Shown piece by piece: positions 1 through 64,000 of a DNA stretch of 64,000 nt. The stretch is from Tetracentron sinense (Eukaryota > Streptophyta > Magnoliopsida > Trochodendrales > Trochodendraceae): positions 17,370,548-17,434,547 of the forward strand of contig CM026565.1 in assembly GCA_015143295.1 (NCBI GenBank). Reading direction: 5' to 3'. The position numbers and the translations under genes were made by a program. The notes below the pieces were generated by a model, which had not been told where the DNA came from, did not search any database, and was given only the letters and a program-made list of their open reading frames with translations. Position 1 is the stretch's first letter; each line of letters opens with the position of its first letter.

Positions 1-312
1 GAGGTTATAATAAATTTAAAATAGGGATTAGTTATTAGGTTAGTGGTGGATTTGAAAACCCTAGATTTTCTCTCCAAAAGGATTTAAAAACCCAATTGTT
101 TTTAGTTTAATTTAGAAATTTCATTTAAATTAGTTTAATTCATTGTTTTAGTTTAATCAAATCAAAATTCAATTGCCTCAATTATTAGTTTAAAATTAAT
201 CTGAATAAAAAGCAATGAAACCAGTGCAGTCCTCAGAGGAATGATACCCTTACTAGTACTATTCTACGGAATTATTACTAAGAAGGAATAATTTAAGATT
301 GACTGACGATCA
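1..312. other. Unassigned AT-rich flank, LTR-end-like
   Basis: No open frame or known gene is seen. The stretch around 215-290 (a short 'cagtcctcagaggaatgatacc' style block followed by AT-rich sequence) reminds me of the U5 end of plant LTR retrotransposons, but there is no partner copy in the window to prove it. Homology to element C's right LTR starts abruptly at 313, so this flank is foreign to element C and marks a truncation or recombination junction. Confidence 0.3.
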
Positions 313-1360
313 GTTTCCATTTTGGAGAGAAATCAAGGGGTTTGTGAACCCACACTCCACTCAAGCCCATTTTTCTTCAAGATCAAGGCACAAGCTCGTG
401 AGGAGTATCTCCTCAAGCTAGGGCAGCAACTCACGGTTGTTTTTGGAAGGGGATTTCTTCCTCACTTGATCAAGGTCGGTATTTCTTGCTACCCTCCTAG
501 TTATAGTTCCTATTTTCCCTTTATTTCTTTTGATTTTCTTTCATTTACACATGAGCTATGAGATGGATGGTCGTGAATGGGTATGAATGGTGAATGGAGG
601 TGGATGTTGGCGAATGGATGCCGTGTGGATGATGTGATGGATGAATGGGAAAGGGCATTGTACTAATAATGAACATACAAGTGTGATGTGAGCATAACCC
701 ACCTAGAAAAGCATGATTTAGGTTTAAAGGAATAATGAATAATGAACACACCATGTTTGATGAAATGCCAAGGTGAATAAAGTGAGTTGTAAATTAGGAA
801 ATGCATGCCAAATAAATTATGAATATTGCTAGGGCCTATGATAGTGTGTTTCTTGCTTTCCCTAAATGATATGAATATTACATTGCTCAATCATTGATAT
901 TATATGTGTTGTGAAATTACCCAAATGTCATATTTAAATTTAAATGCAAGTATGTACATGGTTCCCACTAGCACGGCATGCATGACATGATTTATCGAGG
1001 TTTCCAAGAACATGGTTAGAGGTGGGACATATCCTACGATATGTTTTACCTCGCTCTTGACAAGGACAAGTCAATCATGCATTATCATAAGAAGGGTTTC
1101 CCTTCTCTCGCAAGTACATATATATTATAAGAAGGGTTTCCCTTCCCTCGCAAGTACATCTCACAAGGACATCTCACAAGTGAAAGGACATGACATGAGC
1201 ATTTAGAAAGAAGGGTCTCCCTTCCCTCACAAGTAGTTTACTCTTCCAAGCATGATACAAGCATGACATGACACGGCATGACAAGCATGAGCATTTTAGG
1301 AAGAAGGGTCTCCCTTCCCTCACAAGTAGATTACTTTTCCGAACAAGCAAGCATGATACA
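313..1360 (+). repeat. Left LTR of element C, part 1 (5' truncated)
   Basis: This stretch is about 99% identical to 20173-21220 at a constant offset of 19860. It lacks the first 887 bp of the LTR as judged from the complete right LTR. It contains several repeats of an 'aagaagggtctcccttccctcacaagta' type block (about 1085-1335). It is cut at 1360 by the insertion of element A, whose 5-bp target duplication is 1356-1360. Confidence 0.9.
1356..1360. repeat. Target site duplication of element A, left copy
   Basis: ATACA precedes the LTR start of element A. The same five bases follow its last base at 13475-13479. Removing the element and one copy rejoins C's LTR to match 21216-21225 without a gap. 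Confidence 0.95.
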
Positions 1361-1572
1361 TGTAGCACCCCGGACTTTTTCATCCTTAATGAATAGCACC
1401 TTCGTAGCTAATTGGCCGTTTTTGTAGTCTAATTAATAAATAAGGGAGAAATCGGAAATTCTGAAATGTCAAAAATGTTCGTTTTCGAAAGACGGATCCA
1501 ACGCAAGTTGAATCGTCGAAATCCGACGAGCGAGTCAAAAGATATGGTCAAAACAGTCCAGACATACAGAGC

Positions 1573-1758
1573 ACCGATCGCTCGGTCCAGTCAGCGATCG
1601 ATCGGTCCATTACCGATCGATCGGTAGCTATCGCACGGTCAGAAATTTTGTATGGGGAAATTTTCCAGAGAGTGAGTTTTTGACCGGTCGATCGGTCATA
1701 AACACCGATCGCTCGGTAGGCAACCGATCGATCGGTCATAACTACCGATCGCTCGGTC
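1573..1758. repeat. Palindrome cluster ACCGATCGATCGGT in LTR A
   Basis: Seven copies of a 14-bp palindromic motif, either ACCGATCGATCGGT or the near-palindrome ACCGATCGCTCGGT, occur within 186 bp. The same cluster recurs in A's 3' LTR (8980-9165) and in solo LTR B (about 11179-11365). In the LTR of element C the same position, between conserved flanks, is filled by a different array. Confidence 0.9.
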
Positions 1759-2737
1759 TTCGCGTTTTTGCAGGATTTTCATTAAGGGCTTTTTCGTCTT
1801 TTGGGGGTTAAACCCTTTCTCCTTAAGGCTTGCCCGAGCCTTAGGGCATCATTCACTATACTTAGAGAGATTTGGGAGATAAGAGAGAAGAGAAAAGGGT
1901 TTCCTAAAACCTAGGTTGCTTTTGGAGAAGAAATCAAAGGGGTGAAGACCCTAGATCGTCCCCAAGCACGTTTTCTTCAAGATTTCAACTCAAGCTCGGG
2001 TGGGGTGCATTCTCAAAGCTAGGGCAGCCCTCACTCACGTTTTTGAAAGGGATTTCTTCCCCAACTCGAGTCTTCCTCAAGCAAGGGTTGTTCCCTACCC
2101 CTTTTGGAGCTTCAATCAAGGTTTCTACCAAGGATCAAGCCTTGATTCAAGGTTAGTACACCCTACTAACTTACCCTAACAATAAATCTAGGTTTTCCTC
2201 ATGAAATATGATTCTTGTTAGTATGTTTTATTCCTTACAAAATGTGTTATCCCCCATTAAATATAAACAAGATAATGGAAAACGCGTGGATGTGTGGATG
2301 AAATGTTGGATGTGGCGATTGGATGCCGAATGAGTGATGTATGGCATGTGTGGGTTGTGGGTTGGATAATGGAGGATGGGCATTGCACAAATAATAAACT
2401 TACCTTTGTGTGATTGAATGGAAAATATGCACTAAAAGGATGGAAATGAACCATGAAGGAAAATAGCATACTATGTGTTTGAAAAAAAATACCTAAACTA
2501 TGAATAAATGGTTTAAATGAAGAAAATGGAAATAGGTTTTATACATGTGTTCTTATAAACGATGAATTGATCCAATGTCATGTGAATTACTTAAGTTACC
2601 TATGCTAATATTATGAATTGAATTGTAATACCATATCTCTTTTGTTAAGCGCATTCCCACGATTGTTATTATTGGCACGCACATGAGCACGCATGATCGC
2701 ATGAACCGAGATTTCAAGAGCATGTGCATATAATAAA

Positions 2738-2937
2738 CACAAGTGCATTGCATAACAAGGAGGTTGGTAGCCCAGGGACATTCGGGTGCTAGCCTCTGGC
2801 TCACAAGTGCATTGCATAACAAGGAGGTTGGTAGCCCAGGGACATTCGGGTGCTAGCCTCTGGCTCACAAGTGCATTGCATATCAAGGAGGTTGGCAGCC
2901 CAGGGATATTCGGGTGCTAGCCTCTGGCTCACAAGTT
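2738..2937. repeat. 64-bp tandem repeat in LTR A, three units
   Basis: Units start at 2738, 2802 and 2866 with a partial unit at 2930, and each begins CACAAGTGCATTGCATA. The first two differ by hardly any base, the third is slightly diverged. The matching array in the 3' LTR is 10145-10344. Solo LTR B has an expanded five-unit version. Confidence 0.95.
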
Positions 2938-3651
2938 ACGAGATGGAGGTTTACAAGATGATGATCATGCATTCATGCATGCACGCATACATGATTTCTA
3001 CGAGGCATACAGGGACATGACATGGGTTTTCAAGCATGAGTTTTATCGGCGTTTTCACATTCATGTACGCACGTCAGGATGCTTGTATTGTGTTATGCCC
3101 TATACTGTTTCTTTGTGATGTTTCTATTACTGCTTGTATGATATTACTATTGTGTGTTTTATTATTGTTATGGTCTGCTAGTAGCTTGTACTCGCTAAGT
3201 ATTCCATGCTCAGCCGTACTTTCATGTCGGCAGGTACTGAGGGAGCCCTCGACCCGGAGCCTTGGGTCGAGGAAGAGTATATAGAGGAGAGAGAGCCGGC
3301 TATTCCATTACAGTCTCAGGCGGACCGAGACCTTGATGCGTGGCCATACCTTGACTACTGTTGAGGGGAGAGTATGAGAGGGTCTTATGCATTTTGATAT
3401 TTTGATAGGTGGGCCTGTCCACCTTAGACTTAGATGTGTTTTGTATTTATGTCAACTTGGAATACCATTTTGGATCATCCGAAGAAATGAAAATTTGTTT
3501 ACGCTTCCGCATATATGATAGCTTCCGTGCTCTGATTATCGTTGTTAGTATTGTATTTTATCTTGTGCATTGCAGGATGGTTTGATAGGTACGCAGTGTG
3601 ACACCTAAAATATCCCTAAACTCCTAGGGGGTATTTCGGGGCGTTACAGAG

Positions 3652-3663
3652 TGGTATCAGAGC
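3652..3663 (+). promoter_or_regulatory. Primer binding site of element A (initiator Met tRNA)
   Basis: TGGTATCAGAGC starts three bases after the LTR end. This is the usual plant retrotransposon site complementary to the 3' end of tRNA-iMet. The leader from here to the gag start (3649-3975) has no other recognisable signal except a TTCTCAG acceptor-like sequence just upstream of the gag ATG, also present before gag in element C. Confidence 0.9.
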
Positions 3664-3975
3664 TCTAGGCATTAGAGTCCCTAGGGTCACTTAGATGATT
3701 GAACAAGGTATTAGAATCACCTTAGAGAGTTGTATTCCAAGTATAGACTAACAAGTTAGTCTTAGTCAAAATGGGTTGAACTTCAACTGAACATAGAGTC
3801 CTACACTAGGAACACGGATTGTATGTTATGCTATTGTGTTATATACCATGTGTACATTATTTGTGTTGTACTTATTGAATGTGCTTGATGAATATGTATT
3901 GAGTGAATTGCGAAATTTGTACTAAATGCGTATCCAAGTTAGACTCATGTTGTATTGTCGTTCTCAGGAGAAATC

Positions 3976-5229
3976 ATGAGACGCAATACCCGGGGTCGCG
4001 GGTACAACACGAGGGGTAATGGAGGTGATGCTCCATCGGGTGATGATCAACCCGACTTTGCCCAAGCATTCGCATCCATAGCCGAGACTTTGGCTATGTT
4101 GGCGGCAAGGCAACCGGCCACTCCGCCTAATGCGGCACTTGTACCGGCTCCTCCTAACCGAGCCCAAGCCGGGATAGAAGCTTTTCGGAGGATGAGGCCT
4201 CCAACTTTTTGTGGAAGCATTGATCCACTTGTTGCCGAGGGTTGGATCCGGCAACTTGAGAACATATTCTCGGTATTAGCACCTACTGAAGTGGAAAGGG
4301 TCACATGGGCCGCCTTTATGCTTGAAGGCAAGGCCGATCACTGGTGGAAGTCTGCACTTCGGACCCGAGAGTTGACCCGGCAAGGTCAAAATTGGACTTG
4401 GGAGGAATTCTTGGAGGTTTTCAACAAGAAGTACTTTCCGGTCGGGATGAAAGAAAAGATGGAAGTCGAATTTATTACCTTGGAGCAAGGTAATATGTCC
4501 GTAGCGGCTTATGAAGCCAAATTTTCGGAGCTATCTCAATTTGCTCCACACATGATAGCGACCGAGGCTATGAAGGCCCAGAAATTTGAGAGGGGGTTGA
4601 AGGCCTATCGTAAGGACCGAGTCTCGATGTTTAGACATGAGACATATTCCGAAGTTGTTGATAAAGCACTATTGGCCGAGTCGAACTCCGAGGAGTTCTT
4701 CAAAAGGAGAGGAATGGAAAAAGGACAGTCGAGTAGTTCAGGGGAGAAAAGAGCAAGGACGAGCTTGTATCAGTCCGCAGGGCCGGCTCAGTCACAGAGG
4801 ATGTATTCAGCACCACAGGCTCCCCACTCTTTTGCTCCACCGGCCTTTCGCCCGGCTACCTCATATGCTCCTCGCCCTGCAGTTACTCAGGCTACGGGAT
4901 ATGCTCCTTCCTCCTATTTACATGATGTTTGCACTCTTTGTGGGAGGAGGCATCCAGCGGGAGAATGCAGGAGAGTTTCAGGAAGTTGCTTCCATTGTGG
5001 TGACCAAGGCCACATGGTCAGAGATTGTCCCCGGCGTCAATTGCCAACTCAGTCTTCAGGGAGCAGGCCCCTGGTTAGGCAGACATCTCAGCCTAGCTCT
5101 TCTCAGGCTTCGATAGCCTCACCGTCTACACGGCTTCCTCGCCCAGCCACACAGGGTCGAGTTTTCGCCCTATCAGAGAGAGACGCACGTGCATCCGACG
5201 ATGTCGTGCAAGGTACGCACGAATTCTAG
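3976..5229 (+). CDS. gag: Gag polyprotein of element A
   Basis: The nucleocapsid precursor packages the element RNA. The ATG at 3976 is chosen because the sequence from there (MRRNTRGRG) matches the start of gag in element C (MRRGTRGRG); an upstream in-frame ATG at 3955 is open but not conserved. The retrotransposon gag region spans about residues 55-215, with the typical block around 'HWWKSALRTREL'. A CCHC zinc knuckle, CFHCGDQGHMVRDC, lies at about residue 338, just after a CTLCGRRHPAGEC motif. The frame ends at TAG 5227-5229, inside the intron-like segment; if spliced at 5212/5345 it continues into the protease. Confidence 0.9.
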   Translation: MRRNTRGRGYNTRGNGGDAPSGDDQPDFAQAFASIAETLAMLAARQPATPPNAALVPAPPNRAQAGIEAFRRMRPPTFCGSIDPLVAEGWIRQLENIFSVLAPTEVERVTWAAFMLEGKADHWWKSALRTRELTRQGQNWTWEEFLEVFNKKYFPVGMKEKMEVEFITLEQGNMSVAAYEAKFSELSQFAPHMIATEAMKAQKFERGLKAYRKDRVSMFRHETYSEVVDKALLAESNSEEFFKRRGMEKGQSSSSGEKRARTSLYQSAGPAQSQRMYSAPQAPHSFAPPAFRPATSYAPRPAVTQATGYAPSSYLHDVCTLCGRRHPAGECRRVSGSCFHCGDQGHMVRDCPRRQLPTQSSGSRPLVRQTSQPSSSQASIASPSTRLPRPATQGRVFALSERDARASDDVVQGTHEF

Positions 5230-5344
5230 AGTTTAAATTGTGTAAAATTTCTATGGTTTGCTTTGTGAGTTTCTATATTAAGGGTTACCTATGTATGATG
5301 CTCGTTGTTTGAAATCTACTAATAGTAGTCACTTAATCGCACAG
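5213..5344 (+). other. Intron-like segment between gag and protease, element A
   Basis: The 132-bp segment begins CAAG|GTACGC and ends CGCACAG|G. It is AT-rich, with a branch-site-like CTACTAATA near 5317. Joining 5212 to 5345 restores an unbroken gag-pro frame that aligns residue for residue with element C (DDVVQG then LLVNE), which has no such segment. The length is a multiple of three and there is an in-frame stop at 5227-5229, so unspliced RNA would give Gag only and spliced RNA Gag-Pol. Splicing itself is inferred. Confidence 0.75.
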
Positions 5345-5862
5345 GCGCTTTGTTAGTGAACGAATGTCTTGCCCGAGTGTTGATCGACACAAGATCCACT
5401 CACTCCTTTGTGTCGCCTAGTTTCGCAAAGGGATTTTTGACTGAGGCTACTCCGTTAAAGCAGGAGTTGACCATTGCAACTCCACTCGGCAAGTCAGTTG
5501 ATACGGACAAGATATTCAGGGATAGTGTGATTCAAGTGGGGGAGAATGAACTGTTAGCCGATCTCATCGTCCTAGATTTTCAAGACTTGGATTTTGATGT
5601 CATCTTAGGGATGGATTGGTTGTCAAACCATCACGGGCATGTTACGTGTTTTGAGAAGATGGTGAATTTCAAGCCGGAAGGGGGTAAGCCTTTTCACTTC
5701 CGAGGATTAAGAGAGAGGGACCTTGCTCGCCTCGCAGCCTTGAGTATAGCAAACCTAGAAGCACAAAACTCCTCGGCCATTCCGGTCGTGAGTGATTTTT
5801 GGACGTGTTTCCGGAGGAACTTCCCGGGTTACCTTCGAATCGGGAGATTGAGTTCGCTATAG
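5345..5862 (+). CDS. pro: Protease part of pol, element A (frame-broken before RT)
   Basis: This is a retropepsin-type aspartic protease that processes Gag-Pol. The active-site motif reads [10 protein letters not shown]; element C has the canonical LIDTGSTHSF, so the catalytic glycine is replaced by arginine. The second conserved block, DVILGMDWL, follows about 80 residues later. At 5795-5799 a run of five T replaces the six expected from element C (gaattcctgg region), which shifts the frame, so the downstream RT continues in the next frame from about 5799. Residues after about 5798 in this frame are not homologous to anything. Confidence 0.85.
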
Positions 5863-8675
5863 AGCTTACTCCGGGCACCGCTCTAATTTCAAGGGCACCG
5901 TATAGAATGGCCCCTATAGAGCTGGAAGAATTGAAGAAACAGATTGAGGAGTTACAACAACTTGGTTTCATCCAACCAAGTGTCTCACCGTGGGGAGCTC
6001 CGGTTCTCTTTGTGAAGAAGAAGGACGGGTCTATGAGGATGTGTATAGACTACCGTCAGTTGAACAAGGTAACTATCAAGAATCGTTATCCCTTGCCAAG
6101 GATAGACGACTTGTTTGACCAACTGAAGGGAGCGAGATTTTTCTCCAAAATTGATCTTAGATCGGGGTATCATCAATTAAGGATCAAGGCGGAAGATGTT
6201 TCGAAGACGGCTTTTAGGACTCGGTATGGGCATTACGAGTTCCTTGTCATGCCTTTTGGGCTGACGAATGCACCGGCGGCATTCATGGATTTGATGAACC
6301 GGGTGTTCCGATCTTACTTGGATCGATGCGTGATTGTATTCATTGATGACATTTTGGTGTATTCCCAGACACGGGAAGATCACGCACGAGACCTCCGCCT
6401 TGCTCTGGAGATGTTGAGAGAGCATAGGCTATATACCAAATTGAGTAAGTGCGAGTTCTGGTTAGAGAAGGTTGCATTTCTTGGACACGTGGTGTCGGCC
6501 GAGGGCATTTCTGTAGATCCAGCCAAGGTTGAGGCAGTCATGAGTTGGGAGAGGCCCAAGAGCGTCACGGAGATACGTAGTTTCCTCGGATTGGCAGGCT
6601 ACTACCGGAGATTTGTGGAGGGATTCTCCAGTTTGGCTACACCTCTCACCTACTTGACAAGAAAAAATACAAAGTTCAGTTGGAGTGACCGATGTGAAGT
6701 AAGTTTCCAAGAGTTGAAGAAACGCCTCACCACAGCCCCTGTCCTTACTGTGCCATCTGGACCTTTTGGGTATGAGGTGTACAGTGATGCCTCACATGTT
6801 GGACTCGGGTGTGTCCTAATGCAACACAAGAAGGTCATTGCCTATGCATCAAGGCAGTTGAAAGAGCATGAAAAGAACTACCCCACTCACGACTTGGAGC
6901 TTGCGGCGGTCGTGTTTGCACTTAAAATTTGGCGACATTATCTGTACGGGGTAGAGTTCTACGTGTACATGGACCACAAGAGCCTCAAGTATCTCTTTTC
7001 CCAAAAAGAGCTAAACTTACGACAACGGCGTTGGATTGAGTTCTTAAAGGACTACGAGTGCACTATCCAATACCACCCGGGAAAAGAAAATGTTGTGGCA
7101 GACGCTCTGAGTAGGAAACCATCGGGGTTGTTGGCTCACATGTTGGTGCGGGAATGGAGACTGTTAGACGATTTGGTAAATCTAGACATCAGTGTGAACG
7201 ATTCTGTCCGCAGTCCGGTTTTGGCGAATGTTACAGTTCGGCCGTACCTTATAGACTTGATCCAGGAGTATCAAGCCACAGACACTGACTTGTTGGCTTT
7301 CCGGGATAAGGAAGTGGCCAAGGGTAGTACGGACTTCTCTCTCTCTAGCCGAGGTGCTATTACATTCAAGGGAAGGCTTTGTGTCCCAGCCAATACAGAC
7401 CTTCGGAGAGAGATTATGGACGAAGCTCACCAATCTAAGTATACAGTGCATCCCGGGGGGACAAAGATGTATCGGAACCTCAAGAGTCACTTCTGGTGGC
7501 GAAACATGAAGAGGGAGGTTGCGGAGTATGTGGCACGGTGTTTGGTGTGCCAACAGGTGAAAGCAGAGCATTTGAGACCGGCGGGTCTTTTGCAGTCTCT
7601 CCCTATTCCCGAGTGGAAATGGGAACATATCTCTATGGACTTCATCGTGGGGTTGCCGAAGACGGTTAGGAAGACCGATGCTATATGGGTAGTTGTTGAT
7701 AGACTCACGAAGTCCGCTCATTTCTTACCGTACCGGACTACATTCAACTCCAATCAGTTATCGGATCTATACATCAAGGAAATAGTCCGATTACACGGGG
7801 TGCCAGTGAGTATTGTGTCGGATAGAGATCCAAGATTCACATCCAGGTTTTGGAAAAGTTTTCAAGGCGCAATGGGCTCCCGGTTAGACTTTAGCACAGC
7901 TTTCCACCCACAGACCGACGGGCAAACCGAGAGGGTGAATCAGGTTATTAAAGATATGCTCCGAGCATGTATGCTAGACTTCATGGGAAGTTGGGAAGAT
8001 CACCTACCTTTGGTGGAATTCGCTTACAACAATAGTTATCAAGAAAGTATACAAATGGCGCCTTTCGAGGCTTTGTACGGAAGGAGTTGTAGATCCCCGT
8101 TGTATTGGGATGAAGTGGGAGAAAGAAAGATTTTGGGCCCCGAGTTAATTGAACAAACCGCGGATAAGGTCAAGCTTATCCGGGAGAGGTTAAAGACCGC
8201 ACAAGATAGACAGAAAAGCTATGCCGACAACCGAAGGAGGGATCTTGAATTCCGAATCGGTGATCTTGTGTTTGTAAGGATTTCACCGACCAAAGGCGTT
8301 ATGCGATTCGGGAAGAGAGGCAAGCTTAGCCCGAGATATGTGGGTCCATTCGAGATCATTACTCGAGTTGGCGAGGTGGCTTACCGTGTTGCTTTGCCCG
8401 CTCACATGGCGGCGGTCCATAATGTATTCCATGTCTCTATGCTCCGGAAGTACATCTCGGATTCTTCTCATGTCATCGAGCTTGATCCGATTGAGATCCG
8501 AGAGGACCTCACTTTAGTTGAGAAGCCGGTTCATATTTTGGATAGGAGAGATCAAGTGCTTCGCAACAAGACTATTCCGCTAGTCCTCGTACAATGGCAA
8601 CATCATGCACGAGAAGAAGCCACGTGGGAGCGTGAAGCTGAAGTCAAAGCAAAGTACCCCGAGTTATTTGAATAG
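5799..8675 (+). CDS. pol: RT, RNase H, integrase and chromodomain of element A
   Basis: The 958-residue frame starts at the frameshift, not at a true start codon. Reverse transcriptase covers about residues 55-230, with the active site FIDD at 181-184. RNase H covers about 320-440, with D330, E367, D392 and D435 in place. The integrase zinc finger has H544, H551, C581 and C584; the core has D614, D675 and E711, an exact D,D35E spacing. The C-terminus (about 840-958) carries the GPFEII module and ends in a chromodomain-like [15 protein letters not shown], typical of Tekay/Del chromoviruses and known in the family to guide integration into heterochromatin. All catalytic residues I can check are intact. 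Confidence 0.93.
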
Positions 8676-8754
8676 ACTTGTGCATATGGCTTGTAATTTT
8701 GTTTTGATTTTGTGCATGTATGTATCGTCCAAATTTCGGGGATGAAATTTTTGT

Positions 8755-8767
8755 AAGGGGGGGAGAA
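8755..8767 (+). promoter_or_regulatory. Polypurine tract of element A
   Basis: AAGGGGGGGAGAA directly abuts the 3' LTR start at 8768. This is the expected plus-strand primer site for reverse transcription. Confidence 0.9.
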
Positions 8768-10967
8768 TGTAGCACCCCGGACTTTTTCATCCTTAATGAA
8801 TAGCACCTTCGTAGCTAATTGGCTGTTTTTGTAGTCTAATTAATAAATAAGGGAGAAATCGGAAATTACGAAATGTCAAAAATGTTCGTTTTCGAAAGAC
8901 GGATCCAACGCAAGTTGAATCGTCAAAATCCGACGAGCGAGTCAAAAGATATGGTCAAAACAGTCCAGACATACAGAGCACCGATCGCTCGGTCCAGTCA
9001 GCGATCGATCGGTCCATAACCGATCGATCGGTAGCTATCGCATGGTCAGAAATTTTGTATGGGGAAATTTTCCAGAGAGTGAGTTTTTGACCGGTCGATC
9101 GGTCATAAACACCGATCGCTCGGTAGGCAACCGATCGATCGGTCATAACTACCGATCGCTCGGTCTTCGCGTTTTTGCAGGATTTTCATTAAGGGCTTTT
9201 TCGTCTTTTGGGGGTTAAACCCTTTCTCCTTAAGGCTTGCCCGAGCCTTAGGGCATCATTCACTATACTTAGAGAGATTTTGGAGATAAGAGAGAAGAGA
9301 AAAGGGTTTCCTAAAACCTAGGTTGCTTTTGGAGAAGAAATCAAAGGGGTGAAGACCCTAGATCGTCCCCAAGCACGTTTTCTTCAAGATTTCAACTCAA
9401 GCTCGGGTGGGGTGCATTCTCAAAGCTAGGGCAGCCCTCACTCACGTTTTTGAAAGGGATTTCTTCCCCAACTCGAGTCTTCCTCAAGCAAGGGTTGTTC
9501 CCTACCCCTTTTGGAGCTTCAATCAAGGTTTCTACCAAGGATCAAGCCTTGATTCAAGGTTAGTACACCCTACTAACTTACCCTAACAATAAATCTAGGT
9601 TTTCCTCATGAAATATGATTCTTGTTAGTATGTTTTATTCCTTACAAAATGTGTTATCCCTCATTAAATATAAACAAGATAATGGAAAACGCGTGGATGT
9701 GTGGATGGAATGTTGGATGTGGCGATTGGATGCCGAATGAGTGATGTATGGCATGTGTGGGTTGTGGGTTGGATAATGGAGGATGGGCATTGCTCAAATA
9801 ATAAACTTACCTTTGTGTGATTGAATGGAAAATATGCACTAAAAGGATGGAAATGAACCATGAAGGAAAATAGCATACTATGTGTTTGAAAAAAAATACC
9901 TAAACTATGAATAAATGGTTTAAATGAAGAAAATGGAAATAGGTTTTATGCATGTGTTCTTATAGACGATGAATTGATCCAATGTCATGTGAATTACTTA
10001 AGTTACCTATGCTAATATTATGAATTGAATTGTAATACCATATCTCTTTTGTTAAGCGCATTCCCACGATTGTTATTATTGGCACGCACATGAGCACGCA
10101 TGATAGCATGAACCGAGATTTCAAGAGCATGTGCATATAATAAACACAAGTGCATTGCATAACAAGGAGGTTGGTAGCCCAGGGACATTCGGGTGCTAGC
10201 CTCTGGCTCACAAGTGCATTGCATAACAAGGAGGTTGGTAGCCCAGGGACATTCGGGTGCTAGCCTCTGGCTCACAAGTGCATTGCATATCAAGGAGGTT
10301 GGGAGCCCAGGGATATTCGGGTGCTAGCCTCTGGCTCACAAGTTACGAGATGGAGGTTTACAAGATGATGATCATGCATTCATGCATGCACGCATACATG
10401 ATTTCTACGAGGCATACCGGGACATGACATGGGTTTTCAAGCATGAGTTTTATCGGCGTTTTCGCATTCATGTACGCACGTCAGGATGCTTGTATTGTGT
10501 TATGCCCTATACTGTTTCGTTGTGATGTTTCTATTACTGCTTGTATGATATTACTATTGTGTGTTTTATTATTGTTATGGTCTGCTAGTAGCTTGTACTC
10601 GCTGAGTATTCCATGCTCAGCCGTACTTTCATGTCGGCAGGTACTGAGAGAGCCCTCGACCCGGAGCCTTGGGTCGAGGAAGAGTATATAGAGGAGAGAG
10701 AGCCGGCTATTCCATTACAGTCTCAGGCGGACCGAGACCTCGATGCGTGGCTATACCTCGACTACTGTTGAGGGGAGAGTATGAGAGGGTCTTATGCAGT
10801 TTGATATTTTGATAGGTGGGCCTGTCCACCTTAGACTTAGATGTGTTTTGTATTTATGTCAACTTGGAATACCATTTTGGATCATCCGAAGAAATGAAAA
10901 TTTGTTTACGCTTCCGCATATATGATAGCTTCCGCGCTCTGATTATCGTTGTTAGTATTGTATTTTA
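8768..10967 (+). repeat. 3' LTR of element A, left part
   Basis: Corresponds to 1361-3560 at offset 7407, interrupted by solo LTR B after base 2200 of the LTR. It repeats the palindrome cluster (8980-9165) and the 64-bp array (10145-10344). The last five bases, TTTTA, are the target duplication of B. Confidence 0.95.
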
Positions 10968-11178
10968 TGTAGCACCCCGGACTTTTTCATCCTTAATGAA
11001 TAGCACCTTCGTAGCTAATTGGCCGTTTTTATAGTCTAATTAATAAATAAGGGAGAAATCAGAAATTCTGAAACGTCAAAAATGTGTGTTTTCGAAAGAC
11101 GAACCCAACGCAAGTTGAATCGTCGAAATCCGACGAGCGAGTCAAAAGATATGGTCAAAACAGTCCAGACATACAGAG

Positions 11179-11365
11179 AACCGATCGCTCGGTCCAGTCA
11201 GCGATCGATCGGTCCATAACCGATCGATCGGTAGCTATCGCACGGTCAGAAATTTTGTATGGGGAAATTTTCCAGAGAGTGAGTTTTTGACCGGTCGATC
11301 GGTCATAAACACCGATCGCTCGGTAGGTAACCGATCGATCGGTCATAACCACCGATCGCTCGGTC
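11179..11365. repeat. Palindrome cluster in solo LTR B
   Basis: The same seven-fold ACCGATCGATCGGT-type array as in LTR A, with the same spacing apart from small substitutions. Confidence 0.85.
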
Positions 11366-12338
11366 TTCGCGTTTTTGCAGAAATTTCAGTAAGGGCGTTT
11401 TCGTCTTTTGGGTGTTAAACCCTTACCCATAAGGGTTTGCTCGACCCTTTTAGGCCTCACTTACAACATTTGAGGGCTTTTGAGAGATAGAGAGAGAAGA
11501 GGAGAAAGCTCTAACCTAGGGTTTGGTTTTGAGAAGGAAATCAAAGGGGGTTTAAGAACCATAGCTCACCCCAACTCGAGTTGCTTCAAAATCGAGGCTC
11601 AAGCTCGTGTGTGAACCATTCTCCAAGCTAGGGCAGCAACCCAAGCACGTTTTTGAAAGGGGTTTCTTCCCCAACTCAAGTCTCCTTCAAGCAAAGGTGT
11701 TCTTCTTTCAAGTTGGAGCTTCAATCAAGGTTTTTACCAAGGATCAAGCCTTGATTTAAGGTTAGTACACCCTACTAACTTACCCTAGCAATAAATCTAG
11801 GTTTTTTCCTTATGAAATATGATTCTTGTTAGTGTGTTTTATTCCTTGCAAAATGTGTCATCTATAATAAATATAAACAAGATAAAGAAAGAGTAGGGAT
11901 GCTTGGATGGAGGTTGGATACGGCGATTGGATGCCGAATGTGTGATATATGATGTGTGGGATGTGGATTGGAAAATGGAGGATGGGCATTGTACAAATAA
12001 CAAACTTACCCTTGTGTGATTGAATGGAAAATATGCATTAAAAAGAAGGAGATAAACTACTAAGGAATAACGTATGAAAGTGTTTGACAAAATGCCTAAA
12101 CTATGAATAAATGATCTCAATGAAGGACATGGAAATGGGTTTTATGCATGCGTCCTTATAAATGATAAATTGATCAAATGTTATGCAAACTACTTATGTT
12201 ACTTATGTTCATATCATGAATTGAATTATAATGTCATATTTGGTTATTTCCATTATCATGATTGTCACTATGGACACGTACACGAGCACGCATGATAGCA
12301 TGAACCGTGATTTCAAGAGCATGTGCATATAATAAACA

Positions 12339-12667
12339 ACAAGAAATATTGCATGTCAAGGAGGTTGGTAGCCCAGGGACATTCGGGTGCTAGCCTCTGG
12401 CTCACAAGTGCATTTCATAACAAGGAGGTTGGTAGCCCAGGGAGGATTCGGGTACTAACCTCTGGCTCACAAGTGCATTGCATAACAAGGAGGTTGGTAG
12501 CCCAGGGACATTCGGGTGCTAGCCTCTGGCTCACAAGTGCATTTCATAACAAGGAGGTTGGTAGCCCAGGGAGGATTCGGGTACTAACCTCTGGCTCACA
12601 AGTGCATTGCATATCAAGGAGGTTGGCAGCCCAGGGAGATTCGGGTGCTAGCCTCTGGCTCACAAGT
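12339..12667. repeat. 64/65-bp tandem repeat in solo LTR B, five units, higher-order
   Basis: Units begin at about 12339, 12403, 12468, 12532 and 12597 and the array ends at 12660. Spacings alternate 64 and 65 bp, and the two alternating unit types (64-bp 'gacattcgggtgctag' and 65-bp 'gaggattcgggtacta') form a 129-bp composite that was duplicated. An open frame of 175 codons (12323-12850) reads across it with a 43-residue period; I regard it as a by-product of 129 being divisible by three. Confidence 0.9.
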
Positions 12668-13386
12668 TTACAAGATGGAGGTTTACAAGATGATGATCAT
12701 GCATTCATGCATGCACGCATACATGATTTCTACGAGGCATACCGGGACATGACAGGGGTTTTCAAGCATGAGTTTTATCAGCGTTTTCGCATTCATGTAC
12801 GCACGTCAGGATGCTTGTATTGTGTTATGCCCTATACTATTTCTTTGTGATGTTTCTATTACTGCTTGTATGATATTACTATTGTGTGTTTTATTATTGT
12901 TATGGTCTGCTAGTAGCTTGTACTCGCTGAGTATTCCATGCTCAGCCGTACTTTCATGTCGGCAGGTACTGAGGGAGCCCTCGACCCGGAGCCTTGGGTC
13001 GAGGAAGAGTATATAGAGGAGAGAGAGCCGGCTATCCCATTACAGTCTCAGGCTGACCGAGACCTCGATGCGTGGCCATACCTCGACTACTGTTGAGGGG
13101 AGAGTATGAGAGGGTCTTGTGTATTTTGATATTTTGATAGGTGGGCCTGTCCACCTTAGACTTAGACATGTCTTGTATCTATGTTAACTTGGAATACTAT
13201 TTTGGAATCATCAGAAGAAATGAAAATTTGTTTACGCTTCCGTATATATGATAGCTTCCGCGCTCTGATTATCGTTGTTAGTACTGTATTTTATCTTGTG
13301 CATTACAGGATGGTTTGTTAGGTACGCAGTGTGACACCTAAAATATCCCTAAACTCCTAGGGGGTATTTCGGGGCGTTACATTTTA

Positions 13387-13474
13387 TCTTGTACATTGCA
13401 GGATGGTTTGATAGGTACGCAGTGTGACACCTAAAATATCCCTAAACTCCTAGGGGGTATTTCGGGGCGTTACA
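13387..13474 (+). repeat. 3' LTR of element A, right part
   Basis: The last 88 bp of A's 3' LTR, resumed after solo LTR B and its TSD (13382-13386). 2200 plus 88 gives 2288, the exact 5' LTR length. It ends GTTACA at 13474, followed by the TSD ATACA (13475-13479). Confidence 0.95.
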
Positions 13475-13479
13475 ATACA

Positions 13480-14260
13480 TGACATGACAAGCATGGGCAT
13501 TTAGGAAGAAGGGTCTCCCATCCCTCACAAGTAGTTTACTTTCCAAGCAAGTATGATATGGCATGACACGCTTGATATGATAAGATAAGACAACATGACA
13601 AGTTTCAAGCACGGAAATGGTATTTCCAATCAAGTCAAGTGCACAAGGTTTTCAAGGGTTTTATCGGCTTTCTACGAAATACAAGCATGATTATAAATTG
13701 CTTTTACTTCCTTGTATGATATGAATTGTTTCCGTCTAACATATATGAATTGCTCTTGATTTACGTATTGCCATTTTTATGCTATGACTGTTGGTTAGTA
13801 TTTGGTACCCGCTGAGTATTCCATGCTCAGCCGTACTTCTTATGTCGACAGGTTCTGAGGGAGCTGCTGCTCCATTTGATGTTTGTGCTCCTGGTCCATG
13901 GGTGGAAGAGGAGTACGTCGAGGAGCCTTTGGAGGAACCTCCAGTAGAGGGTTACCATTAGGTGGTTGTGGATTCTGAGTGAATAGCTGTGGGTGAGATG
14001 AGAGATATACATTTATGTATTTTGTCGGGTCTGTCCGCACTTTCTTTTGGATTCCTTTTGTGTAAACTTGGATTCGTATATACATAGAGGTTTGTTTAGA
14101 CTTCCGCTGTGCTATGTTAGAGTATGTTTCCGCTGTTTATATCCCTTATTGTATATGCTCTGTGGGTTTTTGCAGGTTGGTTTGTCAAGCAAGTCATGTA
14201 AGCCATGATTAGTCGTCCAAAGTTCACTCTAACTCCTAGGGTGGGTTTTGGGTCGCGACA
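13480..14260 (+). repeat. Left LTR of element C, part 2
   Basis: Resumes C's left LTR after element A and matches 21221-22001. It includes the shared stem-loop (13811-13831) and ends GGGTCGCGACA. Confidence 0.93.
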
Positions 14261-14264
14261 GAAG

Positions 14265-14276
14265 TGATATCAGAGC
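14265..14276 (+). promoter_or_regulatory. Primer binding site of element C (altered)
   Basis: TGATATCAGAGC lies four bases after the LTR end. It is the iMet site with one mismatch (TGG to TGA) compared with element A. The following leader (14277-14620) has no recognisable gene and ends in the same TTCTCAG motif found before gag in A. Confidence 0.8.
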
Positions 14277-14620
14277 TTAGGCTTTAGGTCTCTAGGGTCA
14301 CTTAAAATCTTATACCACGGCTTGCCAAGAGCATATGTTAGGAAACAAGTTAGGAAGGAAGTAAGTCGAAAGAGAGTCTTGATCCAAGTGTAAGACTAAA
14401 CTTTAGTCTTAGTCTAAAATGGTTGCTTTAACCAAGTACGGTCCTAGGTACGCTAGAACGCTAAAGTATAAGTATAATGTGATGAATACTCTGATGACTT
14501 GATGTGATGTATATTAGTATTATACAACTAATACAAATTGAATTATTGTGAAACGACATTGAAATAAACTGTGGTTTCAACTGAGACTCATGTGGTGCTA
14601 TTGTTCTCAGGACTTTAGTC

Positions 14621-15880
14621 ATGAGGCGGGGCACACGGGGTCGTGGACCACATACCAGAGCTTCCTCTTCTTCACGGGATGAGGATGAGCAGCCGGACCT
14701 CTCTCAGGTCTTAGGCTCTATTGCTGAGACACTCGCCATACTGGCGGCTCAACAAGCTATACCATCGTCGGCGGCACCTACTCCACCGCCCGCAGCTCCA
14801 GTACACCGTACCGCTGGAGTTGAGGCATTCAGGAGATTGAGGCCTCCACCCTTCCATAGGAGTGTGGACGCTCTTGCTGCGGAGGCATGGATCCTCCAGA
14901 TGGAGAAGATCTTTGCGGTCCTCTCGCCTACAGAGGAGGATAGAGTAGCATGGGCAGTTTTCATGCTAGAGGGTGAAGCCCACCATTGGTGGTTGTCCGC
15001 ATTGAGGACACGAGATTTGACCATGCAGGGTCAACCTTGGACTTGGGAGGAGTTCAGAGATACTTTTTACAAGAAGTATTTTCCGATCGGTGCACTGGAG
15101 AAGAAAGAGAGAGAATTCATCAACCTTGAGCAAGGTTCGATGTCTGTGGCCGCTTATGAGGCCAAGTTCTCGGAGTTGTCGAGATTCGCGCCTCATATGG
15201 TTGCTACTGAGGCAATGAAGGCGAGAAGATTTGAGCAAGGGCTCAAGGATGTTATTATGGAGAAGGTTTCCGTTTTCAGGCATGCTACCTACCCTGAAGT
15301 GGTAGACAAGGCCTTGTTGGTTGAGAGCAATTCAGAGACCGTGTCCAAGAAGAGAGAATTGGCGAGAGGCCAATCTAGTGGTTCGGTACCTTTAGGGAGG
15401 CGGGTCCGGACTGGTCCTTATCAGTATACATGGCTAGCACCACAGATGAGGCCGACTTATGCGCCTCCAGCCCCACTGCAGTACGTGCCATAGGCACCTC
15501 GACCTCAGGCTCTTCCGGCCCCTCGGCCAGTTACACCTCAGGCAGCGAGGTATACACCACCTTCGGCCCCTCCGGCCTACACATATGAGGTCTGCACTTC
15601 ATGCGGCAAAAGGCATCCGGTAGGAGATTGCCGAAGAGCATCTGGTGGATGTTATCATTACGGTCGCCAGGGCCACATGATCAGGGATTGCCCTAGCCGG
15701 CATTTACCAGGCCAGTCTCAGGGTAGTAGGCCCCCAGCACGCCCAGCAGGATCATACCAGGCGTCATCTCAGACTACCTGGTCTACACCTCATTCTCGCC
15801 AGGCAAACCAGGGGTGAGTTTTTGCCTTGACAGAGGGTGATGCACTTGCATCTGATGATGTGGTGCAAGGAACCCTACTA
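14621..15880 (+). pseudogene. gag: Gag of element C, with stops
   Basis: Starts MRRGTRGRG and is collinear with gag of element A, including the 'HHWWLSALRTRDL' block. The frame is open to TAG 15491-15493 and stays homologous beyond it, with a second stop TGA at 15815-15817. Compared with element A these are CAG to TAG and CGA to TGA, both C-to-T changes. The zinc knuckle reads CYHYGRQGHMIRDC, so its second cysteine is tyrosine. Gag, protease and RT lie in one frame here, showing that the family ground plan is a single gag-pol frame without the 132-bp segment of A. Confidence 0.9.
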
Positions 15881-16756
15881 GTCAATGAGTATTTGGCTCG
15901 AGTGTTGATTGATACCGGGTCTACTCATTCATTTGTCTCACCGAGTTTTTCAGTAGGCTTTTCTGTAGAGCCAAGTTAGCTAGAACCGGAGTTAGCCATT
16001 TCGACTCCTCTCGGTAAAACAGTATTGGCAGATAAAGTGTATAGAAATAGTGGGGTCCAAGTTGGAAGCCACGAGTTGGCGGTTGATCTCATCATCCTTG
16101 GATTCTAGGACTTTGACGTTATTTTGGGGATGGATTGGTTAGCAGCACATCGTAGGCATGTAGCTTGCTTTGAGAAGATGGTACTCTTCAAGCTGGTAGA
16201 AGGAAAACCATTTCACTTTCGAGGATTGAGAAGTAGAGACATTGCCCGCTTTGCGGCATTGAGCTTAGTGAACCCCGAGGCAAAGGACTCTTCGACTATT
16301 CCGGTCGTGAGTGAATTCCTGGATGTATTTCCAGAGGAGTTGCCAGGATTACCTCCAAACAGGGAGATTGAGTTTGTGATCGAGCTTGCACCAGGCACAG
16401 CTCCCATCTTTCGGGCTCCGTATAGAATGGCCTCGGTAGAACTCAAGGAGTTGAAGACTCAGTTGGAGGAATTACAAGGCCTTGGTTTCATTCGACCAAG
16501 TGTCTCACCGTGGGGTGCCCCGGTGTTGTTTGTTAAGAAGAAAGATGGTTCGATGCGGATGTGCGTCGATTACCGGCAATTGAACAAAGTCACTATAAAG
16601 AATAGGTATCCATTGCATAGGATTGATGACTTGTTCGATCAGTTGAAGGGAGCAAAATTTTTCTCTAAGATCGATCTTCGGTCCGGTTACCATCAGTTGA
16701 AGATGTTCCCAAAACTGCTTTCAGGACTCGGTATGGACACTACGAGTTCTTGGTGA
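15881..16756 (+). pseudogene. Protease and RT start of element C, with stops and a deletion
   Basis: The protease motif LIDTGSTHSF is intact. Stops lie at 15977-15979 and 16106-16108. The RT N-terminal half follows in the same frame (conserved [18 protein letters not shown]). Near 16697 about 13 bases present in element A (between 'cagttga' and 'agatgtt') are missing, shifting the frame, and the last residues before 16756 are out of register. Confidence 0.85.
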
Positions 16757-17541
16757 TGCCTTTTGGACTCACGAACGCGCCGGCAACCTTTATGGATTTG
16801 ATGAACCGGGTGTTCCGGCCATATCTTGATAGGTGCGTGATTGTATTTGTTGATGACATTTTGGTCTATTCCCAGACACGGGAAGATCACACACGCGACC
16901 TATGCCTGGCTTTGGAAATACTAAGAGAGCACAAGCTATACGCCAAACTTAGCAAGTGTGAGTTTTGGTTGGAAGAGGTGGCATTCCTAGGCCACGTTGT
17001 TTCTGCAGAAGGTATCTCGGTAGATCCAAAGAAGATCGAAGCAATTATGAGTTGGGCGAGGCCCAAGAGTGTTACGGAGATACGCAGCTTCCTTGGGTTG
17101 GCAGGCTACTACAGGAGATTCGTAGAGGGTTTCTCTAGCCTTGCAGCACCGCTCACTTACCTGACAAGGAAGAACGCCAAGTTTGTATGGAGTGATAAGT
17201 GCGAGATCAGTTTCACGGAACTGAAGAAGAGGCTTACTACAGCCCCTGTCCTTACTGTGCCATCTGGACCTTATGGGTATGAGGTGTATAGTGATGCCTC
17301 ACACGTTGGACTTGGGTGTGTACTCATGCAGCACAAGAAAGTCATTGCCTATGCATCAAGGCAATTGAAGGAGCATGAGAAGAATTATCCCACGCACGAC
17401 TTGGAGCTTACGGCAGTCATATTTGCACTTAAGATTTGGCGTCATTACCTTTATGGGGTGGAGTTCTATGTGTTCACCGATCACAAGAGTCTCAAGTATC
17501 TCTTTTCCCAAAAGGAATTGAATCTAAGGTAACGGCGTTGG
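16757..17541 (+). pseudogene. RT core and RNase H start of element C
   Basis: Continues the RT in a new frame from about 16700. It holds the active site [10 protein letters not shown] and the RNase H start [11 protein letters not shown]. It ends at TAA 17530-17532, where element A has CAA (RQRRW), another C-to-T stop. Confidence 0.88.
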
Positions 17542-19182
17542 ATGGAATTTTTGAAAGACTATGATTGTACCATTCAATACCACCCGGGTAAAGCAAATGT
17601 AGTGGCTGATGCTTTGAGTAGAAGACCTCCAGGATTGTTAGCACACATGTTGGTTCAAGAATGGAAGCTACTAGAAGATTTGGCAAATCTGGATATCAGT
17701 GTGAATAACTCTGTCCATGGTCCTACCTTGGCAAATGTTACAGTTCGGCCGTACATTATAGATTTGATCCAAGAATATCAAGCCATGGATGCGGAATTGT
17801 TGGTTTTCCGGGACAAGGAAGTTGCCAAGGGCAGTGAAGACTTTTCTCTCACTAGTCGGGGTGCTATCACATTCAAGGGAAGGCTGTGCGTCCCAGCCAA
17901 TGCAGATCTTCGAAGAGAGATTTTGGATGAAGCACACCGTTCGAAGTACACAGTGCATCCAGGGGGTACAAAGATGTACCGGAACCTCAAGAGTCACTTT
18001 TGGTGGCGGAATATGAAGAGGGAGGTTGCGGAATATGTAGCACGGTGCTTGGTGTGTCAACAGGTGAAAGCAGAACACATGCGGCCCGCAGGTCTATTAC
18101 AGTCCCTTCCGATTCCCGAGTGGAAATGGGAGAACATATCCATGGATTTCATAGTTGGCTTGCCAAAGACGGCAAGGGGCTCAGATGCGATATGGGTAGT
18201 AGTGGATCGTTTGACGAAGTCCGCTCACTTCTTACCTTACCGAACTACTTTCAACTCTAGCCAGTTAGCCGCTTTGTACATCAAGAAAGTGCTGAGGTTG
18301 CACGGAGTGCCCGTTAGTATTGTGTTAAATCGGGATCCAAGATTCAGATCACGATTCTGGAAAAGCTTCCAGGAGGCTATGGGTTCCCGACTTGATTTCA
18401 GTACCGCTTTTCATCCACAGACGGATGGACAAACCGAGAGAGTGAACCAAGTCATTGAAGACATGCTTCGGGCTTGTATGTTGGATTTCAGAGGCAGTTG
18501 GGAAGAGCATTTGCCTTTGGTTGAATTCGCCTATAATAACAGCTATCAGGCGAGTATCCAAATGGCACCATTTGAGGCCTTGTATGGGCGAAGTTGTAGG
18601 TCTCCTCTCTATTGGGATGAGGTAGGAGAAAGGAAAGTACTTGGTCCGGAGTTGATTGAGCAAACTGCAGGCACAGTTAAGATCATTCGGGATCGATTGA
18701 AAGCCGCTCAAGATCGCCAGAAAAGTTATGCGGACACGCGCCGTAGGGACTTGGAATTTCAAGTAGGGGATCAAGTTTTTGTGAAAGTATCTCCTAGCAA
18801 AGGGATCATGAGATTTGGAAAGCGAGGCAAGCTCAGTCCTCGGTATGTTGGGCCTTTTGAGATTATCACACAAGTTGGTGAGGTTGCTTACAGGGTAGCT
18901 CTCCCACCTCACATGGCCGCAGTTCACAACGTCTTCCATGTGTCTATGCTTCGGAAGTACATTGCGGATCCTTCGCATGTCATAGACTTGGAACCGTTGG
19001 AGATTCGAGAGGACTTCACCTTGATTGAAAAGCCGGTTCAGATTTTGGATCGAAGAGATCAGGTGCTTCGCAACAAGACAATCCCTTTGGTTCTTGTGCA
19101 ATGGCAACACCATGCTCGGGAAGAAGCTACATGGGAGCGTGAAGCCGAGGTCAAAGCAAAGTACCCAGAATTAATTGAATGA
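17542..19182 (+). CDS. RNase H end, integrase and chromodomain of element C (fragment)
   Basis: An open 546-codon stretch, the C-terminal half of pol downstream of the TAA at 17530. It covers the RNase H end (NVVADALSR), integrase HHCC finger, integrase core and the same C-terminal chromodomain-like end as element A. The second catalytic aspartate of the D,D35E triad is changed: the motif reads IVLNRDPRF where element A has IVSDRDPRF. It cannot be translated as part of a full polyprotein because of the upstream lesions. Confidence 0.88.
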   Translation: MEFLKDYDCTIQYHPGKANVVADALSRRPPGLLAHMLVQEWKLLEDLANLDISVNNSVHGPTLANVTVRPYIIDLIQEYQAMDAELLVFRDKEVAKGSEDFSLTSRGAITFKGRLCVPANADLRREILDEAHRSKYTVHPGGTKMYRNLKSHFWWRNMKREVAEYVARCLVCQQVKAEHMRPAGLLQSLPIPEWKWENISMDFIVGLPKTARGSDAIWVVVDRLTKSAHFLPYRTTFNSSQLAALYIKKVLRLHGVPVSIVLNRDPRFRSRFWKSFQEAMGSRLDFSTAFHPQTDGQTERVNQVIEDMLRACMLDFRGSWEEHLPLVEFAYNNSYQASIQMAPFEALYGRSCRSPLYWDEVGERKVLGPELIEQTAGTVKIIRDRLKAAQDRQKSYADTRRRDLEFQVGDQVFVKVSPSKGIMRFGKRGKLSPRYVGPFEIITQVGEVAYRVALPPHMAAVHNVFHVSMLRKYIADPSHVIDLEPLEIREDFTLIEKPVQILDRRDQVLRNKTIPLVLVQWQHHAREEATWEREAEVKAKYPELIE

Positions 19183-19272
19183 GTTTTGTATAGGTTTTGT
19201 ATATGTGGCTTGTATTTTTGTTTTGATTCTGTAATGCATGTCCCGTCCAAATTTCGAGGATGAAATTTTTGT

Positions 19273-19285
19273 AAGGGGGGGAAGA
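19273..19285 (+). promoter_or_regulatory. Polypurine tract of element C
   Basis: AAGGGGGGGAAGA abuts the right LTR at 19286, as in element A. Confidence 0.88.
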
Positions 19286-19552
19286 TGTAGAGCCCCAGAC
19301 TTTTTCATGCTTAATACATGGCACTTTCGTTGCCATTTTACCTTTAAAGAGGTATAATTAATAATTAAGGTAGAAATTGGAAATTCCGAAATGTCAGAAA
19401 TGTTCCTTTTCGAAGTACGAACCCAACGCAAGTTGAATCGTCAAAATCGGACGAACGAGTCAAAAGATATGGTCAAAACAGTCTGTACCTATAGGCAATC
19501 GTAGCTCGGAAGGCACTAAGGGCGTAGCTCTGATAACGTGCTCTGATAAGGC

Positions 19553-19655
19553 ACAGACAACGAGTACGTTGTACAGCAACAACGTGTACGTTGTACAGCT
19601 CACAACGGGTACGTTGTACATCAAACAACGTGTACGTTGTACAACACGACGGGCA
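19553..19655. repeat. ACAACGTGTACGTTGT palindrome array in LTR C
   Basis: Four to five copies of a palindromic block of the form acaacg-n-gtacgttgtac occur in tandem at about 21-25 bp spacing. It occupies the LTR position held by the GATCGATC palindromes in LTR A and B. Confidence 0.85.
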
Positions 19656-19669
19656 CGTTGTACATAAGA

Positions 19670-20020
19670 CAACGGACAACGTGTTCAGCACTATTCACAG
19701 CACATCGAGCTCAGCACTATACACAACACAACGTGTTCAGCACTATTCACAGCACAACGTGTTATTCACAACGGACAACGTGTTCAGCACTATTCACAGC
19801 ACAACGTGTTATTCACAACGGACAGCGTGTTTGGCACTGTTCACAGCACAACGTGTTCAGTACTATTCACAGCACAACGTGTTTGGCACTGTTCACAGCA
19901 CAACGTGTTTGGCACTGTTCACAGCACAACGTGTTTGGCACTGTTCATAGCACAACGTGTCTAGCACTGTTCACAGCACAACGTGTTTGGCACTGTTCAC
20001 AGCTCAACGTGTTCAGTACT
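19670..20020. repeat. 26-bp tandem repeat in LTR C
   Basis: About a dozen copies of a unit of the form ACAACGTGTTTGGCACTGTT plus six further bases, with a few variant or truncated units. Two long overlapping frames (19591-19950 and 19637-20092) exist only because of this repeat; I do not call them genes. Confidence 0.9.
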
Positions 20021-22001
20021 CGCGTTTTTACAGAAATTTCAGTAAGGGTATTATGGTCTTTTGGTCGGTTTATTCTTACCTTAAGAGTTTAACTCGAGCC
20101 TTTAGGGCATCATTCAACACTTAGAGAGTTTGAGAGAATAAGAGAAAGGGGAGAAGGCGATTCCAACCTAGGGTTTCCATTTTGGAGAGAAATCAAGGGG
20201 TTTGTGAACCCACACTCCACTCAAGCCCATTTTTCTTCAAGATCAAGGCACAAGCTCGTGAGGAGCATCTCCTCAAGCTAGGGCAGCAACTCACGGTTGT
20301 TTTTGGAAGGGGATTTCTTCCTCACTTGATCAAGGTCGGTACTTCTTGCTACCCTCCTAGTTATAGTTCCTCTTTTCCCTTTATTTCTTTTGATTTTCTT
20401 TCATTTACACATGAGCTATGAGATGGATGGTCGTGAATGGGTATGAATGGTGAATGGAGGTGGATGTTGGCGAATGGATGCAGTGTGGATGATGTGATGG
20501 ATGAATGGGAAAGGGCATTGTACTAATAATGAACATACAAGTGTGATGTGAGCATAACCCACCTAGAAAAGCATGATTTAGGTTTAAAGGAATAATGAAT
20601 AATGAACACACCATGTTTGATGAAATGCCAAGGTGAATAAAGTGAGTTGTAAATTAGGAAATGCATGCCAAATAAATTATGAATATTGCTAGGGCCTATG
20701 ATAGTGTGTTTCTTGCTTTCCCTAAATGATATGAATATTACATTGCTCAATCATTGATATTATATGTGTTGTGAAATTACCCAAATGTCATATTTAAATT
20801 TAAATGCAAGTATGTACACGGTTCCCACTAGCACGGCATGCATGACATGATTTATCGAGGTTTTCAAGAACATGGTTAGAGGTGGGACATATCCTACGAT
20901 ATGTTTTACCTCGCTCTTGACAAGGACAAGTCAATCATGCATTATCATAAGAAGGGTTTCCCTTCCCTCGCAAGTACATACATATCATAAGAAGGGTTTC
21001 CCTTCCCTCGCAAGTACATCTCACAAGGACATCTCACAAGTGAAAGGACATGACATGAGCATTTAGAAAGAAGGGTCTCCCTTCCCTCACAAGTAGTTTA
21101 CTCTTCCAAGCATGATACAAGCATGACATGACACGGCATGACAAGCATGAGCATTTTAGGAAGAAGGGTCTCCCTTCTCTCACAAGTAGATTACTTTTCC
21201 AAACAAGCAAGCATGATACATGACATGACAAGCATGGGCATTTAGGAAGAAGGGTCTCCCTTCCCTCACAAGTAGTTTACTTTCCTAGCAAGCATGATAT
21301 GGCATGACACGCTTGATATGACAAGATAAGACAACATGACAAGTTTCAAGCACGGAAATGGTATTTCCAATCAAGTCAAGTGCACAAGGTTTTCAAGGGT
21401 TTTATCGGCTTTCTACGAAATACAAGCATGATTATAAATTGCTTTTACTTCCTTGTATGATATGAATTGTTTCCGTCTAACATATATGAATTGCTCCTGA
21501 TTTACGTATTGCCATTTTTATGCTATGACTGTTGGTTAGTATTTGGTACCCGCTGAATATTCCATGCTCAGTCGTACTTCTTATGTCAGCAGGTTCTGAG
21601 GGAGCTGCTGTTCTATTTGATGTTTGTGCTCCTGGTCCATGGGTGGAAGAGGAGTACGTCGAGGAGCCTTTGGAGGAACCTCCAGTAGAGGGTTACCATT
21701 AGGTGGTTGTGGATTCTGAGTGAATAGCTATGGGTGAGATGAGAGATATACATTTATGTATTTTGTCGGGTTTGTCCGCACTTTCTTTTGGATTCCTTTT
21801 GTGTAAACTTGGATTCGTATATACATAGAGGTTTATTTAGACTTCCGCTGTGCTATGTTAGAGTATGTTTCCGCTGTTTATATCCCTTATTGTATATGCT
21901 CTGTGGGTTTTTGCAGGTTGGTTTGTCAAGCAAGTCATGTAAGCCATGATTAGTCGTCCAAAGTTCACTCTAACTCCTAGGGTGGGTTTTGGGTCGCGAC
22001 A

Positions 22002-22376
22002 TCTGTGCTCCTGGCCCATGGGTGGAGGAGGAGTACGTTGAGGAACCTTTAGAAGAACCTCCGGTCGAGGGTTACTATTAGATGGTAGTATATTCTGAGT
22101 GATATAGTTGTGGGTGAGTTGAGAGAGATATATCCATGTATTTTGGCGGACATGTCCGCACTTTCTTTTGTGTATCTTTTTGTATAACTTGGATCACATG
22201 TATATACATAGAAGTTTTGTTTACGTCTTCCGCTGTGCTATGTTAGTGTATGTTTCCGCCATTTATGTCCTCTATTGTATATGCTCTGTGGGTTTTGCAG
22301 GTTGGTTTGTCAAGCAAGTCATGATTAGTCGTCCAAGATTCACTCTAACTTCTAGGGTGGATTTTGAGTCGTGACA
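22002..22376 (+). repeat. 3' tail of a fourth related LTR
   Basis: Homologous to about 21622-22001 of the LTR just to its left but clearly more diverged, and ending GTCGTGACA. It joins C's right LTR directly, so C most likely inserted into an older related LTR. The left flank needed to test a TSD is missing. Confidence 0.8.
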
Positions 22377-22489
22377 CCTGTTGTGGGCCCAGGGTTAGGG
22401 ATGATAATGGGAATGGGTTGATGCGGCTCTAGATGAGGTTGTTCAGGATTTTCTCCGGTAGGGATTTGGATGAAGGGTTCTTTGGTTCA

Positions 22490-23560
22490 AGCACCAATAA
22501 GAATCTTTAGGAATTCCAAAACACTGTCGAGCTTGGCTTGCATGGCTATGATGTCCTTGTCATGAGACTGCAAGATCTCACTGGTTCTCTGCTGCTGATC
22601 GGATGGTTCTGCCATTGATTTCAACTGACTAGAGGCAGTACTGGATGCTTCTTCTGTGACTGGTACTTCGATCAAAACTGGGTCTACGACTACTGCTTCT
22701 ACAAGAATTACAATCATAGAGCGAGTCATGGGTCGACTCATGCAACTGAAAAAAATGCAACGGCTAAACATGAATATGCATTATGCTAGGAAGAAAATGC
22801 TAGAAAGAATTTTTCGTTGATGCATGCTAAGTGAGTATAGGACTGTACGACTCAATAAAAGAAAAAGACTCGATCCTTGGTAGGTCCATCAGGGATCGCG
22901 AAGTCAAGTGGTCGGGGTACACTGTTAAAGTCCATGATTTGTTGTTGGAGGGATGTGACCTCAACCTCCATGTTGTAAATTACCTCAATAGCATTGAACA
23001 TTCGGGATCCGAACTGTCGGATCCAGTCCATCATCTCAACATTTCCATTGTCAAGCTGCTTTTGGTAGAAGTGCAGTTAGGCCCTGATGACGGCTATTTC
23101 TCTGGCGTCGCCTTTGCGTCTCTTCTGGAGAGCTTGGACTGTATGCTCGAGTTGCTCGACTTGCCCCTGAATAGCTTGAAGTTCACGGTTCCGCTCCGCT
23201 TCTTGCTACCTGAATGCTTGCTGGGCCTTCTGTAGCCTTCTCTCCTTCTGCTGGATTTGAAGCTGTCTCTCCAGGGAACCACCATTTCAGCATGGGTATG
23301 GTTCTTTTTGATGGAGCTGAGACTGGTGTATGCAGTTTCTTTGGTGTTGGCATATTGGATGGAATGTTAGAATCTTCTACCCACAGTTGGTATGCTGAAT
23401 CAGTTGATGGTCTTGCTGTAACCACAAAGTCTGGCCACTGTTCTCGTTTGAAGCTTCACCACTGGAAGCGACGTGTGAGGCATTTGGAGTGCACTACTAA
23501 GGTAATCCAATCATTTCCTTGCCAGTCTATCACTGGGATGCGCCGAGGGAGTCCAAATTG
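22490..23560 (-). pseudogene. Decayed minus-strand coding remnant, probably gypsy ORF1/gag
   Basis: Read on the minus strand from 23560, two or three frames join into a protein-like sequence: a block RRIPVIDWQGNDWITLVV, then a long coiled-coil-like heptad stretch around 23090-23280 rich in Q, E, R and L, then MMDWIRQFGSRMFNAIEV (about 23034). A gag-like start follows, with SRPMTRSM and a second helical stretch (22771-22487). Stops and frameshifts interrupt it. The order suggests the extra ORF1 followed by gag seen in Tat/Ogre elements, but I recognise no catalytic domain, so this assignment is weak. Confidence 0.4.
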
Positions 23561-23599
23561 AAGAAGGATTTGAAGTGGTGCTTAGACTGCGTGAAAGTA

Positions 23600-26500
23600 T
23601 ACCTCTTTTGAATTTTAGAAAAACAGTTCTTGGGGGACATACATCGAATCCCAAGATCTGACTAAGATTCTAATTGATTTTATTCAAAGAGGGTTGAAAC
23701 TTCACAAGTGTCAAATCCACGATAGAACGCTAAACCGACAAAACTTCACAAGTGTCAAGTCTCCTTCGTAATCCACATGGACCTTCTTTTTCTTTAAAGC
23801 TTTCTCTAATGGAAGCTAATAGCCCTTCCAAAAATTCCAGTTCTAGGATCTTGAAATAAGGATCCAATATTTATGATAAAGATTGTTGATCTTCTTCTTC
23901 TTTATTTTTAAACTAGAAGACAAGAGAAGAGATGGAGGGGAGAGGGTGACCGTACACCTCAATAGAGAGAGAGGAGCGTGATATTGAGGAGAGGAGAGAC
24001 AGAGAGCAAACCGTGTGGGAGAGAGTGAATCTCTAAGGTGGGCATCCACCTTTATATAGGCTCTTGCTTGGGTTGCTTGCAACTCAAGTCTCCACATTCT
24101 AATCTAAAAAATCAATTCGGTGAACCTCAAATCAAGGTTTGAGTTGAGAACTCACAAAGTCAAGGGGATGGTTAGGGCTTCCTATAAGTCTATCTACCCT
24201 TTTTGATGTTTTAGCAATTAAGTTATTAAGTTAAGGGATGATGTACTTTAAGTGCAGAAAATAGAAAGCTAAGCAAACCACAACACAAGGATTTTTACGT
24301 GGAAACCCTTCGGGGAAAAACCACAGGACCTACTCCAGCTATGAGAATCCACTAAGACAAAGTAAATAAGAACTTACAAGACTCAAACTTGACTCATTCG
24401 GACTCGACACTTCGGTCCTTCAGTTCTTAGTCCTCCACGCCTCAAAAAGTCATCACGTACTCACAAGTCCCGTGATCAACCGCAATCGCTCATACTTCTC
24501 TTTGTGTCTCGAAAACAGCTCTCGATCTTCCGATCGATTTCCATCAATGACGGCTTCGGATTCCACCGACCAATTCACACATCCACGATCCGTCTCAAAT
24601 CGATATCCTTCGTAAAGGCTTCAGAACACTCCAGCCAAGGTGTTCTATCCAGAACGGGTTGATGGTTTTATAAAAATCAACACCTAGATAGACTCCTTCA
24701 AAGGACAAGTCCAAACAAGCAAAAATTGGAACTTTGGGCTTGCAAATTCTAGGTTGAATGCACTAACAAAGGAGAGGAGAATACTAAGTTTTCTAGAGTT
24801 TTAATGAACTCTAGAAGGAGTTAAAAACCATCTCTATACTCTTCCTGAGTTATACTCCATGAACTAGAGAGGTTCTAGTTAAATAGGGAATTCAAAAACC
24901 AAGTTTAGAAGGTGTTAAAGTTGCTAAAAAAAACTCAAAAAGGCATAAAAACTTGATTTAGCGAAAACTCCCATATCAGGGTCGACCCTGGGGGATAGTT
25001 GGGTCGACCCAAGTGTGCAGTTCGGTCGACCGAACCATCCTCCAGGGTCGACCCTCACTTTTCCAACCTTTTGTTAAAAAACCCCATAGTAAAATATCTG
25101 TACCCAGGGTCGACCCTCAATGGTCAAGGTCGACCCTGAAGTGCCAACCTGAAATTTAAACTTCATTTTCAAGTCTCGCACCCTTTATGAAAGTTGTAGA
25201 TCTTTTCGACATGGTTTATAGAGCAAAATCTGAGCTACGGTTTGCGAGATATGCCAAAAATAAGCAACCTTGGTTTTTTGAAAAATTTCAGAATTTTTAA
25301 GTTGTTTTGCACTACTTATCTCATCACCTAGGGTCCGTATGGTTAGTCTAGGACACTTACCACCTAAGGTATCATGTTAGGATTATGCAAGGTCAATTCC
25401 CACCTATGGTAGCATGGTATCTAGGTCACTTACCATCCTATGAAGGAAATGAACAACCGAGTCTTCAACGGTTCTTCAATGGTCTTCAACTTCGGTTGTT
25501 TGGGATGCTTGACGGCAAAGACACAAGATACACACCTAGACTCACTTGTTTTGACACCAGAATATGCCAACATAAAAAACATGGACTTTACATAATCTAA
25601 TTAGAATTCCTCGATTTGTTTCCTTTCTTGATTTCTCCTAATTAATTAGGATTAATCATTAATAGAAACTAACCTTATCTATTAGTAACTAACTAGCTAA
25701 CCATATCCTTATCCAATAAGGAATCTTTTTACTTAGTAACAAACTAATTAATGATTAGTAACAAACTAATAGAATCCCTAACAATTAGGGAATCTTTAAT
25801 TAGTAACTAACTAACTAACCTTATCAAATAAGGAGATTAGTTATTAGAAACTAATTAAAGTTAAAGTTCCCCTTGAAGTGGGAGTCCCAGCCTAGGTGGG
25901 CCCACTCCACACACCCCTTTGAGGGTTTCTAATACCCTTAGTCACTTATTGATTTTTCATCAAAATCCCCAATGGGTCCTACCCATTTGGTTTTTCACAT
26001 CAAATGTGATTCCACCTTTTAGAGCTTCACTATACCATATAGTGATTACTTAGAGAAATTAATTAATTTAATTAATAATTAAATTAAACACTTTAAGAAG
26101 GTCCTTGTGTGTGGGATCTAAAGGGATCTCCTATTTCCGGTTGTGGGACCAAGTACTCAACCTTTTGGTTAAAGCATTGTTACTAGGAAACACATTTCCT
26201 ATCACTCCATTAGGATTATAGAATTTCATCTATATCCCTAGACTTCCACCTATCACAATAATGTCCATTAACACATTGTGATTAACTTCCAGAAAATAGA
26301 GAATTACTTGCAGGTATTTCTATCTCAAGATTTGTTTATAGATGTGTCCCTCCAGTTCCAATATTGTTATAAGCTTACGAGATAATATCTAATATTGTCT
26401 TTAATCACTGGCTTATATATAGAGAACCCATTCTCTTTGATACTTTTAGTCAAACTTAGACTTTTAAAACATTTTAGAAATTCTTTAAAAGAAATAATAA

Positions 26501-27242
26501 TAATAATAATTAATTTCTTTTATACAGAAAATAAACTTCTCGATAAAACCATTTCATCGATAAATACCAGTGCTGGGTTTTTCAAGTCCGGTTTTGACAA
26601 GTATCAACTCAATATTAATTACTCTATTAGAGTAGTGGAATCATTGTTGAGCGTACACACACTTCTTCTAATATAGCGTACATAACCCAACGAGCTCGTA
26701 TTTAGTCCAGTGTGTTGGACATTAACGATTGACTACATCAAAGCTATATAGGCGAATTCTAGAGAAGATGTCGACCTCTCAGGTTAAGGACAATCTATCA
26801 AATGGACTACTCTAAATATAAAGACAGTATATTTCTAAGGGTATCCACTGATCAATCCAGTTATAATATAAGTACTTCTTACTTATATCCTCATCTTAGT
26901 CAAGAGACCCTTCTCTCAGTGATTTAGATTCATCACTCCATCATATGGAACTAACAATGTGTAAGTTAGTAGGAATACATTGTCCAGATGTATCCTGAAT
27001 AACTTAGAACAATTTTAGGCCTACAAGGAATCGGAAAACCATATCTCCTTAGCAATTAGTTAGTAATTAATTGGATGATTTTCCAACAATGTTACCTAAG
27101 GGACAAAGTAGTCTCATCGAATGAGATACTTTTAATGTGTTACCCAATACAGAAGACAATGTGTGAATGTAAAATATGCATTTATTGATTAAGTAGATTA
27201 ATACAATTCCGGAATGGCTTTCGTGGGCATATATGTCTAACA
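23600..27242 (-). repeat. 3' LTR of minus-strand copia element, interrupted
   Basis: The right boundary is secure: on the minus strand the LTR begins TGTTAGACATATATG at 27242, directly after a GTGGGAGAT polypurine tract. The left boundary is approximate. On the minus strand a TATATAAA box (about 24050) and a pyrimidine-rich leader (24040-23600) look like the promoter, R and U5. The middle, roughly 24207-25590, appears to be a separate insertion, because its removal leaves an LTR of about 2.2 kb like that at 33145; its ends are unresolved. No genes are seen here. Confidence 0.5.
24978..25139. repeat. Cluster of GGTCGACC palindromes
   Basis: Five GTCGAC-centred motifs (GGGTCGACCC and close variants) occur within 162 bp, inside the putative insertion in the copia LTR. 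Two sites are extended inverted repeats. No coding sequence overlaps. Confidence 0.85.
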
Positions 27243-27259
27243 ATCTCCCACTTGCACTC

Positions 27260-30200
27260 AAATCCAATCTCCTAGGTATCTAATACCCATCGACTATAGA
27301 TGTTTCTCAAACACCTTAGTAAACGGTTCCGCCATGTTTTCCGCTGACGCACTCTTGGATAACTCGATGTTTCCAATCTTGACAAACTAATTGCCTCGAA
27401 TCAGATGGAATCTCCTTTCAATGTGCTTAGTCCTCTAATTTGCTCTAGGCTTGAGCAATAGCACTACTACTATCACCATAATGTATGGTAGGAGATTATA
27501 TCAAGGAAACAACACCAAGTGTTTGGATAAACCATTTATCCATACTGTAAGCAAGATAATTTAACCCACCTTTCATCAAATACTTGAAAATATGCTTAAC
27601 TGCTATCCAATGCTCATGACCCGGGTTTGATTGATATCTACTCACTGCGTACGTGACAAATATCAGGTCTTGTGCACAACATAACATACATGAGACTTCC
27701 CACTGCAGATGCATATGGGAAATGGCTCATCTGCTCTCTCTCATCATCAATCTTTGGAGACTTTGATTTGGAGAGACTAATTCCATGCTTACAGGGTAAA
27801 AACCGTTTCTTGGAATTTTCCATGCTATATTTGCACAAGATCTTGTCAATATAATTGACTTGGGAGAATCCTAGCATTCTTTTCTTTTGATCTCTAAACA
27901 ATTTAAGACTAATAATATAGGATGCCTCACTGAGGTCTTTCATTGCAAAGTTACATGACAGCTAGATTTTAACAGTAGATAACATTCCTACATCATTCCC
28001 AATGAGTAGAATATCATCTACATAAAGAACTAGGAAATTTATTGCACTCCCACTGACCTTCTTATACATACATGTCTCATCCATGTTTTGTTGAAAACCA
28101 AACGATTTGATTGATTCATCAAAATGGATGTTCCAACTCCGAGAAGCTTGCTTAAGGCTATAAATGGATTTTATCAATTTGCATACTTTATTATTTTGGC
28201 CATGGAGTTCAAAACCTTTAGGCTGGTCCATATAAATATCTTATTGAATGTTTCCATTCAAGAAAGCGGTTTTGACATCCATCTGCCATATTTCATAATC
28301 ATACTAAGCTGTAATTGATAACAAAATTCTGATAGACTTTAGCATTGCTACTGATGAAAAGGTTTCCTCATAGTCAATACCAGCTCTTTGACTATACCCT
28401 TTTACCACAAGCCTTGCTTTAAAGGTCTTTACCTTTTCATCGGATCCACGTTTCCTCTTGTAGATCCATTTGCACCCAATGGGTCTAATTCCCTCAGGCT
28501 TTTCAACCAGGGTCCAGACACCATTCGAGTACATGGAGGCCATTTCAGATTTTATGGCCTTATTCTAATTATCAGAATCAATATCGCATATTGCTTCTTG
28601 ATAAATGTAAGGATCATCATCTAAGGAATCTGATTCCATAGAATATACCTCATGCTGATAAGACAATCTATCTAGAGGTCTACTAATCCTTGTACTTCTC
28701 CTAGGTTGTTGTGTATTTAAAGGTTCGGTTAAGATGGGTTTAACCATGGTCATTTTATCCTAATTTTGCTTCTCAAGATCAATTCTAAATCCATCTTCTC
28801 TATTGAGGATCATATCCTCTTCTAGAATAATAGCATTCCTTCTCATAAACACCTTTTGTTCGCTATGATTATAGAAATAATATCCAAGAGTTTCTTTTGG
28901 GTGTCCTATAAATAGGCACCTCTCAGTCCTACTTTCCAACTTGTTAAAGTTCTGCTTTCGCACATGAACTAGACAACCCCATATCCTGACATACTTCAGA
29001 CTAGGCTTTCGTCCATTCGATGGCTCAAATAGAGTTTTGGAAACAGACTTAGAAGGTACCTATTCAATAGATAGATTGCAGTCTCTAATGCATATCACCA
29101 ACAAGAAATTAGCAAATCAGTATTATTCATGATTGAACAAACCATATCCAATAGGGTTCGATTTCTTCTTTCTGAAACACCATTAAGTTGAGGTGTTCCT
29201 GGGGGAGTCCATTGGGATACAATTCCATTATCTCTAAGATAATCCATGAACTCATTCGAGAGGTACTCTCCTCCTCGGTCGGATCTTAGATTTTAATACA
29301 TTTACCCAATTGCTTTTCTACTTCATTTCGGAATTCTTTGAACTTTTCAAAAGATTTCAATTTTTGTTTCATTAGATATATATAACTATACCTTGAAAAA
29401 TCATTTGTGAATGTAATGAAGTAGATAAAGCCACCTCTGGCTGAATGATTCATAGGTCCACATACATTAGTGTGGATTAATTCCAATATACTTGTGGCTC
29501 TCATAGGTTTGCCTGTAAATGACCTTTTGGTCATTTTACCTTGCAAACAAGGTTCACAAGTTGGATAAGGTTCAACATGTAAATGGTTTAAAGGACCATC
29601 GTTTACCAATCTGTTGAGCCTATCCAAATTGATATGACCTTATCCGAGATGCCATAAGTATGTTGGATTCATAGACTCTCTACCTCTTTTCTGAGGTGTC
29701 ACACTGGTGGACTCTTTATCCTCAATGTTATTAATTGAATTGCTTATACGATCAAGATAATAAAGACCATTAGACAATGTGCCAGAAACAATAAAACTAT
29801 TATTGTATTTGATAACTACACTAGTATCAAAATGCACTGAATAACCGGTAGAGATTAAACTAGAAACAGAAATCAAATTTTTGTGCATGTCTGGCACATA
29901 AAAACAGTATTTCAAAATTAAGATCCTATTATTAGCAAATTCTAAAACATAAGTCCTAATGGCGATCGCAGCAACACTTGCTTCCGTTCCCATCCTTATC
30001 TTAACTTCCCCATCACTGATCTTTCTACTCTCCTGAAACCCCTATAACATATTACAAATATATGAGGTAGATACACTATCTACACACCAAGAGTTAGACG
30101 AACCAACAATGAAGTTGTATTCAATGATGAAAGATTCGAACATACCTTCCAAAGGCTTGTCCTTGAGGGATGCTAAGTAAACTTTGTAATTCCTCTTCTA

Positions 30201-30729
30201 GTGACCTGGTTTCTTACAATTGAAGTAGACATTCTAATTCTTTTCTTTGCTTTCTTCTCAGAAGCTTTCAGGATCACATCCGTTTGACTCTGTTGATTAA
30301 GATCTGTTCCTAAATTCAAGAGTTCATTAATGAATCCCATCATCTTGACAACATGCTCCTGAACTGGGCTACCATTAGACATCTTGGTCCCCATCAGTCC
30401 TTTCATAGCCAACTGCCTAGCAGTTCTATTTTGTTCCCCAAACATCTCCCTGACATTAGTCAATATGTCCTTAACTGTAGCAAAACCTCGTGCTATTGCT
30501 ATAGGACATTCGACATTAATGTAAACATGTAGCATTTGGTCTCATGCCACTTTGAGGCTTTCTCAACCGCCTCAGGGGTCTGAATTGCCTCATCAAATTC
30601 TGAATAGTCGGAAGTGAGGACATAAGCTATCTTCTGAGAGATAAGCACAATATCAAGGTTTCTTTTCCAGTCCACAAAATTTGGATCAATCAAATGATTC
30701 TCATTTAGAATCTTGGAAAGGGGATTCAT
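27260..30729 (-). pseudogene. Ty1/copia gag-pol, minus strand, degenerate
   Basis: On the minus strand gag starts MNPLSKILNENHLIDPNF at 30729, followed by a degraded zinc knuckle (about 30200; a cysteine is lost and a stop interrupts it), a protease with DSV in place of DSG (about 30085), and a pre-integrase domain (29993-29640). The integrase (29627-29286) has HTNVCGPM, where the first catalytic aspartate is replaced by N. RT follows (28543-27962) with intact LYVDDILLIGND, and RNase H to about 27260, ending MGIRYLGDW. Many frameshifts and stops occur. The polypurine tract and LTR follow at once. The 5' LTR is absent; 30730-31080 looks like its untranslated leader. Confidence 0.85.
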
Positions 30730-31119
30730 GGCTATCTATACAATAAAATAAGCATAAATTATTACATTAATTTTTCACACATATATTCATCAGATTTTTG
30801 GGATTTTTAAATTTGATGATCCTCTCATCTTTCTTCAAATTTTATCATTCCCTTCAATATATGAAATTAGGAAATAAACTTTTTATTTCAAATGAGTATT
30901 GGGATCCTATTAATACACATGTTATCTTCCATGCTAGGATAGTATTACACATGCACCAGATGATGGATAATAACCATCCATTACTGAGCATCTCATGCAT
31001 AACTCCTTATGTAAATCAGTGATTCCCAATTTTCTTGCAACCTCCAAGGACAACATGACTGCCACTATTTTAGCCGCCATGTTTCCTTGTTTAAGTGAAA
31101 CCCATTATTCTCGGTTGTC

Positions 31120-33120
31120 ATATGATCAAGTAGAGAACCCTATGAATTGTGGATTGGATGAAAACCTAGTTTACAACATCTAAGAGTATGGGGTTGTCCT
31201 GCGCATGTTCGCAAACTCGAACCCACTAAGTTGGAATCTAGAACAGAGAAATGGAACTTTGTAGGGTATCTAAAAGAAACTAAGGGTTTCTATTTCTACT
31301 CCAAGGCAAACCAAACAATAGTTGTTAGGCATCATGCCAGTTTCTTGGAGGAAGAAATCGATCTTCTTAAGAAGGTTGAATTTCATGAGATGAAAAACAA
31401 CTCAGCCAGTGTCCAAGATGAACCTAATTCTTCCACTATTGATTCTTCTAATTATGTTCCACTGAATAGGTCTGAAAGAGTTTCTAAACCACCAGATAGC
31501 CTTCAGTATTATAATAATGAGGTTTATCTAGTTACCCCTGATGATGAGGATACGGATCCTAATATTTATCAGGAAGCTACATTAGATGTAGATGTATCTC
31601 AATGAAATAAAGCCATGAATGCTGAAATAGATTCCATGTATGACAACGGCGTCTGGACTCTAATAGATCCACCAGATGGTATAAGGCCAATTGGATGCAA
31701 ATGGATTTAAAAAGGAAGAAGGGTGTCGATAGTAACGTGGAGACCTATAAAGCTAGACTTGTTGCAAAAGGTTACACTCAAATTCAAGGAGTTGATTATG
31801 AGGATACATTTTCACCTGTAGGTATGCTTAAATCCATCAGGATATTGCAGGTTATTACTGCACACCATGACTATGAGACATGGCAAATGGATGTCAAAAC
31901 TGCTTTCCTTAATGGACTATTAGATGAAGACATCTATATGAAGTAACCTGAGGGCTTCATTGCTCCTAACCAGTAGAACATGGTATGCAAGCTCAACAAG
32001 TCGATATATGGTTTAAAACAGGCTTCCAGAAGCTGGAACCAAAGATTTGATCTTTCGATCAAAGAATTTGGATTCCAAAAGAATTTAGAGGAATCTTGTA
32101 TATACAAGAAGGATAGTGGGAGAGTAGTAGTATTCCTAATTTTTTATGTAGATGACATCCTACTCATTGGGAAAGATGTAAGGATGTTGTCATCAGTCAA
32201 GATTTGGCTTTCTCAGTATTTCTTAATGAAAGACTGGGAGAGGCATCATATATTCTCAGAATAAAGATTCTAAGAGATAAGAAATGCCGAATGTTGGGAT
32301 TGAGCCAAACTTCCTACATATACAAGATTTTGTATAGGTATAGTATGAGTGATTGTAAGACAACACTCATTCCTTTTAGACATGGTGTCACTTTGTCTAA
32401 AAAGATAGCCCCTACATCAGCTGATGAGATCGAGCAGATGAAGAGGTGCCCTTATGCTTTGCCAGTAGGAAGCCTCATGTATGCCATGTTATGTACTAGA
32501 CCGGTATTTGTCATGCAGTGGGAGTTGTTAGTAGGTTCCAAAGCAATCTAGGTGTTAATCATTGGACTGCAGTGAAGCACATCATGAAGTACCTGAAAAG
32601 GACTAGGGATTATGTGCTTACTTTTCATTCAGAAGATTTAGTTGGATTGGGTTATACTGATTCCGATTTCTAATCTGATCCGAACAATAGAGCTTCCATA
32701 TTTGGGTATGTATTCACACTGGGTGGTGGTGCTATCAATTGGCGCAGCATAAAGCAGAAAAGTATTGTAAACTCCACCACAGAAGCAAAATATATTGTAG
32801 ATTTTGAAGAAGTAAAAGAAGCAGTCTGGTTCAGAAGGTTTTTGCAAGAGCTAGGAAATGTTCCTTCAACACTTGAACATATTACTCTCTTTTGTGATAG
32901 TAATGGTGCAGTAGCTCATAGCAAAGAACCTACGAGCCACAAAAAGATGAAACATGTGGAGCGGAAGTATCATCTCATTCCTGAGATAATAGAAAGGCAA
33001 GATATTAATATTACAAAGATTAGGTCTCAACTTAATATTGCTGACCTGATGACTAAGGCTTTATTAGATAAAGTATTTGTAACACACTTAGATAGTATGA
33101 GATTGAAATCTATGGCATAG
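31120..33120 (+). pseudogene. Ty1/copia pol 3' half, plus strand, degenerate
   Basis: Begins within the integrase C-terminus (PYELWIG, then RVWGCPAHVRKLEP with a stop between). RT follows: GDSNVET-type block at 31720, WQMDVKTAFLNG near 31885 and the active site YVDDILLIG near 32145. RNase H runs to the stop at 33118-33120. Stops and shifts at about 31600, 31710, 31945, 32260 and 32550 break it. It is truncated upstream of 31120 and lies head-to-head with the minus-strand copia, to which it is related but not identical. Confidence 0.85.
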
Positions 33121-34652
33121 TGACTTTTAGGTCAAATGAGAGATTGTTAGACATGATATCCAGAAAAGTCATTTAGATTGTAAGATTCTTATTAATTTGA
33201 TTAATATAGACTTCTTGATCTATTGTGTATTCATTATGAGTAATTGACCATGATCATGAGATGATCTATACAATATGAGATATCGATAAAGGTCCTTAGG
33301 ATATATTGTAGGAAAGTTATGTGATTGGATTATCACAGGCAGATATAACTTTCCAGTTCCTTGTACCTTATATAGTCAAAGCTATGGGTGAAGCTGGGCA
33401 CTTCACTTATATGGCTGCCACTATGCTAAGATGTTCTCAATAGTTGAGATGTAGTTCTATCTCGAACTATTGTAGTGGAGACTACACATCAGCATATGGG
33501 TGCTTAAATGTACACTGACTGATTTCATTCAATGAGAGACCTCTTGCATAAACATACTATCAGATAGTTGGTCTCTTATTCACATTGAATAATTTCAATG
33601 ATCCTTAGATCTGATGAGTTCATTTATAACTGAACAGCAATCTGACTATTTTGATTCGACCAAAGTATTCTCTACCTTAGGGAATACGATACAGTGACAG
33701 TTGGATAGTCAGAAAGCTGTTCGAGTCATAATGAATTTCAAACAAGAAATCCATACTCATTAATTTGAGAGATTATCTAAGTTCCGGGTAACACAGTCGA
33801 TTAAACTTAAATCCTGCGCAGGTGATTTTTAAGCAAAACAAGTTTGAAATATATTTTATTTAAAATATATTATACTTATAAAAATGTTTTTCTCAAAATG
33901 TTTTACATGAGAAAATGTTTCTCATGGCTTAATCAGAAGTCTTGGAAACCAGGATGATGTGCAATGAGCTATGAGTTAGATAGTATAAATAATCTCAAAG
34001 GCCCATTAGGGATAATGTATTTGGAATGATCAATTGAATTAAAAAGTTCATGTGGCAGGATTCATATTGGTTAATATTCATATATTGAGATTCAATTGCA
34101 ACATAGATATCTCACGTCACTTGCAATTCCAATGAAATTCTTATTTAGGGTCAATGGGATAACAATGGGTAAGCTAGGGTTTGAATGTCCCAGAGCAATC
34201 TGTGCAGATGCTCACATAAGAAATACAAGCTCATAAATTGACTAAAGGTTAATCAATTATTTAAGTGATTAAATGTTAATTACTATTAAATAGATTAAAT
34301 ATTAATCTATGGTTTAAATTAATTGTTAATTTAAATTAAGGGATTATATTAGTAATTATTTAATTAACCTAATTAAAGGGGAAATGGGTTTGACCTATAT
34401 CCATAAACCCATAAGGATGGACCTTTAATATGGACCTAAACCCATGTATTAAAACCCATGAATGGGGCGCCCACTTTAGTAATCCTAATTGGATTAGGAC
34501 TTGGTTACTTGAATAATTATTGAATAATAACTCTATTTATTATAGAATTAAATTCCAATGGTTGGAATGCAAGTTGGATTAAGAAGAGTTGTGATTGGAT
34601 TACAACTATAAGTTTTAACTCCCCTATAGCTCACACCCATCCTTGGCTCACG

Positions 34653-34676
34653 CCCCCCCCCCCCCCCCCCCCCCCC
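34653..34676. repeat. Poly-C tract (24 C)
   Basis: An uninterrupted run of 24 C inside the copia LTR. The second copy of this region begins at the same tract directly after the N gap, which suggests it is an assembly break point. Confidence 0.95.
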
Positions 34677-34898
34677 TTTGGAGAAATCCTAATTGAATTA
34701 GGATTGATTGGTTGTTGACTAATCCCTTTAATTAAGGAATCCCTTTTGAAAATGACTCTTTAATTAGTAGGATTACTATAACTAAAGTAATTATAGTTAA
34801 AGTAGGATTTATTTAAATTAATAATAAGAGTTATTATTAATAAATAACTCCTAAAGGGATAAGTTGTAGTTGGAGTAGGATTTGGATTTGATCCAATC

Positions 34899-34906
34899 TA
34901 TAAATA
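34899..34906 (+). promoter_or_regulatory. TATA box of copia LTR
   Basis: TATAAATA followed by a C/A-rich start region is placed as expected for the U3/R border of a copia LTR. The second copy has the same box near 55746. Confidence 0.6.
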
Positions 34907-35959
34907 CCCCAACACCCAAAACGTATGGAGTACAATCGTCATTAATTCTCCAGAATTTTTTCTCTCCCTCTCCTCCTCTCCAAAACCATGAGCCCTTAGG
35001 GTATTCCCTAGGGATTTTCATGAGTTACAAGGGTGCATCCAAGTTGGGTTTTTTCGATTCAAGGGTTTTGGGTGATAGAAAGTCTACACCATTACTCCAA
35101 ATTCTTCCTCTTGCTTCTTAAATTCCAAGTAGAGATTCTAAAGCTTTGTGGGGATAGCGAAGAACAAGGATCGAACTTCGAGTATTTATTCGAAAAATCT
35201 CTACAAAAAGTTCTGACGATTCGAGTGGCTATTAGCTTCACCGGTGAACATCATTCACTGACGTAATATGACTAAAACTCATAGATAATTTTAGTTGCTT
35301 TCTATGGTGTAAAGATCATCGGGATCCAGTTTCCGCATAATTTTTTATCCGGATCCCCCTTCATCCCACACAACATTCCCCATCCTCCTTTAACTCTTAT
35401 ACGGGTCTTAATAACCCAAAAACATCATTTGATTCCATTCATTATCATTCAAACACCCATATTTACAAATTATCATTTTCATTCATTTTTGTTTTTCCAA
35501 ACCTAACTCAATCAAGATTCACGAAATTAAAAGACATAGATTATCACATAAGATCATTACTCACCCAATGAACGTGTTAAATGTAGATTCTTGAAATTGA
35601 AGCATGAATATTTAAAACCCTATAAACCATGCCATTTTCATCTTTAAACCTAGAGATCATCATCATATGCTCAAAATCACAAGGTTCACACAAGAACCTG
35701 AAAAACAGAGAAGGTAGGAGATTTCACCTTGATTATTCGGCGATTTCCCTGTACGGTTGGCTTTCCTTTCCCTTTCTTCTTTTTCTCTTTTTCCTTTTCC
35801 TTTTCCTTTTCTTCTCTTATTCTTCTTGGTTTTCCTCCTTGGTTCCCTTTGAAGCCACCGAATAGAGAGTGAGGGAGAGGGAGGTGGGAGCATGAGGGAG
35901 AGCAAGGGAATGAGAGGGCTGAAACGTAATGGGGAGGGGGCTTGCTTTTGATCTTTTGC

Positions 35960-35979
35960 ATATATATATATATATATAA
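35960..35979. repeat. (TA)n microsatellite
   Basis: About nine TA units ending TATATAAAG. The second copy (from 56815) is longer by a few units. Confidence 0.9.
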
Positions 35980-36199
35980 AGGGCATGACCTTACTACTTA
36001 GGCATGGGCCAAAGTACGGGTCAAGCCTGGGCCTTATACTTGGGGTGATGTCATCCTCATCACTACTCACTTAATGTCGCTTTCGACACGAATCGGTGTA
36101 CGATTCGACCGATGTGACGTTCTAACCACTATTGACTGTGTTTTATGTGCACAGGTGTGGCTACTATTGTTTGGCCGAGGTAGGTACGGGCCCCACAAG

Positions 36200-36674
36200 T
36201 AGGGATATCAATGGGTTGGATTCGGACTGGATCTGCCTAGATCCGAATCTGATCCGATTAAGAATTCGACATATCCGAATCTGATCCGAGATCTGTCGGA
36301 TCATTAATTAATCGATCCGAATCTGATTATATTTTTAAGATCCGATCCGATCCAATCCGATCCGATTAATATTCATTTTTTAAAAAAAAATCTATTTTAA
36401 TAATATAAAAATCTATTATTACCTTAATTAACTCTAATTAATGTTAATTTTTTTAAAATTAATACTTTATCTATAAAAAATCTATTTAATATATTTAAAA
36501 CGATTTTAAAAAGTTAATATAATCGGAACAGATCATCCTATATCCGGATTTGATCCGATTATAATCGGATTCTACCGACTCGATCAGAATCCGATCCGAC
36601 GGATCACATATAAGGTCCAAAGTCCGGCTAATTAGATCGGTTCCAGATCATGATCTGATCCATTGACAACCCTA
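36200..36674. mobile_element. hAT-type MITE, 475 bp
   Basis: Terminal inverted repeats are TAGGGATATCAATGG on the left and CCATTGACAACCCTA on the right (two mismatches). The flanking 8-bp duplication is CCCACAAG (36192-36199 and 36675-36682). The interior is made of repeated GATCCGA blocks around an AT-rich core and has no coding capacity. An 8-bp TSD points to hAT-family mobilisation. The second copy is 57058-57532 with identical TSDs. Confidence 0.88.
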
Positions 36675-36833
36675 CCCACAAGTAACTGCCCGAACACTGA
36701 GAATACTTTATCGGGTTACCAAAAAATAGGGTAAAATAATATTTTAATAATATTTTGATGCCATTAATTAAATTAATTTAATTAAGTGGGCTTATGACCC
36801 AATAATTTTATGTTTAAAATCCGGGTCGTGACA

Positions 36834-37744
36834 CTCTAAGTCACTTACTGTCCTAAGGTGTGAGAGCTGAGCTTTGGTGGAATATTCTTCAATTGAATCT
36901 CTTCACAACTTCATCATCACGAACCTTACACTCAGGAGACATTAACTCTGACCACATTTTGAGTACAAAATTTGTCAATTACAAACATAGACCTTTCAAT
37001 TTTCCTTTGTATATAGTATTTGAGGCTCCTACTTGTTTTAACTCCTTCCCAGACAGCCCGTGAAACCATTTACATCCAAATCGATCTCCATGACATTCGA
37101 AAGTGACTCATGACATAGGAAAGCATTAAGTAGTAGTGGCTCATTTTCGTAAGGAAAAGCAGTAACAATTTGTTAAGTAATGCATATACCTTGATTTTGC
37201 TTTGCACATTATAGTGTGTAATCTTATATTACAAAATATGTAGTATAACCTATTTATTTTATTGCCAGATTTTTCTCATACTTTCCATGAAACACAAAGA
37301 AACTTTCGCTATCTATGGCGGACATAAGAAAGAGAATAAGAATATTACCTATGGGCACAATAAAACATATAGATGAAAGAAACAAAATTGAATGAGAACC
37401 TAAGTTCACAAAAGGTTACATTCTTAACTCGACTTGATGGTAATTAAGAATTATCATTACAATCACCAGTGGGTGGCACGTAAGAGAGGGGAAGGGGTGA
37501 GAGACTGGAAAGAGGGACCCTAGTAAGGGTATTTGAAATATAAAAATTAAGGAATATTTTGGATATAAAAACTTGAGGGACATTTTGGATATCCTCTATT
37601 CAAATAGATAGTTGTGAGGGACACATTGGTTATAAAAATATGAAGTAGGGGCATTTTTGGTATAACAAAGAAAGGGGTCAGACAAGACCTTGGTGAGATG
37701 TTCTTCTTTCGAAGCATTTTGCCAAGAGAGCGAGGAGTTTGATT
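36834..37744. other. Noncoding, no gene seen
   Basis: AT-rich sequence with short direct repeats of the form 'gacattttggatat' near 37550-37600 and no convincing frame on either strand. It may be part of a decayed element; no family is recognisable. Confidence 0.5.
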
Positions 37745-38175
37745 ATGCCACTGAGGTCGCCACGTGTCTCTTTTAATACTCCTTAACTATGATTAAGATT
37801 CACCCATCCTTGAAGTTCACCCGCATATCCTTGGTTTTCAAAAAAAAAAGATTTTTTTTAACCCTATGAGTTATTGAATTTTCATCAATATTTTTTTTCT
37901 AAAAACCAAGTATAAGTGGGTGAACTTTAGGGGTGGGTGAATCTTAACCATAGTTGGAGTCCAATTACGCACTTGAGGTTACCACATGTCTCTTTTGACA
38001 CCCTTAACTATGGTTAAGATTCACCAACCCCTAGGGTTCACCCACCTATCATTGGTTCTTAGAAGAAAAAAATTAGCCTTAGGAGTTAGTGAATTTTAAT
38101 TAGGGTTTAAAAAATAAATATTTTTTTAAATAAAAAACCAAAAATAAGTGGGTGAACCCTAGGGGTCCCATGTGT
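37745..38175. repeat. Two stacked hairpin (MITE-like) repeats
   Basis: TTAACTATGATTAAGATTC... (37783-37840) is inverted at 37898-37958, and a similar pair lies at 38006-38060 and 38123-38165. A third half-unit follows at 38190. Each hairpin is preceded by the direct repeat 'ccac(g/a)tgtctctttt'. They look like adjacent copies of a foldback element. No coding sequence is present. Confidence 0.65.
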
Positions 38176-38689
38176 CTCTTTTGACACCCCTTAACTGTGG
38201 TTAAGATTCATCTACCGCTAGAGTTCATCCACCCCTAGGGTTTGTGATCAAGGGATTTTACTTCGCCTCTCCAGTAGGTATGATGTTGAGAGTAGCCACC
38301 TATTAATTTAGAAGGGATAAGTCCCCAGGTTATGGATAAGGTCTTGGTCTAAGTTTGAGATCTAGGTAATAGGTTCGGTTAAGTCCCGGGGAAGGTGTTA
38401 GGCATCCCAGGACCCCCATTTTACAATAGTTCCCTACTTTCTAGGTTTAAGCCAAATTAAAGTCAAATTATTGCTCAAATGCCTAAATGTTTAAAGTAAT
38501 ACTAACCCAAGAAAGAAAAGCTAATTACGGTCGAACCCAGGTTGGGTTGCCTACGTAGTCACAAGACTCAGATCAAATCGAGCGTAGTTCAGGCACATGG
38601 GCTCGTGCCAAGGCTAGGGGTGTGTGTGTGTGTGCACCGAGGTGGCTAAGGGTCTAGCCCAGAGGCTTGAGTTTGGTTGACCAAGTTGG

Positions 38690-38990
38690 TCAAGTGCATG
38701 GTTTAGGCCTGGTAGACTAAGGATAGTTCGGTAGACTAGGATTAGGCCCGGTAGGCCAAGGGGTAAGTCTGGTAGACTAAGATTAAGCCCAGTAGGCCAA
38801 GGTTAGATTTAACTGAGGTTAGGATTGCTAACCGAGGTTAAAGGTCGAACTAACCATGGGTAGGATTGTTAATCATAGTTGAGGGTAGCAATGATTAGGC
38901 CCGATAGACCGAGTTAGGCCCGGTAGGCCGAGGGTAAGCCCGGTAGGCTAAGGGATTAGGCCCGATAGGCCAAAAGAGGGTTTAACCGGA
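38690..38990. repeat. Short degenerate repeats (CCGGTAGGCC and TAACC/GGTTA types)
   Basis: About ten copies of an 18-22 bp unit built on 'aggcc(c/t)ggtaggcc', interleaved with palindromic TAACCATGGTTA-like blocks that continue to about 39180. The second copy is near 59560-59860. Confidence 0.8.
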
Positions 38991-39291
38991 GTTAAGGTTG
39001 CTAACCGGGGTTAAAGGGAAAGTCAACCATGGTTAGAGCTGCTAACCATAGTAAAAGAGTTCAAAGTAGAAATATTTTGGTCACTTTGCAATTTCAGAAT
39101 GATTTTTGCATTTTTCTAGATTTTAAAGGGTTAAAGGTGGGCCTTAACCAAGGTTAAAAGTTAACTGGGGTTGAGTTAACCCTGGTTAAAGGTCTAGGAA
39201 GGTCTGGAATGGGCCTAGATAGCATGACAAGGCGTAGAATGGCCTCCTACCTGGTCTGAGCCCTGTACAAAGCCCAATATATAGAACACCA

Positions 39292-40484
39292 GTAATGGCG
39301 GTAAAATGATTACCGCCATTACCAAGCAATTCTGGCACTGGTTTGTAGCCCTGGTGCACGGGTTAGAGATGAACCCAAGGGGTCGTGTACCCACAGGGTT
39401 AAAGAGGGGACTCTCGTGAAAGTCCTAGGCCTTTGGTGGGCCCTGGGTATGGTCTGAAGTGGGCCCAAATAGGGCCTAAATACACTATGAATGGTAACTT
39501 AGAATGGCGGAAGAGCTTCGATTGCCATTCTGGACAGTTTTTGTTCTAGGCTAATTTAATCATGGTTAAGCAGCTAGGGTGACTTTGGAAGGACCAGGGT
39601 AGATAGAGGAGAGTCTAAGGGACCCAACCATGGGCCCTAGAGTGGACCAGGGCCCACCCAAACAGGTGAAAATCCTACTGTAATCAGAACCTCAGGAATG
39701 GCGGTACTGAGTTTACCGCCATCCTAGCATTTCTCAAAAAACTATAATTTACCCCCTAGGCCTGGGCTAGGCTACTTCCAGGGGATCCCTCAAGGCCTGA
39801 GGGTCCCCTAGAAGGTCTAGGAAAGTTTTCATGCAATGGGGTCTTGTACCTGAGCTCAAAAGCCTCAAGGGAGTTCCCCCATGCCTATGAGGAAAACAAG
39901 GAGACCGCTATCCTTTGCTGTAGAATACTAATAACATGAAATAAATGGCTCCTACAATAGGACCAGAGGCCTTACAGCTTGAAAAAAAAAAGAGGACAGG
40001 GGGTAGGGGATCTTACCCTGTTGATATAGCTTTCTACAGTGATGGAGTAGCTATACACGGTGGTGGAGGGTGAAGGCAAGCCTGGGGATAGCCTGGTACA
40101 GTTTCTGGGATGAACTGGGGTTCCTTTAGGGTGTAGGACAAGATTTAAGATGTTAGGTTTTCAGGCTGCACAGCAGTTTGGTAGGAGTTTCACGTAGGTT
40201 TTTAGAATGAATGAACTATAAATAGGGGGGGATTATATAGGATTGGGAAGGACCCAGGGGCACTCTAGGGATTCAGGAGAAGGTTTAGAACCCCAGGGGC
40301 GGACCTGAATAGGCCAGGGGGTGCTAGTTGCACTCTACACCAAAAATGAGTAATGGCCGTAGAGGTTTTACCACCAGTCTCAGTTTTTTGTTAAACTGGG
40401 CCCAACCCTCTTCCAATTGGTCTATGTACACTGTTGAAATTTTCTTAGTTAGAAATGGTGGTAATGTTATTGCCGCCATTCTCA
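39292..40484. repeat. Five dispersed AATGGCGGT hairpins
   Basis: The first, 39292-39322, is a perfect inverted repeat with 13-bp arms GTAATGGCGGTAA and a 5-base loop. Degenerate versions of the same hairpin lie at about 39501-39531, 39695-39723, 40349-40378 and 40452-40484. They are scattered through otherwise unrelated sequence. Confidence 0.85.
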
Positions 40485-41139
40485 AAATTTTCAAAGTTCT
40501 TGAAGTGGGCCCTACACCAACGGGTCTTGAGGGTCTATGGGCCCATGCTTGGGTCCAAAGAGGGTTTTGGCTTCGGTTTTTGAGGTTCTTGGGCCCTTGG
40601 GTTGTTTACCTAGGGTTAGGTCTAGGATTTGACTAGGGTAAATCCTAGGGTTTGACTAGGGTTTTACCTAGGGTTTGGGTTGGTTCTGGGGTTAAGCGTA
40701 GGGTTTGACTAGGGTTCTACCTAGGGTTTGAGGATGATTAACCATGGTTAAAATGTTTAACCATGATTAAAGGGGAGTAAAAATTAGGTGCTTACAGCTG
40801 CCCCTCTTTATCGAAAAGTTCCAAATTGGCAAATGAACGGCAAAGACTGTAATCATCTTATTTTTCACCAAAATTGGATTTTAGGGAATAGTGATATGTA
40901 TGCATGCTGTGTAGGTGGTGGGTGCAATGCGTCTGCCTATACTTGCTGGGGATATGAGCGACTTATGCTGGAGAAAGAAGAAGTGGTCAGGATCACTCCT
41001 GCTGGGGATTGACGAATGCTATGAAGGATGACATGTCCTGGAGGCACTAGCTAGATTGGTTGTTATGCCACTACTCGGAGGTGTCTAGCCAAAACAACCG
41101 AAGGACATGTGGAGTGTCGGAAGGAGGACACACAGAGGT

Positions 41140-41580
41140 GTAGCGATATGACAAGTGAGTTGTCAAGGTACACACAGATGTCAAAGACACACAGGGTGTC
41201 GAAGGAGACATACAGGAGGTAATGCCATGATATGATGAGATTTGTCAAGGGAAACACAGGATATCAAGGACACACGAGGGTGTCAAAAGGGATATGCAGG
41301 AGGTATCGCGGTATGACGAGATTGCCAAGGGATACACAAGATATTTAGAGACATGTAGGAGATAATGTCACGGTATGACGAGATTGTCAAGGGGCACATA
41401 GGATGTCAAGGACACACGGGGGTATCGAAGGGGACATGCAGGAGGTATCGCGGTATGACGAGATTGCCAAGGGATACGCAAGATATCTGGGGATATGCAG
41501 GAGGAAATGTCGCGGTATGATAAGATTTTCAAGGGGCATACATGATGTCAAGAACACACGGGGGTGTCACAAAGGGTGTG
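41140..41580. repeat. Alternating 62/80-bp tandem repeat
   Basis: The anchor GTATGACGAGATTG or a close variant recurs at about 41230, 41311, 41373, 41453 and 41515, so spacings are 81, 62, 80 and 62 bp, giving a 142-bp composite unit. The second copy is about 61989-62430. Confidence 0.85.
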
Positions 41581-43405
41581 GCATGTCCAAGAGGTATTAG
41601 CCGGATTGATTTTTTAAAATGGCCCAGGGGCGCTAGATTTTGATGATGTCATGCAGGGTGTAAAGGCGAGGATGCTTTCCTAAGACTCTATTAACTGCAA
41701 CTCGTGGGGATGCACAGTGTCGGCTCCTTCTGCTTGTCTTACCGGGGGTTGCTTGATGCAGGTTAGTATAACCAGGTCTCGATACCGGAATCTCTTGTTT
41801 TAAAAAAAAAAACGTTTTTAGAAAAGTGTTGTGGACTTTTGCAAAAGTTTTTGATTTTGATAGAAAGAAAGCATAGCTATCTTTTAGTTTTGCCAGAAAA
41901 TTGCCTTTCTGGCTTAAGGAATTTGGTAGTCTGTCTTTCACTCTCAGAGAGTGGAGTATGACCCAGAAGATGTTTCATCACCGCTGGGGATGTTTGGGGA
42001 TAGACATGCTTGTCTTGCCGCTGCTGGAGATTAGACTCTGGCTAGAGAAAAGCTTACTGAAGAGCAATTGGAAGCTTCTAGACTCTTGCTAGGGAAAGTA
42101 TTGTAGAAAGCAATTAGAGGCTTTTACTGGCGATCCGCTGGGGGAATTTTGATACTATTATAGGCCAATGCTGGGGATCCGCTAGGGAGTGGAACTCTAG
42201 TGTAAACCACTGTTGGGGAGTTTCTTTCTCAGTGGGACCTACGGGGGATTGTTGGGAATTTGGTGACACTGATTGCTGTCAGATTTTGTTGTCAAACTGC
42301 CCTTCAGCTTTTCTCCATTTTTTACCCTTGGAATAACCAAGTCATAGGGTTCGCATAATTTTTTACACAATGAGGCCGTTGCCGGTTTTCCTCATACTTG
42401 TGAAGCTGGTTGATTTTTGTCCCTTTTTTGACCCTAGTCGCAAGACTAGGTCTGGGGTCATATAATTTTTGTGCAATGAGGTCATTGCCGATTTTCACTC
42501 ATGCCCGCGATTTGTTGGGGAAAATAAATCTTCTCCCTTCATTGCCCCTGAATGGCGCTCTGCTGATGATTTGTGTTCCCGCTGAGGATGTAGATGGGAA
42601 ACTGCGCTTGCACTCGTAGTTTCTAGGGAATCTAGAAGGACTTAGAATATGATAAAATGTAGGCCAAGGGATCGAAATTTGGGACACCCTGAGATTTCTC
42701 CTGTTGCAGTTGATTTAAACTCTCCTGGGGATTTGTACCTTGGGATTTCTGGTGGAGATTTTTTTTTGTCTCCGCTAGGGAATTTTCCTCTTTGATTGAG
42801 GCTGACTTTATGGAGATTGACTCTGTTGGGGAGAGCTTTTAGGAGAGGTTGTCTCTGTTTAGGGGGTGTTTTTCGAGAGAGATCGTACCTGAGAGTTTGT
42901 GCTAGGGAAAGAGTTCGGAGAGGTTGTCTTTGTGGGGAGTCTTTGACTTTTGAGAATGTTTCAACTTGTATTTTGAGTTTTCCTTTGATAGAAGTTTTAT
43001 ACCCTTGAGAGTTGACTCCACTGGGGAAATCTGGGAGAGTTCCAACTTTGCTTGGGGAAAGCTTCTTGACTCTAGGGGATCTTTGGAGAGATTTTGACTC
43101 TGCTTGGGAGATGATTCTGGAAATATCTTGATCCCTCTAGTGACTGCACCTAATTGTTAGATTGCCTACGTACCCTTTGCAGGATCAGGTCATAACGTAG
43201 TTCAGGCAAATAACGTAGATGGCAAGGGAAGGTATCCCTTAAAAGGTTATATGAAAGAAGGATTGTTAGGTTCAAGGAGGCTAAATAGTAGATTTCATTG
43301 ATTTGAAAATGGTTTACATTGCTGGGGATAAGGAGTGTGCCAAGGATGGCCTCCTTTCACTTTCCAGAGAATCTATGAGTGCAAAGCGCTTATCTGATCT
43401 AGACC

Positions 43406-45187
43406 CTAAGCGTAGGATCGTTTGACTTTGTCCATGTTGATGGGCTCTGGGAGGTCTTTGTCATCCATACATCCGAGTCGAAAAGCGCCGCCAGAGAATT
43501 TTTCTCGGACGATGTATGGGCTTTCGTAGTTGAGAGTGAACTTTCCCCTTGGGTCAGGGCGGTTTGGCAACATCTTTCGGAGAACCAAGTCACCGAATTC
43601 AATGCTTCAGGGTTTGACCTTCTTGTTGAATGTCCTAGCCATGTGCCTCTGATAGGCCCAAAAGTGGTTGATGACTTTTAGTCGCCGTTCTTCGATCAGA
43701 TTCAGCTACTTATACCAGGTTTGTGCCCATCCTATTTCTGAGATTTTGGCTTCCATTAACACCTAGAGTGATGGAATTTCTAATTAAATAGGGAGGACTG
43801 CTTCCATACTATAGGCTAGAGAAAATGGTATTGCCCTAATTAAGGTTCAGATGGATGTTCTATATGCCATGAGTGCATATGGGAGCATCTCATGCCAGAC
43901 AAAGTAATTGGTTGCCATCTTCTCTATGATTTTCTTCATGTTCTTGTTGGCGGCTTTGATTGCACTATTGGTCTGTGGCCTGTATGGCGTGGGATTGTGA
44001 TGTTGTATCTTGAACTTTTGGCAGAGATCTGTCATCCCCTTATTGCAGAAATTGAGAGCATTGTCTGTTACAATCTCAAATGGGACTCGGTTTCGACAGA
44101 TGATATCCCTTTTCAAAAAATGCCGAACCACAAAGTGTGACGTTGGCATAAGTGGCTGTCTCGGCCCATTTTGTGAAGTAATCGATTGCTAGCAGGATGA
44201 ATCGATGCCCATTTGATGTTTTTGGTGTTATGGGTCCGATGACTTCGATGCCCCAAGCTGAGATGGTCATAGAGCAGTGAGAATGTGCAACCTGGTTGGT
44301 GGTGCATTGATTATGTCGGCATAGATTTGGCACTGGTGGTATTTCTGTATCTGCTGGCAACAATCAGATTCCATTATAGACCAGTAGTAACCCAGCCTAA
44401 GTATCTTCTTAGAGAGCATCAACCTGTTCATGTGTGGGCCACAAGTTCCTCTGTGAACTTCTTCAACTACCTGTGTGGCTTCAAGGGTGTCGAGGCATCT
44501 GAGTCAAATTAGGTTTGGCGATCTTTTGTACAAGAATTCTCCAGAGGAGACAAACTGAATGGCCAGTCTTCTGATTGCGCGACAGTCTGTTTTGGTGGCA
44601 TCGAGTGGGAAGGTCCCATACTCAATATACTCTTGATGTCTGCATACCAAGGCTTGTTGTCTGATACCCTTCTATCTTAAGGCAATAGGCAGGCTGATCC
44701 TGTGGTTGAATCTCGATTGGCCAGAGCATGATGCCCCTGGGAATCTGTACTATAGAGGCGAGAGTGGCCAATGCGTTGGTAAATCTATTATGATTCCTGG
44801 ACCTGTGACTGAAAGATGATTTTTCATAACTGAGTAATCAGCATGTTGAGGTAGGTCAGGTACGGGACTAGCCTTGCTTCTCGGATGGCTCAAGATTCAT
44901 TTGCCTGACAGAATATCAAAGATGAGTCTCCATAGACGCTGAGTAGCCCAGACCAATGCTAGACAAGTTTTCTCGAGTGGGCTATACATCTCTTCATACT
45001 CTAACAGACATTTACTAATATAGTAGATGACTTGTTCTGTTCTGCCTGTCTCATCATGCTGTGCCAGGACGCACCCTATGGAGGTTTCTTGTACTGAGAT
45101 GTAGAGTAGTAGTGGTCGTCCCGATGTAGGAGGCACAAGTAATGGAGGATGGAGAAGATAATGCTTTATTCGGTCAAAGGCTTCCTA
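43406..45187 (-). pseudogene. Tat/Ogre-type gypsy pol fragment (RNase H to integrase), minus strand
   Basis: On the minus strand, RNase H comes first (45187-44897: GRPLLLYISVQETSIGCVLAQ-like block and YYISKCLLEYEEMYSPLEK). A second, archaeal-type RNase H tail follows (about 44800-44730: NRFTNALATLASIVQIPRG), then the integrase core (44330-43850: AIDYFTKWAE, IVTDNALNF) and the integrase C-terminus to 43406. The catalytic glutamate is replaced by lysine (AIKAANKN; AVEAANKN is usual in the family). Frameshifts are frequent. The upstream RT and gag are cut off by the CACTA insertion at 45188. Confidence 0.82.
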
Positions 45188-45223
45188 CACTACAAAAAAA
45201 TAGGGCTTTAGTGGCAATTTTTT

Positions 45224-45420
45224 AACGGCGTTTAATAAAAAATGCTTCGAAAGGCATTAAAAAATGGCGTTTCTATATAAATGCCGTTGATGAGGAGGCA
45301 GGAAGACTTTTTTACGGCGTTTCATAAAAAATGCCGTTGTTGGGCAATCTATGACGGCGTTTTTAAAAGAAATGCCGCGGAAGACTTGGCTTTTTATGGC
45401 GTTTTTAAGCAAATGCCGTA
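45224..45420. repeat. CACTA subterminal hairpin repeats
   Basis: Five units of about 25 bp of the form ACGGCGTTT-n-AAATGCCGT, each internally inverted. Units of this kind in En/Spm-type elements are bound by the element's own TNPA-class protein; here that role is inferred from position and symmetry. Confidence 0.85.
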
Positions 45421-45500
45421 AAAAGCCTCGTATTTGCGCTTATAGGTCCCGAGCATTTCCCTCTTTTCTTTCCCTCCATTTTTTCCCTCCTCTCTGCTTC

Positions 45501-45625
45501 GGCTCCCCTGCTCCGTGCTCCAAGCTCCGACCACCTTCTCCGGCTCCCTTGCTCCGTGCTCCAAGCTCCGGCCACCTTCTCCGGCTCCCCTGCTCCCTGC
45601 TCCAAGCTCCGGTCACCTTCTCCGG
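45501..45625. repeat. 41-bp tandem repeat, three units
   Basis: CCAAGCTCCG anchors occur at about 45520, 45561 and 45602, an exact 41-bp period, in a C/T-rich stretch. A GAG|GTATG splice-donor-like site follows at 45736/45737, so this may be a 5' untranslated exon of the transposase. Confidence 0.8.
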
Positions 45626-48600
45626 CCATGCTCCGCCTTCGGGTTGTTTAGTTTTCAGAAAAAAAAAAAAAAAAAAAGGGTTTTGGTTGTTATCTCCGTC
45701 AGTCATCTCCGACCGTCCAACCTCGCCGGAACTGAGGTATGTTTTTTAATCTTCTTCCCGAGCCTGTACAAGCATTTTCCATTTCTTCATTTTCCATCTT
45801 CAATCTCGATGACAACAAAAGGGGTTTTTCAAATCTCGTAGGTTTTGTGCAACCGGTAACCTGAACAAGCTGAAAGAGGGAAAAAATTACCTCAATAAAA
45901 AGGGGTAAGAGTAGATGCTGCTCAATTTCTGTTTTGATTGATTTGGTGCTTTTGCCTTGCAATCACGTATTTATTTAAGAGTAGATGCTGCTCAATTTTG
46001 ATTGATTTGGTGCTTTTGCCTTGCAATCTCGTATTTATTTAAGAGTAGATGCTGCTCAATTTCTGTTTCTTTTTAATGATTGAACGAACCCCCCCCTAAC
46101 AACCCTAATTTTGCTACCTGAAGCTGTATCTAGTTGAGTGATGGGCTCCACTCAATAATTATGTATCTTCATAAGTCGAGATGCTTCCTTCCAAATCCCA
46201 ATTAAAGGTTTGAGTATATTTTATCAATCTCCACATTCCGTTCTGAAATTTCGACCAATTGCCTTATTGAACATATCAGCTAGTGATCCTTTGACTCGGT
46301 GTCATGAATGGCAAACATTTTTGTAAGGCTCCATTTGTTTTAATCTAGATTTAAATCTGCAAAAAGGCCGTTGCCAGAAAGGAGATGGAGAGTGGTATAT
46401 TTAATCCATCTTGGTCGGAGATTGGATGGGTTCCATCTCCTGCCGCCACTCTCTGTAGGTACGTTGGGCGGAAAATTCTTTAATTCTTTGAGACCCTATT
46501 CGAGTGTTTCTTAGTTCAATTGTCATGTGCTGTGAGAAATGAGAATGATTCCTTCACAAAGATTAATTTGAGGGCGATTTTTCAAGATTTTTGTGAACCA
46601 TGGGTTTTTTAGATTTAACTTTCGACAAGGAAATAAGATGAATAGGATCCAATCATCTGAAAGATTGACCCCTTTTAGCACTCCATGAATTGTTTTGGAA
46701 AAGACTACAATAGTCCTCTCAACAACAGAGACTCGATGGGCATATTGAGAGTATAACAAGGAATGAAAGCATGAATAAGATGCCCCATTCTACTGAACTT
46801 GAATTCTGCATAAGAACAATGTCCTCTTTTGCATGTTTTAAGTCTTCAGATTCCTAATTCCTACCTACTACGGAGCATTGTTGAATCTTCTGAATCAAGC
46901 TACTGCTTGAGCTTATATAGTCCTTTGAGATGGAAGGAGACTTTAAAAATGTTGTAATTTGGGAGTCTAATGGAGAAGTCAGAAGATGGCCCCTGGAGAT
47001 TCTCTTACATCATTTTCCTTGTCATTGATCTTTGAAGTGATGCTACAATTTCCTTTTCCCATTTTCCTAGAAGTGTCAATGACACGTTGTCTCACTTCTT
47101 TTCCTCCCCTTGCAAAACAAATCTACGATAATCGGTATATAATCCCTTTTAATCATGCTCTCAACAATGACCTAGTTGGATTTCCTATTTCTCTGTCATC
47201 TCATAGTGAAAAAACTCTGATTGTCATTTGTTATTTTCACTTTGTCGTTTTGGTTGTCATCGTATTTGTTCTCCATTGACCTCAAATAAAAGGGTAAATT
47301 CAGGGGTTCTATGAGTTCTATATTTCTTTTGGATTGATAATATTTGAAGTTCTTCTTCCCTCTCTCTCTCTTCGAATCTTTTCAAAGTTTTCATATTCCA
47401 ACAAAGGTAAGATTCTAGGGTTCTTTGTATTTTTATGTTTTTATGGTCCGAGTTCTATGTATTTTGTGTTTTTATGGTCCGGGTTTTTCAAAAAAAAATT
47501 TTAGTGATCTGCTGTGTTTAACTTTTTATGATATGGGGGTCTTTCTCATTTTGTTATCTATTTATTTATTTGTGATCTTAGTCTTGCATACGCTACAGAT
47601 TTGGAGCTAACAAGAGGATGAAAAAGAATTAAAAAAAAACATTAGATGACATTATTCTTTTGTGTAATTGAAGGATCTGAAGGGAAAGGGATGGCCTAAA
47701 AGGACGTGAACGGAGAAAGTGAGAAATGATTTGATAAAACACGCTTAAACCAAATATATGGCTCTTGATAGACTAGAATGGTATATTGTGATTCATGTTG
47801 TTGACCCAAAGTAGTTGGACAAGGCACTGACAAAGAAGAAGAATTATGTTTTGGTTTTGTTATTGGTTTATTTTCTTGGTTAGGTTTGAGAAATGATCAT
47901 ATGGTTGAATCACCGATTAAGAAGTTTAAAGACTATAAGGGATGTAGTTGGTCCAAATGTGGGAGTCGGGTGTTTGACTAACTGTGGTCTTTCTATATTT
48001 ATAGTTTTTATAGGTATGTATATGTAAAGTAGTTAGGACAATGAAAATTTAGGTACTAAAAGATTCATGGTTCAAACATATAATTGATTTTATGTGGGAC
48101 GAACAAGGAGAGCTGTCTTTGATGTTGGAAACTGAGTTTGTAGTCACCATTGATTGTGAGATGATATGATGGAAAAGTATATATATGTTCATTAATAAAA
48201 CCCTGTTTCTTTTGTGCTATGTCCATTTTTACAAACCAAATATCACGACTCCGATTAATATAGTTTTCATAGATGAAACAGTGCAGAAATAGTACACCCC
48301 TAGACTGGATTATCTTTCACTTATGAAGCTAGAACTTATGCGTGAAAGTCTAATTAGGTGATGTTGTGCTTTATTGGTCCCTTGGATGCTCACTTACATA
48401 TTTTGCTTTAGGATGATGAAGAGTTCCTTGATGGTTACTTCAGTAAATCTTTTGGGGATTTCTAGATGCTTATGCATGGCAGCAGGTTTTGCTGTTTCAT
48501 AGGAAGGTTTATAGGGTGGTGGGTCAGTTATTCCTATGTTGGAAGGAATATTTGTTATGAGTTCCCGGATTTTAGGCATGGAAGAGGAATTTTGCTGTTT

Positions 48601-50345
48601 CATAAAAATACAAAGAAAAGTTCAGCTCTTTAAACTTAGCTGGATTCCTCATTTCCATTTCTGCTACACGACCTTTGACTCTGTTTTCATTTACAATATA
48701 TATTGATCTGTCATAAATTTGGGTTGTTATCAAGTACAGGAGAGTTTGGGCATGCTACATTAACCCAGAAATGATGGATTCTTTATATTAATTTCACATA
48801 AGTTAGAGAACTCATAAAAGGAAGAAATTAGCTTACCTTCTCTATTTTGTGTTGATGATCCTTTGAGATCTTGGTATTTCTCTTTTGATATTGTTTTGTC
48901 AAGATCAGCACTTAGGGTTCTTGAAAAGATTTTGAATAAATGTTCGACCTTTAACCATGCTTCGATTGTTGTTACTGGAAATTACTGTACTTCGTTTTGT
49001 TGGAACCTTTGAGATCACCATCTAGGGTTTTTATGGAGAAATCGGACCAATGTGTGATATTTCTGAGTATTTTTGTGGTATCGCGTGGTCTAATTCTTGT
49101 GTTTTTCCTGAGATTATTAGAAAACACTGCATTTTTCTAGGTTGTTGCTTCAATATGATCTGGGGTGATAGGGTTTGCGTGGAGGAATTTTCTAGGTTGT
49201 TGCTTCAATATGATCTGGGGTGATAGGGTTTGCATGGAGGAATTTAGGTCAAATATCGTACTTCAAGTTGTTTGTTTTGCTTTTCAATATCACTGTTTAA
49301 CTTTCCTGATCTTTTTCACTATCACTGTTCAAGTTGTTGATTTCTCTTACTATCTTTCAAGTACATAAGAAGCATCTTTCAAATTGTTACTTTACTGAAG
49401 TAACTGTATATGATTTCATTTTGATCTTTTTATCTTCAGAACTATTTTCTAGGTTTTTTTTTTTGCTTGATCTTCTTCCTCTTTAAATTTTTTGGATTTG
49501 TAGAAATTTCTATAAGAATGAATGATTTTCTTGTATTTGGCTAGGCTAGATATCTCCACATTTTTCTTACATGACTTCAGGAAAATGTGTTGGCTTACTG
49601 TATCGGAATTTGTCTATGATTCTGTGTAGTTCTTCATCCATTTGTCTGAATTTGAAGTCAAGAAGACTGGGTTTTTTGTTTTGTAAATTTGAGAATTAGT
49701 CCTCATTTATTTTCTCTTCGCTGCAGCCTGGTGTTGGGCATTTAGGAGTCCCGTTTCTCTGTCATCCCAGTAGTAGAGAATGATCTAGTTGGCTTTCAGT
49801 TGTGATTTTTGTTGATCTAGTTGGCTTTCAGTTGCTAGTTCAGAGCTTTTGCTCTAATAGCCTTCTTTATGTTTTTATTTTAAATAGAATTACTTCCATT
49901 ATAGCAGTGTTTCCTCCAAAGCCTTCCATGCTTCAAATACTGAAGCAATTTGAAAGATGTAGCGATACCCGCTTTTAAAGGCGTAGATATGAAAGAGGGA
50001 AGGGGGGAGACACAACTATTGGTGCACGTTAGCTAGGACAGCTAAATGATCACCTAAACCTAGCCATCTTTGCAATACCGATACACCTACAAAGACTCCT
50101 GCCTAATACATACATTACCCAATGAAAATAACTTGCGAAATGACGAGAATCCATGGCTTTACTTGACGCAAGAGGCGGGGTGTGGCTCAGTCTCACTTGG
50201 ATCGGTTACACATACCCAATATTTATTTATTTATTTACTTTGTTGGAAACACTTATAATCATTGATGGTGTTGTATTGCGTGTAAATTGAAAACATTTAT
50301 TAAGAGACGGGACTTACATAGCAACTTGTAGTTCTTCAGTATTAA
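45626..50345. other. CACTA interior, noncoding, no gene recognised
   Basis: AT-rich, intron-like sequence with only short frames. It holds a tandem repeat of about 63-70 bp units at 45908-46070 (anchor AAGAGTAGATGCTGCTC three times) and a 55-bp duplication at about 49134-49245. It could be a long 5' untranslated intron of the transposase or captured host sequence; I recognise no protein homology. Confidence 0.45.
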
Positions 50346-50360
50346 GAGGGTCACCCTTGT

Positions 50361-50730
50361 GAGTTTGCATGTGCTGTGTGTGTGTGTGAGTGAGTGGGTG
50401 GTGTGAGTCTTTCCTTGTATTTGCCTTCAGTCATTGCCTTGTGGTATGATTGAGTTTACCAAAAAAAAACCAAAGCCTTAGGGTGAGTGTTTAGTCCCAC
50501 ATCGGGTAACTACTCGAGCATGTTGTCCCATATAAGTTCCTTAGCGCCTCAAACGGTTGGTACCCGTTTTGAGGAGCTCTAGGGTGAAGCTTACATGGGC
50601 TGCATGTGTGTGTGTGTGAGTTTGCATGTGCTGTGTGTGTGTGTGAGTGAGTGGGTGGTGTGAGTGTTTCCTTGTATTTGCCTTCAGTCATTGCCTTGTG
50701 GTATGATTGAGTTTACCAAAAAAAAAAAAA
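50361..50730 (+). mobile_element. Poly(A)-tailed dimeric short retroposon (SINE-like)
   Basis: The insert is flanked by a perfect 15-bp duplication GAGGGTCACCCTTGT (50346-50360 and 50731-50745) and ends in 13 A. It consists of a 5'-truncated monomer (50361-50469, body of 100 bp plus A9) followed by a full monomer of 261 bp (50470-50730), whose last 100 bp before its tail match the first with one visible substitution. The long TSD and A-tail indicate LINE-type target-primed insertion. No A/B-box tRNA-type promoter is seen; instead an snRNA-type USE and TATA lie inside the full monomer. Confidence 0.85.
50494..50536 (+). promoter_or_regulatory. snRNA-type promoter motif: USE plus TATA
   Basis: GTCCCACATCG (50494-50504) is the plant snRNA upstream sequence element, and TATAAG starts at 50531, leaving 26 bp between. 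In plants the short spacing marks Pol III (U6/U3-type) genes and the spacing about 10 bp longer marks Pol II snRNA genes. Directly downstream is a stem-loop with arms CCTCAAACGG / CCGTTTTGAGG (50546-50573). No known snRNA sequence follows. Confidence 0.65.
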
Positions 50731-50745
50731 GAGGGTCACCCTTGT

Positions 50746-52572
50746 AAAAAGCCCAGATATTTACAGCCAAAATAACTTATGCGAATCGCAAACATCTGTT
50801 GAAGTTTCTCCTCTCCATTAAAATTCAAACTGATGACAAAAAAGTCATTGTAGAGCCCGAAGTGAACCTTCCTTCCATTCCTCCGTTAACTTTCCCTAAC
50901 CTACAAGGAACTTGACTTGACTTCAAAGCTGTCCCATGATCGAATCTCTAGTTGGGTTTCTCTTATTTCACCCATTTACGGTGCTGTTGAGATGTGATCT
51001 TTGATCTCTATCTTGGACTGAGATCTCAGTAAAAGCTCTATTGTTTTCAGGCGTTCTCGAGTTGGTTTCTGTGAATCTGGCCACCAACACCTTGATTTCT
51101 TTTTCTGTTGATTTGGGCTACAGCAACAGAAAGCTCGGGTTCCAATATAGGGATTCTCGTCATTTGAAGCCATGGCTTCACTGATTTCCCCTTTTTCTGA
51201 TTGATGAGTTTAGATTTATTTGGTGTTTCCTATCAATTTTGAATTCCTTGGGGGAAATTTGGGTCTGATTTTGGAGGGGTTCATTTCAAGCTGGAATATT
51301 CGCACATGGAGTTGATAATTTTAAACTTTTAATTATATATATATATTTGAGATCGACGAGAGAGAAGAAATAGAGTCATGCGTCCTCTTTTTTGGTAATT
51401 GGATGTAATAAATTTCATTGATGACTATTATTTGATCTAGAAATGTTCAAAAGTAATCTAAAAATGCAAGCTTGTGAATGCATTTTTTTAGTGAATTTGA
51501 TGTTGACTAAATTTGTCTAGTCATTCTTCAGTTTTGATCCAGATAGTTGTTTCAGATGATGATTTCTTTTTTTAGCATTAGTATTGATGTTCTTAAAATG
51601 AAAATAAACATAGAGTTATTATATTTAAATTGGAAGTTATCTTTTTATCTACCTCCATCTATTTTGTTGTTCAGCGTAAATGGGTCTAAAACTTCCATGT
51701 TTGGGTAAGGTTTAGCTAAACAGGGAAGAGATCGTTTTATTTCTTTTGATGCATGTTGTGCTTTCTAGGTACGAAGTCGTGATAACGGCATGATACATGT
51801 CATCACACCATTGGGCTGCATAATTGTTACCACAGGTTATGTTTATAAGAAACTTAGGGGCTTGTGGTCTATGTTAAATGTTTAAACTGCTAATTAAAAG
51901 TGTTTATTTACTAAGTATTGACTGTGTTGGCTTAAGTTCATACTCATGCATGCATTAAACCTTAGATCTCCCGTTCAAGAATCATTGTGTGACAAGTGCA
52001 TTTCTTGTATCACCTATTTGGACGGATTAGTTGTAAACTATGTCGTTTAGTTCTCATGCGGGGCTAAATGCTGGTTAACAACTTATCGGTCTTGTTTGTG
52101 ATAAAATGTATTTGTCTGTATATGATTCTTGAATTGTCCGGTTGGACAGTTTGAGAATGCATAATCTCCAGTGTAGTCAGTTGCTCATGGTTGGTCCAAA
52201 TTGAGGAAAATTTTGTCAGTCGTTTCTCTTGTTCTCTGGGTACATACTTAGACAATGTGGCATGCATGCTTGCCCCTAGTCTAAGTTGTGTACTTAGAGA
52301 ACCATAGAGAAATGCTGCCGAAATTTCCTTGAAATGGAACAAAACACTTGAGCTATTGACTTCTGGGGATTATGCATTCCTGAATGGGATAGGAACACCC
52401 CACCCGTTAGAAGAAGAGTTGATGATGATAGGAAGCATGCATGCATATATATGATTGTGTAGATGGTCAAGTAATTGACACATGTTTTATTAAAACTTAC
52501 TGATGTGATAAACTTTTGATATTTCTCAGAATAACAAACGAAGACGGACTTATAAATCTAATCTTATAACTC
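50746..52572. other. CACTA interior, noncoding
   Basis: No convincing gene. A minus-strand frame from 51173 has a good start context (gccATGGC) but only 65 codons and no recognisable family. The rest is AT-rich and intron-like up to the first TNP2 exon. Confidence 0.4.
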
Positions 52573-52601
52573 ATGGATAAGAGTTGGATTGGAATGTCAA
52601 G

Positions 52602-52693
52602 GTACTTTTATCTATAAGTTTTTATGAAGTATCAAATTAATTATGTATTGTTAGTATCTAAGCAATTGTGAATGCAATTGTTGTATTACATAG
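52602..52693 (+). other. Intron 1 of TNP2 transposase
   Basis: AAG|GTACTT ... TTACATAG|G. Splicing joins codon AG|G and yields the N-terminus expected for the family. Confidence 0.75.
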
Positions 52694-53339
52694 GATGTCA
52701 AAGGAATATATAGAAGGGGTAAAGCAGTTTATACAGTTTGCATTAGCTCGTGGAGCGACTAATAACAATGGCGGTATAAAGTGTTCGTGTCCCAAATGCA
52801 ACAATGTGGTTTACCAAGATAGACTTACAGCTTTCGACCATATGATATGTAATGGATTCGACTTGAATTATAAAATCTGGTTTTATCACGGGGAAGACAT
52901 ATTGCAACACACACCTGCTGTCCAAGTTTCTCAAAATCCTTATGTGCAAGATAGACATAATGAGATGGAAGATATGGTGCACGATGTGTTCGGGGTCCCA
53001 AACCAAGATGAGGCTACTAGTACTCGGGATTCCAATCCTGAGTCTGATAGATTTTTCCAATTGATAAGGGATGCGGGACAGCCTTTGTATCCAGCATGTA
53101 CGAAACACACCAAGTTGTCTTTCATCGTAAGATTATATCACATTAAGTGTCTTAGTGGATGGGGCAATAAGTCATTCACTATGTTGCTTGAGTTGTTGAG
53201 GGAAGTACTCCCTGAGGGTTCAACACTACCAGATACTTACTTTCAGACAAAAAAGGTGATGTCAGATTTGGGGCTTAACTATGATAAAATTGATGCCTGT
53301 CCTAATGATTGCATGCTTTACTGGAAAGAGTCTGCAAAG

Positions 53340-53389
53340 AAGCAAACATGTGACATGTGTGGTGAAGCAAACATGTGACATGTGTGGTG
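53340..53389 (+). repeat. 25-bp tandem duplication in TNP2
   Basis: Two perfect copies, 53340-53364 and 53365-53389, each encoding the KQTCDMCGE segment. Since 25 is not a multiple of three, the duplication alone explains the frame change between 52694-53378 and the frame that continues to 54630. Confidence 0.95.
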
Positions 53390-55451
53390 AATCAAGATGG
53401 AAGGCAGGGGATGATCAAGCGGAACGCAAGAAGAAAACTCCGGCAAAGATTTTGCGTCACTTCCCATTAAAACCCAGGTTACAAAGGTTGTTCATGTCAT
53501 CCAAGACTGCTACTGAAATGAGATGGCATGATGAGGATCGAACTAAGGATGGGATGTTAAGGCATCCTGCAGACTCACCAGCTTGGGAAAATTTGGATAA
53601 AAAGTATCATTTGTTCGCCTCAGATGCTCGCAATGTCAGGCTTGGGTTGGCGAGTGATGGCTTCAATCCATTTAGGACGATGAGTATTGCTCACAGCACA
53701 TGGCCGGTGGTTCTTATTCCCTATAACTTGCCCCCGTGGATGTGTATAAAGCAGCCGAACTTTATTCTGTCCTTACTTATTCCCGGTCCCTCTGGGCCAG
53801 GAAATGCAATTGATGTTTACATGAGGCCTCTAGTTGAGGAGTTGAAGGACTTGTGGGAGAATGGGTTGACAACTTATGATGCGTCAAAGAAGGAGACATT
53901 TGTAATGCGTGCGGCATTGCTCTGGACCATTAGCGACTTCCCAGGGTATTCCATGTTGTCAGGTTGGAGCACGAAAGGAAAGTTGGCATGCCCTTCATGC
54001 CATAAGGACACTTGTAGCCGACACTTGTCTAAGAGCAAGAAGCAATGTTACATGGGGCACCGTCGTTTCTTAAAGCCGGATCACAAGTTTCGGAGGAATA
54101 GAAACTCTTTCGATGGCACTATAGAGTTCAGATGTGCTCCAACTCCATTCTCTGGGTCTGATGTGTTGTCTCAGTTGGAGGGTATTCCTTTCTCCCTTGG
54201 TAAGAAAACTGGGCAAACAGGACGAAGGCAGACGAGCCATGAGGATATGCCGTATAATTGGAAGAAGAAGAGTATATTCTTCGAGTTGCCATACTGGGAG
54301 CATAATTTGTTGAGGCACAACCTTGATGTAATGCTTATTGAGAAAAATGTATGTGACAATGTGATTGGGACTTTGTTAGGTTTGGGAGGAAAATCTAAGG
54401 ATGGTTTAAAAGCGCGTAACGACTTGGTTGAAATGGGAATTCGGCATGCACTTCACCCTCAGTTGCTGCCTGGCAGAAGCAAAGTTTATCTGCCCCCTGC
54501 ATGCTTTTCGATGGACAAGAATGAGAAAGAGTTATTTTGCAAAGTTTTGAAGAGTGTGAAGGTTCCAGATAGTTACTCGTCAAATATTGCAAGACATGTC
54601 AATATCAAGAGCGTAAAATTTATGGACTAAAGAGTCACGACTCTCATGTTATAATGCAACAATTCCTACCACTTGGCTGTGAGGAAAACATTGCCGAATA
54701 ATGTAACTTCAGTCTTAATTGAATTGAGCAATTTCTTCTTGGTATATGTTCAAAAGTCTATCAAGTGGAGGATTTGAGACGGTTTAGAGGAGAAAATTGC
54801 GCTTACACTTTGTTATTTAGAGAAAACTTTCCCACCGACTTTCTTTGATATTATGGTGCACTTGCCTATACACCTGGCCGCAGAGGCAAGACTAGGTGGA
54901 CCTGTACAATACCGGTGGATGTATCCTATCGAAAGGTATGCCTTCAATTATAATTTTATAGTTGTGTTCAAACTTCTTGTTATCGAGAATTTCTCTTATC
55001 TTAACAAATTTAATTCATATAGGTACTTATATACACTGAAAGTCTTATGTGCGCAATCGAGCCCGACCAGAGGGTTCCATTGCAGAAGGGTACTTGGCAG
55101 AAGAAAGCATGACATTCTGCTCCAGGTATCTAAATAATATGGAATCGAGATTAAACAGGCGATGAGGAATGACGATGACAGTGGAATAGGTAGTGCAGAG
55201 CCATATATTTAAGTGACTTAGAAGGGCAGCAGGCACCGCGTTATGTGTAATTAACTGCGATAAAGTCACAAAAGATATAGAGTAAGAGCACAATCTCATA
55301 TATGTTGTTCGTTACTTATGATTTTTATGTTGGTTGTACGTACAAATGATTGGAAAAATGATATTCTTTGCAGGCCAGCACTAAATGTACTTGAAAATGA
55401 AATGACAAATCAAAGACCTCGAATGAACCCCCGCGAAATCCAAAAAAAGCA

Positions 55452-55480
55452 NNNNNNNNNNNNNNNNNNNNNNNNNNNNN
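55452..55480. other. Assembly gap (29 N)
   Basis: The run of N is bounded on the left by the last TNP2 exon and on the right by a poly-C tract. The joined sequences are unrelated, and the true distance between them is unknown. Confidence 0.98.
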
Positions 55481-56219
55481 CCCCCCCCCCCCCCCCCCAC
55501 CCCCGTCCCCCCACCCCCCCACCGTTGGAGAAATCCTATTGAATTAGCATTTGATTGGTGTTGGAAATCCCTTAATTAAGGAATACCTTTTGGAAAATGA
55601 CTCTTTTAATTAGTAGGATCCGATATACTAAAGAATTATAGCTAAAGTAGGATTTATTTAAATATTAATAATAAGAGTTTATATAATAAATAACTCCTAA
55701 GGTGAGAAGCGGTAGTTGGAGTAGGATTTTTGGATTGATCCCAATCTATAAATACCCCAACACCCAAAAGTATGGCGTACAAACGTCATTAATTCTCCAG
55801 AATTTTTTCTCTCCTCTCTCTCTCCAAAACCATGAGCCTTAGGGTATTCCCTAGGATTTTATGCGTACAAGGGTGCATCCAAGTTGGGTTTTTCGATTCA
55901 AGGGTTTGGGGGATAGCAAGTTACACCAGTACTCCAAATTCTTCCTTTGACTTCTTAAATGTTCCAAGTAGAGATTCTAAAGCTTTGGGGGGATAACGAA
56001 GAACAAGAATCGAATCGAGTATTATTTCACCGAGGAAATCCCCCTCTACAAAAAGTTCTGAGATCGAGTGGCTAGTAGCTCCTTTCTTTTTTCCGGTGAA
56101 CATCATTCACGACGTACTATGACTGAATTATTAATCATAGATAATTTTAGTTGCTTTCTATGGTGTAAAGATCATCGGGATCCAGTTTCCGCATAATTTT
56201 TTATCCGGATCCCCCTTCA
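55481..56219 (+). repeat. Copia LTR tail, second copy, indel-rich
   Basis: Corresponds to 34653-35363. Many one- or two-base insertions and deletions relative to the first copy, often in short homopolymers, concentrate between 55500 and 56130 and fade further from the gap. The TATAAATA box is retained (about 55746). Confidence 0.8.
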
Positions 56220-57701
56220 TCCCACACAACATTCCCCATCCTCCTTAACTCTTATACGGGTCTTAATAACCCAAAAACATCATTGATTCCATTCATTATC
56301 ATTCAAACACCCATATTTACAAATTATCATTTTCATTCATTTTTGTTTTTCCAAACCTAACTCAATCAAGATTCACGAAATTAAAAGACATAGATTATCA
56401 CATAAGATCATTACTCAATCAATGAACGTGTTAAATGTAGATTCTTGAAATTGAAGCATGAATATTTAAAACCCTATAAACCATGCCATTTTCATCTTTA
56501 AACCAAGAGATCATCATCATATGCTCAAAATCACAAGGTTCACACAAGAACCTGAAAAACAGAGAAGGTAGGAGATTTCACCTTGATTATTCGGCGATTT
56601 CCCCGTACGGTTGGCTTTCCTTTCCCTTTCTTCTTTTTCTCTTTTTCCTTTTCCTTTTCCTTTTCTTCTCTTATTCTTCTTGGTTTTCCCCCTTGGTTCC
56701 CTTTGAAGCCACCGAATAGAGAGGGAGGGAGAGGGAGGTGGGAGCATGAGGGAGAGCAAGGGAGTGAGAGGGCTGAAACGTAATGGGGAGGGGGCTTGCT
56801 TTTGATCTTTTGCATATATATATATATATATATATAAAGGGCATGACCTTAGTACTTAGGCATGGGCCAAAGTACGGGTCAAGCATGGGCCTTGTACTTG
56901 GGGTGATGTCATCCTCATCACTACTCACTTAATGTCGCTTTCGACACGAATCGGTGTACGATTCGACCGATGTGACGTTCTAACCACTATTGACTGTGTT
57001 TTATGTGCACAGGTGTGGCTACTATTGTTTGGCCGAGGTAGGTACGGGCCCCACAAGTAGGGATATCAATGGGTTGGATTCGGACTAGATCTGCCTAGAT
57101 CCGAATCTGATCCGATTAAGAATTCGACATATCCGAATCTGATCCGAGATCTGTCGGATCATTAATTAATCGATCAGAATCTGATTATATTTTTAAGATC
57201 CGATCCGATCCAATCCGATCCGATTAATATTCATTTTTTTTTTAAAAATCTATTTTAATAATATAAAAATCTATTATTACCTTAATTAACTTTAATTAAT
57301 GTTAATTTTTTTTAAATTAATACTTTATCTATAAAAAATCTATTTAATATATTTAAAACGATTTTTAAAAGTTAATATAATCGGAATAGATCATCCTATA
57401 TCCGGATTTGATCCGATTATAATCGGATTCCACCGACCCGATCAGAATCCGATCCGACGGATCACATATAAGGTCCAAAGTCCGGCTAATTAGATCGGTT
57501 CCAGATCATGATCTGATCCATTGACAACCCTACCCACAAGTAACTGCCCGAACACTGAGAATACTTTATCGGGTTACCAAAAAATAGGGTAAAATAATAT
57601 TTTAATAATATTTTGATGCCATTAATTAATTTAATTTAATTTAATTTAATTAAGTGGGCTTACGACCCAATAATTTTATGTTTAAAATCTGGGTCGTGAC
57701 A
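56220..57701 (-). repeat. Minus-strand gypsy-type LTR, second copy
   Basis: Corresponds to 35364-36833 and ends at the same TGTCACGACC (minus strand) boundary. The TA microsatellite is longer here. Confidence 0.55.
57058..57532. mobile_element. hAT-type MITE, second copy
   Basis: Same length (475 bp), same TIRs and same CCCACAAG duplications (57050-57057 and 57533-57540) as 36200-36674, so the MITE was present before the region was duplicated or split into haplotypes. Confidence 0.88.
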
Positions 57702-58604
57702 CTCTAAGTCACTTACTATCCTAAGGTGTGAGAGCTGAGCTTTGGTGGAATATTCTTCAATTGAATCTCTTCACAACTTCATCATCACGAACCTTACACT
57801 CAGGAGACATTAACTCTGACCATACAAAATTTGTCAATTACAAACAGAGCCCTTTCAATTTTCCTTTGTATATAGTATTTGAGGCTCCTACTTGTTTTAA
57901 CTCCTTCCCAGACAGCCCGTGAAACCATTTACATCCAAATCGATCTCCATGACATTCGAAAGTCACTCATGACATAGGAAAGCATTAAGTAGTAGTGGCT
58001 CATTTTCGTAAGGAAAAGCAGTAACAATTTGTTAAGTAATGCATATACCCTTGATTTTGCTTTGCACATTATAGTGTGTAATCTTATATTACAAAATATG
58101 TAGTATAACCTATTTATTTTATTGCCAGATTTTTCTCATACTTTCCATGAAACACAAAGAAACTTTCGCTATCTATGGCGGACATAAGAAAGAGAATAAG
58201 AATATTACCTATGGGCACAATAAAACATATAGATGAAAGAAACAAAATTGAATGAGAACCTAAGTTCACAAAAGGTTACATTCTTAACTCGACTTGATGG
58301 TAATTAAGAATTATCATTACAATCACCAGTGGGTGGCACGTAAGAGAGGGGAAGGGGTGAGAGACTGGAAAGAGGGACCCTAGTAAGGGCATTTGAAATA
58401 TAAAAATTAAGGAATATTTTGGATATAAAAACTTGAGTGACATTTTGGATATCCTCTATTCAAATAGATAGTTGTGAGGGACACATTGGTTATAAAAATA
58501 TGAAGTAGGGGCATTTTTGGTATAACAAAGAAAGGGGTCGGACAAGACCTTGGTGAGATGTTCTTCTTTCGAAGCATTTTGCCAAGAGAGGGAGGAGTTT
58601 GATT
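57702..58604. other. Noncoding, second copy of 36834-37744
   Basis: No gene is seen. Near 57822 it lacks about 9-11 bp present in the first copy near 36957. Confidence 0.5.
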
Positions 58605-59030
58605 ATGCCACTGAGGTCGCCACGTGTCTCTTTTAATACTCCTTAACTATGATTAAGATTCACCCATCCTTGAAGTTCACCCGCATATCCTTGGTTTTCA
58701 AAAAAAAAAGATTTTTTTTAATCCTATGAGTTATTGAATTTTCATCAATATTTTTTTTCTAAAAACCAAGTATAAGTGGGTGAACTTTAGGGGTGGGTGA
58801 ATCTTAACCATAGTTGGAGTCCGATTACGCACTTGAGGTTACCACATGTCTCTTTTGACACCCTTAACTATGGTTAAGATTCACCAACCCCTAGGGTTCA
58901 CCCACCTATCATTGGTTCTTAGAAGAAAAAAATTAGCCTTAGGAGTTAGTGAATTTTAATTAGGGTTTAAAAAATAAATATTTTTTTAAATAAAAAACCA
59001 AAAATAAGTGAGTGAACCCTAGGGGTCCCA
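58605..59030. repeat. Stacked hairpin repeats, second copy
   Basis: Same inverted-repeat pairs as 37745-38175, with the third half-unit following. Confidence 0.65.
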
Positions 59031-59109
59031 TGTGTCTCTTTTGACACCCCTTAACTGTGGTTAAGATTCATCTACCGCTAGAGTTCATCCACCCCTAGGG
59101 TTTGTGATC

Positions 59110-62100
59110 AAGGGATTTTACTCCGCCTCTCCAATAGGTATGATGTTGAGAGTAGCCACCTATTAATTTAGAAGAGATAAGTCCCCAGGTTATGGATAAG
59201 GTCTTGGTCTAAGTTTGAGATCTAGGTAACAGGTTCGGTTAAGTCCCGGGGAAGGCGTTAGGCATCCCAGGACCCCCATTTTACAATGGTTCCCTACTTT
59301 CTAGGTTTAAGCCAAATTAAAGTCAAATTGTTGCTCAAATGCCTAAATGTTTAAAGTAATACTAACCCAAGAAAGAAAAGCTAATTACGGTCGAACCCAG
59401 GTTGGGTTGCCTACGTAGTCACAAGACTCAGATCAAATCGAGCGTAGTTCAGGCACATGGGCCCGTGCCAAGGCTAGGGGTGTGTGTGTGTGTGCACCGA
59501 GGTGGCTAAGGGTCTAGCCCAAAGGCTTGGGTTTGGTTGACCAAGTTGGTCAAGTGCATGGTTTAGGCCTGGTAGACTAAGGATTAGTTCGGTAGACTAG
59601 GATTAGGCCCGGTAGGCCAAGGGGTAAGTCTGGTAGACTAAGATTAAGCCCGGTAGGCCAAGGTTAGATTTAACTGAGGTTAGGATTGCTAACCGAGGTT
59701 AAAGGTCGAACTAACCAGGGGTAGGATTGTTAATCATAGTTGAGGGTAGCAATGATTAGGCCCGATAGACCGCGTTAGGCCCGGTAGGCCGAGGGTAAGC
59801 CCGGTAGGCTAAGGGATTAGGCCCGATAGGCCGAAAGAGGGTTTAACCGGAGTTAAGGTTGCTAACCGGGGTTAAAGGGGAAGTCAACCATGGTTAGAGC
59901 TGCTAACCATAGTAAAAGAGTTCAAAGTAGAAATATTTTGGTCACTTTGCAATTTCAGAATGATTTTTGCATTTTTCTAGATTTTAAAGGGTTAAAGGTG
60001 GGCCTTAACCAAGGTTAAAAGTTATTCGGGGTTGAGTTAACCTTGGTTAAAGGTCTAGGAAGGTCTGGAATGGGCCTAGATAGCATGACAAGGCGTAGAA
60101 TGACCTCCTACCTGGTCGGAGCCCTGTACAAAGCCCAATATATAGAACACCAGTAATGGCGGTAAAATGATTACCGCCATTACCAAGCAATTCTAGCACT
60201 GGTTTGTAGCCCTGGTGCACGGGTTAGAGATGAACCCAAGGGGTCGTGTACCCACAGGGTTAAAGAGGGGACTCTCCTGAAAGTCCTAGGCCTTTGGTGG
60301 GCCCTGGGTATGGTCTGAAGTGGGCCCAAATAGGGCCTAAATACACTATGAATGGTAACTTAGAATGGCGGAAGAGCTTCGATTGCCATTCTGGACAGTT
60401 TTTGTTCTAGGCTAATTTAATCATGGTTAAGCAGCTAGGGTGACTTTGGAAGGACCAGGGTAGATAGAGGAGAGTCTAAGGGACCCAACCATGGGCCCTA
60501 GAGTGGACCAGGGCCCACCCAAACAGGTGAAAATCCTACTGTAATCAGAACCTCAGGAATGGCGGTACTAAGTTTACCGCCATCCTAGCATTTCTCAAAA
60601 AACTATAATTTACCCCCTAGGCCTGGGCTAGGCTACTTCCAGGGGATCCCTCAAGGCCTGAGGGTCCCCTAAAAGGTCTAGGAAAGTTTTCATGCAATGG
60701 GGTCTTGTACCCGAGCTCAAAAGCCTCAAGGGAGTTCCCCCATGCCTATGAGGAAAACAGGGAGACCGCTATCCTTGGCTGTAGAATACTAATAACATGA
60801 AATAAATGGCTCCTACAATAGGACCAGAGGCCTTACAGCTTGAAAAAAAAAAGAGGACAGGGGGTAGGGGATCCTACCCTGTTGATACAGCTTTCTACAG
60901 TGATGGAGGAGCAGTACACGGTGGTGGAGGGTGAAGGCAAGCCTGGTACAGCTTCTGGGATGAACTGCGGTTCCTTTAGGGTGTAGGACAAGATTTAAGA
61001 TGTTAGGTTTTCAGGCTGCACCGCAGTTTGGTAGGAGTTTCATGTAGGTTTTTAGAATGAATGAACTATAAAGAGGGGGGGATTATATAGGATTGGGAAG
61101 GACCCAGGGGCACTCTAGGGATTCAGGAGAAGGTTTAGAACCCCAGGGGCGGACCTGAATAGGCCAGGGGGTGCTAGTTGCACTCTACACCAAAAATGAG
61201 TAATGGCCGTAGAGGTTTTACCACCATTCTCAGTTTTTTGTTAAACTGGGCCCAACCCTCTTCCAATTGGTCTATGTACACTGTTGAAATTTTCTTAGTT
61301 AGAAATGGTGGTAATGTTATTGCCGCCATTCTCAAAATTTTCAAAGTTCTTGAAGTGGGCCCTACACCAACGGGTCTTGAGGGTCTATGGGCCCATGCTT
61401 GGGCCCAAAGAGGGTTTTGGCTTCGGTTTTTGAGGTTCTTGGGCCCTTGGGTTGTTTACCTAGGGTTAGGTCTAGGATTTGACTAGGGTAAATCCTAGGG
61501 TTTGACTAGGGTTTTACCTAGGGTTTGGGTTGGTTCTGGGGTTAAGCCTAGGGTTTGACTAGGGTTCTACCTAGGGTTTGAGGATGATTAACCATGGTTA
61601 AAATGTTTAACCATGATTAAAGGGGTGTAAAAATTAGGTGCTTACAGTTGCCCCTCTTTATCGAAAAGTTCCAAATTGGCAATTGAACGGCAAAGACTGT
61701 AATCATCTTATTTTTCACCAAAATTGGATTTTAGGGAATAGTGATATGTATGCATGCTGTGTAGGTGGTGGGTGCAATGCGTCTGCCTATACTTGCTGGG
61801 GATATGAGCGACTTATGCTGGAGAAAGAAGAAGTGGTCAGGGTCACTCATGCTGGGGATTGACGGATGCTATGAAGGATGACATGTCCTGGAGGCACTAG
61901 CTAGATTGGTTGTTATGCCACTACTCGGAGGTGCTTAGCCAAAACAACCGAAGGACATGTGGAGTGTCGGATGAGGACACACAGAGGTGTAGCGATATGA
62001 CAAGTGAGTTGTCAAGGTACACACAGGATGTCAAAGACACACAGGGTGTCGAAGGAGACATACAGGAGGTAATGCCATGATATGACGAGATTTGTCAAGG

Positions 62101-64000
62101 GAAACACAGGATATCAAGGACACACGAGGGTGTCAAAAGGGATATGCAGGAGGTATCGCGGTATGACGAGATTGCCAAGGGATACACAAGATATTTAGAG
62201 ACATGTAGGAGATAATGTCACGGTATGACGAGATTGTCAAGGGGCACATAGGATGTCAAGGACACACGAGGGTATCGAAGGGGACATGCAGGAGGTATCC
62301 CGGTATGACGAGATTGCCAAGGGATACGCAAGATATCTGGGGATATGCAGGAGGAAATGTCGCGGTATGATAAGATTGTCAAGGGGCATACATGATGTCA
62401 AGAACACACGGGGGTGTCACAAAGGGTGTGGCATGTCCAAGAGGTATTAGCCGGATTGATTTTTTAAAATGGCCCAGGGGCGCTAGATTTTGATGATGTC
62501 ATGCAAGGTGTAAAGGCGAGGATGCTTTCCTAAGACTCTATTAACTGCGACTCGTGGGGATGCACAGTGTCGGCTCCTTCTGCTTGTCTTGCCGGGGGTT
62601 GCTTGATGCAGGTTAGTATAACCAGGTCTCGATACCGGAATCTCTTGTTTTAAAAAAAAAAATGTTTTTAGAAAAGTGTTGTGAACTTTTGCAAAAGCTT
62701 TTGATTTTGATAGAAAGAAAGCATAGCTATCTTTTAGTTTTGCCAGAAAATTGCCTTTCTGGCTTAAGGAATTTGGTAGTCTGTCTTTCACTCTCAGAGA
62801 GTGGAGTATGACCCAGAAGATGTTTCATCACCGCTGGGGATGTTTGGGGATAGACATGCTTGTCTTGCCGCTGCTGGAGATTAGACTCTGGCTAGAGAAA
62901 AGCTTACTGAAGAGCAATTGGAAGCTTCTAGACTCTTGCTAGGGAAAGTATTGTAGAAAGCAATTAGAGGCTTTTACTGGCGATCCGCTGGGGGAATTTT
63001 GATACTATTATAGGCCAATGCTGGGGATCCGCTAGGGAGTGGAACTCTAGTGTAAACCACTACTGGGGAGTTTCTTTCTCAGTGGGACCTACGGGGGATT
63101 GTTGGGAATTTGGTGACACTGATTGCTGTCAGATTTTGTTGTCAAACTGCCCTTCAGCTTTTCTCCATTTTTTACCCTTGGAATATCCAAGTCATTGGGT
63201 TCGCATAATTTTTTACACAATGAGGCCGTTGCCGGTTTTCCTCATACTTGTGAAGCTGGTTGATTTTTGTCCCTTTTTTGACCCTAGTCGCAAGACTAGG
63301 TCTGTGGTCATATAATTTTTGTGCAATGAGGTCATTGCCGATTTTCACTCATGCCGGCGATTTGTTGGGGAAAATAAATCTTCTCCCTTCATTGCCCTGA
63401 ATGGCGCTCTGCTGACGATTTGTGTTCCGCTGAGGATATAGATGGGAAACTGCGCTTGCACTCATAGTTTCTAGGGAATCTAGAAGGACTTAGAATATGA
63501 TAAAATGTAGGCCAAGGGATCAAAATTTGGGACACCCTGAGATTTCTCCTGTTGCAGTTGATTTAAACTCTCCTGGGGATTTGTACCTTGGGATTTCTGG
63601 TGGAGATTTTTTTTTGTCTCCGCTAGGGAATTTTCCTCTTTGATTGAGGCTGACTTTATGGAGATTGACTCTGTTGGGGAGAGCTTTTAGGAGAGGTTGT
63701 CTCTGTTTAGGGAGTGTTTTTCGAGAGAGATCGTACCTGAGAGTTTTTGCTAGGGAAAGAGTTCGGAGAGGTTGTCTTTGTGGGGAGTCTTTGACTTTTG
63801 AGAATGTTTCAACTTGTATTTTGAGTTTTCCTTTGATAGAAGTTTTATACCCTTGAGAGTTGACTCCACTGGGGAAATCTGGGAGAGTTCCAACTTTGCT
63901 TGGGGAAAGCTTCTTGACTCTAGGGGATCTTTGGAGAGATTTTGACTCTGCTTGGGAGATGATTCTGGAAATATCTTGATCCCTCTAGTGACTGCACCTA
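59110..64000 (-). repeat. Tat/Ogre-like noncoding region, second copy
   Basis: Corresponds to 38270-43152, including the CCGGTAGGCC repeats (59560-59860), the 13-bp-arm hairpin (60153-60183) and the 62/80-bp array (about 61989-62430). A 14-17 bp stretch near 40080 of the first copy is missing here near 60942. It continues past the window edge. Confidence 0.45.

Follow-up and report, generated by a model that had tools for sequence, protein, structure and literature searches.

A segment of 132 bases that separates gag from protease in a chromovirus of Tetracentron sinense (positions 5213..5344, forward strand, of the 64,000-nucleotide stretch of genomic DNA analysed here, hereafter the window) is probably a spliceosomal intron, whose removal would give an RNA for Gag-Pol and whose retention would leave an RNA for Gag. 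In terms of mechanism, the unspliced RNA, which would also be the genome, would be translated into a Gag ending five codons into the intron, splicing of 5212 to 5345 (phase 1) would yield the RNA for full Gag-Pol and, if splicing were partial, Gag would be made in excess of Pol. An intron at this place had been proposed by an initial annotation of the window, together with a role in setting the Gag:Gag-Pol ratio that would follow from the reading frames, and the genome has lent the proposal partial support: the segment is found family-wide, occupies an AG|G site, has diverged at a neutral rate and is absent from some close relatives exactly at its GT/AG limits, while splicing itself is what we infer from these observations.

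Element A and the anatomy of the segment

The element bearing the segment, element A, lies on the forward strand and is delimited by a 5' LTR of 2,288 bp (1361..3648), whose TG...CA ends were read directly, and a 3' LTR (8768..10967) interrupted from about 10968 by the LTR of another, related element inserted in it (10968-13381); the pair is 98.9% identical over 2,202 aligned bases (1360-3561 vs 8767-10968). Between the LTRs there are a primer binding site, TGGTATCAGAGC (3652..3663), read from the sequence, which we take to be of the initiator tRNA-Met type; gag, or exon 1 (3976..5212, ending in GTGCAAG), with the capsid (PF03732/PF19259) and zinc knuckle (PF00098) domains of Pfam in its translation; the putative GT-AG intron of phase 1; the protease, or exon 2 (5345..5795), recognized by Pfam (RVP_2, PF08284) and translation; and RT, RNase H, integrase and chromodomain (5796..8675), recognized by Pfam and the list of open reading frames. 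This domain order (PR-RT-RH-INT in Pfam, with a chromodomain at the C-terminus of the integrase) is that of a chromovirus, the Pfam Chromo match being below the cutoff of 25.1 bits in element A (E 2.2e-4, 21.5 bits) and above it in element C of the same window (E 1.3e-5, 25.5 bits). The chromodomain, the long LTRs and the compatible tRNA-Met type primer binding site make a place in the Tekay/Del clade plausible, the single continuous gag-pol frame described for Beta members of that clade being interrupted in element A by the segment, with its six in-frame stops. The location of the segment between zinc knuckle and protease, and not between GAG-PROT and RT as in Ogre-type elements, together with the chromodomain, places element A outside the Ogre lineage. 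The window copy itself is broken: its protease motif is DTR (DTG in most other copies shown), and its RT is out of frame with the protease, with a frame change near 5800.

The left flank of element A (313-1362) recurs to the right of element C (20173-21222, 98.95% identity), so that a second repeat encloses element A or some larger block containing it. In each of three LTRs (1573-1757, 8980-9164 and 11180-11364) a palindrome-like motif of 14 bases, ACCGATCGMTCGGT, occurs seven times, with at most one mismatch and within about 185 bases per LTR (chance expectation 0), possibly as a regulatory array. Farther along the window, 34653-43152 and 55500-64000 are the two copies (97.1% identity) of a direct repeat of 8.5 kb that runs to the window end, and between them (52662-54627) a transposase-associated domain is followed by a Transposase_21 open frame (tnp2 family), presumably of CACTA type.

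The segment runs from GTACGC to GCACAG and is placed exactly at an AG|G site, with an A+T content of 66.7%, compared with 44.6% and 52.0% for its 500-base flanks. It holds a branch-point-like sequence, CTACTAATA (5316..5324), with a CTAAT whose A stands 22 bases upstream of the AG, and thus combines the branch motif and the A+T-richness of a plant intron; in U2-type introns the branch-site-like motif lies some 18-40 bases before the AG. Diverged copies have variants of it (CTACTGATA, CTACTGATG, CTATTGATG and CCACTTATA). The gag frame reaches a TAG (5227-5229) five codons into the segment, five further in-frame stops follow (six in total), and the remaining two frames likewise hold stops. The length, the GT...AG ends, the A+T-richness, the branch-like site and the early stop had been listed in the initial annotation and were all confirmed in the sequence, and so was its claim that gag reads into protease where the segment is lacking: in element C the end of the gag side, GATGATGTGGTGCAAG (15854..15869, forward strand), runs directly and continuously into the protease, although C has frame changes and stops elsewhere.

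On untrained splice-site matrices, seven of the 5,038 donor/acceptor pairs 70-300 bases apart within 3976-8675 score at least as high as the pair of the segment, itself included. Its donor ranks 5 of 280 and its acceptor 12 of 376, that is, good and not the best in element A, and the top-scoring pair overall is that of this donor with another AG, at 5282 within the segment, which would leave stops in the RNA. At 5282-5300 (GGGTTACCTATGTATGATG), at most two other rows of the alignment differ from element A at any position, while the diverged segments drift elsewhere; this stretch is perhaps a splicing signal.

Could the protease be reached without splicing? The Gag stop just within the segment, and the pro frame re-entered in unchanged phase after it in the window copy, would suit a divider of two cistrons, with Pro-Pol made through recoding, an IRES or re-initiation. 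However, six in-frame stops and the stops of the other frames stand in the way, the length of the segment varies modulo 3 (132-135 bases across copies), and there is no stable RNA fold in the segment (z +0.98; 172 of 200 shuffled versions folded equally well or better) nor any match to Rfam within 3600-6000 (E up to 1), so that readthrough, frameshift and bypass are unlikely; by the same two results a structured RNA or recoding element was rejected. Furthermore, the protease frame has no ATG ahead of 5611 and its catalytic motif is at 5386, and independent AUG initiation would therefore cost the protease its active site. On these grounds we hold a two-cistron arrangement to be highly improbable.

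Presence and drift of the segment in the genome

The initial annotation had proposed to count the family members carrying the segment, and had granted that one unique to this copy, or inserted at random, would speak against an intron. The count points the other way, the segment being family-wide and exactly between AG and G: in the 1.16 Gb genome, the best 40 of 2,297 candidate matches to the segment with 60-base flanks all span it fully, at 97-100% identity, and a 35-base pattern of its 5' boundary (at most three mismatches) occurs at 843 places (control 0), which rules out a random insertion peculiar to the window copy. The exact segment-less junction, also as a 35-base pattern, occurs at 11 places (control 0), one of them L039, an outgroup to the rest, and a shorter pattern of 26 bases at 12 places, 11 of them identical to the former set. 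For every non-bearer detected there are thus about 77 bearers, a rough ratio (843 to 11) since the two patterns differ in sequence, and diverged copies, bearing or segment-less, escape both. In 17 of 22 long bearing loci the largest match between the LTRs of a pair is 96.7-99.96%, four have no pair, and L013 gives a match of only 79.9%, of doubtful meaning; a bearing copy whose LTRs are 99.96% identical indicates that the bearing line has transposed recently.

As to where the segment comes from, elsewhere in the window there are only matches of 11-19 bases (E 0.92 or more), and its best score against the element's own LTR was equalled in 7 of 200 shuffles, the corresponding numbers being 189 against the 5' UTR and 126 against the 3' UTR. 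The best 40 of 1,362 candidates in a genome search with the segment comprise 39 full-length matches and one covering bases 1-130, a set behind which a distant source may be hidden, and in the compared loci no match of less than 80 bases was among those listed at E up to 1. A mobile insert or MITE was rejected, there being no inverted ends by eye and the AGG repeat at the ends being normal for any AG|G intron. A protein search with Gag returned eight proteins, some of Vitis and Arachis, none informative.

In an alignment of 36 bearing rows, among which L002 duplicates the window copy, the segment measures 132 bases in 30, 133 in two, 134 in three and 135 in one, so the reading frame through it has not been kept; divisibility by three, on which the initial annotation had remarked, holds for the window copy but not for the family. 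GT stands at the start in 36/36 rows and AG at the end in 33/36, although the AG of L047, counted here, belongs to unrelated sequence; the other three rows end in TG, AT and CG. Eight of the 36 rows were chosen by the 5' boundary pattern and the rest by similarity, so that the constancy of the donor owes something to this choice of rows (of ten added bearers, eight came from the boundary and two from segment similarity).

In the diverged bearers L042, L043 and L046, the segment is 74-82% identical to that of element A, with small gaps, and its transversions (15/119, 12/119 and 12/119, respectively) match those at four-fold sites of the adjoining genes (20/157, 16/159 and 15/174), as expected of the interior of an inherited, largely unconstrained intron. 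Judged by dN/dS values mostly of 0.1-0.2, the coding sequence flanking the segment is under purifying selection on both sides (gag 0.11-0.18 and PR 0.10-0.16 for A against the bearers L042, L043, L045, L046 and L048). Among near-A bearers PR is not constrained by this measure, the synonymous to nonsynonymous counts being 1:7 for A-L024 and 0:8 for A-L028, a pattern that would be expected of decay once a copy has inserted. For 17 bearers of the A lineage (A, L009-L012, L014-L023, L029 and L030, other bearers being left out), the RT-RH-IN variants present in at least two copies number 24 nonsynonymous and 109 synonymous, with one stop besides, against 155 and 98, with 14 stops besides, for singletons, which were taken as mostly post-insertion (p = 1.8e-16, stops left out); the same contrast was not significant for gag alone (p 0.076) or PR alone (p 0.58). 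The constraint on RT-RH-IN among shared variants indicates that the pol of the bearing line has been selected despite the six stops upstream, and splicing would be the simplest route to a pol lying behind them, with no early ATG and no stable fold.

This selection bears on another reading, according to which the segment would be a fixed insertion, and the bearers, making Gag only and leaving pol untranslated, would be mobilised in trans by segment-less relatives. Such relatives exist (at the 11 places, or 12 by the 26-base pattern), bearers have often exchanged sequence with segment-less lines, and many bearers are broken, since among 14 near-full A-lineage copies gag is free of in-frame stops in 4, PR in 11 and RT-IN in 6 (frame changes not counted). 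Nonetheless, strong purifying selection on the pol of bearers is evident in the comparisons between subfamilies as well as in the shared A-lineage variants, the bearers greatly outnumber the detected non-bearers (by the ratio above, from patterns of different sequence), and the AG|G placement and GT...AG ends would have to be coincidental, for which reasons mobilisation in trans appears improbable as the explanation.

Segment-less relatives and the history of the family

The segment is lacking in the outgroups, element C and L039, and also in copies much closer to the bearers. Over the 100 bases adjoining the site, L039 shares 69% identity with A on the left and 82% on the right, vs 93-100% between the other segment-less copies and some bearer. 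The segment-less L032 matches the bearer L048 at 387/400 positions on the left and 395/400 on the right, and L037 matches it at 387/399 and 396/400; in both, the segment is absent exactly at GT/AG on flanks that are 97-99% identical.

In the flank trees, which were built separately from 42 of 48 rows (omitting L002, L005, L008, L026, L036 and L047), the non-bearers L031-L041, except L039, nest among bearers. The bearers L042 and L043 branch outside the other family members in the E1 tree (support 98.8/99 and 99.9/99), and the matching fork of the E2 tree has lower support (87.4/62). That the non-bearers are simply ancestral, a view compatible with an early tree that had near-A bearers only, was overturned by the diverged bearers L042, L043 and L046. 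Topology tests, from which L013 was additionally omitted, reject the monophyly of all bearers for either flank (core sets, AU p 0.011 and 0.013; all rows, far lower), and AU likewise rejects on both flanks the monophyly of the non-outgroup non-bearers, for which, in the E1 core set, AU rejects (0.0175) but KH (0.050) and SH (0.101) do not. A single gain without loss and a single loss clade were discarded on this basis, with the reservation that recombination can itself cause such rejections; either there was more than one loss of the segment, or its presence and absence were shuffled among copies by recombination.

Recombination is also seen in the segment itself. Its transversions are 1/120 vs 15/187 in the flanks between A and L045 (p 0.006), and 2/120 vs 16/187 between A and L044 (p 0.012), so that in these pairs the segment is of far more recent origin than the sequence beside it, which indicates that recombination moved it between subfamilies. 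By these comparisons, recombination certainly acts in the element A family, between subfamilies and frequently. L020, L028, L038, L044 and L045 are strong mosaics, parts of one copy grouping with different subfamilies, and the mosaicism suggests frequent template switching.

We propose a history in which the segment was gained once, was lost precisely at least once in the L031-L037 line, and was exchanged later. An ancestor of the element A family would have gained the intron at an AG|G site, at the nucleocapsid/protease border, after the split from element C and L039, and spliced RNA would occasionally have been reverse-transcribed, giving exactly intronless copies. None of the 11 segment-less junctions is a precise loss with the A-lineage protease-side flank, all of them reading CTTTATTAG, which implies that spliced RNA is not copied there or that splicing is rare. 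Moreover, AGG is common to both ends of the segment, so a deletion between the 3-base repeats would leave an identical junction. It is possible, if rather unlikely, that the intron is real and the segment-less relatives arose through such a deletion, or through an ancestral lack followed by exchange of flanks with bearers, as the strong mosaicism and the segments of L045/L048 and L044, younger than their own flanks, would allow. Against this, the segment-less copies nest within bearer diversity on both flanks, with L042 and L043 branching outside them at the support given above, the segments of these two diverge from that of A at the four-fold rate, and the flanks of L039 are unlike those of the other segment-less copies.

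Comparison with known elements and implications

The rice centromeric retrotransposon, CRR, is a chromovirus. It is cited as a Gypsy element with spliced transcripts, and element A would be like it in both respects (PMC3735527; this and the following comparisons draw on excerpts of the papers cited). In Ogre, a Ty3/gypsy element of the Tat lineage, the reading frame of the polyprotein is broken by a short non-coding stretch that some of the transcripts lose through splicing; this intron, 274 bp on average and supported by RNA, lies between GAG-PROT and RT (PMC6317226). As in Ogre, removal of the intron would allow the whole polyprotein to be made (PMC6317226). Unlike Ogre, which is not a chromovirus and whose splicing was shown on RNA, element A is a chromodomain element with a predicted intron at the gag/protease border. 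The Ty1/copia elements BARE1 and EVADE have facultative introns, whose splicing within gag-pol determines whether an RNA encodes Gag only or Gag-Pol, the intron of BARE1 being 104 nt long, U-rich and bounded as CAG/GT...CAG/GA (PMC3735527, PMC12786077). Element A, of another superfamily, would be their mirror image: there the spliced RNA gives Gag only, whereas here the unspliced RNA would. Bianca, also of Ty1/copia, has two ORFs 172 bp apart on average, for which a regulation strategy has been suggested (PMC6317226); two ORFs with a separating region are likewise present in element A, although Bianca belongs to the copia superfamily.

The chromoviruses of Beta vulgaris, including Bongo of the Tekay clade, have long LTRs (2,561 bp in Bongo3), a tRNA-Met primer binding site, the order gag-pro-RT-RH-INT-chromodomain, and gag and pol in one continuous ORF (PMC3605345). 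Element A resembles Bongo in its long LTRs, primer binding site and domain order, but the segment interrupts what is continuous in Bongo, for which the excerpted text mentions no intron (PMC3605345). In the literature searched, itself consulted in excerpts, no gag-protease intron of a Tekay element or other chromovirus was found, which does not prove its absence from print.

We consider it evenly balanced whether the fuller account holds, namely, that a gag/protease intron was gained within the history of the family and turned into a Gag/Gag-Pol switch, that reverse transcription restores intronless elements, and that gain, loss and recombinational reacquisition are legible in one genome. If true, this would be a rare intron gain, perhaps with precise loss via reverse transcription, in a mobile element with hundreds of copies. 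A splice switch at the gag/protease border, in a genome that holds relatives with and without it, would allow a direct test of how single-frame plant chromoviruses come to make more Gag than Pol.
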